A program made the position numbers and the translations under genes. The notes under the pieces are model-generated. The model was not told the DNA's origin and searched no databases. It saw only the letters and a program-made list of their open reading frames with translations. A stretch of 64,000 nt of DNA from Triglochin maritima (Eukaryota; Streptophyta; Magnoliopsida; Alismatales; Juncaginaceae). Location of the stretch: positions 33,982,188-34,046,187 of the forward strand of contig OY821789.1 of NCBI GenBank assembly GCA_963682175.1, read 5' to 3'. Shown here piece after piece: positions 1 through 64,000 of this stretch. Each line of letters opens with the position of its first letter. The stretch's first letter is position 1.

Positions 1-137
1 TCTTTGCAACAGTGATGAAAACAATTGTTGGTTAACTGTAGACTGTTTTACCAGTTTTTTCCTCTGATGAAACAGTAAGTCTTCTTCTACGTGTTCCTTG
101 AATGATGTATTTTTTCTTCTCTCATTGCTTTTCTCAG

Positions 138-2528
138 GTTCATGATAAAATAAAAGATCTGCAATCACTCCTGCAAGCTATAGATGGTGACACAAGTGTG
201 AGACAATTCCCACAAAGCAACCACAGGTAATTTCGGTTTACTATTTTTTTATACCCAAATTACTTTTCTGACATAGACAGTTTCTAGTTCTGTAATGAAG
301 ACTATGCTTAACGTTATCAAGATTTTGTCAGAGGGTAATTAACATGAAAGTTTACAACGTGTTTATGTTCACTCTTGTCTCTGTGCTGGTAGTAAAAACA
401 TCAACAATTGGTGATTAAGAGGTCTCTCCATCCCTAATGGCCTATTTTGACAAGGAAAACTCCTTGTGTTTCCAGTGATGAGTATTATTGCTAATAATAT
501 TGCAATGTGTTGTCTCATCAATTTTGTGTTTTTGACAACGAACTGTATGGGCTCATTTGAAGCGGTAAATTTTCTTTTATAAGTGTAATATTTTTTCTTT
601 CAGGAACATGTCTCGCATTTTTTCAACCCTTGAGAAGGAAACTATGAAAGTAAAAGAAAATGCACTATTGCTGATGAACAGTATGGTCAGGTATCTGCAG
701 AAATTCATAGAAAACTTTCCTTTATTGATTTTTGTTGCTATAGTTATGGTGATTATTGCTGCATGAGGGTTGTCTTCAAACTGAACAAAAAAAATCCTTT
801 CAAATTAATAGATACTGAACAGAAAAAAGTTTCAGTGTTTCATCAGGTTCATTGGGATAAAGAGATGGTTAAAAATATTGTGTAATCAGTTTTAAAGCTC
901 TACCTTTACTTATAATTTTCTATCTGTTTATATATGTTTTTGTTTGTGAAACAGGGAATATTTGAAACCAATGGAGTGTATCCCTTTTCATGAAATCATT
1001 TGCTTTAAGCATGTTGATATACTAAAAAAAGTAAGTGTTTGATGACGGTGCTCATTCCTTTTATTGCATGTTAAAAATGTTATTTTCAAAGCTTCATACG
1101 GTCATACCTTTACAGTTAGCCTGCATAACATATATCAGCATGACATTTTTGTAACTTTATATAATCATCTATAACTGTTATCTTTTGACTGGGTTAGGCT
1201 CTAATAGGAGATCCAAGAAGAAACGTTCAGGTTGATCTTCTCCAGTCGAACTCCTACATCCAGTGTTGCTGCTGCCACAAGGATAAAAGTGCCTTGACAC
1301 CATCTATGCATAACACCTCAATTTTGTAAGCTTAGGTTCCTGATCTCGATGGAATTGTTAAAACATCACTGGTTGTTTTGTTAAGATTTTTGCTTGATCT
1401 GTTTTAAATCAGGATTTCTTGATGCTTTTTCGAGCCATTCTGATCTATCACTTACTGAAAGATAGTTAAAACTTTCATGCTGTCATCCTAGTTTCAGTTG
1501 GCTGTTATGCTCTTTTTATGACAAAAAGTGAGTTTTACATTGGGCGTACTATCTAGCAGTTTAAAATTCAGCGGCATCTTTTTTAGTTTTTTTATTTTTA
1601 AATTTTCATTTGTTTCGGCATTTGTCTTACTGTACATGCAGTCTATTCCAGACACCAGTAGTTTTTTAGTCAACCATGGTTGGAGGACTTGTGGAAGTCG
1701 TCACCTTCTCTTTTTGAATCTGCTGAGACCATTTATTGTTTAATATTAATATCTATGAAAATTAAAATTGCAGATACAACTTAGCTCAAGAGCATGGGGA
1801 TGTCATAAATCTTCATGATTGGTACCAATCTTACAAGGCAATCCTTGCGAGTTCAAATGCAAAAACCAAGCGCAAACCTCACCAGTCACCAGCATCTAAG
1901 AGGGCAAGATCTGCGGTTAAGTCTTCAGATGCTAGTCAAAACACAACTGAAGCTTCGATTCAGTATCCTTTATTTATGCCTTTTCTGATTTACAACTTGT
2001 AGATAATGCTTGCCACTGCCGACTGGTTTGCCCTGAAAGTAGTAAAGAATTAGGAAACAGAGAAAATACTTCTTCCTGAGCAAAATATTTCTTCCCAAAT
2101 TAATTATAAAATCGAACTCTAGTACATGATCTTGTCCACATTGGGACTGATCCTAGTTATTCTAAGATTAGGGATCTTTAAAGTAAAAGCCCAGTTGGTT
2201 AGTGTGACTCATGAATCCTTGCTTATGATGTATTTATGCTAAACTTAGGGACGTGCAATTACCAGATGAACTCATTTTGTTTTGAATGAATTAGAAAGTA
2301 GTTCTTGTTTCTATTTCGTGAACACATGTGGGTTTTAAGTTCTTTTATGTTTGGTCGAATGATTTTTCATTTCCTATGTAATCCCCTTGTTAGCATTCAT
2401 TGAACCCCATGTATTGCTTCAGAGCAAGGTTCTGCAGGGCAGTAACAGAGCTACAAATCACTGGAATTCTTCGGATGCCAAGCAAAAGAAGGCCAGATTT
2501 TGTTCAAAGAGTAGCATTTGGAATATAG
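138..2528 (+). CDS. ORC3: Origin recognition complex subunit 3, C-terminal exons (gene enters from the left)
   Basis: Subunit of the ORC complex that marks replication origins in the nucleus. Exons read from sequence: 138-226, 604-690, 955-1030, 1198-1325, 1774-1962, 2423-2528; all junctions are GT/AG and the frame stays open to TAG at 2526-2528. The spliced protein shows the C-terminal winged-helix part of ORC3: GDPRRNVQVDLL, AQEHGDVINLHDWYQSYKAI, and the end ARFCRAVTELQITG...MPSKRRPDFVQRVAFGI, which I recognise from plant ORC3 and which parallels the animal ARF-RAVSELE-LGF ending. A CCCC cysteine cluster sits in exon 1198-1325. The 5' part lies outside the window, so this is roughly the last 220 residues. 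Short open frames at 1528-1743 and 2387-2590 are intron or wrong-frame readings. Family assignment is from memory, not a search. Confidence 0.9.
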
Positions 2529-3848
2529 AGAGCAATGCACCAACCACGCACCCAGATCTCTATATTATATTCAAATTCAAATGTACGTAAATTTTATACC
2601 CATTTCAACAAAAGCTTATTTATCACCCCAATTAGTTGTGGGAATAGGTTATGCCAACGCAAATTAAATCGATCATTACGGTGTTAATTGTTACGATGCA
2701 GTGTAGCATTTTACTGAAAATACAACTGACTTTTTAGTACTATCAGAATCTCATGTCAATCTTGCAAGTGTGAATTTTGTATGGGGATCTCATAATTGGA
2801 TTTTCTTCTTTAAATTTAAGGTCTCACTCTAGTTGATCTTATGGTTCTTGGCTTCTTGCTGCTTCATACAGAATTTCTTGCGATACATGTGATCATTTGT
2901 TCATAGAAAGTTTCATATATACATGCTATATGTTTATTTGAGATGTGAAGTTGAAGAAGCATCTGCATTGAAGTGACTATGATTGCGCTCGACCATATAA
3001 TTTGATTACAAGAATACGAGATGGCAAAGAGATTGCTTTCGAACCAAAAGGCGGCCGGGTCCAGTCGCATTCCCAAAATTCGAGATGGAAGTGCTGTGAC
3101 CCACAATCGGTTAAATCACATACTTTTAGGAACATAGTCTTCAGGTTATGGAAAAAGAATTTTCTTGCTATAATCTTTAGTGTATATGATTTATTTTATT
3201 TTATTTCTGTTTCTCCTATCTTCCTCTAGGAAAAACAAAGGGAAATTAAGAATCATGAATAAACTTGTCCAATAATTTAATAATTATATATATTAAACAA
3301 AATTTTTAATAGCAAACACACTAAAGATTATTTTTGAAACGCAAATATAGAATGCCACTATTATTTTTAATTATTCTTAATAAGTAACAAAACCATACAA
3401 ATGCACCAGAAGTTATTCACTATATTTTATCTTAAGCTTCATATTATCTTATTAACAAATATTACTCAAATGATTACCTTTTAATTTCAACAAATTCAAG
3501 TAATATGTACAAACAACAAAAGTTTGGTTAAAAGAAAAACAATTTTTTTTTGTTTTCATTTTCTTCCGTTGGCTCTCAGAATCTATTTTCTGTCATTTTC
3601 TCTGGCAGAAACATAACCTATGTTAAATCGATGCTCCATTGAAGATATGATAAAGATGTTACAAATAGGGTCGGGTTCAAGTTTAATTTGTGTTGGTAAC
3701 AAAAGTTGAATTGCTCTGAAACAAGTTAGATCCTTATGATCAAGAATCAGACGAGTTTAAGTTTTTCCCTCAAAACACCAATCTACATTCAAAATGTAAC
3801 CATCTATCAAGTGAAACAAAATTCGTAATTTAATTGGTGTTCCTCGAA
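2529..3848. other. ORC3 / TL29 convergent intergenic region
   Basis: AT-rich sequence between two convergent genes; it must hold both 3' UTRs and poly(A) signals. No coding exon, RNA gene or clear repeat seen. Short open frames at 2864-3106 and 3002-3229 have no recognisable content. Confidence 0.6.
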
Positions 3849-6800
3849 TCACAATTTCAGCTTGCGGATATCTATCTTCGGCAGAGCGTAAGTGTAAGCC
3901 TCGTAGTTGATTTTCTGACCCAGACAGCTCAATTTCGTGAGGGTTGTGATCAAATCAACCTGTAAGTGATGAATGAAATTAACTTAGTGATCATATGGTA
4001 TTTTGTTGAAGAAAATGAGTGAGAGTTGTACCTCATAATCGGTTTGGGAGACGGTTTCTCGACTACGTTGGTATTTATCGACCCACGGGCGAACTTGGGG
4101 ATCAGATGCCAACAGAGTTTCAGTTGCTAGTTGGTCAGGACCTCCCAAGAATGCAGACATGACTGCTACCTGCAAATAATTAAGCACATCAACTATTACA
4201 TAATAAGATTAAACACATAACGAACATTAGTCAAGGATAGAAACCAAAAAAAAATAAAAATTTACCTGTCGGGGACCAAAGCCGACAGCAACAAATCTGT
4301 CTTTCATTTCTTGAACAGATGCTTTGTCCCACTTTGGTATTCTGCCTTCTGGATCTGGTTCTTCCGTGTCGGTACGCCCGAATTGTCTATCGAATAGACC
4401 CCACTGTTGACATCAAAAGATTAAAATAAATAAATTCGGTACAACATTTTTCTATGTTCGAGTTCGGCTCATTTAATTACACCCCTACAAAGGGACTACC
4501 ATTTTTCTTCTTCTGAATGTTAACACATATTCTCTACTCTGTCAGGCAATGAAATGTACATGAAATTAAGTTCTTAATGAAGTTCTGATATTATGGTTCA
4601 TTGTTAGTATCAAACTCAAACCTGACCAGCAGAACCATAGGCTGTGTACAATGTCCTTCCTTTCTCTTCGTTCCCGCCACATTTTTTAATTGCAGCAGCT
4701 AGGAAGGTGCTCTTCACAGCCGATTGCGCTGTAACATCACGATCCAAGTGATGATTGGTTGGCGTACTGCCATTGTGTCGTAAAACAAAATCTATATCGA
4801 TATCGTTAAGATAAGACAAAATATATTTCTCTTCCTCACCTGCTAGTTGGATGAGATCGGAGTAGGATATTGGTCCTCCTTTCGAATAAGAATCAATCTC
4901 CTTCTTAGCTTCTTCTAGGATCTCCAGTGCAGCCGAAAGGCCGGAATTTTCCTGTCTGCTTATTTCAGAACTTAATTGGCAACAAAAAGCAGAGAAAATT
5001 CTTTGAGTTAATCATCCAAGAAAAAGAAAGTAACTGAATAACTGAAATCAAAGCACCTGAAACGTATGGAGCCATTTGGTCCCCCGGTTTTCGTAGCCTA
5101 CATTCACCAGAAGAATCAAATTTTGAAAATGTTAAGCGATTGAACAGTAGTAAATATGTTATGCAAACTAACCTTGTCATATGTTATTGCATCATTCAGA
5201 GCTAATGTCAGTATGGAAGGGACCAAATCCACATGTGTCTGAAGACAGACAGAAATATCGTAATAATTAGGAGTAGCATTGCCAAAATGAAGTTTGCAGC
5301 CTTTGTCAGCCTTAAATTACAGAAAATGTTATTGTTACAAGTGAAATGGTATGTTTCTTAAATTATAACATTGTCGATTTAGTAATGGGATCGAATTTTT
5401 ACGGTAATCACAATCTTGTGTTGAAAGATAGAATGAGAACCAAAAAAGTCTATCAGTTACAATTTCGACAACGTAGAGTTGATTTTAAAATAAACCCAAT
5501 TGAATTGAGGGGACGAAGTCCTGAAATCCAAGTCATCTTCTGCTACAACATCTGAAACATGTTAAACTTACCTTTATGCTTGTAGAGAGTGTGTCTTTAA
5601 TTTTTGCTGAGAATCAAAAAACAAGATAGATTGGACACATAATCACGTATTGAAAATGAAAAACACAATTCTACCAAAAAAACGAAACTCACAGAGAAAT
5701 TCCGAACGTTGTCTCCGTTGATTGAGATCAGCAGCATCAGCTGATCTTGTGAACGTCCCAGAGCTTAACAGCATTTCCTACACATGGTAACAACTAAACA
5801 AAACTCGTCACCGAGTTGATCTGATCCAGGGTGTGTTACAAACTGCATTTGAAAATAAAAAAATTCTCCTATTTCCTAAAAGAATAGCAGCATTCAGAAA
5901 TATTATAAAACAAGCACATCAAATTAACATCATCTCTCTTAGGCACTCATGAACTTTCCCTTAATTGCTACATAACGGTTTGTAGAATTTGCTTATGAAG
6001 AGGAAAATCAACTAATGCAACGTATCAAAATGATCAAAATAATAATAATAATAATCAAAAGATGGCAGAAGCAACATAAAATAAATTATGAAGTTATAAT
6101 GTTATCAAAAGTATGATATTGGACAAAGCGATAAGCTTATAAATTAAGGATTCCACATTTGAACAAACTAATGTAGGATTAATTGTCTATATATGTAGAA
6201 ACTTAAACCGAACCATACCGTTCCGACAACGGTTCCGAAGCATCCAAGGGCTTCTCTTCTACTACATTGCTCCCCGATGAGAGCTGAGATATCATTCTTT
6301 TGACACAGGATGCTTCCCTGCTTCACAATGATTATTTCATCAAAATTCAAGTATGCCTACTTAATTATCACCAATAGACAAACAAAAACATTCCAAAATT
6401 GACAAAATGTTAGATGAATTGCCCAAAACGTTAGATAAATTGCCCAAAATGTTAGATGAATATCAACAAAATTTGGATTGATATCAGAAATAGTTTACCA
6501 TGTAATGGTTGGTGAAGTGCGACATGCACACTGTTGCAACTAATAATTATCTAAAAGAACAACATTTATCATAGCCAACCAAAAGAAGTTCAATTCATGT
6601 TTGAGAAACAAATGCCAAACAGCTGAGCACATAACAATTTATGAGATAAATCCATATTTTCCAAGATAAAACAGATGACATAATTAGGCAAGACCAAAAT
6701 AATCACCAACATCATAAACACACACACACACAAACAAACAATGCACCTTATTTTTTCCTTATCTTAGATAGTTTTTTATAATGAAAAACAACACTTGAAC

Positions 6801-6956
6801 AAAAAATCTCAATCTAAAGCAAAAACAAAATTGTGTTTACATGGAAACATAGGGATGGTGTTTGCTCACATTGGTTTGTTTAGGAAAAGTTGAGGATTGG
6901 ATTTGAGAATTGTGGGGAGGAAGACAAGGGAGACTGGAGAGGAAGGAGATGGTCAT
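3849..6956 (-). CDS. TL29: Thylakoid lumenal 29 kDa protein (TL29, ascorbate peroxidase 4-like)
   Basis: Nuclear gene for a chloroplast lumen protein of the class I peroxidase fold; in Arabidopsis it associates with photosystem II and is reported to lack peroxidase activity. Eleven exons (- strand): 6870-6956, 6219-6317, 5693-5777, 5572-5606, 5173-5238, 5057-5097, 4840-4970, 4622-4728, 4266-4403, 4032-4169, 3849-3959; sum 1038 bp, 345 aa, close to the ~349 aa of the Arabidopsis protein. Residues 1-80 form a bipartite transit peptide: Ser-rich start, then RREALGCFGTVVGT (twin-Arg plus hydrophobic core) and an A-D-A-A cleavage-like site before DLNQRRQRSEF. Conserved blocks follow: LALNDAITYDK, GGPISYSDLIQLA, IKKCGGNEEKGRTLYTAYGSAG, WGLFDRQFGR, SRETVSQTDYEVDL, and the C-terminus KIDIRKLKL. 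Exon phases agree throughout, so the gene looks intact. Confidence 0.95.
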
Positions 6957-8250
6957 TTTTGGGATTAGACTAGTATAGTAGTCTAATTTTGGTGTTATTA
7001 CAGATTTTTAATCTCCAGACAGGACTAGAGTAGTGTGATCGATGAAGTTTGGGGTCCACTGATACAAAGTGTCACTCAACTAGTCCACATGTTGTGTCTT
7101 TGTGGATAGATAGGAGTCTTATCTTGGATTTTCTTGTGGTCCCCACCATATAAAAAATCTTACCTTTTGGATATATTAATTATAATGGTACTACTATAGT
7201 TGCTAAAGATAATTTTGGAGACTCAAATCGTTAGATGTTATATAGAGTTGCGATCTAAGATATATGTATGGTGTGATAATTCTTTAATTTTTCTATTATA
7301 AAATTGTAAAAGTCATTAATTATCTCATAATAAAGGGCTTGTAATGGATTTAGATGTTTGGAGCATTTTCATTGAGAGAATATAAGGTTCTTTTTCCTGA
7401 GGAGATGGTCTGATCGCTTCCAGAGACATGATCAAGATTTGCGACTTCCTTAAATGGTCCCACATCTCTCATACTGTCCGGAATATTAGAACTAACATGA
7501 CTTGGGATAAGACTAACATAAGAAGAACTACTTGAATCTTCCACAACAAAAGGTTTGTTGTTGCGAGCGTGATTGAAATTGAATATATCAATTTAGTTTG
7601 AGGATCCTATATTTTCATTTGTACAAGATCGTCGACCTAGCTAGAAACGTCAGTTCAACATTTAAACATCATTTTGAGTTTTTTATATTTAATAACGATC
7701 CTATTTCAGGAAGAAAGAACCATCAGTCTCTGAATATTTCAACACAGCAATACAATTGAAAGCTACGTCAAATTGAAGTGTTGCTGAGATCTCACAAGAC
7801 ATTGAAGATTATCGATCATATTGGAATATTTTTTAGAGAAATACTGGGAGAATTAATTATTTAAGAACTGGTATTTAAAAAATACCGAACGAAAACCAAA
7901 AAGAAAATTAATCAGAATGTGTTGATTATATATGTGTGTGGATTCTACGTACCCAAGAAGTTCCAAACAAGCACATGAAACATGTCCAACATCAAATGAA
8001 GAAGAAAAGGAATAAATTAATTGAGTGGTGGTATATATTTCCAAACAAAAACCCTAAAATACACCTATAAAATCTCAAAATTAAGGAAAATTAATTAGAA
8101 CCTGTTGATTATATACATATGGAGCTAGTGTATCGAAGAAGTTCCGAACAAAAATTAACATGAACTATTAATTTCCACCACACACACACACACATATATA
8201 TATGATGAAGAAGAGTAAGTAATTAAGATCTGAAGAGGAAGTTAATAAAA
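6957..8250. other. TL29 upstream region with an unrecognised ORF fragment
   Basis: Contains the TL29 5' region and AT-rich spacer. A 64-codon open frame on the - strand (7350-7544; core text SYVSLIPSHVSSNIPDS then GPFKEVANLDHVSGS) has a protein-like composition, is open further upstream without a stop to about 7575, and ends in TAA, but I do not recognise it and see no partner exon. It may be an exon remnant of a lost gene or chance. A CA/AT microsatellite sits near 8182-8204. Confidence 0.35.
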
Positions 8251-8985
8251 TTAGATTGTATAAATGATAAGAAAACAAGGAAGCACAGCTCTAGAGTCAA
8301 ACACAACTAACTCTCCCTTCCCAACCTCAACAGACTCATACTTCCCTTCATCCTCACCTCCCAATCCGGTCCGAACCCGACCGGCAATAACCCGACACAC
8401 CCACATCCCCTTCCTCCTCCCCTCCCCTCCTCCGGCGCCCCTCTCGTGCGCAAACCCGCTCCCTGCAAACGTCCTAAGCCCACCACAATACCCTACCTCC
8501 AACCGAACCCCCTCAGCGCTTGCTCGTCCCGGGACCGGACTAAACCGCATCATCTCGTTACCATCGGCGGCACACCGACAGTCCTCCGGTCCGGCCCGAC
8601 CGGAGATCATCAACCGGTAGGCCTCGAAGCGGGCAATGGTGGAAGTAGAGTGGTTGAGTTTGAAGAGAGAGGTAATTTTTAGGGTTGGAGGTGGTGGAGG
8701 TGGTGACCATGTTTGGTGGAAGATGAGGTGGAGGACTTGGTGGGAGGAAGTGGATGGGGGTAGGGGGGTGAGGTTTGGGTGAAGACGAGGGTTTAGGGTT
8801 TTGGGTAGAAGTTGGTTTGGAGTATTAGGGTTTGGTTTGGTGGTGGGAGGAGGAGGTTTAGGTTTAGGGTTTGGTTTAGGTTTAGGTTTGGAGAGGAGAG
8901 GGGAGTGATGGTTGTGGTGGTGGACATCTTGGGTGGCTTTGTTTGAGCAGTTGAGAGCTCTTAACCATCGGCCATTTGCCATCAT
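8251..8985 (-). CDS. Intronless plant PARP-like-fold protein (zinc-finger-protein relative without the finger)
   Basis: Single open frame of 244 codons, ATG ATG start at 8985, TAA at 8251. Residues 1-80 are low complexity, dominated by Lys-Pro repeats and poly-Pro. From about residue 80 it matches the C-terminal domain of a plant family usually annotated as C2H2 zinc finger / PARP-like fold proteins: QVLHLIFHQTW, then STIARFEAYRLM, then EDCRCAADGNEMMRF, then CGGLRTFAGSGF, then ...KYESVEVG..ELVVFDSRAVLPCFLIIY. The closing RAVLPCF-I-Y block is the family's hallmark. No Cys2His2 finger is present, so this is a short finger-less member. The fold resembles ADP-ribosyltransferases but activity is not established for the family. 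A TATA-like box (9102-9109) and a 50-bp GA/TC tract lie upstream, so the gene looks expressed. Confidence 0.75.
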   Translation of the reverse strand: MMANGRWLRALNCSNKATQDVHHHNHHSPLLSKPKPKPNPKPKPPPPTTKPNPNTPNQLLPKTLNPRLHPNLTPLPPSTSSHQVLHLIFHQTWSPPPPPPTLKITSLFKLNHSTSTIARFEAYRLMISGRAGPEDCRCAADGNEMMRFSPVPGRASAEGVRLEVGYCGGLRTFAGSGFAHERGAGGGEGRRKGMWVCRVIAGRVRTGLGGEDEGKYESVEVGKGELVVFDSRAVLPCFLIIYTI

Positions 8986-8996
8986 TAGTGGTAGCT

Positions 8997-9000
<4 letters not shown>

Positions 9001-9050
<50 letters not shown>
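9001..9050. repeat. (GA)25 microsatellite in the likely 5' UTR
   Basis: Perfect GA dinucleotide run ending 15 bp upstream of the ATG of the PARP-like gene; in the mRNA it reads as a (TC)n tract, common in plant 5' UTRs. Confidence 0.97.
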
Positions 9051-9054
<4 letters not shown>

Positions 9055-9101
9055 AGAAGGAGAGGGAGGTTGTGGAGTTTGGAGATGGATGTTGTTGCAT
9101 G

Positions 9102-9109
9102 CATATATA
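9102..9109 (-). promoter_or_regulatory. TATA-like box of the PARP-like gene, next to a CATGCA motif
   Basis: The - strand reads CTATATATGCATGC here, about 117 bp upstream of the start codon. It combines a TATA element with an RY-like CATGCA core. Confidence 0.45.
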
Positions 9110-9110
9110 G

Positions 9111-10500
9111 TACCTTTTAAAATGGGATTGGAGGAAGTTGGGGGGGAAGACCGGAAGAGGACTAGAGGAGAGTGGTTTAATTTAGATACTTGTGGTTGTG
9201 GGGTTTTTTATATTAAAAAATTGTGTTTTTTTAAAAGCATTATTTTTTATTTTATTTTGTGATTTGGGGAGGATTTCATGTTGGTAGCTAGGTTCATTTT
9301 TGTAAGTTGATTTTCTAATAATATACTTTATTGATGTTGTAGTAGCTAGACTATATCATTGTTGTTGTTCATAATGAAAATTAAAAAATTACATCACTTT
9401 AGTTTAGAACAATAAACATAATAGTTCTGGAAAGGCATTAAAGCTACATTATTTACATTGTTATACATTTTTAAAACATTCAGTTTTGTGGTATTAATAG
9501 TATAGATCAGTGTAATTTCGAGTTGATTTTTTACTTATACAAGAAATATTTTATCTTTCACAAGAAATAGCCTTCATTTGAATTTAAAATTATCATTTCA
9601 TGTTTTCAATCTCTAAAGAGAAAACCTCAAAAATTGCGCTCATAATTACACTTGTTAGTTTCATCCTGAGATAATATAATTAATTTTCACTACATCAATT
9701 AATTACAACGTGCAGCAAAAGTATGGTGCGATCATGATATCTACATTCTCCACTTTTAATAATTTAACAGCATCTGCATTTGCGCTTGCATGGGTATTCT
9801 CCATGACGTTAATTTCTTTTTTAACAACAAACATTCCAAATTAATTAATTAATCCTATTGCTTCCAGTACTTACTTTGGTTCATTATATGCTCCAGTGAA
9901 ATAGTGAGGGTTCACGTTAATATCTGTAGAAGTAGAACATCACTAATTTACAATAGAAATTTTGGTAATTTCTTCTTCTTTTTTGACTTTTTTTCTAACA
10001 AATAATTAAAAAAATTTAAACAACTATAATAAGCAGCAATATAGGAATTGAGATAATACAAGAGAAAAGGTGACAAAATACGTGTGTATTTTTTTTTCTT
10101 TTCTTTCACCACTCAAATATTAGCTATCAGTGATTGAAGCTAAACAAAGGTGACGAATTTTCTCATGTTATGAAGTGATTCTCTTTTGGAGCTTTATTGT
10201 CAAAAAACACATGTTTGCAAATCTCCTTGTCTTTTATGTTGGATGGACCCAATAAAGTTACATCTAACTTTCATCTTTGCAGAGTTGTCTCATGTTGTTA
10301 GACACTATGAACCAAATCCTCTAACCAAAGGTCTTCCTATAATCATCACAATAAGTTGCCAATTTGCATGTTGTTAGATTCCATTATATGTCTATTTCTC
10401 AATAATCCATGATGGACAGCTAATCATGTCCTATAATTCCAATCATAAAGCAAGAGCTTACACATGATATGACCACCATGTAGAGTAAAGGAAGAGATCA
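9111..10500. other. Gene-free AT-rich spacer
   Basis: No coding exon recognised. The only suggestive piece is at 10280-10350 (+), whose translation ...YEPNPLTKGLP resembles the last residues of Copia RNase H domains; it is too short to call. Confidence 0.5.
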
Positions 10501-10505
10501 ATATT

Positions 10506-12393
10506 TGTAACGTTTCCGAAAACAACGGAAAATTTAAACAATATAAAAGACCGTCAATGGTCAACACTGGGCACGTCACGGGAAACAAACCAACATATAT
10601 AATATAAATACGATCCACGTGGAAGTCAAACAGACTGACTGTGATTACAAACAAAAGCTACACAACATGTAACCGCCTCAAAAGAAGAGACAGACAACTA
10701 CAAGATCAGATCCCGGTGACACCCTCCTGGTCACCACCTCGACTCTAATGCTGCTCGCTACCTGAAATGCAAACAAACAAACATGCCTGAGTTCCCTACT
10801 GGAACCCCGTATGCCAAACCTCCTAAAATACAAAATGGAATTAAAGACAATGCAATGCAATGCAATGCAATACACATGATCATCCACCTCGGGTCCACAA
10901 TAATACCCATCTCCGCCTCCGCGGTACTGAACCACTCCTGCCGCACAAGGGTCAAGTCAGTCCACTGATGTCACACAAGGGTCAGACGACACCACTGCTC
11001 CTACAAGCACCACCAGAAAGGCCCCCCGGTACTACGCCGCCGCACAAGGAGCGAGTTAGCCCGCCGAATGCACAACTCGGGCCAGACGACAGCCGCTGCT
11101 CCCCCAAGCACTGCCAGACGCGCACCCTGCCGGAACATCCTCGACCTACCGACAAACCCCAGCAAACAGCCCAAGGTTTACGACAATCATCTCTCACACC
11201 CCGTACGATATGAGAGGCTCAACAATAATACGCCCTCGTCGAAGGTGAAATCCGTCGCTCCCAAGGCCGGTAATCGACCGTCGCCTCAGAGCCGGTAGTC
11301 GACCTATACTCGACGGCTCGCGTGTGGATAAATCCACCAACCTGCGGCAGATCGGTCGACCGCTACAATCACACTGGTCGACCAGTCTTCCGCATAGTAC
11401 TCTGTACTGTAAAAACAAGCATTCAGTCGAACCACGCCAACCGAATTACCGACCAATAGGTCGAACAAAAGTCATCTAGCGGTCGACGGTTTGGATGGTC
11501 TACGATATACAATATTTATAATATATATATCCGACCGGTCGAACCAAGGGTCCGTTCAACCGATAACAGGGATTCTCAGCATTTTGCCTAAGTAATATTC
11601 GGTCGACCGGAACTGAGATACAATTCGACCGAAATATCACAGGCACTCTACTGCTTGATTAAAATGCTCAGTCGGTCGACCGAAAGTTAATGAGCGGTCG
11701 ACCGTTTTGATGGTCAAAGCTCCCAACTGATTTAGCATCGAATAGATCGGTCGAACCAGGTTAAGGGTGTTCGACCGTTTAATAAGTCAAAACCCCCAAC
11801 CGACCTATTCTCATTGTTTTGGTCGACCGGCGAAGTGGATCCGTTTGACCGATAACAGCATAAAACCCTTTTTCCCGCAGAAATCTGGCATAACGGTCGA
11901 CCGTCCTCAGACATCGTTCGACCGTTTGCGGGTGCAAAACAATATAATAATAGAATCGGTCGACTGCCCACAGGCACCGGTCGACCGATTGTCGTCTACA
12001 ACCTCTGAATATGTTGCAATCCGACGGGGAATTCGACACCAAAGTCGATCCCCAACACCCACACAGCTTATGTGAGTTATAATGAAGACTTTGCATACCT
12101 TATTGAAGTTCGTGGAAGCCTCCCAAGCTTTGGCAAGCCCAACCCAACTTCTTCTCCTTCTCCTCCTCTTCTTCTCCTTCTCTCCTTCTTCTTCTCCTCC
12201 AAGATCGCCTCTCTCACTCTCTAATCAACCCATGCAAAGAGAAAATGTTTTATTAGACCTAACACCTCTATTCATAGCCAAAACCCAAATCTTATCCAAT
12301 ACCTCCACCTCATCAGTTACTGTTCACGGCTTAATTAAGGGTTAATTAGGTTTAATTTAGGTTAATTAGGGTGTTTAGATTATAGTTATTACA
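10506..12393 (-). mobile_element. Solo LTR, Tekay/Del-like family (diverged relative of the intact element at 30.8 kb)
   Basis: Begins TGTAACGTTTCCG and ends TTACA, the same termini as the LTRs at 30783 and 37494 (TGTAACGTCCCG ... TTACA). The flanking 5-bp duplication is perfect: ATATT at 10501-10505 and at 12394-12398. Inside are the same blocks in the same order: the C-C-T-G-A-G-T-T-C-C-C...ACCCCGTATGCC stretch near 10790-10815, a Pro-codon-like GC-rich part, the palindrome array, then a pyrimidine-rich end. No internal coding region remains, so LTR-LTR recombination removed it. The open frame at 12082-12345 (Leu/Ser/Pro rich) lies inside the LTR and is not a gene. Orientation is inferred from the intact copy. 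Confidence 0.88.
11424..11987. repeat. Paired GGTCGACC palindrome array in the solo LTR
   Basis: Degenerate copies of CGGTCGACCG. Pair starts read by eye: 11458/11480, 11536/11553, 11600/11622, 11673/11695, 11748/11768, 11820/11842, 11894/11915, 11957/11978; spacings 22, 17, 22, 22, 20, 22, 21, 21. Typical variants are CGGTCGAACC and CGTTCGACCG, so one half-site is often decayed while the TCGA core persists. Confidence 0.85.
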
Positions 12394-12398
12394 ATATT

Positions 12399-14340
12399 CC
12401 AATTGTAATCTGACACAATATAAGAGGCCTGAATTTAAAACTAATATAGAACTCAACCATCTCGACAAGGTCATAAAACCATATATACTACTAAAAATAT
12501 AATGTGTATTCACGTAGGAGAATAAGATTATTTATATATTAGTGTATTCTTATATGTAATAGATAGTGCATGATCGCTTATGTATGTATCATGTAAGTGT
12601 GTCTAGATCACATTTAATATTTTATATCTAATACCGTATTGAAATTTGAATGCTTAACTTTGAAACCCGAGAAGACATGGGATCTTATGATGATTATATA
12701 GACCCAACGATTAGAACAATTCTCTTGGAGATTAACAAAAGGCAATCCAAAATGCAGAGGGGATTGAAAGCAAAACATAAAAGAAATTAAATAGAGAAAG
12801 ACATCATCTTTTGTTCCCATTCCATACGACACACCACTAGTTTTATCTTCATGTTCCCGTTTCGTTTTTAAATGGCACAGTCACAAAGGTGGTGGGGAGG
12901 GGACAAAGCTGTTTGGAAAGAAGAGAGTTTTGAGATTATTTACATGATGGATGTTTAATTTTGATGTGAAAAGTGGCATATGTTTTGAATTTGAACCGCA
13001 GAACTGACCCAAGTGAATTGATGAACCTATCCACATTTCTACCTGAATCTAGCTAGTAAATTTTTATCTAAATAGAATCAAGCTAATGTTTTTTAAGTAG
13101 TTGCAGTCATTTTACTAAGAAGAAGATTTTTTTCAACCAGTTTAATGATCGATATACCGAGTGGATCAAACTGTAATAGTCGTGTAGTTCGAGGACTACG
13201 TACATAAATAGAAATAGAAATTCCATACTTTAGGAGGTAACATTTTACCTATCCATAATTCAGGGGATAATTTGTAATTTATCCTAATTCTACTGTAATC
13301 ACTCACAATTTTTGTGCTTTGTGTTGCACTTAATGATCAAATCCCTTCATGAGAAAAATAATTATCAGTAAGAACTATTTATATATATGACTAAAGACAA
13401 TGATAGGAGTTCAAGTTATTACATAAGCAAAATAAGTTGATTAAGAATTTATCACCAGGTTATGGTTGTATTGTTTTAGATAATTTGTGATAATTATATG
13501 CATATGCTTTTCTCTACTACTTTTATCTTTTGTAGCATTAGCTCTGGTCAAGTCTGGAAAAGGGAAAAACACCTTTCTTTGTCAATCTTAGACCTATTTT
13601 TGATGCCTTTTGTTGTGGCAAAAGGAAAAAATGAAATCTGTCATGGATGGTAGTTAAAAGAAGGGAAGGGTTGGTTGTGAACACTAGGCTTTGTTCCACC
13701 ACGCTTGCTTAGGAATCTTATCTAATAATATCATCTAGTGAGGACCCAATACGGGATTATAAATTTTATCTCAAGCGTGCACCTTTTTGGCCATCAAATT
13801 GAGGTTGGAGTGATAGTAGACTACTAGAAGGCTAGGAAAGATTTGAATATGCTGATGCTTCGTGCAATATTTTTACCTTTTTTGTCTTTCAAATCTCTGC
13901 ATGTTCTCTTTTGATTTTTACACCTAAGCTTTCTTAAAAAGAACATTTTTTCCTTCTATTTTTACCTTTTTTTGCCTAGATGTCACTCCAAAACAACTAA
14001 ATTGCAAGAATGTCACACATCTTTGCATATTTTCTTGTATACCACCAAAAAATTGAGATTTAGTGCATAATTATCATTACTTTTATTGTCGTGACATTCC
14101 TTTTGTTTTCTGTCGTTAGTCGTTCATAAGTGACCTCCTGGTATTGGTTGTCTTGTTAAATGGATTAATATGTTTTTCTAATCACTTTTGGCTCACTCAT
14201 TTAGCCTTAATCCTAATTAATCAACGACTTCAGAACTCAATCCCAACTTAAGTCACACCCAACCTGTGACTCCACCTAAACCCCCAAATCCACGAAACCC
14301 TAACTTTGAATCCTCATCCTTGTCTAACCCTAAATCCACC
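12399..14340. other. Gene-free spacer
   Basis: AT-rich sequence with no recognisable exon, RNA gene or repeat boundary. It runs from the solo LTR to the decayed Mutator-like element. Confidence 0.5.
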
Positions 14341-14779
14341 AAATCGAGAAATCAACCGCCATGATTCGTTTGAAAACCCCACATTCCTATAGTGTAGACG
14401 ATTATCTAGGTGGTCGGCAAGCTCATCAGTGGAGGTTGGTGTTCGTGTGCGGTTAAGAATTTGAAGGTGACAATGCAGCCAAAAAGGTGGTGTGTGAAGC
14501 ATCCCATGTATGTATTTCTCCCGAATGTGTAGTTTTTTTAGATGATGTGGTGATGTATTTAGGTTTTTTGTGGGATTTTGGTTTCGGGATGTTGTCTGCA
14601 TGTGGTAGTGTTCTGTTTGTTGATACTATTAGTGTGATGCATACTTTGTTTATTGATTATTGTTGTTGTAATGCATGATTTCTATGTTTATTACTGTGGT
14701 TTTGGTTTTCCGTAAAGGACCACCACAACATTACACTTTTCGCATGTATAGAGGAGGGAAGTAGCCCATTAGGAGTGGT

Positions 14780-15363
14780 CAGTGTTCTGGTGGGCGGTCG
14801 CCTAGGCGACCGCCCCTGCTAGTGGTCACCTAGGCGATCACCTGCACATTGCACATAATTGTGTGCAGTTTATGCGGTCGCCTAGGCAACCAGGTGATCA
14901 CCTCGCCTGCTCATTCTGGGGGTCGGAGAAGGAGATGGAGGAGTAGACCTAGGCGATCAAGGGAGGCGGAAAGCAACGTCGTTCTCAGGCTTGAAGACGA
15001 CGTCAGCGTATGACGGGGGTCGAGGAAGTAAAAGTTGGGGTTGCGGAAGGGATCGTCGGAGAAGGCGTTGTAGAAGTCGTTAGGGCGAGGGTTTCGAGCG
15101 GGGAGGGGTGTCAGAGGGGGTCGACCCATCATGGTGGAAGGGGAGGGGTGTTGGAAATGAAAGGTGAATGTGCTCGAAACGTGGGATTTTTTGTTTATTT
15201 TTTTAAGAATGAAAGTGCTGGACACGTGCGGGTTAAAGTGTTGAAAGGTTTTTTATTTTTTATTGTTTTTTGGTATTTTTCCTATTTTTTTAATTAAAAA
15301 TATCGCCCACACCTGGACGACCACTCAATCACCTATAGTCGCATAGGCGTTCCCTAAACTTTG
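14780..15363. mobile_element. Non-autonomous hAT element (584 bp) with 8-bp target duplication
   Basis: Flanked by a perfect 8-bp direct repeat GGAGTGGT (14772-14779 and 15364-15371), the length expected for hAT transposition. Ends are CAGTGTTCTGG on the left and, read inward from the right, CAAAGTTTAGGGAACGCC; both resemble the left end of the larger hAT at 61544 (CAATGTTTTGGGACCGCC). Subterminal GGTCGCCTAGGCGACC-type palindromes occur near both ends. The interior carries a 104-codon open frame on the - strand (14911-15225; includes RNPRPNDFYNAFSDDPF) that I do not recognise; it may be a captured gene fragment. Confidence 0.85.
14792..14815. repeat. Perfect 24-bp palindrome at the hAT end
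   Basis: Half-site GGGCGGTCGCCT followed directly by its inverse. Decayed relatives follow at 14828-14845 and 14874-14890 and near the right end, so it is a subterminal repeat, probably a transposase binding site. Confidence 0.85.
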
Positions 15364-17439
15364 GGAGTGGTAGAGAATTTTCAGTTCAGTTTAAAGAGGT
15401 TGGACAAGTTTTGGTTGTGGATGAAATGGATTTTGAGGGTGTTAGGACCTCCATTACTGCTACCATGAAGTGGGGTCCAGATGACCCATTGGCATTCAAG
15501 TACAAAATCTTAGGCAAGCCAAGTTTGAGTTCAAGTCTAGGTTGTCATGAGGATGTAGCTGAGGCTCTTAGGTATGAGAATCCAACTAAGGAGTTGGAAA
15601 TTTATGTCTCAGTTGGTGGTAGTACGCAACCTAGTCATCCTAGTACTTCTAATTCCACCCCAGTCCCATTAAGCACTATCTTTCCAAAAGAGCCAAACCC
15701 TATTTCCCCTAAAAGATCTCCCTGGCTTGATCCAAACCCCACCAAAAATTGCTAATGAAGCCACCACCACAACTTAATCACCTACCAACCAAGCTTCAAT
15801 TGGATGTCTTGTTACCTGATCCCAAACAAGAAATTCTTTATCTCCCCCACCTACTATGCCCTCTATAAGCAGAAAGTACCCCACTAAGAGAAAAAAATGA
15901 CTCCTTAGAGAAAATCAATACTTGAAATTCCAGAGGTAGAGGAAGAAGATGATAATGAGAATGACATGCATTATACTTTGGTTCAGATGAGGAGGATTAT
16001 GTGCCTAAGGATGACCCAAATGGTAGTAAGTAAAATGGAAGATGAACCTGACTCAGGGGTTAAGGAGGACTTGGGGACAATTCTCAAGGGAGATGGGCCC
16101 ACATGTAAAGGTTAACCACCTACAACTAGAATTCAGTGTAGGGAAGAGGTTTCCTAGTAGAGAGGTACTCAAATTTACACTTGACAACACTCCATCCTAA
16201 ATGATAGTTATGTAAAGTTTTACAAAAGTAACCCTAAAAGTGTGATTGCAAAGTTCACAAATAGTAAGTGTAGATGGAGATGTCATGCCTTTAGGATAGG
16301 TGATGGTTTGGTCTTCCAAATTAAGACCTTGTTTGAATAGCATAGTTGTTCTAATGTGAATTTGGTGGCTTCCATGATGGAATCTGAGGACTGAATTTGT
16401 GATCATACCATGAAGTGGTTGCAAAGTGGATGAGAGCCTAAAAGTAAAACACATTAGAAACAAGATAACCCAAGACTACCACATCTCAATTCCATACCAC
16501 AGAATCTAGAGAGGTAGGGAATTAACTTTGAAGAAGATACATGGCAGTGATGATGCTCATTATGAGTTGTTGCCAACTTTGATGTGTGAGCTGCAAAGAA
16601 AGAACCCAGGGTCTGTGATAAAGTTGGATGTTGACAGAGACAACAAGTTTGAGAGGTTGTTTATCTGCTTTCAAGCTTGAAAAGATGGATTTCTGAATGG
16701 GTGTAGGCTAGAAATAGGACTAAATGGATGTCACATGAAGATCAAGTTCAGGGGTGCATGTCTTTAAACTGTTAGTGCATATGGGAATAATGGAATTTTC
16801 CCTGTTGCATTTGCACTGGTCCCTGTTGAGAGTGACCATTCACTAGAGATGGTTCCTTAGTTTTCTAAAATTGGCAATTGGTGAAGCGGAATGGCTAGTA
16901 CTGATCAGTGACAAATGTAAGGGCTTAGGGTCAGTAGTTGCTGAGCATTACCCATATGCAAAACACATACTTTGTATGAGACAACATACTTTGTATGAGA
17001 CACTCAGACACTTATACAAGAATTTTAGGTCACATTTTGGAGATCACGTGATGGATGTGGTTTGGGGTGCATCCATAGCCTACACTGAAGATGAGCATAC
17101 CAAATTGATGTGAGAACTGCAACTTATCAATGTATAAGCCTATGAGTGGTTGAAAAATGTAGAGTGTAAATACAAGTGTTGGTCTAGCTAGATCTCAGTT
17201 TGGGGTGATTACAAAATGCAACAATGTCTTAAACAACATCTCTGAAAGTTTTAACTACTTGGTTAGTGATCCAAGGCACAAGTTGTTGGATTTCGTGCCC
17301 CATGTATGTATTTTTTTTTGAATTTTATACATGCATTTAGGATTGATTATCATATTTTCAAATATTTTATGTACATTATTCTATATATTATTTTAATACA
17401 ATGTGATCTACATTAATATCAAAATAAATAGAAGATGGT

Positions 17440-18413
17440 CATACCCAAAGGTTCTCTAAAACCTTTATGAAGATCTGGAGTTGTGTTGCATGTTGAATCG
17501 TCCGCCGATTCGCCTCCAAGTGTTCACCAAACTCTAAACAATATTAGAGAGAAATGAGCTAGCCAATCAATCTCTAAATCAATGTTAGAATCTAGTTAAT
17601 AACCCTTTTAAAGCTCCCTGAGAATTTAATCTCCAAAATCTTAATTAACTAAGAGATTTTCGGATGTATTAGTGGGAAGTTTGGCAGAGAGATAATGTTT
17701 ACATTAATTAAAACAAAGAGGGAGATGAGACCTATTTATAGAATCTCCCAACACCCACATCATTGGCTATCTGCCTATCTACTAACCCATGATTTCTTGC
17801 TTTCTTTCCCTAAAACCATCACTAATTGACACATAATCACCATCATCCCCATTTAACCATAATTAGAATAAATCCAACCCATGATCAACACCAATCTCTT
17901 AATTAATTCTGGCACGTGCTCACCGGTTGAGCAAAACTTGTCTACCAGTAGACTGATTGGCAGTTAATTGCGGTTTCGGTTAGACTATGAAATCAGGCGG
18001 TCAACCCATCATACATTATCAAAGCTACTATGATTTTTCGGTCGAACATATGCCCAAACGGTAGATCGTTTCTACACTAGAAAGCCACTGGTAGAGCCAC
18101 TAGAAGTTTTTGGTCTAGGTCAGGCGGTCCAGACGCTAGTGGTGCCTCGGACTGCACTTCACGTCGACCGATTATTACCAAGAGAAGTTCCCATAAATTA
18201 TCGACCGAACCACGACTTTCACTCGGTCGACCAATCACTACCAAGAAGAGTTTGCGGAAGCTCTTGGAAGTTTTCGGTCGATCAAACACATCCATCCGGT
18301 AACCAAACACATACTCAACAGCTACTGTAAATTTCCGGTTGACCGGTCTCCGAAAACGTTCGACCGTTTTGGCCCGATTTTTGCATTTACCAAATTTGGA
18401 TTAACATCCAACA
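17440..18413 (-). mobile_element. Probable Copia-like LTR remnant, minus orientation
   Basis: On the - strand a TGTTGGATG start lies at 18413. It is followed by a GGTCGACC-type palindrome array (18366 down to 18040), then a CTATAAATAG TATA box near 17735, then purine/pyrimidine-biased sequence. This is the same layout (TGTTGG start, array, TATA) as the solo LTR at 19644, but the sequence outside the motif differs. I found no target duplication and the distal end (17310-17440) is uncertain. Confidence 0.45.
18040..18366. repeat. Degenerate GGTCGACC palindrome array in the minus-oriented LTR remnant
   Basis: Site pairs near 18040/18060, 18198/18224, 18275/18298 and 18336/18357; spacings 20, 26, 23, 21. 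It is more decayed than the other arrays. Confidence 0.6.
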
Positions 18414-18639
18414 AAATTGGATCTTTGAGGTTTTTAACAAATTCATATAATATATTATCATATGTAATGTCAGAACATTATACCTCATAATACATACATT
18501 TCACATGAATTTATTTATGATTCTAACTATGTCATTTTCATGACATATTGATTTTATTGATTCACCACATGTATACTATTTCACATGAAACTTGATACAT
18601 CATATGAACACAAAATCAAAATTCTTGTTTCCCAGTTTT
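18414..18639. other. Short AT-rich stretch between LTR remnants
   Basis: No gene. A TGTAATGTCAGAACATTA start at 18463 weakly resembles the TGTAACGTCCCG LTR terminus and may be the true left edge of the next remnant. Confidence 0.35.
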
Positions 18640-18993
18640 GTGGTGTGACCAGTCGAAGGTATACATCGCCCATAAGGCCGGCTAATCAGCTCATCCGGAT
18701 CGAAGCCTGTCAGGTCATCTCGCTCCGTAGAGTTGTGCAACATCGTGCATTGGGATCGATGATCCCTCAGGTCTACTACTCTAATATGAGTCAAGCAAAG
18801 CATATACTACGCCACAGTCTATAATACAGAGGTGACACGTCTCGAGTGTCCACACTGTTCCACACGGCGGTCCCTAGGTAAGCACGAGCAACGCACCCAC
18901 TGTCACCCCCGGCTCACGCTCTAGGTGAGGACACGAGTTTCCGTGGACAGAGTTGACACTCCACAATGATAAATACTCCATCCTGGGCCCAAA

Positions 18994-19540
18994 CGGTTGA
19001 CCGAAAAAGACAGACCGGTCGACCGCTCCTCAAAGGGTCGGTCAAACAGATGCTTGTAACGGTTGAACTCTGGGCTCACGATTTAAGCCCCAATAGTCGA
19101 ACATGTGGTATAAATCGGTCGACCGCTAAACTGTCAAAATCAGACTACGTCTAAGTCAAAATCAAGGCAACGGTCCAACGGCTCAAGTGCCCTGCTCGAC
19201 CGAAAATATCAAGGTCTTTCCTACCTTCATCAAGTCATAATCGGTCGAACCAAACAATCAAACAGTCAACCTTACAATAAGTGAACTTAAACTACCGATC
19301 AGACAAAAGTCACAAGCGGTTGACCGTTTGGTGGTCAACACTCAGTACAACCCGTAATCACAAGGCAATGGTCGAACGGCTCAAGGGGCACGTTCGACTG
19401 AAAACAACAGACTTCTCCAACCCAACAAAATATGCACAACCGGTTGACCGTCGCAAGACATCGTTCGACCGGTACTGGGTAAAGAATGAGAAATACTCTG
19501 CATCCGGTTGACTGTCCAAAGACATTGGTCGACCGTTAAC
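18994..19540. repeat. Paired palindrome array in the old Tekay-like LTR fragment
   Basis: CGGTTGACCG at 18994 and CGGTCGACCG at 19016 are 22 bp apart. Further pairs follow to about 19540, many reduced to GGTCGAAC or GGTTGACC. Confidence 0.75.
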
Positions 19541-20019
19541 AGGCATCTACCTGGCCGTGCCAAGTATAACTTGATTCCCTCGTCATTGGCGAGGTCTCCG
19601 ACCTCCAGAGACGAGCCAAACTCACGCACACACAAGTGCGAGCTGTTGGCTTTTTGGCCTTAATCTATGTTCTGATGATTTAATTAACCTAATCTTAATT
19701 ATAATCATGTAGAGTAGCACACATATTGCATTGCATATATATTTCTTTGTGCTAACCTCTACAGGTGATCAAGACTCAAGGAAGAAAGGAAATCAAGTCA
19801 AGACATGTAATCAAGCTCATTTGAAGACATGTATTTTGTATTTCTTTGAGTTTTAGGAACTTTTGTATTTTGAGCATACTTGAGCTAAAATCAACTTAAA
19901 CACACACTAGGTTCCTTATAGAAGTCACACACGAAATTTCACATAATTTGGACTTCAATAGATCACCCAAACTTAGACCGGAAAACACTAAACCTGAACC
20001 CTAACTGTCTGCCCACATT

Positions 20020-20512
20020 CGGTCGACCGCAACATGCCGTTCGGTCGACCGGATGATCAAGTAATCCAGTTTGTGTTTCCCTGTCCAGTTTCGGTCGACC
20101 GCATCATCTCATTCGGTCGACCGTTTGAACTTATTTTCCCGACCGTTACTTTTGTCGTATATACCCAACGGTCGTATTCGTATTAAACCAAAAATACCCC
20201 AAATACATTTCTTGTATCAGTCGACCGAGGACCATGATCGGTCGACCGTTTGTCCATCTCTTGACAAACCCAAAGTGCTTGTTGAAAATCGGTCGACCGC
20301 GAGACCTTGTTTCGGTCGACCGAATCGATCTTTGTTTGTCAACCCCAAAGAGCCTGGACGAAATCGGTCGACCGAACCCTTTCTCGTGTTCGACCGATGA
20401 CTTAAGTGTACCTAAGTCGTAGCATTGGTCGGTTGACCGTTACCTAACCGGTCGACCGAACTTAGTTCAAAACTGCCAAACGGTCGACCGTTCAGCCCGA
20501 ATCGGTCGACCG
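20020..20512. repeat. Seven spaced pairs of CGGTCGACCG upstream of an LTR TATA box
   Basis: Pair starts: 20020/20042, 20092/20114, 20218/20239, 20290/20313, 20365/20387, 20430/20449, 20481/20503. Spacings are 22, 22, 21, 23, 22, 19, 22. Ten or more sites are exact palindromes. Distances between successive pairs range from 51 to 126 bp, and the sequence between sites is not repeated. Confidence 0.95.
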
Positions 20513-20598
20513 AATTCATCCAGAATTGGGTCCTGCAAGTTCTGTTTTGTGTTTCACACATCAACTCACACCCAATCAATCGCAACGTCTCTAATGCC

Positions 20599-20606
20599 TA
20601 TATAAG
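20599..20606 (+). promoter_or_regulatory. TATA box of the Copia-like solo LTR
   Basis: TATATAAG with a GC-poor context, 87 bp downstream of the last palindrome, in the position expected for the U3 promoter. Confidence 0.6.
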
Positions 20607-21490
20607 GAGTTGTAAAACACATTTTAACACAACTGTCCCACTACAAACTTGTCCCAAACTTTAGAGAGAATCCAAAACACTCCAAACCTCAATTTCCACA
20701 CTTTAGTGATCAATTCCTTAATCCTACTCAAGTGTGCTCAAGTTTAGAGAGTGTTGTTCCACTCAACCTTTGTTCAAGAAGAAAGGACTTCGATGAAAGC
20801 CCAAAGTGTTCCTCTCGGATTGTGAGAGAAGAAAGTCAAGCTCGCGAGGTTGTTCGCGGAGTTTGTTTTGTAATAGGCGTTCTCTCCCGGCCCTGAACGG
20901 GGAGTGGTTAGTGAAAACGTAGGCGGAGCTCGCGGAGCTTACAAGAGAGGACTAAGACCCAGGTGGGGTGCCGAACCTCTATAAAAACCGACGCGTCTTT
21001 GTGGTTTGCATTTTCTATTCCCTACTTGCTTGTTTAGTTGTTTAAATTCCGCTGCATATAACTCGATCGATAAACAAGTAGGTGATTAGCTTAAAAAGTG
21101 ATTAGTGGACCCATAACCCACGCGATCCTACACGAGCAACATCTAATAAAAGAACTTGGCATACCTTTTCGTGATTCAAGTGCGTTGTCCAACCACGAGT
21201 CGAGCATGCTCCCCCGACGCGACATGCAAAACTTCTACCACCGCACCTCCTTGTGCCTCCGATCGCTCCTCCTCCGATCGTCGACCGTCGAGAGAGTGAG
21301 GGAGAGAAATAGTTGGTGAGGGAGAGAAGATTTGAGTGAGTAAAAGGGAAGAAGAATGGGAGCATCCTCTTCTTATATCAACACCCAAGCGCACCCATCC
21401 ATACTCCTGTCACATCACCTTACCTCCATCCCATACCCAGTCATCCCTCCACCCATCCCATCCAGTCAAACCATCATTAGCCTCTAATCT

Positions 21491-21918
21491 CCCCACCTAA
21501 CAAGATTTGGTCCTTAATTAGAGTTAGGATATAACAGCCAGACTATCAAGACCACACCTTTAAGTCAAGTTTATTCCACTAGCTTAGTAAGTTCACCCTT
21601 TGGAGAGAAACCACAAATTAAGAACATATATAAAACCCAACAAGAAGCCAACAAACAAAGACAATTTGTTGTCTCACTTTTCCAACAACACGTGACATCA
21701 GACGTGGTTTATTGGGTCCAAGATGGGGCCACGTTGAATTGAATTATTACCGACCAATGACGATAAGGTTAGCTTGCTGGAAGTTGCGTAGCCCAAAGAA
21801 TATTGATTAATTCCATTATGTGGTAGCTAATAGTCAACGAGTCAACCAACAAAGTCCTATAAACATAACATCACAGAAGTCGATCTAGCATGCACAATAG
21901 GCTAGGTTAGTTGATCTA
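21491..21918 (+). promoter_or_regulatory. ZIP gene promoter region (G-box and TATA box)
   Basis: A CACGTG G-box lies at 21689-21694 and a CTATAAAC TATA box at 21857-21864, about 55 bp before the ATG. I looked for the zinc-deficiency element RTGTCGACAY known from Arabidopsis ZIP promoters and did not find a clear copy here. Confidence 0.5.
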
Positions 21919-23109
21919 ATGACTTCCTCTTGTCATCTGTGCATGATAATTTTGGCGTTTGTTTTACCAATCTACAGTTTGGCAGAGGAAGAGTGTAAGC
22001 AAGAGAGCATAGAAGGAGAGTGTCACAACAAGCATAAGGCGCTGACGCTTAAGCTCATCGCAATCGCTGCAATTCTAGTAACGAGCTTGATAGGGGTATG
22101 TCTCCCTTTATTCTCGAGAGCGGTTCCGGCCCTCCGACCGGAGAAGAAGCTGTTTGTTGTGGTGAAAGCTTTTGCGTCGGGAGTGATTCTTGCCACTGGA
22201 TTCATGCACGTTCTACCCGACTCGTTCGACGATCTTAGCTCCCCTTGCTTGCCTGAGGTCCCTTGGAGAACTTTTCCCTTCTCTGGGTTCCTTGCAATGC
22301 TTTCGGCTATCTTCACTCTTATGGTCGACTCTTTCATGATGACATTTCACAATAAGAGGAAGAAGCTCACAAGCCGGAATTCGGTCGTAAACGATAACGG
22401 CGCCACTCCAACTCATCATGGACATCAACACTCTTTAATTACTATCGATTCTGCCGGTAGTGATGATGTCTTGACGCGCAATCGGACTATTGCTCAGGTA
22501 AGAAACTAGCTTTGTTCTTCTTAATTATGTTATTATTCGTCTTTAATTCGGTAATTCCATCCTTGTCTAATTAATAGCTACTATTATTGGTATGTGTAAA
22601 CCATGTACATTGTCGGTTCTACGCTATATAGCTAGGTTGGTAGCATAATGTAAAAGACATATATATACTCTCATCATATGTTATTTTGAATCAATATTAT
22701 TCATTTTGGTTATGATGATTCTTTCCAATTTGATAAGATAATAATCACAAACGTTTAACTTAACATTTCACTGCACTGTGACAATGTTAAAGCAATACAT
22801 ACATATACTTGGATTGACGACTAATACACATGCAGTTGTGTAAATGCACAACCAAAATGAGATATTTTATCATAATCCCACAATGTTGGAATTATATATT
22901 AATCGTCCTTGACTTAATTTTTCTTAATCACAATTTAAGATGAACTTTGAAATAGGTCCTAGAAATGGGAATCATAGTTCACTCGGTGGTCATTGGGTTG
23001 TCGATGGGCGCCTCGCAAAATGTTTGCACGATAAGGCCTCTGGTCGCCGCACTTTGCTTCCATCAGATGTTTGAGGGGATGGGACTTGGTGGTTGCATCC
23101 TTCAGGTAT

Positions 23110-23145
<36 letters not shown>

Positions 23146-26100
23146 ATTATAGAATGAGCCCGGGGCTCAATTAGTCTTAAGTGAGCCCCTTAATCATCCA
23201 CCATTCAATATTTATCCAACGCTTGTTAAATTAACTGGTTATTTTTACTGGTCGAAGGGCAGGATTGGTATTCGGTTTTGTTTGGTTAGGGTTAGGAGGG
23301 GTTACACTCACGTCTCCTACATTGTCGCCTCCACCGTTTTCACCTTAACCCCTCCCTTTTTCTTCCCTAATTTCACCCTAACGCCTCCGAAATCTCCACC
23401 TAGACGTCGCCCTTTCTCCTCCCTAATCTCACCATCACGCCTCCACCGCAATCTTCACCCTCAGCCCTCCCTTTCTCCTCACTAATCTCACCCTCACGCC
23501 TCCACTGAAATCTTGACCCTAACGCCCCCTTTTCCTCCCTAATCGTCACACCTATCATTTCCCCCAACTCCGGAATGGATGAATCAGTCAGAGATGGAAC
23601 TATTAAATCAATAGGTACGTTATTTATCAATCTGGTTGTTCCATTTGAGCACGTCCTTTTCGGTGTTGCTAGTTCTTTTGCCATTTTGTACATTTTTTAT
23701 GCATTTTAATCTTGTTCCTATTGTCGTTTGATGAAACTTTTGTTGGTAATAATATGATTATAAATACTTTTGTTTTTTTAACATTGTAATCTCATATTAT
23801 TATTCTCACCAAGTTTCATTCTGTTTGTTTTTCTTCATTTATTAGACGATTACCTTCTCACCAAGTTTCGGTCTCTGTCTGATTTTACCGTTTTTTTCTT
23901 TCTTCTAAACTACTTGTTATTGTTAATTAGTAGAATTTTTTGATTCATGTTTAATAGCAATTAAGCACACAAAAAATTTAGAAAAACGAGTTTAACAGAT
24001 ATTATGAGCCACTAAAGATTTCTCACAATCTTTTGGTCTTGTAGGCAATTTGACGAGCACAATAAAGTTGTGATGCAAAGATAAGGGTGAAACTTCAATT
24101 CATCCTACCTCTAAATCTGCTGGTGCATGACTGGGACTTAAATTCTTTATTTTGTTTGTGTTTATATTTTTGCTGATTTATAAATATTTTGATACAGTTA
24201 ACTATTGCGTGAACCATCGATGTTATGTGAAGTTATTTGTTGAGTTTGTGGAAAAATATAAACCAAAGGAAGCTCACTTGAAAAGGATGTCAGTGACTCC
24301 TTTTGATAAACTTCTTCATATTCCAAATTTGAATGTGAATCGTTGGTTGCTGGAAGATTTAATTAGTAGGCATGTTGATGGCAACAAATTTTGTGTGGGA
24401 GGGGTAAACTTAGATTTTTCCATTGAAGATGTTGCAGCTATTCTAGGTTTACCTGCTTCGGGTATAAAGGTGAAGATAAGAGGGAGTGGGAAAACCTCTG
24501 ATTTGGAGGCAAAATATAGTAAAGAAAAAAACTTCGCCTTTAATACCACAAACATTCAACAGCTTATGATTGAGCTACATTGCAAGGATGACGATGAGTC
24601 TGTTGATGATTTTGTAAAGCTATTAATTTTGTTGATGTGTTCTACCTTTTTATTGCCTGAGTCTGGGTCTAATGTGCCACGAGCTGCACTGTCCAATTTT
24701 GACAAATTAGAGAACCTGAAATTCTACAATTGGTCTGAGGCTATTCACAGCCTAGCAATGGAAAATGTACCTCTCATACGTGACCAAATTATTAGCAAGA
24801 AGGCTGGGAAGAGGAAATCTGTTAGCACTTATGATCTTGGATCAAGCATATGTTTTATGGTAATTACTGTAACTTTCAACTATTGATGTTATTTTATGTA
24901 GTTTCATTACATAGAAGAAAGAAAATCTTTATTTTTGGCTTCTTTGCTAGATGCAACTTTTTAAATTAAATATTTTGCGAATTAAGGCAAAACTACTTAT
25001 TTTACTGTTATCAACATAATATTACAGCTTTGTTGTCAGATTCACTATTATATTTTTTAGATTTAACTTTATTTTTGTTATACATATTGCAGGTATGGTT
25101 GTATGAGCACATCAATTTGTTTAAACCAGTTTTTCCTGAATTGAAGCCAAGGATTAGGAAGTGGGCTTCTCCTGTGGAACCAAAGCTAAAAGACCTATCT
25201 AGCGTGATTGATGATATGGTAGTTGAATTTAATTCATAATAATTGTGCAATATTGGTTTAATCATATTCATATCTTTGTTTGCCACGATAGCATTTGCAT
25301 GGCATTATCATTTGCAATTTCTAAACTTCAGCTATTTGTAGATACAAATATTTAGTAAACAAAGTTATGCTACCTGCAGATTATGTATAATATCTTAGTT
25401 GATGAAAATGATTTCTTCAAGCTTCTTCCCAATGAGCAAAATTTGCCTCCGCTTAATGTTGGAACCATAAAGAAGAAGTTGAATTCCAAAAAAAGAAGGG
25501 AGCAACTACATGATCCTGCTGATGGTATAGATGTTGATGACAATGAAACCCAACAGTTGAAGAAAAGAAATGATGAATTAATTTTGGAGGTGCAGTTGTT
25601 AAATCAAAAAGTCTGTATTTTGGAAGTTGAAAATTCTGAGTTGAAGTCATTAAAAAAGAAAGTTGCTGATTTGGAAGCTGAACTCTCTACCTTGAAGAAA
25701 AAAATCTGGGAATCCAAAGTCGCATGTCCCAACTTTCAGCTTGGGGCTTTCTCAGATTTCACAGGTCAATACCAATTTTTTGGAGGAGACGAATATTGGC
25801 GATCAACAGATGGATAAGTCAAATTTGGTTGATGTTGTAATTGGTAATGACCAAATGACTTCCACCCATGTTCCTTGTGATAATGTGAATGTTTGTCTTG
25901 GACCTCCTCCCTTCAAAAGAGTCTACAAGAGAAAAGAAACAGTAGCGAATACATCTGAAAGTTCATTAACAAGGCGTGTGAAAATGAGAATTAATCGGAA
26001 ACCCAACATTCTGCTAGAAGATGGATTTAATTCAAGGCAAGCATCGAAGACTTTAGTAAATGAGAAGGTATAATCTTACTTAACTATTATTTGACTAGTG

Positions 26101-29100
26101 GTTAATATTATGAAACACTACAATATGCAAAATATTTTTGCTAACATTTGTAAGATTTATGGTCAAACATAGCATTTTAATGTTTCTTATATTCTTCTAA
26201 TATTAATATCTTTTTTTATGGTGACATGTTTATTTTACAGGATTGTATATATTACTGCTCCACTTCACAATTGTATATATTACTGCTTCACGTATATATT
26301 ACAGACTACATGTTATATTACTGTTTTTAAATCAGTGTTGATTTTTTTTATTACTACAAAATCAAACAATACTACTTCCATATTTGATATTTCTTTACAA
26401 TTGATTCAATTTTCATTCATAATTTTATAGGTTTCACTAAAAGGCGTTACAAAATATTTGGGATATTCCAAAATTTCTTTGGAGGAAAAAGCATGTATTG
26501 ATCAATTCCTAAGTGATCCCAGAGACATGTAAGTCTTTATGTGATACATATTGAAATCATTCTAGTTCAACATTATTTACTTTTCTACACATGTTTTACA
26601 TATTTCGTTATTGATTTTACATTGCAGGAGTGCAAGGAATTATAGAACAAGTAAAAACACGTTTTGCATAGGAACACATTTGCTTGATTTGTTGGATGGA
26701 AAAATGGTTTTTGGTGATGTAAGTGAAATTAAATGTTTACAAATGTATCAATTTCAATCATTGTTAAATGTTCCACCTTTTAGGTATTAGAAGTGTCATT
26801 TGAGCTGCTGGAACTTAAAGCTAAAGCTGCAGATCGTGTTGGTGGCATCTTTTTGTAACCTAGATGTTTAAAAACCGCCAAACTATGTTGGCATGGAAGT
26901 CCTTGAAATTCCATAAAGTGACAGTCACAAACAGGCACATGATCAATGTCTTTGAACCTTACATGCATTGTTCCATTGTCTTCATCTATTTTGCTCACAT
27001 TGTATGTAACTGAATTGTCATCCTAATCTTCAATTGTAACGTTGCACATAAAACTCTTCTTCAACTCTTCTTGAAAGATGTGAAAGACACTTCTTGTGTA
27101 TATTTCTTCCATTTCAGCCTCAAGGTTCCATTTAGTCAGTAGCTCCTCCTTCTTATTATTGTCATTATAATTCCATCTATTTTCATTCTCTCTTTGATGC
27201 TTTAGAGCCACCTCAAATCTACAATAAAAAACAATGCTTAACTTATAACATCATATTGCAGATATTTTCAAGCGTATTATATTGAATGGAAAAACTGGGT
27301 GAACTACAGTTGTTTGTTTATGTAACAATAGTTATTGTTATACAACATTCTGTAATATTACCGTTATAAATATTATGTTACAGCTTAACCAATATATTGG
27401 CAATCCAGATTGTAAGCGTAATGTAAACAATAAAACTCTTGTGGCAGTAAATGCATATCTGTTTTTATTTCACATTACATAAATTTATATAACATAACTT
27501 AATGTTAAATTTACAACGACGATGCTACAATTTAACCACCGAATATACAAGCTAATATAATAACAAAGTAGAAATGTACCTGCATATGAACTCAAATAAA
27601 GTGTTTTATCGCGTGATGTATGTCTTCAAAAATGCATTCATTGATTCACTTCTTTGAGTAGTCTTCATACCAGCAAAGAAAATATTTTGCATGTAAGCCG
27701 GTACCCATTTTTCCCGTATCTCAAACAACGAATTCAACCATTTTGAATCATGAAGCTCATTTTCGATAATGATTCTGCTCCATTTACATTCAAAATCTTT
27801 GATGTTCTCGGTGTACCACACACAATCGTGAAAGGCTTGAATAACATGCCCTTTGTTGCTCACTCCTCCAATTTTTTTTTGTAATTTATCCATTATGTGC
27901 CATGAGCAGAAACGATGAACGGTCTTGGGATACACTTGTGCCAATGAAGAATTCATAGCTGGGTCTTGATCAGTAACAATAGCAGCTGGTTCTCTACCCA
28001 TACAATTCTTGAATTCCAAAAACAACCAATTAAAGGATGATATAGTTTCATCATTTAGCAAACCCATTCCGAAAAAGATTGTTTGTCTGTGATGATTCAC
28101 ACCACAAAAGGCTATGAATATCATTGAGTACCTGTTTGTACAATACGTAGTATCGAACGTGACAGCTTCTCCAAAATGTTTAAAATTATCTTGACAAGTG
28201 CTATCACCACAAAACAAGTGACTCAACTTACTTTGTTCATTCTTTTGATATGAATAGTAGAAGTTTTGGTCACCTTTCTTTGTACTCTCTAAGTGTTCTA
28301 GTACTAATTCTGCATCATATCCTTCTGTTTCATATCTGCTGGAAGCATTCATATTTAGTATGTCTCTATACGTGAATCTGATTTTGTCATAACCACCGCT
28401 TTCATTTCCTAACAACACAGCTTGTTTTACAACAGGTATGTTGGCTTCACTCATAGATTTCAACAAACTCTGAGTAACAGGCGGTATGTTACGATTATTT
28501 CTCATGTAATGTCTTTGAGACGAGCTTGTCATTTCATGATTATGTCCTTCAACAAAGTTTAGCACAAACCACTTATTTTTTTCTCGATCAAATTTGATTT
28601 TTAATTTTGCCTGACATTCACATCTTGACATCCCAACTTTCCTCTTCTTTATTGTTACTGACACTTCATTCATACTTGTTTTTTTGTTGCTTCTTGTACA
28701 TGATGACCCTTCTTTAGAGCAAACAAACTTTTTTTAAGATCATCTCTCTACAATTATTTTATGATGCTTGAGCATATTTGGTTGACGATTTTCGCACATT
28801 AAACCCTACAGCATTTGCATAATTCTTATAATAGTGGTAAGCTTCTTCTATCGAGTCGAACTCCTGTCCATTGGTTGGTTTGAGCTCACTGTTAACGTCA
28901 GGTATAAGGAAAAATTCTTTGTCATGCTCCTCATTCTGCCACTTTAAATTATACTAAATGGTGCAAAATGAGGTCCAGAATGTTACAGCTTTCATAATAA
29001 TATAATAATATTAGATTGTCAATTCAACGTTACTTCACTATAATACTAGTACAAAGAAGATAAAAAAAGGCTAAAGTAAAATGGTCACTATAACAGGTAT

Positions 29101-30032
29101 CAATTTAATATTAAAGATCGAAACAACCATATTACAGTTTTCAATACTATATTACAGTAGTCATATTTATATTGTGGCTTCCAATACGATTTTCCCATTA
29201 CAAAACTTAAATTACTTCCGCTTTTAATTATTTTTAGGGGTACATCACAATTCCCATTGTGAAATCCGCTATCAAAAGTATTTAAAAAACAAACTAACCT
29301 CAATTTCCAGTAGACTCGATTGGATTCCTCCGGACTTTGAAGAGGTTGAATTTTTTTCTACAATTTCCATAATTTCGATTTGTGCCCTCTGAAAACAAAT
29401 AGAAATCCAAATAAATAAACATAATCCAAACTAAGCCGCAACATTAAACATCGTAAAACATTTTCAGCAGCAAAAGACTAAAAAAACAAAACAGAATTCA
29501 CGAGAGAAAAAAAGAAAAAACGAAAAAACGAAATAAACAGCAAAAAAATAACGCACTTTAAATCTATGGCAAATCCTAAAACCAAACACAACTGCGATTT
29601 TTCCCAAAAATAAAAGACATCCGCACCAGACACCTAAGCAAAACGAATAGTAAGCCGTGGTATCAACAAGAACTGAAATCAATCAGGATTAAAAGACCCC
29701 AAAATAAAATCAACAAGAACTGAAATCAGGATTAAAAGACTCAAAAAAAACTATATCGGTTACATTAATTAACCAAAAAAACCAAGATGCATCCAATCCG
29801 TGGTATTGAGGAGCAAAAACGGTTTGGAGGGGGAGGAGAAAGGGGTGACGAAAATAGAAGGAAGCAATTGGGTTTCTTTTGGTAAGGTTGATTGAAGAGT
29901 TTTGGAAGACCAACGAATTTACTTAAATACCCTTACTTTAAGTAAAACATCACAACCATCAGATTAAAATGAATGATTAGATCTTGAGGAGCTTATTTAA
30001 TCAAAATGAGCCCCAGGCTCATTCTAACCTTA

Positions 30033-30080
<48 letters not shown>

Positions 30081-30463
30081 TTATTTACGTGGCTAATTAA
30101 TCATGCATATCTTAATTAAGACATGTAATTAACTAGTTTGAATGAATTTGATTGTAGGCGGAGTATGAATTTACGATGAATGCAACGCTCGTCTTCTTTT
30201 TTGCCTCCACCACTCCATTTGGTATTGCTCTAGGAATCGCTCTCTCGCACATATACAACGAGAACAGCCCGACAGCGCTGATTGTGGTTGGCTTGTTAAA
30301 CGCATCGTCGGCTGGACTTTTGATTTACATGGCTCTTGTTGACCTTCTAGCCGTTGAATTTATGGGGCCGCGGTTGCAATCGAGTGCGAGGCTGCAGGGT
30401 TGGTGCTATGTGGCCGTCCTTTTGGGCGCCGGCGGCGTGTCACTTATGGCAAAATGGGCTTGA
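21919..30463 (+). CDS. ZIP-family zinc/iron transporter
   Basis: Membrane transporter importing divalent metal ions (Zn, Fe and similar). Three exons: 21919-22497, 22956-23105, 30158-30463; 1035 bp, 344 aa, normal for plant ZIPs. N-terminal signal/first hydrophobic segment (residues 8-22), then [22 protein letters not shown], then [20 protein letters not shown] (TM III), a variable loop with the His-rich metal motif HHGHQH, the family signature [12 protein letters not shown] and [11 protein letters not shown] (TM IV-V), and the C-terminal TM segments [18 protein letters not shown] and [22 protein letters not shown]. Conserved intramembrane His residues are present. Intron 1 is 458 bp; intron 2 is 7052 bp because a Mutator-like element fills it. 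Exons show no disruption, so the gene is likely functional if the long intron is spliced. It resembles the ZIP1/ZIP3-type group; exact paralogue not determined. Confidence 0.95.
23113..23140. repeat. (TA)n microsatellite just left of the Mutator-like element
   Basis: Fourteen TA units inside ZIP intron 2, ten bases before the element's terminal inverted repeat. A CT/AT tract lies just beyond the other end (30033-30080). Confidence 0.9.
24198..26858 (+). pseudogene. MULE-borne DUF1985-type gene lacking the Ulp1 protease domain
   Basis: Exons read from sequence: 24198-24859, 25093-25218, 25380 to about 25762, about 25771-26067, 26431-26528, 26628-26718, 26784-26858. The first exon has the DUF1985-like core: [61 protein letters not shown]. 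The 25380 exon encodes a Lys/Glu/Leu coiled coil ([18 protein letters not shown]). Later exons ([35 protein letters not shown]) are the part that normally leads into the C48 Ulp1 cysteine protease. Here the frame ends at TAA 26856-26858 after running into sequence antisense to the transposase tail, so the catalytic His-Asp-Cys domain is absent. A frame change near 25745-25770 may be a small intron or a frameshift. Confidence 0.65.
26780..29370 (-). pseudogene. FAR1/MuDR-type transposase, broken
   Basis: First exon 29299-29370 (ATG at 29370). A FAR1-type DNA-binding exon lies near 28735-28960 ([29 protein letters not shown]). The main exon (about 27553-28673) contains the HNH motif EGHNHEM and the DDE transposase domain: [50 protein letters not shown]. 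Then come exon 27026-27217 and the SWIM zinc finger [15 protein letters not shown] (26780-27000). Breaks: in-frame TAA at 28759-28761 followed by a frameshift, TAA at 27606-27608, TAG at 27023-27025. The central catalytic stretch is otherwise open for 355 codons, which implies fairly recent death. Confidence 0.8.
30033..30080. repeat. (CT)n(AT)n microsatellite right of the Mutator-like element
   Basis: A CT run passes directly into an AT run, six bases after the right terminal repeat. Confidence 0.9.
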
Positions 30464-30782
30464 CGAACTTTGCAACACGATTATATATATATAGGACAAT
30501 TAGTTGGAGATCAAACAAAGGTAGTAAGAAAATATTGTGATGATATCTTCTAGTACGTGAAGAAATCTCTCTTACAAAAGAATGTGATGTTAATCGCATT
30601 TCAGTACTCAGACCCTCTTTTAAAGAAAGATGATATTTTTGTTTGATAAAAAATTCTACTTCCATTGTCTTTGTACCATGACACAATTTCTATAATTTCA
30701 GCTGTAGCCAAACCGGTAATGAATCGCACAATTGCTCAACTAGGAAATGTAACATATATTTGATACAAATGCACTGCATATC
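30464..30782. other. ZIP 3' flank up to the retrotransposon
   Basis: Presumed 3' UTR and downstream sequence. The retrotransposon begins 320 bp after the ZIP stop codon. The 5-bp target duplication ATATC occupies 30778-30782. Confidence 0.6.
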
Positions 30783-32878
30783 TGTAACGTCCCGAAACAG
30801 CGGAAGATTTAAAATTTCGAAATAACGAATAAAACTGACAACTCAAGGCGGGAACGTCACTAATATATAAATATATAAATCCGGGTGCACCCAAAATACA
30901 TGGAGTTTACAAAAGGTGTACAACTACAATCCAGATGAAAGAAATGAAAATACAAGTAGTCGTACAATCTCGCAAATGCCGAAGAGGATCCGACTCCAAA
31001 GCGCTCCGTCCTCGGTCACCACCCACCCGGACCTACTGTGGTCCTGAAATAAAAAGTGCAACAACAATGCCTGAGTTTCCTGAAAGGAAACCCCGTATAC
31101 CAAGCCCTAAATGCATGCAAGACTATCAATGAAACCTATCATACTAGTCATCATGGCATGGCATCAATGCGATACATAAAACAATCCCCCAACGGGTAAA
31201 CAGACCCACTACGGGGTAACCAATCCCACCACGGGGAAACACAGGACCTCTGTCCGCAACTGTAAGGGGTCCCACTCTGAGACCTACCGTAGGCACATAC
31301 GGTCTAGCAGAAGGTACGCAACGAACCCCACACGCGACTACTCTAGTCAAGGGATCGGTGAGGAGCGTCCGCACGCCTGCGCGAAGTAGAAATCAGCTGA
31401 AATCTCGAGGTCAACACCTCACCAACGGGGCCGTCGCCCAGGTCGGTCCACTCATCTGGAGGAGCCCGTCCAGACTACCCTGCCGGAAAAGATCGTCGAC
31501 AGTCCATACCCTCACCGGAACAGCATCGGTGGGACACCATCGCCCGGAAACGTCGTCGGACGGCACTTCCGCCGGAACAGCATCGGCAGAAATCACCCGG
31601 AACAGCATCGGGTGGAACAATCATCGCCTCGTCTACACGAGCGATCCGAGCTCAAACAGCCCGCAGGGTCAACATGCTCCAACGAGCCGTGCACCTCGTG
31701 CACCGGGATCCTCAATCCCTCAGGCCTGCTACTCTACTGTGAGTCAGAACATCAAGGCTACGTCGCCCTCCATCTGTGGAGACGACACGTCCCAGATGCC
31801 CACACTCTTCCACACGGCGGTCCCTGGGCAGACACGCAGAACGCACCCACCGTCACCTCCCGGCTCACGCGCTAAGCGAGGACACGGGTTTCCGTGGACA
31901 GAGTTGACATCTCACTAGGACAAGAAAACCAGTACTGTGCCCCATCGGTCGACCGAATCAGGCAAACCGGTCGACCGAAACCAACAGTAACGGTCGAACG
32001 GATTTCCTCCAAATGGTCGAACAAAGTGCCCAAAACTCTGTCTCCAATCGGTCGAACCAGCGGGAAGAACCGGTCGACCGGACAGGTCAAAATCCTAGGT
32101 CTGACTAAGTCAAAATCAATTCAACTATCGGTCGACCGACTCAAGGGTCCCGGTCGACCGAACATTACAGGGTCAGCCTAGTAATTCTAAGTCATATAAT
32201 CGGTCGAACGCATATACTAATCGGTCGAACCAACAAGCAGTAAACAACAACAACTTAAGTTCCGGTCGAACCACAAGGCTCGGTCGACCGGAAACAGGCA
32301 ACATTAAACCCGAACCCACGAAATTTGGCATAACCGGTCGACCGCCCCAAGGCATCGTCCGACCGGTTCTGGGCAAAAACATCAATTTACACTATCACCG
32401 GTCGACCGCCCGAAGGCACCGGTCGACCGTTGGTCGACAGCAACCTTGCACCAGCCAAGGATTTTACGCCGTTTTCTTGTCGCCGGCGAGGTCTCCGACC
32501 TCCCGCGACCGACCCAAACCTCCCCCAACAGGGAGAACCACAAAACACACTAATGCTTGGCATACCTCAAAAGAAAGACGAATCCGCCGGAGCAACGCTC
32601 ACGCCCGTCGCCTCCACCCGCGCAACCTCCTCACGCCGGAGCCTCCGCGCCGCCTCCTTCCTCCACTGGTCGCCGGAAAAGCAAGGAGAAGAGGTGGTGA
32701 GTTTTGGTGGAAGAAAATGGGAAAGAAAGGAAAAAGAGAGGGTTGGGTTGGGTTTAAATAATAAAACCTACACCTACCCCCCCCCCCCCCATACTCCCAA
32801 CCATACCCACCATACCTCACCTCACTCCACCCCACTCCTCTCCCCACTCCCCCCCCCCCCACGTCTCCAGTCTTTACA
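30783..32878 (-). repeat. LTR (3' LTR of the minus-strand element)
   Basis: It ends next to the polypurine tract, so it is the 3' LTR in element orientation. It contains the palindrome array 31946-32429 and, on the - strand, an ATTATTTAAAC TATA-like motif near 32762. Confidence 0.95.
31946..32429. repeat. Eight spaced palindrome pairs in the Tekay LTR
   Basis: Pair starts: 31946/31968, 31991/32014, 32049/32071, 32129/32151, 32201/32222, 32263/32281, 32335/32356, 32399/32420; spacings 22, 23, 22, 22, 21, 18, 21, 21. About half are exact CGGTCGACCG; others are CGGTCGAACC, CGGTCGAACG or similar. Confidence 0.95.
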
Positions 32879-32893
32879 ATCCACCCTCCTTAA
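32879..32893 (-). promoter_or_regulatory. Polypurine tract
   Basis: The - strand reads AAGGAGGGTGGAT immediately before the TGTAA start of the 3' LTR; it primes plus-strand DNA synthesis. Confidence 0.8.
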
Positions 32894-32911
32894 AAGGATT
32901 TCGTCCCGAAA

Positions 32912-35900
32912 TCACAGCAACAACTCACCGAAAAGCTCTGGGTACTGCCTTCTGACTTCCTCCTCAATCTCCCAAGTGGCCTCGCACTCACTATGATGCT
33001 GCCACCGGACCTTCACCATCGGAATGGTCCTCCTCCTGAGCTGATGATCCATGCGATCAACAATCTCGACCGGCCTCTCCTCGAGCGACAAGTCCTGCTG
33101 AATCTCTGGAACTGCAATCTCAATGACATGCGACGGATCTGCCACATACTTCCTCAGCATCGACACATGGAAGACATTATGCAGACCCGAAAACTGTGGC
33201 GGCAAAGCAATCCGGTAGGCGACCTCACCAACCCGGTCCAAGATCTCGAAAGGTCCAACATATCTCGGACTAAGCTTCCCCTTCTTCCCGAACCTCATGA
33301 CTCCTCGGGCAGGAGAGATCTTCAGAAACACATGGTCGCCCACCTCGAAACTCAACGCCCGCCTGCGTCGATCTACATAACTCTTCTGCCTGCTCTGTGC
33401 TGTGGCCAGTCTCCTCCTAATCACATCCACCTTCTCTGCATACATCTGCACGATCTCTGGCCCCACTAACTGCCTCTCGCCCACATCACTCCAGCATACC
33501 GGAGATCTGCAAGGCCTCCCGTACAATGCCTCGTACGGTGCCATCCCAATACTCGAGTGGTAGCTGTTGTTGTAGGCGAACTCTATCAGCGGCAAGTGCT
33601 CATCCCAGTGCCCTGCCCAGTCCAGTGTGCATGCTCTCAGCATATCCTCCAAGGTCTGAATCGTCCTCTCTGACTGACCATCGGTCTGCGGATGGAACGC
33701 TGTACTGAATCTCAGACGCGTCCCCAAAGCCTGCTGCAGACTCCCCCAAAATCTGGAAGTGAATCGTGGATCTCGATCGGAGATGATGCTCACTGGCACC
33801 CCATGCAACCTGACTATCTCCTCCACGTACAACCGAGCCAGACCCTCCAAAGGCAACGTGGTCCTGATCGCTAAGAAATGCGCCGACTTGGTCAGTCGAT
33901 CGACTATCACCCAAATCGCGTCGTGGAATCTCCTCGTCTTCGGCAATCCTGTGACAAAATCCATCGTCACGTGCTCCCACTTCCACTCGGGAAGCTCGAT
34001 ACACTGCATCGGTCCTGCTGGTCGCTGATGCTCAATCTTCACCTGCTGGCAGACCAAGCATCTGCTCACAAACTCCGCTATGTCTCGCTTCATCCCCTTC
34101 CACCAGAAATTACGCTGCAGGTCCTTATACATCTTCGTGCTCCCCGGGTGAATGGAATATCGTGCTCGGTGTGCCTCCTCCATGATCTCCTCTCTCAGCT
34201 CATCCACCCTCGGCACCCAAATACGGCTTCTGAACCTCAGACCACCATCTGCTCCAATGCTGAAATCAGATCCCTCCTGAGCAGACAACTGCACCAGACC
34301 AGCCAACTCTGCATCGGTACCCTGAGCCTGCACAACTCTCGAGACAGTCTGCGGCTCAACTCTCAAACCAGCAATCACTGCCCCCTCTGCTGACCCAGCA
34401 AACGGCCTCCACTCTGACAGGGACTCAAGCAATCTCCACTCCTGAACGCAGAGGCTCGCTACCGACACCTCAACTCTCCTGCTCAGTGCATCAGCAACTG
34501 AATTGGCCTTCCCCGGATGATAGGATATGGTGAAGTCGTAGTCCTTAATGAACTCGAGCCACCTCCTCTGCCTCATATTCAGCTCCTTCTGCGAAAATAG
34601 GTACTTCAAGCTCTGGTGATCGGTGAAAACCTCGAACTGCTCCCCGTACAGATAATGCCGCCAAGTCTTCAGTGCATGAACTACCGCCGCCAACTCCAAG
34701 TCATGAGTGGGGTAGTTCCTCTCATGATCCTTCAACTGTCTCGAAGCGTACGCCACGACCTTCCCGTGCTGCATAAGTACGCAACCCAAACCGATCCCTG
34801 ATGCATCACTGTAAATCACAAACCCTCCGCTGCCGCTCGGAAGTGTCAGGATCAGTGCTGTCGTCAGCCGTCGCTTCAACTCAAGAAAACTGTCCTCGCA
34901 CTTCTGGGACCAAGCAAACCTAACTCCCTTCCGCGTCAAAGCCGTGAGCGGAGAAGCAAGTCGGGAGAAATCCTGAATGAATCGCCTGTAGTAGCCTGCT
35001 AACCCCAGAAAACTCCTGATCTCAGTCACGCTCGTCGGAGCCTTCCACTGCGTCACTGCCTCCACCTTCGCTGGGTCCACTGAGATCCCGTCCTTCGACA
35101 CGATGTGTCCCAAGAACGCCACCTGATCCAACCAAAACTCGCACTTCTTGTACTTGGCATACAACTGCTGATCCCTCAAGATGCCAAGCACAATCCTCAA
35201 GTGCTCTCGGTGCTGCTCCCAGTCCGGCGAGTACACCAAGATGTCGTCGACGAACACAATCACAAAACTGTCAAGGTACGGCTTGAACGTTCTGTTCATC
35301 AGGTCCATGAATGCTGCAGGTGCATTCGTCAGTCCAAATGGCATCACCAAGAACTCATAGTGGCCGTACCGCGTCCTGAAGGCTGTCTTCTGAACATCTG
35401 CCTCCCTGATCCTCAGCTGATGATACCCCGATCTCAAATCAATCTTCGAGAAGACCTTCGCCGTCTGTAACTGATCAAACAGGTCCTCGATCCTGGGTAA
35501 GGGATACCGGTTCCTAACGGTAACCTTATTCAGCATCCTGTAGTCGATGCACATCCGCAACGACCCATCCTTCTTCTTCACGAACAAGACTGGCGCTCCC
35601 CACGGCGAGACGCTAGGTCGGATGAACCCAGTATCCATCAACTCCTGCAACTGCTTCTTCAGCTCAGCCAACTCTGCAAGTGTCATCCTATACGGAGCCT
35701 TCGACTGCGGAGTCGCACCCTCCACCAAGTCGATGCCGAACTCGATCTCTCGGTGTGGCGGTAGCCCCGGGATATCCACTGGAAACACATCTGCGAAATC
35801 CCGTACCACCTCTATGTCCTCCAGACTCCTCGACTCAGAATCTGACACTACCAGTGTAGCCACATAAGCTCTGCATCCCAGCTGGATCAATCTCTGTGCC

Positions 35901-37258
35901 TTCACTGCCGAGACCATAATCCGACCTCTGCCTCTCAGCCCTCTGATCACAACATCAGGCAGGTCCTCCCTCGGAATCAGAATCTTCTTCTCGCGGCAAA
36001 AGACCCGAACATCGTACTGGGACAGCCAATCCATCCCAAGTATGACGTCGAAGTCCTCCATCGGTAGCAAGACCAGATCTGCCGGAAAATCTTGGTCTCC
36101 CGAAACAACTGTGGTGCCGGGGAGGAAGCTCCCCACAGTGCCCACCTCACCCATGGGCGTACTGACTTCCAAACACACAGTCAGCAGCTCAGGGGTCCGA
36201 CCCAACTCGCCAGCAAACTTCTCCGAAATGAAGGAGTGAGTGGCACCGCAATCAAAAAGAACTCTAGCAACACGACCAGAAACAGAAAGAGTACCTTCCA
36301 CCACAGTGTTGGAGTCCCTCGCCTCCTCAGCCTGGATGGTGAAAACCCGCCCGACGACTCTGCTCGGTCCTGGTGGTGCAACTACGCGACTGCCTCCGCT
36401 CCTGCCTGCTGCTGGCGGTCCTGGCCTCCTACTCGGCTCTCCCCGCCTCTGCGGACAATCTCGAATGAAGTGCCCCATCTGGCCGCAACCCAGACATGCT
36501 CCAGTACGACGGGGACACTCCTGCCCCGGATGAGCTCCACCACAAGAACTGCACATCCCGGGCCGACGTGCTCCTCCCCCATCAGACCGAGGCCTCTTGC
36601 CGGCCACCACTGCGGAACGGCCAGCTGCACGCCCCACTGCACTACCCTGAGGTCTCCTAGCCTCCTGGTAGTTCTCCTGGAAGTCCCGATCAAGAACCGT
36701 CGCGCACTCCACTGCATCTGCCAGAGTCCGCGGCATACTGGTGAGAACACGAGACCTCAACTGCTTCCTCAGTCCCCTCACAAACTTCCTCGCTCTCTGC
36801 TCCTGAGTAACATAAATCTCTGGACAGTAGCGCTCCAGGGCGTTGTACCGATCGACGTAGGCAGCTAACGTCATATCCCTCTGCTCCAACGCCAGGAACT
36901 CCTCTCTCTTCGCATCTCTGACATGCGGCGGGAAGTATTTCTGATTAAACTCCTCCAGAAACTCCTCCCAAGTCACATCATCTCGGTCGGCGAACACAAC
37001 TGCAGATGTACTCCTCCACCAGCTCGACGCCTGACCTCTCAGCACGTAGGTAGCCAGACCTACCTGCAGCTCCGGTGCACATCCAATCGCACGGAAGATC
37101 TTCTGAATCGTGAAGATCCAGTCCTCAGCCAGCTCAGGATCCACTCCGCCCTCAAAAGTCGGAGGATGCTGCCTCATGAACCTGTCGTGCACCACACCAG
37201 GTCCTGCCTGCTCAGCTCGGGCAGCCTGGCGCTCCAGAAACTCGCCCAGCCTGTCCAT
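32912..37258 (-). CDS. Gag-pol polyprotein of the Tekay/Del retrotransposon
   Basis: Open frame of 1448 codons from the ATG at 37258 ([11 protein letters not shown]); the frame is open upstream to 37375 but without another ATG. Domains in order: retrotransposon gag (about 21-200), two zinc knuckles ([13 protein letters not shown] near 236 and [14 protein letters not shown] near 256), aspartic protease with FDCGATHSF near 336, reverse transcriptase about 520-700 ([11 protein letters not shown], catalytic FVDDILVYS near 669), RNase H about 812-930 ([25 protein letters not shown]), integrase with zinc-binding C-x2-C near 1068, a D-D-35-E triad at D1100, D1161 and E1197, and a chromodomain-like C-terminus ([21 protein letters not shown], about 1413-1433). 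No frameshift or stop. The protease loop has Cys where D-S/T-G is usual. Confidence 0.95.
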
Positions 37259-37478
37259 AGTGCCATAGAGCGTACGCCGCTCCTCCTCCCATGCCGCGCC
37301 TCCCGTACCCTCACTGGAACTACGCGGCAGGGGCGTACCTCTCACACGCCTCGGAGGAAACTGCCACCACAACAATCAACAGATAAGCAACAATGCATGC
37401 ATGAGCTACAGAAAGTAATGCATGCCTCTAACACTACTCCTAAGGGTGGTTCTTTAGACGAAGACACAGGAATCGACC

Positions 37479-37490
37479 GCTCTGATACCA
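37479..37490 (-). promoter_or_regulatory. Primer binding site (initiator tRNA-Met type)
   Basis: The - strand reads TGGTATCAGAGC three bases inside the 5' LTR, the standard plant iMet primer site of Tekay/Del elements. Confidence 0.92.
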
Positions 37491-37493
37491 AGT

Positions 37494-39587
37494 TGTAACG
37501 TCCCGAAACAGCGGAAGATTTAAAATTTCGAAATAACGAATAAAACTGACAACTCAAGGCGGGAACGTCACTAATATATAAATATATAAATCCGGGTGCA
37601 CCCAAAATACATGGAGTTTACAAAAGGTGTACAACTACAATCCAGATGAAAGAAATGAAAATACAAGTAGTCGTACAATCTCGCAAATGCCGAAGAGGAT
37701 CCGACTCCAAAGCGCTCCGTCCTCGGTCACCACCCACCCGGACCTACTGTGGTCCTGAAATAAAAAGTGCAACAACAATGCCTGAGTTTCCTGAAAGGAA
37801 ACCCCGTATACCAAGCCCTAAATGCATGCAAGACTATCAATGAAACCTATCATACTAGTCATCATGGCATGGCATCAATGCGATACATAAAACAATCCCC
37901 CAACGGGTAAACAGACCCACTACGGGGTAACCAATCCCACCACGGGGAAACACAGGACCTCTGTCCGCAACTGTAAGGGGTCCCACTCTGAGACCTACCG
38001 TAGGCACATACGGTCTAGCAGAAGGTACGCAACGAACCCCACACGCGACTACTCTAGTCAAGGGATCGGTGAGGAGCGTCTGCACGCCTGCGCGAAGTAG
38101 AAATCAGCTGAAATCTCGAGGTCAACACCTCACCAACGGGGCCGTCGCCCAGGTCGGTCCACTCATCTGGAGGAGCCCGTCCAGACTACCCTGCCGGAAA
38201 AGATCGTCGACAGTCCATACCCTCACCGGAACAGCATCGGTGGGACACCATCGCCCGGAAACGTCGTCGGACGGCACTTCCGCCGGAACAGCATCGGCAG
38301 AACAATCATCACCCGGAACAGCATCGGGTGGAACAATCATCGCCTCGTCTACACGAGCGATCCGAGCTCAAACAGCCCGCAGGGTCAACATGCTCCAACG
38401 AGCCGTGCACCTCGTGCACCGGGATCCTCAATCCCTCAGGCCTGCTACTCTACTGTGAGTCAGAACATCAAGGCTACGTCGCCCTCCATCTGTGGAGACG
38501 ACACGTCCCAGATGCCCACACTCTTCCACACGGCGGTCCCTGGGCAGACACGCAGAACGCACCCACCGTCACCTCCCGGCTCACGCGCTAAGCGAGGACA
38601 CGGGTTTCCGTGGACAGAGTTGACATCTCACTAGGACAAGAAAACCAGTACTGTGCCCCATCGGTCGACCGAATCAGGCAAACCGGTCGACCGAAACCAA
38701 CAGTAACGGTCGAACGGATTTCCTCCAAACGGTCGAACAAAGTGCCCAAAACTCTGTCTCCAATCGGTCGAACCAGCGGGAAGAACCGGTCGACCGGACA
38801 GGTCAAAATCCTAGGTCTGACTAAGTCAAAATCAATTCAACTATCGGTCGACCGACTCAAGGGTCCCGGTCGACCGAACATTACAGGGTCAGCCTAGTAA
38901 TTCTAAGTCATATAATCGGTCGAACGCATATACTAATCGGTCGAACCAACAAGCAGTAAACAACAACAACTTAAGTTCCGGTCGAACCACAAGGCTCGGT
39001 CGACCGGAAACAGGCAACATCAAACCCGAACCCACGAAATTTGGCATAACCGGTCGACCGCCCCAAGGCATCGTCCGACCGGTTCTGGGCAAAAACATCA
39101 ATTTACACTATCACCGGTCGACCGCCCGAAGGCACCGGTCGACCGTTGGTCGACAGCAACCTTGCACCAGCCAAGGATTTTACGCCGTTTTCTTGTCGCC
39201 GGCGAGGTCTCCGACCTCCCGCGACCGACCCAAACCTCCCCCAACAGGGAGAACCACAAAACACACTAATGCTTGGCATACCTCAAAAGAAAGACGAATC
39301 CGCCGGAGCAACGCTCACGCCCGTCGCCTCCACCCGCGCGACCTCCTCACGCCGGAGCCTCCGCGCCGCCTCCTTCCTCCACTGGTCGCCGGAAAAGCAA
39401 GGAGAAGAGGTGGTGAGTTTTGGTGGAAGAAAATGGGAAAGAAAGGAAAAAGAGAGGGTTGGGTTGGGTTTAAATAATCAAACCTACACCTACCCCCCCC
39501 CCCATACTCCCAACCATACCCACCGTACCTCACCTCACTCCACCCCACTCCTCTCCCCACTCCCCCCCCACGTCTCCAGTCCTTACA
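37494..39587 (-). repeat. LTR (5' LTR of the minus-strand element)
   Basis: Adjacent to the primer binding site. Nearly identical to the other LTR: differences include an extra CAATCAT-type repeat unit near 38301-38310 and shorter poly-C tracts near 39496 and 39564. Confidence 0.95.
38662..39145. repeat. Eight spaced palindrome pairs in the second Tekay LTR
   Basis: Same array as 31946-32429, offset by 6716 bp. One site differs (AAACGGTCGAACA here, AAATGGTCGAACA in the other LTR). Confidence 0.95.
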
Positions 39588-39592
39588 ATATC

Positions 39593-39776
39593 TATATCTA
39601 AATTTGCCGTAAAATCATTGGTAAAGTTTACTAGGAAATGTAACATACATTTAATAGACGAGACTACAATGAGATGAGCATGACATTTTGAAATTCATGA
39701 AAGTTAAGTCAATCGAGAATATAGATCACGAGTGCAATCCTTAATTTACTCTATTTTGACAAAATAAATAGAAATG
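39593..39776. other. Short spacer between retrotransposon and Mutator-like element
   Basis: No gene seen. It includes sequence that flanked the ZIP gene before the retrotransposon inserted. Confidence 0.5.
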
Positions 39777-39937
39777 GAGGGGTGGAATAAAAAAACTGAT
39801 GTTCGTCGCCGTAAAACTACTTAAATCGTCCGTAAGATTACCATTTTATCCATCTACCCTTTCTAATCATATAACTCTTCATTTCACTCTTTTAACACAA
39901 CTTTCTCTTCATATCACTCTTCTATTCACCACATAAA

Positions 39938-40656
39938 ATGTCTCGGAGGCCAGGAAAAGAACCAGCAGAGACCTCTGACTACTCACATCTGGTAAATTAC
40001 CTTGTTTATTTCAATTAATTTAAAAAAAACATTTTTGGGTCAGACGTCCGCGGGAGCCGCCCGACCCAACGAGAGGGCGGCCGCCGGAACCGCCTCCCCC
40101 TTGGGTGTCAGCTCAGGCGCCGACATCTGAGCTGAAGTTATATGTATCTGAGTTGCTGGGTGTCAGCCTAGAGGGTCTTGGGCGGGATAGCTCATTTTGG
40201 AGTGACGGTGGTGTTAGTATCGATGTTGTGGACGAGTGTTGCAGACGGGGGCGACCACCACTGACTGAGGATACGCAGATGACTGCTTATCTCTTCTTAC
40301 TGTTAGGCTGCGTATTGTTTGTCGACAAGAGCGGTTCCAGAGTGAGACCACGCGACTTATTGGAGGCGAGGGACACATATACCATTGGTCATTACTCATG
40401 AGGGTCGGCGACGTTGGCATATCTGTATCGCCAGCTGGGCATATCTAGTCGTGCTGAATGTGGTCAGATTACGGGTTGTCTTACACTGCTGCAGGCTTGG
40501 ATATATAAGTATTTTCCTGCTTTCCGCCCACATCGTGAGCGGAAGATTGTTGAGCGTGGCCATCCTCGTTCGCGTATGTGGGTTGTCCGGGCGGAGGATA
40601 AGAGCGAGAGTCGACTTCTTTCTATTCGTAGACGGCTAGATCAGACGGCTAAATAA
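39938..40656 (+). pseudogene. Plant mobile domain (MAIN-like) gene fragment
   Basis: A possible first exon starts with ATG at 39938 (MSRRPGKEPAETSDYSHL, then GT). The main part 40105-40656 has the PMD core: QMTAYLFLLLGCVLFVDKSGSRVRPRDLL, then GSATLAYLYRQLG and ECGQITGCLTLLQAWIYKYFPAFRPH. These are hallmark PMD blocks, also found in the MAIN/MAIL proteins needed for silencing and genome stability. An in-frame TGA at 40399-40401 replaces the Trp usually found before G-A-A-L-AYLYR. The N-terminal half of the domain is short or poorly preserved. Confidence 0.75.
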
Positions 40657-40749
40657 TATTTAAATTTAAAATACGGTAAAAGAACACGATATAAGTAGAA
40701 ATACACGATATATTATACATTACAAAAACATTACAAATTACAATCAAAA

Positions 40750-41382
40750 TGTACCACGTAACCGGTTCCAATACTTCATCCTACTTTGGTACTAATCCTC
40801 CCATCCAACAACACTCTCATCTCGCATTTGATACCATAAGGTCGCTAAAGGAGGTACTGGGAAATCATCAACTAATTCCAAACGAATAAAATGTCTGTAA
40901 CTCCCTAAATGAGCAATGACCAACTCTCTGACAGGCCTCGTCATTGCAAACGGACACTCCCAAGGTAGAACAGTAAGACACGGGAACAACGAACCATCCG
41001 CTCCTATTGCGAAATACATGACCGCACACTTGTAAAAATTAGCAATAGGAAACAAGTCGGACCAAACCTCCATATAATGATCATCGCCACAAACTCCCCA
41101 GCCTCAATCAATTCGTTGACGAGCATCTCTCACATTGCCGAAATAGACACTCTCATATGTAGGATGTGCACCTATCTCATTAGAAATCGCACGACGGGCG
41201 TACGACCAGTTCTCTTGACCACCATAAAAGACATCGGCAACACATCGAAATTCATAGTTGTCATCAGCACGTACGTCATTGCACCTTTCCAGAAATGGTA
41301 AAATGATTCCTGGCAGTCTATCATTATATGGGAAGTTGTCCACGTCAACCCGTCCGGACACTGTAAAATAGGTAAATAACAA
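40750..41382 (-). pseudogene. OTU-type cysteine peptidase remnant linked to the MULE transposase
   Basis: Translation reads LPFLERCNDVRADDNYEFRCVADVFYGGQENWSYARR, then later YMEVWSDLFPIANFY, CAVMYFAIG and IAHLGSYRHFIRLELVDDFPVPPLATLWYQM. This is the layout of the OTU-like proteins that accompany plant Mutator-like transposases. The catalytic loop, normally D-G-x-C-G-F/Y-R, reads D-D-N-Y-E-F-R, so the catalytic Cys is lost. The downstream His motif region (IAHLGSYRHF) is retained. A TAG at 40792-40794 interrupts the conserved ending WED/YQSRMKYW. It is not a functional peptidase. Confidence 0.7.
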
Positions 41383-41484
41383 TTCATTAAAACAACAAAA
41401 TTAGGAGATAATATATTCAACCTCATTTAGATTACTGATATATATTAAATAACATAACAACAAAGATATCGACATACCAGAAGA

Positions 41485-43600
41485 TCATGTGCCCGTATTC
41501 ACGGACGATCGAGACGAATTAGACCGACGACCCCTGCTCCCACTACTGCCAGACCGACCACGACCTCGCTCAACATACTCGAAGGCACTCGGGTCCCGAC
41601 GTGTCGACTTTCCCCTAGGTCGACCTCGTACCTTAGTATTTTCTTCGGGTTCTCCATAGTTCGACTGATCGGGGTGTAACTGTTCGTATAAAATACGAGA
41701 GGCACTACGAATTACTGCAGGGTCGCTCTCCGAGATCTCATCCACTAGCTTCCAAAAATGCTCGACGTCTTGTGCTGACTGATCAACAAACTCTGACATC
41801 TGGACTCCTCCGATAACAAGTGTTTTACAGAATGGATGAATATGCTCTAAATAAATTTCATCACCTGACGCCAAACACTCGTACATGGTCCAGGCACAAG
41901 GAATCTCATGTGTTGTCAGGAAAGCACACCCACAACGATATTCAATTTCATCACTTAAGTCCTCCATTTTCTTGAACTCCTGTGTCATTAACGCCAAGCA
42001 GTGATGCGAAACTCGGCCATTTATATGCTGAAACAGAGGACCTATGTAATGTGCCAAATTTCGACGTCTCGAATCTTCAAGAAAGTTCCGAATATTCGTC
42101 AGCTGCATTTCAATAGACGAGTTCACGCGGTCGAAAAGAGTGTCTAGAGCGGCAGTCGATGTAGTGATCCACTCTTTCAGAGCCGAATGTGCATTTTTCA
42201 CCCTGCAGTTCGTAGTGTTGCCGAAATGAAAAACTTGATTCGTCCAATTCAACACGAATTTTTCCTTATGCACCAACCACGTGTCTTCCACATACTTCGT
42301 CAGCACTGACCAAAAGTTGTAAGAATCTTTCAGATTACGGACTGCTCTATCATAATCCGTCTGTGAATCAGAAAGCATGACTCTCCTCCACCTTCCACGC
42401 CTAAAACTCTCTGCAAGCTGCTTCTCCTTGCCGAATACGTGGTATGCGTAGTTGTACACGTCTTTGTTGATATGTCAGGTGCATAGTAAATGAGCAGACT
42501 CAGGAAAAACCTCTGCCACTGGTCGCATCAGACTCATCTCTCGGTCCGTAATTATTGTTGTCGGGCTAACAATATCCAATAACAGATCTCGCAACCTCTT
42601 CAACACCCACCGGTAACTAGACTCGGTCTCATCCTGCAAAATCACATATCCCACGAGAAAATTCATGTTTGTTGGAGTAACCCCAACCATCTCAAACAAA
42701 GGCATCTTATACTTGTTCGTCTTATACGTCGAATCCATACAGATTACGAATGGGTATGTACGCAACAACTGAACTGAAGTCGGATGTGCCAAAAATGCGT
42801 GAGTCAAGACATTAGTTTCTTCATCTACCACAATCCAATGCAAATACTTATGCTGCACTGCCTCCCTGAGAAATTACTGCGTGGGATTCCTGTCTTCAGA
42901 TTTTGTCATCTTCATGTACTCTCTGAAGTTATAAATGTGTCTTTGATTCGGATTATCGTCCGGGAAATTCTTCTTTACCGCCAACAAAATGTTACGGGGT
43001 CTTGCTTGTGCCTCTGTCATATCACGAACAATTTGTTTTGCCCCAGCACTAAGTCCGCTGACCTGTCGGTGACCCTCTGAATAAACTGCAAGTGGGTGGT
43101 TGTGCTGCCCATAGATGCTACTAGAAACAATGACTCATCTATCACGATCTCGTCGCTCCACCAATTTTACCAAAAATCGACAACCGCAATCTTTCTTTTC
43201 GTATTCTTTCGCAGTGCAATACTCGTATCACATCTCATGTAACAATCCATCCGGTTATCTGCTTTTGGTTTGTATGATGATATAACCAAAAAAAATCTGG
43301 CTCCTATTGCAACTTGTTTCGCCCATTTACAAGCTTCCTCGATTGTTGTAAATATGTATTTACTGTCAAAAAGCTCATTGTAATCTACTCTATCACCACC
43401 GAAATCTTGCAACGAAACCTGAAAAAATTGAATTTAACAGAAAATTTAAAAAAACTCAGACGTCTGGCTAAACGGCTTCCACCTACGTGGAGACGGCTTA
43501 TCCAGACGCCTCCACCTGGTGGAGGCGGCTTAGCCAGACGCTCGAGTCGGGAAAAAAATTCCACCCCTGTTACCTCGCCGGATTCAGATGATTCACCAGA
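41485..43600 (-). pseudogene. Mutator-like (FAR1-related) transposase, broken
   Basis: N-terminal FAR1-type zinc-binding part near 43150-43420 (FTTIEEACKWAKQVAIGARFFLVI, IYGQHNHPLAVYSEGH). DDE domain 42475-42858 (CMDSTYKTNKYKMPLFEMVGVTPTNM, TIITDREMSLMRPVAEVFP). SWIM-type finger in 41485-42459 (YRCGCAFLTTHEIPCAW). It ends in an Arg/Gly/Ser-rich tail. Breaks: a frameshift near 43190-43205 and in-frame stops at 43135-43137 (TGA), 42874-42876 (TAA) and 42475-42477 (TGA replacing the Trp of the CTWHI-type motif). Otherwise the protein is highly recognisable. Confidence 0.85.
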
Positions 43601-43773
43601 CATTTTCGTGATATTGGTACTAGGAATGTGAATAAAACTGAGTCAAACACCTTGTTTAAAGACACAGGACAAAATGGGTATTAATTGATTTGTTATGGGC
43701 AAAAATGTTATTTTTAGGGCGATTTAAGTAGTTTTCCGACGACGAATAGTAGTTCCCTTGGAAAATTGACCCC

Positions 43774-44001
43774 CAATATTGCAACTTTTTAAGAATAATA
43801 CAGAATTGGAATATTTCTATCTGTCTGCATCATGCCAACAGATTCTATTGGAATTTCTATAACAAATTCATGACAAAGTTGCAACACTTTCAGTAGCAAA
43901 TGATCTCATTACATGTACATTTCCCAGAAAATTTTGTTGGTACAAAGCTTGCTAACGTTTATGGGCAAGTAGTCCGTGTGATAATGTATACTCAATATAG
44001 C
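43774..44001. other. 3' flank of the large minus-strand gene
   Basis: Presumed 3' UTR of the gene ending at 44002; no other feature seen. Confidence 0.5.
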
Positions 44002-47000
44002 TCAAGAATGTTTCCTTTCCCACTTCCCTTCTCTTCTTGCGTCGCGTTCTCTTCTGTCTACAATCTGCTGCCTTGATCGCCCACCGCGAGACCCTTGCCT
44101 CGTTGTGGACCCAATTCCAGCAGCCATGCCATCAAATCCTAAACCCGTATCTGGGTCGCCTACACTGCCGGTATCTCCAGAATCCCTGCTACCATCAACA
44201 CTGTCCTCGTACGAGGCTGTCGGTTCGTTTGACCGATCACGTGATTGTAGAATTGTTGGAGGCTGACCGGAAAATGACCGAGAGCCTGCAAGCATTACGC
44301 CTGTCCCTCCTGAAACCACTCCACCAGACATCGGCCCACTTTCACGGCCTCTACTGCTTGATCTTATGTTTCCTTCATTGACAGATCTCCCATTGTCTCG
44401 GTCACGATATCGTTCCCTGGGACGACTGGATGAGTAAACAGACAATAAAGACAAAGCACTACGAAAAGACAATGTTGACATTGAAACTTAAAAACAGTAA
44501 GATGTCAGAAGTTTACTAAATCTCTGCCCGGTACTGAAGCAACTGCAGTTTACAAAGAAGTGATAGGAGTCAGAAAATTGCATCAAAGAAGAGAGAGGAC
44601 TTCTGTTTTGGGAGAACTTGTGCGCAAGTTGTGTGTGTGAGAAAGTTGTCCCTTGAAATCCTTTCTCAATAGTGGATTCTCTCTCAAGGTGGACATATCA
44701 CTGATTAAGTAAAAGAAGTTTCACCACACTATATGGTACAGTGTCAGGTAGTGTTTTTTGTGCTTTATGTTTTCAAGGAATGTACGGCTTTGTTCCCAAA
44801 CTAGTTGGGGTAGACTAGAAATGAAACTTTAAGAATCACGTGTCTGAACCGTGATTCTTATTGAGTTTCATTTCTAGCCTACCCCAACTAGTTTAAAGGC
44901 TTTGTTGTTGTTGTTGTGCGAGTTTCATGCCTCAAAACATCTAAATGGGAACATTCTCAATCCTTGCTAGTACTTGCCCTTAATAATTTATATATTTATA
45001 ATTATATGCAAGTATTATATTTTTTGTTGAGTTTCATTTCTAGTCTATCCCAACAAGTTTGGAATTAAGAACCTTGTTGTTACTGTTGTATATGGAAGTA
45101 ATTTGAAACACACAACAGATCAGTATGAATTGTGATGATGGATTCCTAACCACCAAACTGCAGCTAACTAATGTGTGTCATATAATGAACATGTGGAGAG
45201 ATAGGATCCCCATTCCCCAAGCATGAAGTAGTACCACATCAAATTATTTATGATATAGTGAGAGCCCCATCTGCCATACTCTGTGTAAAAGTCGATTCAT
45301 CCCTACCAGTATAGTACCCTCAGGTTAAAACTTCCTTAGAGTACGTCTATAGTTAGATACTTCGGTTGCCAATTTATCCTTTATTTGGTCAAGTTATTGC
45401 ACCAATTTAAAGGTTCTTTTCCAGTCAGCAGCTTCTCCTTTCAAATTGAGAGTCCAGTGGATCTTTACGATCATCATGAATTAAGAGTGTACCATAACCA
45501 CCCCCACAGGCATGTGGTCTCTCATTTCTTTTTGCATCACCAACATCAATACAATTAACAATCTAAAAATTACCTGCTCGAACTAGTAGAGAACTCGCGC
45601 CTTGATGCCTGAACTCCAGATTCTATGTGCTCAATCTCTCTAAGGAGCTCCCTCTAAAGATGAAATTTTAAATACATAAGTGCAAATTTGTTTAAGCGAG
45701 TACACAATGCTAAAAGAAATAGTATGAAAAACAAGCTGGTTGCTTAAAACATGCTCTATCATAAACTGACAGGCAAAAACGGATGCACATTAAGGAACAG
45801 CGAAATTTATAACTACCAAGAGCCAAGCATTATTGCTAGGGGTAAACATCTTATAGCTTGAGCTTTAGTGATTAATAATACCTAACACAAGTTCATAACT
45901 TAAATACACTCTTCCACATTGGAATTGCACATCCAACAAGGCCCAAGTGGAGCAGCTCCATAATATTGTACAAAATCAAGAACGCAGACCAAGAGTTGTA
46001 ACTTTGTAAGATATAAGTTATGAAAGTACAGAAAGAAAATAATTTTGAGCTCTGTAAGCTCCACGACTATTAAATAATACCAAAACAGTTCTAACCTTTT
46101 CAATAAAAGTTTCCTATAAAAATGACAAAGTAGACATAAAATTGAAAGTGATAATGATACAAAATGAATCTTGAACACAAAAGATTTTAAACTACCTGAG
46201 TTTGTCTTTCTTTTTCTAAATCAAGATTACAGCGGAGCTCTCTAGTTTTTGCCCGCTCAAGCTCCAATAACTTTTGTCTTTCAATTTCTTTTTCCATCTC
46301 ACTGATTCTTTCCCTGAGATGCCAACACAATACGAGGACACATTCAAACTTTGATTACCTCTATCTACCAGATCCGTAGGACTTTTACAAAATAAAGTAA
46401 TCCATACACAGCTGCTTCAAACTTCTTTTCAATTCACAATCACTAGATAATTTCCACCATTTTACTTTCAAGGGAACATTGTTTCTGCAATATTATTGGT
46501 AAATAAAAGTACTCGTACCATTTCAAACTACGGTATCCCAACTAAACCACCATAGCGTACAGGCATAAGGTGAATATAAGATTATAACAATAAAAACTCC
46601 TATATCCTACGGCGGCAACAACGAAAAGAAAACAAGAAACTAGGAAAGACCTATCAAGTTCTTGTAAAAGCTCCATCTCACGTAATGTTGCCTCTTCTAA
46701 ATACTTTTGGCGTTCTCGTTTCAGAATGAGTTTTTTCTGCCTGCGGGCCAGAATTTCTTCTTTCAGTTTGGACCTCTCCCTGCCACAAAAAAACAAAGTC
46801 ATACCTCACTTTAGCTATGAACAGTGTGCAACTAATGGTGTAATTCATAATAAAAGAGATCCAATAAATTAACAGTATGTATCATGGCATTTACTTCTTT
46901 ACCCTTTAATAGATGAAAAAAATGGGATACAGAGAGATAAAAAAAACAAAATAACAAAACAAAATACAAAACAAAACATTGCAGTTGAAATGGTGTACAG

Positions 47001-50000
47001 GAGTTGGTTCAAACCAAACCGCTGGTACACGCCAAGAGGGAAACTTAGATATATAATTGATAAACGGATATAGCAAATCATAAGTATTAATTGAGATGTT
47101 TAGTGTAAGAGCTCTGAACAGCAAGAGATGCCTCAAAAAACTTGACTAGCATTAATTATAGGATCACAACAGAAATATTTAGTAAAGATTCCAATGCAAC
47201 CAAATTGAACACTAAGATGTGAACATGGAGACATATTTCAAAGGTTCAAAGTCTTCCTACTTTTACTTTATCACTGAAACTATGAACAATAGGGTCCTGA
47301 GTCCTGAGACATGACCCTAGCTTGAAACCCTAGTTTGTGCCCGTGTCACATGCCAACACCCAACCGGTGTTGTCTGCAACCTGTGATGCAAACTCCAAGT
47401 TTAAATTATCTGTTTAACAAGTACATGAGTACGTTAGACAGGTATGTTACTTTGTTAAACAAGTGTATAGGTTTATTAAAGAAGTAAATGCTTCAATTAA
47501 AAACAGAATGGACCTCAGCATAATTAAAATGAGGTCAGACCTCATTCGAATACCGCCCTATATATAACCTATCAAACTTAAGGGGAGGATTGGTGTATTG
47601 GACTTCATGCAGGCCCAACCTGAATCTTACCAATATAAAATGATAAAAAGTTCCCAAAACTCATAAGAAGCTATATATAAGCAACACTTACAATTCACGG
47701 ATCTCATTCTTCACTTGACTTAGCCTACTATTGACGTCTGAATGATCTGCAGAATTTAATTTAACAAAATAAGAAATTGTAGATAAATGTTGGTTTTCTA
47801 GAAGCTGTTATGCATGAGACATCCTGAGATTTTCAACTCACGGGGCATAATTTGAAGTGGATGCTCTGTGCCAACCGATCTTTCAGAAGAATCCTCTAAA
47901 GACTTCTCTTTCTGAAGAAGCTCTTTTTCTATTTCTGCCTCTTCTAGTTCCTTTGATAAAAGATGTGAAACAATGTTTGAGCAATCTTTGATCAAATGAT
48001 CTAATAAGTAATAACAACAAAAGCAGGTGGCAGTACCTGATACTCTTTGTCGATTTTTGTGGAGAAGAATTCAAAGTAGCCTTTGGCTGAATTCAGGGAT
48101 GTAAGAACCTAAGCACATCATAGAGAAACAGGAAAGTATAAAACATTGTAACAACAGAGTAATAGATATCATCTTCTAGTGCACATAAGTCAGATAAAAT
48201 TAGCATGCAAACACATGCAGCACCAAAACTAAACGGATAAAGAAAATATTACAAGATAAGCCTGATAGGGGTAAACCGGTAAATATCTCAAAAGCACTAG
48301 TAAGTAGTAAACCATGAGAGCAGGCAAGCACATCATTTTTTTACAAAATCAGCTTAATTAAAGCTTTAATTTATCATGTCAAATTTTCCCACAAACAATA
48401 CCTTGCAGACCTTTTTATCTGTAACGACTTGTAGATTTTCAGTGATGTATCTCAATTTTGACCATACATAATCACATATTGTAAAGATTTTAAAGTTATT
48501 TACTCATTTTTTAAACCATTTATAATCAGCACTGATAGTTACATTCTGGTTTTTAAAAAGATTAATTTTTATAGTTATTATAGATTTATAAATGGATTAA
48601 AAGTTTACTGCAAATTCAACTGAAACACAAAGAAGATTAACCTAAAATAGATCACCTGAAGAATTGATTCACGGGTGCTTCTGAAGTTTGGATCGTGTCG
48701 ATTTGCAGCATCACTTGACGAGAATATTTCCTTCAGTGCCTTGAACAGAAATGAAGAATCTCATGTTTTTTGCATCTTTAAATCGCAATCTCGTCTTTTA
48801 AGGAAATCTAAAAGATCCATCATGCAGAAGCGGGAAAAGTAATTTGAAAAAGAAATTGCTACGTTTCCACACTAGCATGAGAAACTGGTGGAATTTCCCC
48901 CAACATGTTTCCAGATCCTTATTTTCCTTTTAGATATTTTATCAACTTCCTTATCAAGGTTAACTAAAAATATCAAACTTGAACTCTTGGAATACTAGCT
49001 CATGCAATAACAGGATAAAGTTCCAACTTCGCATTGCTTCAAATGACTAGTTCGGGCTACACTTATAAAGTGAGAGACAACAGATGAACATATGACGAGG
49101 TTACCTCTTTCCCGTTACCACCTGCGTTCCGTAGTTCACATAAAGTTCGGCATAGCTTTTGCTCCAGGATACCTCGTCCTAAGAAAAAATAATGATGTAG
49201 CGACATTTTTAATCAGCAAGTGCATGAAAGAAAGTCAGTAAGCATGGAACAGATACACGTCTACAGAGAGATTCACACACCAGAGCCAGACTCCATTACA
49301 CTCTCTAACTTTCTCCATACACTATCAGGAATCAAAGATATATCCTCTGGAGGAGAATATAAACAAGCGGATGCAAGAAGAGACAAGGATAAACCCCACA
49401 AAGGCCCTTGAGTTGGAAAGAGATGGGTTCCTATGCTGTGAAAAATAGTATCGGCACTGACAAGAAAAGATTGCAGTTGGTTCCTCCCTGCAAAGGGGAC
49501 ATAACCCGAAAGTAGTGCCATTGCGTTGGCTCTTAATGGCAATGAAGGGTCAGAAAGTGCCATAAAAGCAACTCTAGACCATGTGCTTGAAACCAAATCA
49601 CATATTGTACCCTCAGAAGTAGATACAGCATTGCTATCATGTAGAAAATCTTGATGAACAATATAAGACAACTTTGTCACCCTATTATTGATATCCAAAC
49701 CAACTAGTCTACCAAGATGCTGTAGTGCAATAGATCTCTGCTCTGGTTCTGGGTGTCCAAGCAAAGTGCAGAGTAGATCTGATACTGTAATTTTATCACC
49801 ATTGAGAGAACAATTGCCCTTTGTGAACAAGGATGACAGCCACTTTTCTGTCTGGACTCGCCATGAAATTTGTGGTGCATGATAAGAGAAGTTTTTAATA
49901 ACTGAACATAGGCTAGATGTAACACAATCCAAAGAAAATACTTCAGGCAAACCAAGTAGGTAATCCAGCATTGAAGACGCAACTCGCCAACAATGATTTT

Positions 50001-53000
50001 GCTGGGTTGCTATGACAGCAGTTGTCAGTCCCTCAAGAGAAGCCCTCCAATGTTTAGATTCAACGTCAGTTGTAAGGGGATGTATAACACCAGAATCCGT
50101 ATCACCAATATCATGAACATCTAGGTTAACAACATAAGTTAGACATCTCAAGTACATGCAGCATTTAGCAGATGCAATAGTCAGCTTTAATGTCAGCTGA
50201 GAGTGAAGTTCCCAGCAGTGTTCAATAGCAGGATAAAGCTTTGAAAACAATTCATCCAATGATTTCGAAATTTCCTCAACATGTTTGGTTGATAAATTTA
50301 AACGCTTGCATGATGAGATTTCATTACTATTACAAGGGTCCTTTGACTCTTTTGTTGCAACTGATTGAGGTTCAATATCTAAATCACCAGGTCCATTTAA
50401 ACTTTCCTCGGGACAACGAATAATTTTCATATCTTGTTGTTGTTTCTGATCAGGATTTTCAATACCAAGTGCTTCAAGAGAAACAATTAGCCATTCAATG
50501 CAGCTATCGGCAACACACTGAAAAGCTGACAAGTAGTCAAAGTATGATGACGTTGATTCGAATGATGAAAATTCAGTCCAATATGATAAGGACTGTACTA
50601 TCTCCAGCTTTCTCTTTAGGGATAGTTCAGGAAAGAGTTTTCCTAGAGTGAAAATCACTAATGGCCCCTGACATTTTCTTTCACCTGAACGGTCATCTGA
50701 AAACTTCCTACTTCCCAAAGCATTGAAAAGTTCTTCAAAACATAAAACCTCGTAATCATGTAGAGTATCATCAATCAACTGACTTTCTCCATCTAAAACC
50801 CCTACCAAGCCATAAGAAATAAGTGGCTTTACCACACGCAACACAGAATCAATAAAAGCCACGTCACTATATGAAGCTTTACAGAGTGACACCAAAATCT
50901 GAGACAGTCTGGGAAGTTCTGGAACCATAGCTTCCATGTGTTCACTTACAACAGCTTCAAGTAGACACAGTATAATTGCTTTAGCACTTTTAGCAGGATG
51001 ACCCCTCCGATTGACGGAGTCGACAACAGCAACTTTTTCTCTGTCCCTGTCAAGAACTGGTGATAAGCACAATTCAGATAACCAGCACAAGGCGTCTGGG
51101 ACAGAAACAGCTGGTATAGATTTTAACTGTAGCACAATTGCCTCCAAAATGATTTCCCCAAAGATTATCATCTCATTCTTCATATCTGGAAAGAACTTAT
51201 GAAGATCCGGATGCAAGATCCTGAAAGAATTTAACCAATTTGGATGATCATTGCAGCCAGATTCTTTGTCCAGGTGTTTAACTGCAGGAATTTCGAATTT
51301 GGAGCATTTGTCATCTTGGTCCACTATATTATCTATAAGCTCATCCATGAAAATAGACAGTAACAGCGTAACCTGAGAAAGATCCACTCTGAAACACAAA
51401 CTCTCAGCCAATTGTTGCTTCGCGTATCGGGATACCGCCATCCATCCAAGGAACCGGACAATTGGGTAGGTAGATATGGAGAAGGATGGAATTCTGCTAA
51501 CCCAAGATGTAAGGGGAATTAAACCCCCACATCCAAGAGGTCTAGACTCCAACTCATCATCACATCCAGCAGCAGCGCTGACCAAATTCTGAAGAAGCTT
51601 CCGATGCCTCTTAATGCCATGCAGCTTGGCGATGTCAACTTTACCATTACAATCACCAAGTTGACGATAGAAGGATGTGATACTTGTGTTCAGATATTCA
51701 GCTGATTGTATTATAATATCAATTACTGTCTCAGGTGAACAAAATAGTTGAGTAGCAGAATGCAAATAAAATAATAAGCTCTGCAGTAGAACTTCATGCA
51801 AGGATTGTTGTTCTCTTGGTAATCGCTGAGTCATAAAGTGGCAAAGTACGGCCTGATTTTCTCTAAGTAAAGTTACAGCATCAGCAGCCTGCATGTCAAT
51901 CTCAAATGGTTTTTCTCTCTTTATAACTTGATCTGGATACTCCTCGTCTGTGATTTTGTAGTACTGTTTGTCTAGCTCTGCAGCTTGAAGGAGTATCTCT
52001 AGAACAATTTTATCTCTTTTGCTTTCCAGATAAGACACTGTTCCCAGATCTTTAACAATTTTCTTAAAATCCTGTGCTAGCCTTACAATCTCATCTTTCT
52101 GACATGTCTTGGGTAAAAAACCACCAGATTTTGCTTGACTTGGAAGCTTGGATGAATTTCTGAAAGAGATCATGAAAAATGGGTTAATGTAACATTCTGC
52201 AGCCAAAAGTAGAGCTTCTATTGCAGCTTCATGACCCTCAGCAGTAACCTCTTGCTGGGAATGTAAATCGAGTGCCAACTGCTGGAATGCAGAAGCCCGT
52301 GACTTGCAATCTTCAAGGTCGCATAGCTGCAAATAGTCGGCTTGTAAGTTAAAGAAGTCAGCTGAAGGAACCTTGTTAGATGTCAAAGAGTACTGAATAT
52401 TTTCAACTAAGAAATTATCTCCCTGAACTCTATTGCTTGTGCTTTCGCCACTTGATTCTGTGCTAAGTCCGTCTAGGCTTGTTCGCCCAAGAACATTGGA
52501 AGTGCAAAGAATCATGTTTTTCAACTCGGGTGGGGCAAAAAGTAATCCAGCATCTGCGTACCTATCCATCCTTACAATTGCTTCTATAGAATCAGACCTC
52601 TCATCGGATTCATTTAGACTGCTGAATTTCGAAGAGGACCCAATTGTTGACTTTTGATCTATTATTTTAGACACTGAACATTTGCAGTCATCAATTTCAG
52701 GTGGCAAAGGCAAATCAGGTCCCAGCATAGAAAGAAGCACACTGCATGAACAGGAAACCAAAATTTTTGGTACTGTTAAACTAATTCCATCAAGATGGAT
52801 ATATGAAATTTCGAAATTAGACAGTCACCTAGGTACAACAGAACCCCGTCTCCATTCAGATTCCAGCGATGGAAGAACAGCAGGCTTCTGTACTGCAGCA
52901 CGGATTACATTAAGGACCATTTTACAAGTTTCCTGCTGCTTTTTAAAAAGAATTGGGGAGACATCTCCAAAAGCAATAATATTCTTTGAGGAAGTAACAG

Positions 53001-56000
53001 CAGGATCAAGAAAGGGCTCCAGCATCTCTACTAGGAAAAGGAGTTTGTGCTTAAATTCCTAATAATTCAAAAAAAAAGAAAATGATTGGAAATAAGTCCA
53101 GCCACAGTATACAGATGCTGTCACTGTGACAAAAACAAAAAAAAACCTTTCGGTAGGACATACTGCAGTACCTTAAACTTCGGTAGTATATCATCTATTT
53201 GGCCAGATAAAGCAATAATAATATACTTCAGTGCAGCACGAGCATGACAAGCATATTGGTGAGCTTGCTGAAAGGTAAGGAAAAGAACAAAACCATCAAA
53301 TTGACAAATATAAGTAAATACATGGTATGATAACTATATGCATCAGAAATGAGCATTTAATATTGCCTACACTAGTCATTTGCATGTCTCAAAATTGGTT
53401 ATGATATCATGGTTTGTTGATCCTAGTTCTACACGTTAAGACATAGCATTATATGAAATTGAAACACGATTGAGACATGATGAATTTTAAAATTACAAAT
53501 AAAATTATAAGTGATGATCTATATGATGAATTAGCTTGAAACGGTCCATCAGCAACTTCATAATAAAAAAGACATGATAATAAAAAAGAAACTTCATTAT
53601 AAGTCATGAGAATATACATTTATGACATGGTCAACTTCATAATAATAAAAAGAATTAAATTCCAAAAGACAATCTATGATGAAATTAATTAGCATGATAA
53701 TGGTTCGCGGACACAACCATAATTGGTCTAGCATTGACAAACCTGGATAGCGGCTAACAGGTCTTCAAGTAATTCAATTGCAAGATCAACCTGCATCAAA
53801 GTTGGTTACGGACTCTCCAAAAAATTAAAAAATGAAGGTTGGAACTAACAAGAAGAAACCTTCTTAATTATCGTAGGGATCCATGGTGCAAGAGCCCCCG
53901 AGCACAGATCAAGTAGCACAGATGCTGTTTTTATCTGGTTATAAAAATGAATTCAGTTAGTCGCATTCATAATGAGAACTATAGGAAGTTCTTTGAAACC
54001 TTTTTGTTCTAAATCACAGAAATAAGCAAATTTTAGGATTCATAACAAAAAAACTAAGTTTCTAATTCAAAGTTCAAAATACCGTAGTGTTAACACTTAA
54101 CAGTGATTGACTAGTCAGAGTACTGTCACAACCTAGTTAGCTCAATAAGGTAGTGTCAACCCATCGTAGTAGAGGTATTGACTTCAGTTACAAAATTTGA
54201 CTGCACTAGAAACACACTAACAACCTATACAATAAAATAAAAGGGTTTTAGGATTTCTCAATTTGGGGGGGGGGGGGGGGGGGGGGGGGGGCTACTGACC
54301 AATCTACATCGTATCAACATAACATGATTATCATAAAGGGACATATCTTGCATTTACCGTATGACTGAGACAATTGCCATTTGCAGTTGCAGGTCATTAT
54401 GCAAATTTAGACATTAATTATTTAAACAAAATTACCACATAAGGACGAAAGAAACTACAATTTTCAATTTTTCCTTTTATTTCACTTGGCCTTAATACAC
54501 TCTAATCCATGTAATCCAAAGTTTACATAATCAAGATTTTATCTTGTATTAAAAGTTACATAAAGTAGATTATATAAAGATGTTGCATGCTATCTTATGA
54601 CACTGTTGAAACATATGCATCTACGGTACCATCAGTGACGTGATTGTTACACAAAATACATGTTCTTGAAAAAAGTGTTATACGTGCACAATGCATCGTA
54701 CAATATGACATGTGGTAAGAACCCTAATGAACTATTACATTGTAATCAAACTGCTCACAAGCCATCACTCTGCAGAGGGCAGGCAAATAGGAAAAATTAA
54801 CAGCATGTTAACTATTAACTGAACGGAGGCTGTACACAATTTAATTAAGTGACGCAGAGTAGCTGACTAGCTGCTGAGCAGATGGTTATATTAAAATCAT
54901 CATACTGGTGAGTGGAACCAATATAGTGTCAGTGTCGTGCAGATAATTCACATACAAACTGTGATAAAGCAAGCAACACCAACGGAAAATAGCTATAAAA
55001 GAAGGTAGGAGGCACAGATAAAAAAAACAAGTAGGTAAGAGGTGCTGATAAAAAAAGTAAGAGGCAACAAACATGTGATTCTGAATAAGACAACAAATAG
55101 CCTGAAGAAGCCTGAAGAAGGGTGCATAATACTGAACTTGATGAGCTTGCAGCTATCTGCAATTATAGTCATGGAAACAAAGTGAGCATAATAAAGCTAA
55201 GCAGTACCAAAGAGGGATAGCCGTATAGCTGCTACACTACTACAGGGGATTGATATATTTCCTTTCCGAGAGAAAATGTGAGCTTTCAAGAGAACCTGGG
55301 CTAACGCTTGTTGGCAAAAACTGTGGTTCCATTGCGAGAAGCTTTCATCAATTTGATCTGGAGGACTACCAACAAGCGGACGCAGTGCTATGTCACAGAA
55401 TATGTTAGCAAATAAATTAAAGAGGGATGCATTTATCAAGTTTAAGAAAAGAACACCCACTACCTGGCAGAAGTGCTTGCATAAGTGGTAATATTGCCCA
55501 AAAGTTTGAATTGCTGTCTGCCAATTTGCAGCACAAATGAGGCTACATGCCCAAACATAAATTGAAGTTACACCATTGTTCAACATAAGAAGATCATACG
55601 GGCTTGAGGAACTATTTTTATAAAAAATTAGGAGATTAAAGCATGTAACACACAAATCAAGCTACCTGTGAAGCACATGCATATAGAACATGGAGAATCC
55701 CTTCTTCTACCACTGCAATATCCAGGAGATTTGCACAAGAAATATCCCATTTATCATCATGAATTCTGAATTCTTCGCCAAAAAGGTTTGAATAATCACT
55801 TAAATCAAAAGGATGAAATGCCTTGGTTTTGCCATCATCCACATCATGTAGAGGAACCAGATCTCCTTCTGCCATCGAGCCTACTGACAATGTACTGGAT
55901 CCTGCAAGCTTCTGCAAAGCTCTTGACGCCTAGCACCCAAAAGTATGACAAAGAACAACATGCACAAACATCAGCACAGGAGTAAATGGTGTAGAGAGAC

Positions 56001-59000
56001 CGAGAGAGATGGCAATATAGAAACACATTGAAGACAGAAAAGATATACATACTGTGCGGCACACGGTTCCTAGATGAGAATCTTTGCATGCCTTCCTCAG
56101 CAGCATAAACACTGTCTCAAGCTGGAACGCTATGGAGCTAGATGCCAGCAAAGGAGATGGGCTCCATGACCTCCTAGGCTGTGCATAACAATGATGAAGC
56201 TATAATAACCAACAACATTCACCTAAACAGACAGCCAAACACATGCGATATACATTATCTAGTAATGGAACCAAAAGCGGAAGGATATCAGTCCTCTGAG
56301 TCACTAACATGAAAATGTCGGTGCCTAATCGAGAAAACATGTTGTAGTAGGTGCTTTTTCTAAGATGCCTTAAGCATACTTGTGAGTAACTTGTGAGTTG
56401 GAAACTAAAAGATTTTGATGAAAAATAAATGAATGAGCTGAAAAGAGGTGTTCATTAAATTTACGGATAATGAATGTTGTATTGTCTTGTGTCTAGAAAG
56501 CAAGGATCCTTTTAGACACTTGACATATCCTTACCATTCCCATGTTGGACAATGATATTGACCCCACACTTCCAGTGTATTTTTAAATTTGTGTGTTTAT
56601 ATATATTACTCAAATACTTATGTATACTTTTAGGCTGAGGATACTTTTATAGAACATTTCAAATATATTATAAGAAGATACAATAGTATCCTTTGTGGAA
56701 CATACATCCAAGATTGTGTTGTGTGGTGAAAATGTATTGTATGTTTAAGTAAGAAAGAGGTTATCGCCAATTCTTGTGGTTTGTAGACGAACAAGTGAGC
56801 ACCACACAGCAGCAGCAATACAATGCAGACTGGGCGACCACCATAAATGACCCAACAATTAGATGATTGTTTAGGATTTTATTTTTTTTGTTCCTTCAAC
56901 ACCTATTATTACCACCATTCATCACACAGCTCCTTTCTTTCACTCTCCTATCATTTCCTTGAAGTCCACGTCAATTTCAATCCTAAAAATTGATTTTTAA
57001 GTGCTTGCCTTGTCAGATTAGACTCAAAATTATTTTCTTTTTTTATACCATTATATGTTTCCATTGTAGTAGGCTAGTAGGTGTAATGGGAACTTTAGCA
57101 GATCTCATCTGTTTGTTTGATTTTCTAAGATATACTTGCAATTTGCAAAATCTTCACTCATGTATGTCCAAAAAAAAATTCCACAATGAACCTACTACCG
57201 ATCTGATAAATGCATGTATTTACACATACCTGAAAGTTCGAGGAAATAGTTATGTTGTGAGTTGCCTTAGTTTTTGACATGTCAGAATCAGATAAGATAG
57301 GTGAAGCTCTCTCTTTTTCCCTGCAATACATTTGCAAACCTTTTACCATAAATATAAAAAACAAGTTAAGTAAGCTCCACAACAATCAAACAACATAGAG
57401 TCATAGACAAACATTGTGGTTCAAAATCCATTTCCTGGTCTCACAAAGACATAACATGAGAAATTCATTATACCCCCTCAGTAATTGAGGGTAGGAATAA
57501 AAAAAGATATGTATGCTCAGCCAATATTGGTCGGTATACAAGCATTATGATTCAAAACCAATGTCCTGGTCATAAAAGATTAAATAACATGAGAAATAAT
57601 TGTAAAGATACATATACTATTATACTCCATTACTCCAAATCTTCAATAGTGTAATGGACAAAAGGAGATGATGATGCAAACCCAATCAGTATTGGTTGAT
57701 AAGACTTGACATTACAAATCCAACACAGGCCCTAAAAGGAATATAATCTGCATACTACACTACAGCAAACTTCATAGTCTAACTATGCAAAATAATACAT
57801 ATATTGACCAATGTGCTGGAAAAACTACAAGGTATGACGTGCAAACATAGTAAAGGCACACAAAGTCACAAACTTATGACTGCATCAATTTGAGGAAGAA
57901 ACTTCACCTGTCATTCACTGTGCACAAAATCGGATAAAGTGGGCCCACAAGCATAGCAAAGAAACGCATCTTAGACTCAGATGATTCTGAAAAGGTGGAA
58001 AGATCTTTCTGCAAAGGAACAGCACGTTCAAAACGGGTACATGTAAGCAATATCAGGTCAAGTCTTACATTTTTTTCTACAAAGTAGAAGAAAACAACTG
58101 CATACCTCAAGCTGTGGAAGAAATGCTCCTAACCGACTCGTTACGTCTCTAAGCAACTATAAATTTGAACTGGTACAGTGAGAAATTATACTCATAGGAT
58201 AACTTAGTCGGTACTTAGCAAAAATCTAAAGTAAAGATGGAACATCATTGTGAACCTGGAGATAGATATCTTGAGGGTCAAGCTTGCGAGATATAATATC
58301 AGGTAACAAGTAATTAACAATGGGTTGAAACTCGGGCTCCAGACCAGGAACAGAGACACCAATGAGCTACAGAATTATAATAAAAAATCATCAAAAAATC
58401 AAATACAAGCACAAAACAAAACAAGTGACTATAAAAGAAACAAGAAATCTAATCATTAACCTAAGAGATACCGATCACCAGTATTAATCAAGGAATCACC
58501 ACAACCACCTTGACAAACTAAAACAATAGAAAATTGCTTTTCAGATTAAGGTCAGCAAGCTAGGTTATGAATTGCAGTGAAGCTATTTTTGGAATGTTTT
58601 CCAAAATTTCTTCATGAAAATAAGAAATGACATCATGTTTAATACTAGTTTCTTGATTCAGGGACTCACTATAAATTGGTTTAAGTATTGGAAATTAACA
58701 TAAATTTGTCTCCATAATGTTACATTTTCCCCAAACGTGCACAATACGGAAAAGATGTGCACGTGTACATGGCTCAATGCACAAAGAGACAAGTATACAA
58801 TATAATTCCCCTAAATATGTATGTCCAATATCGATAAATATATATATATATATATATATGTATGTCCAAAAAATACGTAACGTGCATCGGGAACTAAAGA
58901 GTACCTGTAGAAAAAATATAGCTATAGGATTTCCACGCAAACAAGAAATTCTAACATATCGACATGGAGTGTAATTTGTTAAGTACATCATATCTCTTTT

Positions 59001-61142
59001 AGGAGCATCACAGCGTGGGCGAACTTTCACAAAGGTTTCTGGCTGAAAAAAGAAGTTAATTAGTGTACACTTAGAAGACAGAAACAAAAGGTGCGTGTAG
59101 TAACTTACAATAACAAATAAATGATATCCAAAGAAATCACAGACACACAATGTGTAATTGCACATACTACATAGCATAAGAGTAGTGTAGTTATTTTGCA
59201 CTAAACATGGTCTCCATAATATTTGCAGGTGTGGCCTTCTTTTTTAGCAACAGTACAGTTTATATAGCCTACTACTCTACTTGGACTTAATTATGTTAAT
59301 GCTTGTACTTGTAAAGTAATTTTTTTTATCATATCTACCTCTAGAGGGGGTTCCTTGATTTACAAATAACCATGTGTTAGACATCTTTATCATTATTTTT
59401 TATGCAACGTCAATGACATATCTTTATCCTACACCATGACAGAGTAAGGGATCAGATGTAAGCAACCTTAACAAAACACTAACAAATAGGTAGTTTTCGA
59501 TATGTATGCAAATATATATGCATAAATATCAAATAACAATATTATTTGATCAGAAAGTGTCTAAGCTACAAGTAGTGATATTTTTATAAGATCAATATAT
59601 GAAGATGAGCTTCCAAACCTTGTATTGTAGACCAACTGTAATTTCCCATTCAAGAACAGATTTGTTGTATATTCTTATATGTGAAAGGAGACAGGGTTCC
59701 TGTATGTAAACCACAAACCAAAAGTTAGCATGGCAAAATCAAATCCAAAGCGAGAGACTGCAAATGTAGTAACCTCAACTAAGACAAACAGAAGTCCAAA
59801 CACCAGGAAAATAATAACAATTAACAAACATATTTTCTGCTCAATCAGCCCAACTATGATTATCCAAACTTTCCAGATTCCCCCAGTATCAACTAGATAG
59901 CAATTCACTACTCAGAAAACAATATAGAAACAGGAATGTCAAAATACACATTGCACTCAACTACTGAAACTCGTTAACTCCACATTTACATGATTCACCA
60001 AAATTTAGAAGGAAAAATGAAATACATGTTTTTAGTTACATCTTGGTTGAACCGAAAACACGTCATCCGCGTTAAACTTCTCCAAAAGTGTCTAGATGAG
60101 CTAAAATTATGCAATAGGAATGGTGTTGTTCATTCACCACTATTTAAAATCCATCAATAAATGCTCAAAATCAAACCAAAATCATCTTTTTCTTGTCAAA
60201 ACCAGTTGGTATTGAGTGGGGTGACCTAACATCTTATAACCCAGGAAAATGCCTCCACAATCTACATTGCCCAGTGCAGCACTATTCTCTAACAATCCAT
60301 ATCCCTATAACTCACCCAAAATTAAAAACAAAAGAAAATTCAGCTCTACTCAATACTCAACACTTCAAATTCAACTTCAAAATTAAGATAAAACACCACA
60401 CCAACACAACAGAATCCTCCAAAGTATATATCAATCTACATCAAGCTCAATTAGGATACACTGTACTATCATAATTCACAAAAATCCAAAAGAAGTATTA
60501 CTTGCTTAACCATTCATTGGCCGGAAAGATCAACTTTTCCCCACAATTCATCAAAATAAAAAAGAAAGTTTACCATTTAAACAACAATAAAGCCTTTATT
60601 CCCAAACAAGTTGGGGTCACCTTTTTAAGCATTCTGTGCCAAAAACGACAAGTTTTTTTCAAAATCCACCAAAACCACAAATCACCTCACTCTCATTCCA
60701 AACACCACACCAACACAACCAAATCCACCACAAGTACGATCCACTATAGTATCACAATTCATCGAATTCCAACAAAAAATCACTTTTTCACCATTCTGCA
60801 GCAAAAAAAAAGAAGCTTTTACCTAAATTCACCAAAATCCAACAGAAACTTCACTTTTCCAATAAAAGAATCAACTTTCTTCCACCATTCACAAAGTCCA
60901 AAGAGAGAGAAAAAATAAAATCGACAATTGACCAAAATGGACTAATGGAGGTCGAGTAGAGATATGTAGAAACTGACATCGAGTTGGAGCAAAATCCACT
61001 CCTTGGTGTTGGTCCCAGTGGACCAGTAGGTCTTGAGGTCGGAATCGAGCACGTTAGCGGCCTTCTGGGTTGGGGATTCCCGAGACGCCGCCTTGACCTT
61101 GAAGCCCAGAGGCTTCGCTCTAGGTTCCAAGTCCACTTCCAT
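44002..61142 (-). CDS. Large plant-conserved protein, N-terminal discoidin-like domain, C-terminal coiled coil; function unknown
   Basis: Twenty-six exons in consistent phase, 6438 bp, 2145 aa, TGA at 44002. Exons: 60978-61142, 59619-59699, 58905-59042, 58256-58366, 58106-58156, 57908-58008, 57230-57320, 56053-56178, 55666-55929, 55464-55542, 55296-55387, 55073-55156, 53860-53934, 53743-53790, 53172-53267, 52829-53058, 49281-52741, 49105-49178, 48656-48739, 48037-48108, 47842-47950, 47692-47746, 46651-46779, 46196-46313, 45574-45653, 44002-44425. Residues 15-165 look like a galactose-binding/F5-8C (XRCC1-N-like) beta-sandwich: AANVLDSDLKTYWSTGTNTKEWILL, then LLSHIRIYNKSVLEWEI, VRPRCDAPKRD, YTPCRYVRISCLRGNPIAIF. 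A long alpha-helical middle (exon 17 alone encodes 1153 residues) may be ARM/HEAT-like. A Glu/Lys/Arg coiled coil (ERSKLKEEILARRQKK..., ERISEMEKEIERQK) precedes a Ser/Arg/Gly-rich tail. I recall close homologues as uncharacterised proteins in other plants. No lesion seen. Confidence 0.9.
44790..45075. repeat. SINE-like fold-back in the last intron
   Basis: Left arm ...AAACTAGTTGGGGTAGACTAG...GAATCACG and right arm its near-exact inverse, ending AAAGGCTTTGTTGTTGTTGTTG at about 44920; a third partial copy lies at 45030-45075. The CCCCAACT-AGTTT...GGCTTTGTTGTTGTTG tail is like the 3' end of the plant Au SINE. Arms of about 45 bp flank a loop of about 10 bases. Confidence 0.6.
54265..54291 (+). 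repeat. G27 homopolymer in an intron of the large gene
   Basis: An uninterrupted run of 27 G (C in the pre-mRNA) between exons 55073-55156 and 53860-53934. Length may be an assembly estimate. Confidence 0.9.
60583..60625 (-). repeat. SINE-like 3' tail fragment
   Basis: AACAACAATAAAGCCTTTAT followed by TCCCAAACAAGTTGGGGTCACC is the reverse complement of the Au-SINE-like tail also seen near 44900; it sits in the first intron of the large gene. Confidence 0.5.
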
Positions 61143-61146
61143 CGTC

Positions 61147-61178
61147 GGGGATGGGATGGGATGGGATGGGATGGGATC
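61147..61178. repeat. GGGAT pentamer tandem repeat in the 5' UTR of the large gene
   Basis: Five to six units of GGGAT on the + strand, just upstream of the ATG at 61142. The + (template) strand has five G3 tracts. Confidence 0.85.
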
Positions 61179-61543
61179 GGAGGTGGAGCGCTAGGGTTTG
61201 GTGTTTTCTCGAGAACGGAATAGTGGTCGGACCGGACCGTTGGTTGGATCAAATTAAAAACCCCGGACGAGAATGCGGCTCGATCGAATTTCCTTCTCAA
61301 GTCGTCAAATCAAATTTGGTGTCGGGTTAGATTTGATTAGAATATTACACAAACATATATATTAGAAATATGTTCAGCAAATAATACAAAAAATTGAGAA
61401 AAAAACGATTAATATGTTTTAAAACAAAAAAGAAAGTGAATAGTAGGTACAAATGTTAAACAAATTAAAATCTAAAAGGTGTGACTGGAGTACGATGTTT
61501 TAAAGTTCAATGTATCAAAATATTACTCAATCATAGTTAAGAT
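61179..61543. other. Promoter region of the large gene
   Basis: A GC-richer 5' flank to about 61310, then AT-rich sequence to the hAT end. No clear TATA box seen. Only about 400 bp separates the start codon from the hAT element. Confidence 0.5.
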
Positions 61544-61959
61544 CAATGTTTTGGGACCGCCTAGGCGACCGGGGGCTTCCGGTCGCCTGGGCGATCGCCT
61601 AAGTGGTTGTGCGACCGCTCAAGTCTGGGCGGTCTTTTTTTTAATTCAATTAAATTTTATAAAATAGATAAAAAATCAGGAAAAATCGGGAAAAATAGGA
61701 AAAAATACACACATATTATCTAAAAATATCATACATGTTTAGGCTTCGAAAAGACACCTAGTTCCTCGACCAAGGCTTCACTAGGCACCCCATCTACCCA
61801 CCTAAACACTTAGGTATACAATTTATTGCTTAGTAGTATGATTATAAAGGTAACTCAGAGTTCATACAATAACAGATAAGAGAGAAATTAGAATCACAAA
61901 CTAACTAACTAATTCCATTAGACACATTGATCTAATGTCCAACTGGGAACCATATCATA

Positions 61960-63260
61960 TCATCCACCACCATCAGAGTCGTCGGAGTGGTTCTCGTTCG
62001 GATTGTCGACGTAGACATCATCTTCTTCAGTTTCTTCATCGTCGGATTGGACATATTGCTCGTCGATGTCCATCGGTGGTTGAGAACTCGATGCACCTGG
62101 ATCTCTAGAACTAATGTGAACGATGACATCATCCATGCCACCACCTAAGAATGACGCGTCAGATGCAGTGGAACACCGCGCGTCAGATGCAGTGGACATG
62201 GATCAAGCAAAGCGTCTCCATGAAGAAGAATGTTCTAAAGCTGCTTCCTCGGCATCGGCCCATGTAAGCTTCTCTCCAGCGAAGACCGGATATTCAGTTT
62301 CTACCAACCATAGATGCTCGTTGAAGAGATCGTAGTCCACACTGATGGGGTCATAAAATCTGGGCTTCTCCATCCTTTGCTGAAACCTTTGCCTTAACTT
62401 TTGGTTGTAGTTCACATACACCAAGTCATTCATCTTCTTCACAGCCAACTTGTTCCTTCTCGTTGAGTGCAACTGCTCGAAGACACTCCAATTCCGCTCA
62501 CAACCGGATGTCGAGCATGGCAATCCCAACACCCTCAGGGCCAACCTTTGTAATGTGGTCTCTCCCATGTCTGCGTCATAAGATTGTCACCAATCTATAG
62601 GTCTTCTTTCCGTCCTTTGTCTGACGACCATATCCCTCGAGAATATTCTGAGGGAGTTCTTGTAACGATCAAGTAGACCGCAAATCTTGTCTTGTTCTGC
62701 AGGAGTGGGGACGAGCCGTTCTACGACATCTATGAATCCAGGCATATGCTCATTGAAAACTACATTTCGATCATGAGGTGGGACGGAGAAGAAGGTATCA
62801 GGGTTGAGTGAGAAACCAGCTGGGTGTAGCGGTGAGGACATCATCTTCCCTGGACCCCACCTGGTGTCAATGAGGTCGATGACTTGCTTGTACAACCTCG
62901 GGTTTCCGTCAAAGTTCTTCATGATTTGTTCTTTGGCTTTCTCCATTGCGTCACACAAATATCTCATCGGTGGTTTCTCATCGCCGTCAACAAGTCTAAG
63001 AACCTGGACCATAGGTTGTGAGGCCTTCAGTGCCTTCACGACGTTGGTCCGGAAACCACTTTGTAGAATGGTCTCGACAACTTCAGTAAAGATCTCCTTC
63101 TTTTTCTTGTTCTTTATCCAACTTGCATTAGGATCATTGTACTCCGGGGAAACAACAAAGGCTCGGAGTCTGTCTTTCTTCAGAAACAACCTTTGCAAAC
63201 TCAGAAAGGTGGTGACAAATCTCGTGACAGCAGGGCGTAGCAGGTTCCCTTCACATCAAG
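61960..63260 (-). pseudogene. hAT transposase, C-terminal part, broken
   Basis: Translation from 63240 down: LLRPAVTRFVTTFLSLQRLFLKKDRLRAF, then IDLIDTRWGPGKMMSSPLHPAGFSLNP, then the dimerisation domain LALRVLGLPCSTSGCERNWSVFEQLHSTRRNKL and an acidic tail (QSDDEETEEDDVYVD). These are hallmark hAT blocks (DUF659-less C-terminal half plus hATC). In-frame TGA stops lie at 62587-62589 (in place of the second Trp of the DWW motif) and 62203-62205. A short tandem duplication follows near 62148-62195. The N-terminal zinc-finger half is not seen. Confidence 0.8.
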
Positions 63261-64000
63261 AGAACTCGGCAGCACAGTGTCGAGTTCTTTTGAAGAGAAA
63301 TCGACAAATTCATTTAATTTAAGAACTCGACAAATTTATTTTCCGTTTCAGAACTTTTTGACAACGAACACAATTATTTCCAACAACAAATATTGCAGCA
63401 AACACAATCATTTCAACCACAAAACATAAACAACTATAATAAAATCAAAATAACATCTACAATAACAAGTTTAACATTTTAACATAAATAAAACCAAAAC
63501 TAGTGTAATAAAACTCAAATAAGTTTAATACAACCAAAAACTTATCATAAGTGACATCTCAATCTGTTCTTCTTCTTTTTAGGACGTGCTTGAGCACGTC
63601 CTCTCCCTCGGCTGCGCCCCCCTCCTCATGTTGCATTCTCTGTCTGTTCAGTATCCCGAGTCAGACTGTCATCGTCTTCTTGTGTGTGTGAATCTTCTTC
63701 TTCAACGACGCGATCCTGACTCAACTGTAAGTGAGTTCTTGAGCACCAAAACACATGAGTCAAGCCTTCATTTTTTCCTTCAATTTTCCAACCATCGAAG
63801 AGTCTGTCTTGTGATCTCTGATTGCATCTTGAATTTGATGGAGTTATTCGTGGAACTCATAAACTCCGTACACTTACAAATAATTAAACCATTTAACAAA
63901 CATTAAACACAATTTAAAAACATCGTAATTGTTTAATTAAATGTTTAAATCATATCATCTCACGCTCTCTACCCGCTCGAGGTCTGTATAAGTTATGCTT
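63261..64000. other. Window end: AT-rich DNA with a small unrecognised coding remnant
   Basis: Around 63560-63720 the - strand encodes an acidic stretch (VVEEEDSHTQEDDDS), then a GGGRSRGRGRAQARPKKKKN tail ending at TGA near 63554, with one in-frame TGA inside. It resembles transposase or nuclear-protein C-termini but I cannot assign it. The repeated AAGAACTCGACAAATTT text near 63250-63350 may mark another element's edge. Confidence 0.35.

Follow-up and report, generated by a model that had tools for sequence, protein, structure and literature searches.

Paired palindromic boxes common to a Sirevirus-type LTR and neighbouring Ty3/gypsy LTRs of Triglochin maritima: a candidate docking array for a host DNA-binding protein

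The window analysed here, a stretch of 64,000 nucleotides of the Triglochin maritima genome, carries LTR retrotransposon sequences of two superfamilies, which have one short palindrome in common (Table 1). The first of them is a solo LTR of Sirevirus type, an assignment that is based on LTR features only because the element is present as a solo LTR without its internal part. It sits inserted in a broken gypsy LTR, which itself bears an array of the same box. The full-length gypsy element farther along the window shows the domain order reverse transcriptase, RNase H, integrase together with a match to the Ty3 capsid (Pfam). We considered a Sirevirus as the carrier of its two arrays and rejected this, since gag-pol has the gypsy domain order and the Ty3 capsid and is not of the Ty1/copia kind. 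No chromodomain was found in the element by Pfam at a threshold of 0.001. Its primer site, TTGGTATCAGAGC, is presumably of the initiator-Met-tRNA type, and Tekay/Del is the lineage name that we assume for it. The element is young; its LTRs differ by 7 substitutions over about 2,095 bp and by 3 indels, the flanking rows being left out. Among viral contigs, no relatives of its reverse-transcriptase piece were found, and the pair pattern described below matched 9 stretches there, with one pair in each.

Table 1. Mobile-element features and box arrays in the window (positions of the whole stretch).
Feature	Position	Strand	Details
LTR-like stretch carrying array B1, unclassified	17250-18640 (approximate ends)	-	
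Array B1	18039-18366	.	7 decayed boxes; CTATAAATAGG near 17740 lies ~300 bp downstream; weakest array
Solo LTR, gypsy, related to the LTRs of D and E	10506-12393	-	ends TGTAACG...TTACA as in D/E; target-site repeat ATATT
Array A	11353-11987		in solo LTR 10506-12393; 16 boxes at <=2 mismatches
Broken gypsy LTR	about 18713-19643	-	~71% identical to D/E over 18713-19250 and 19419-19621
Array B2	18994-19535		in broken gypsy LTR; 13 boxes at <=2 mismatches
Solo LTR, Sirevirus type (Ty1/copia), by LTR features	19644-21132	+	1489 bp; ends TGTTGG...CCTACA; target-site repeat CGAGC on both sides
Array C	20020-20512	.	14 CGGTCGACCG boxes in 7 pairs; inside solo LTR 19644-21132
Array C, pair starts	20020/20042, 20092/20114, 20218/20239, 20290/20313, 20365/20387, 20430/20449, 20481/20503		
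TATA box CTATATAA	20598-20605	+	85 bp past the last array C box
Full-length Ty3/gypsy element	30783-39587	-	target-site repeat ATATC
Gag-pol frame of the gypsy element	32912-37375	-	open, 1487 aa
Array D	31946-32429	.	in the gypsy element's 3' LTR (30783-32878); most pairs spaced by 21-22 bp
Array E	38662-39145	.	in the 5' LTR (37494-39587), LTR twin of D; ~330 bp downstream of TATTTAA at 39476

Within array C, a motif count gave 13 sites of CGGTCGACCG with at most one mismatch, 11 of them exact, while the fourteenth copy, TGTTCGACCG at 20387, has two mismatches. A first-pass annotation of this DNA had described fourteen copies in seven pairs, spaced by 22, 22, 21, 23, 22, 19 and 22 bp and located upstream of the TATA box of a solo LTR; our recount was identical, and the LTR with its flanking CGAGC repeats and the TATA box past the array bear out the location. 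The first boxes of successive pairs lie 72, 126, 72, 75, 65 and 51 bp apart. When 14 sites were placed at random over the span of array C, seven disjoint pairs at 19-23 bp arose in 0 of 20,000 placements (mean 1.4). Tandem Repeats Finder returned one row of two copies in array C and nothing longer, by which a satellite or an ordinary tandem repeat was rejected, in agreement with the annotation. The array has a GC content of 0.50 and a CpG observed/expected ratio of 1.74, compared with 0.19 and 0.83 in the parts of the LTR before and after it. Over the whole window, 55 matches to CGGTCGACCG at no more than one mismatch, 37 of them exact, stand against 0.30 expected from 100 dinucleotide shuffles. 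Nor is the motif restricted to array C, 42 of these 55 matches lying elsewhere in the window.

Boxes of this kind have been described before. According to the accessible text of Bousios et al. 2010 (PMC2829016), Sirevirus LTRs contain palindromic RM boxes that are clustered upstream of the TATA box and form CpG islands, the cluster beginning 200-400 bp into the LTR and running for 300-500 bp, with the TATA box just downstream. At least 8 copies are reported per element, 12 of the 13 listed boxes have a CGG-CCG core, and Table 3 of that paper gives CGGTCGACCG itself for a Vitis Sirevirus, with 10 copies in the 3' LTR. Array C is alike in its exact 10-mer, in its copy number (14 palindromes in its LTR alone), in its start and extent (LTR positions 377-869), in its CpG richness as judged by the ratio of 1.74, and in the presence of a cTATA-type box about mid-LTR and shortly past the island (CTATATAA at LTR position 955 of 1489). 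GGACCCATAACCCACG is found near the end of the solo LTR; the published C-rich integrase signal is placed ~21 bp from the LTR end. Since array C thus shows the testable LTR features of RM-box Sireviruses, the statement in the annotation that it was without published description fails: the box class, its place upstream of the TATA box and the exact 10-mer are all contained in the 2010 paper. We take array C to be the set of cis-regulatory boxes belonging to a Sirevirus-type LTR, and as such of a known kind.

Two features of the boxes of the window go beyond the accessible description of RM boxes: they are also present in Ty3/gypsy LTRs and are paired at ~21 bp. In PMC2829016, the motif is termed Sirevirus-specific relative to the classic Ty1/copia elements that were compared, and the text sections of that paper state no pairing, spacing rule or phase of the boxes. 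We found no description of the CGGTCGACCG box in Ty3/gypsy LTRs, or of its pair spacing, in the accessible portions of the open-licence literature, a scope that includes PMC2829016, PMC10760457, PMC5311732, PMC5735166, PMC10398659 and PMC6911290. The more surprising part of this locus is that the Ty3/gypsy LTRs nearby bear such arrays too, on which the annotation is silent.

Besides array C, the window holds four further arrays of the CGGTCGACCG-type box, the LTR twin E not being counted. Pooled counts comprise boxes with at most two mismatches and pairs 17-23 bp apart, with E left out as the twin of D, and the gypsy group for the final counts consists of arrays A, B2 and D, to the exclusion of B1. 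The observed excess of pairs at 19-23 bp was reached in 0 (C), 2 (A), 8 (B2), 4 (D) and 1030 (B1) of 20,000 random placements. The mean pair spacing is 21.1 bp over 28 pairs, and 21.2 bp over 26 pairs when B1 is omitted, which is close to two helical turns at 10.5 bp. The proposal that the boxes share one face of the helix therefore stands within pairs, but is weak across longer gaps. Indeed, phasing of the longer gaps gave, for the five arrays pooled, P 0.006 when the period was fixed at 10.5 bp and 0.03 when it was scanned; the corresponding values are 0.02 and 0.15 without B1, 0.19 and 0.41 for the gypsy arrays A, B2 and D, and 0.02 and 0.12 for array C alone. Helical phasing of whole arrays, beyond the pairs, is thus weak.

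We compared the spacers of array C, with the boxes masked, to those of arrays A, B and D on both strands, and in 6 of 6 comparisons they scored no better than shuffles. Hence, the Copia-type and gypsy arrays are without detectable common descent, and we rejected a recent exchange by which array C would derive from the gypsy ones. Among the gypsy arrays, spacer scores exceeded all 200 shuffles for B and D (60 against a maximum of 32) and for A and D (38 against 29); by this comparison, array A is distantly related to array D, and A, B2 and D, being mutually related, do not represent three independent cases. The box and the spacing that the Copia-type and gypsy arrays have in common are, to judge from the spacers, apparently convergent, although an old exchange followed by total loss of spacer similarity may be the source of the shared box. 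Between gypsy LTRs, boxes are 84-93% identical, compared with 44-61% for other 10-mers (six ordered comparisons), in alignments that are partly anchored by the boxes and are thereby biased toward higher box conservation. For this analysis, boxes at no more than one mismatch were called in one gypsy LTR alone, and 52 of 56 box comparisons had a usable partner in the alignment. The comparison from D to B was the least clear, with 10.8% of the control 10-mers reaching the box mean.

These data bear on the idea of neutral growth, according to which slippage, unequal exchange or gene conversion would have turned one pair into many, and exchange between nested elements would explain the two carrier types. 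The nesting of the Copia-type LTR in an array-bearing gypsy LTR favours such an exchange, and in array B2 a pair plus its spacer is, by eye, repeated at 19171 and 19369. Furthermore, the flanks of the seven pairs of array C are slightly more alike than shuffles when left-anchored (P 0.006; right-anchored 0.09), with 15 of 24 positions alike in one couple of pairs, and array D behaves similarly (left P 0.004, right P 0.03). This residual similarity is weak, yet it suggests that some pairs may stem from local duplication, and it qualifies the earlier claim that the intervening sequence is unique. Neutral growth is, however, unlikely in our view, given that the gypsy LTRs agree in their boxes and have diverged elsewhere, that the spacers of array C are unlike those of the gypsy arrays, and that the accessible text of PMC2829016 reports the same box in Vitis.

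The gypsy pairs also have an internal anatomy, with strict outer half-boxes and a loose position 8 in the inner ones. When the boxes of the pairs in A, B2 and D are read from the outer to the inner end, position 8 is other than C in 15 of 38 boxes (14 A, 1 G), and its outer mirror position is other than G in 1 of 38; Fisher's test gives 0.0001 for this contrast overall, and 0.016, 0.033 and 0.33 for A, B2 and D separately, the boxes being non-independent, as they include duplicates and come from related LTRs. Inner and outer mismatches number 28 and 10 in these three arrays, with the same non-independence, and the asymmetry is absent from array C, where 2 inner and 2 outer changes were counted. 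The variation at position 8 of the gypsy boxes is mostly one tolerated base, C to A, and not a CpG transition or decay. We read the gypsy pairs as two oriented boxes that face each other, as would suit a symmetric protein complex.

A different explanation for paired palindromes would be that neighbouring boxes pair in LTR transcripts as 10-bp stems with a loop of ~12 nt, and that dicing of these stems to small RNAs targets the element for silencing. The predicted RNA folding of the arrays is indeed much stronger than that of dinucleotide shuffles, with z scores of -11.8 for array C and -6.5 for array D, and the loose inner halves of the gypsy boxes are compatible with stems that fray near the loop. 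Array C folds at -203.2 kcal/mol, compared with -189.2 kcal/mol when its spacers are shuffled and its boxes kept fixed (SD 6.2, 60 shuffles), and this difference of 14 kcal/mol implies that the spacers of array C add to the fold. Those of array D add nothing, at -209.5 against -208.4 kcal/mol (SD 6.8). Boxes placed at random fold nearly as well, however, with -185.7 against -189.2 kcal/mol for C and -203.7 against -208.4 kcal/mol for D; random placement thus costs 3.5-4.7 of about 190-208 kcal/mol, which is less than one SD, so that folding does not explain the spacing. Changes in the arms over the 28 pairs point in the same direction, 38 being one-sided and 5 two-sided, of which only 3 are complementary. 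Of the 280 columns, 40 are not Watson-Crick; 24 of these break a stem when the plus strand is considered, and 34 for the minus strand, the sense strand of the gypsy elements. A maintained hairpin was accordingly rejected as the cause of the pair spacing, on account of the rare complementary changes and of a fold that is insensitive to box placement.

As to small RNAs, the accessible parts of Martin 2023 and Bousios 2017 report that clusters of palindromes are hotspots for them in maize Sireviruses. Palindrome arrays lie in the LTR regulatory region in both cases, though the maize palindrome differs from CGGTCGACCG, and for maize Ty3 elements Martin 2023, as far as accessible, reports that miRNA-like structure has no obvious peak along their length. 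Being a small-RNA target would, moreover, not by itself select for boxes. Altogether, we think it improbable that the arrays exist as RNA hairpins that mark the elements, and small-RNA targeting may, by analogy with maize, be a consequence of the arrays.

The arrays of the two superfamilies take different places relative to the first TATA-like box. The gypsy arrays occupy LTR positions 443-926 (E) and 407-1041 (A) and are preceded by a first TATA-like box, TATTTAA at position 112 in E and a weak TGAATAG at 120 in A. By these motifs, the gypsy array lies downstream, and array C upstream, of the respective first TATA-like box. Further TATA-like strings, and hence possible alternative starts, are found at 865, 874 and 1793 in A and at 2000 and 2008 in E. 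If an array can act from either side of the start, it would have the character of an enhancer.

Along with the arrays, the window has five copies of the motif AGGTATGC, which resembles a 5' splice site, all of them on the minus strand and none on the plus strand. Four of its minus-strand positions, 39283, 32567, 12100 and 21166, fall in the LTRs of E, D, A and B, where it precedes the array in the sense of transcription, and its place is kept across three diverged gypsy LTR types. Past the array in E, TTTTTATTTCAG near 37755 could be an acceptor. With AGGTATGC before and TTTTTATTTCAG after the array, the gypsy box array may be located inside a leader intron of the LTR.

We propose that the arrays are docking arrays for one host sequence-specific DNA-binding protein, a reading to which we assign a probability of roughly 0.6. 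Two boxes ~21 bp apart on one helix face would be bound jointly by a dimer or tetramer, many such pairs would raise local occupancy, and the LTR promoter would in this way be switched on or kept open. The binding protein would most likely be host-encoded; as the unrelated Ty3/gypsy elements carry the same paired box, it is probably a shared host factor and not the own protein of one element. The weaker phasing over longer gaps leaves the odds of this docking model unchanged because these are founded on pairing, convergence and box conservation. The operator-like, protein-bound array put forward in the first-pass annotation is thereby retained as the best explanation, given that pairing recurs in LTRs without detectable spacer homology and that boxes are kept while spacers have diverged; protein binding, host origin and an activating or anti-silencing effect are what we infer from these patterns. 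The W-box (WRKY) and other named factors were considered as candidate readers of the box and then dropped.

Alternatively, the boxes could be the targets of a transposon-encoded anti-silencing protein, like VANC of the Arabidopsis VANDAL elements, that is used in trans by other elements. VANDAL is a DNA transposon, unlike the LTR retrotransposons found here. Boxes rich in CpG would be natural targets of methylation, which would fit such a role. The accessible parts of Hosaka 2017 (PMC5735166) report that VANC proteins bind short motifs that are dense in the non-coding parts of their own elements, and that VANC6 acts also on an unrelated motif-bearing element; together with PMC10398659, as far as accessible, they illustrate how anti-silencing proteins can be recruited by arrays of motifs. 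Common to both systems are non-coding mobile-element sequences dense in short motifs, and growth by local duplication. The VANC21 motifs, in contrast, are non-palindromic, occur in a single orientation and often as tandem repeats and show no palindromic pairs, according to the same accessible parts of PMC5735166, and the VANC factor is encoded by the element itself. In the gypsy element of the window, no second sense-strand gene beyond gag-pol was found among stop-to-stop frames of at least 150 aa, shorter or spliced genes being possible. We regard an element-encoded factor as the least probable of the explanations considered.

Returning to a host protein as the reader of the boxes, we tentatively suggest, in a more far-reaching version that we hold with some doubt, that two unrelated LTR superfamilies converged on one paired operator, and that a host dimer of dimers would be the common key to silencing escape or promoter firing, on either side of the TATA box. 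What is added to PMC2829016, as far as accessible, is the same paired box in Ty3/gypsy LTRs, which suggests that both element types use one host protein. A box common to two unrelated element types would show unrelated parasites exploiting the same host switch. The paired box, with its fixed spacing and its pattern of tolerated bases, is a well-defined bait for finding the binding protein.

The window contains several other features in the vicinity of these elements. About 770 bp downstream of the Sirevirus-type solo LTR lies part of a ZIP zinc transporter gene (21901-22509). A minus-strand open reading frame at 27606-28733 has MULE transposase and FAR1 DNA-binding domains by Pfam, and it is possibly a Mutator-like element or a piece of a FAR1-type gene. 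A large open frame on the minus strand, at 49273-52824, corresponds to a conserved plant gene whose product is described as uncharacterised or as an armadillo-fold protein; among the matches listed, those that are named come from flowering plants, with Cocos nucifera ranking first at 48%. Finally, a run of 27 G at 54265-54291 is possibly a sequencing artefact.
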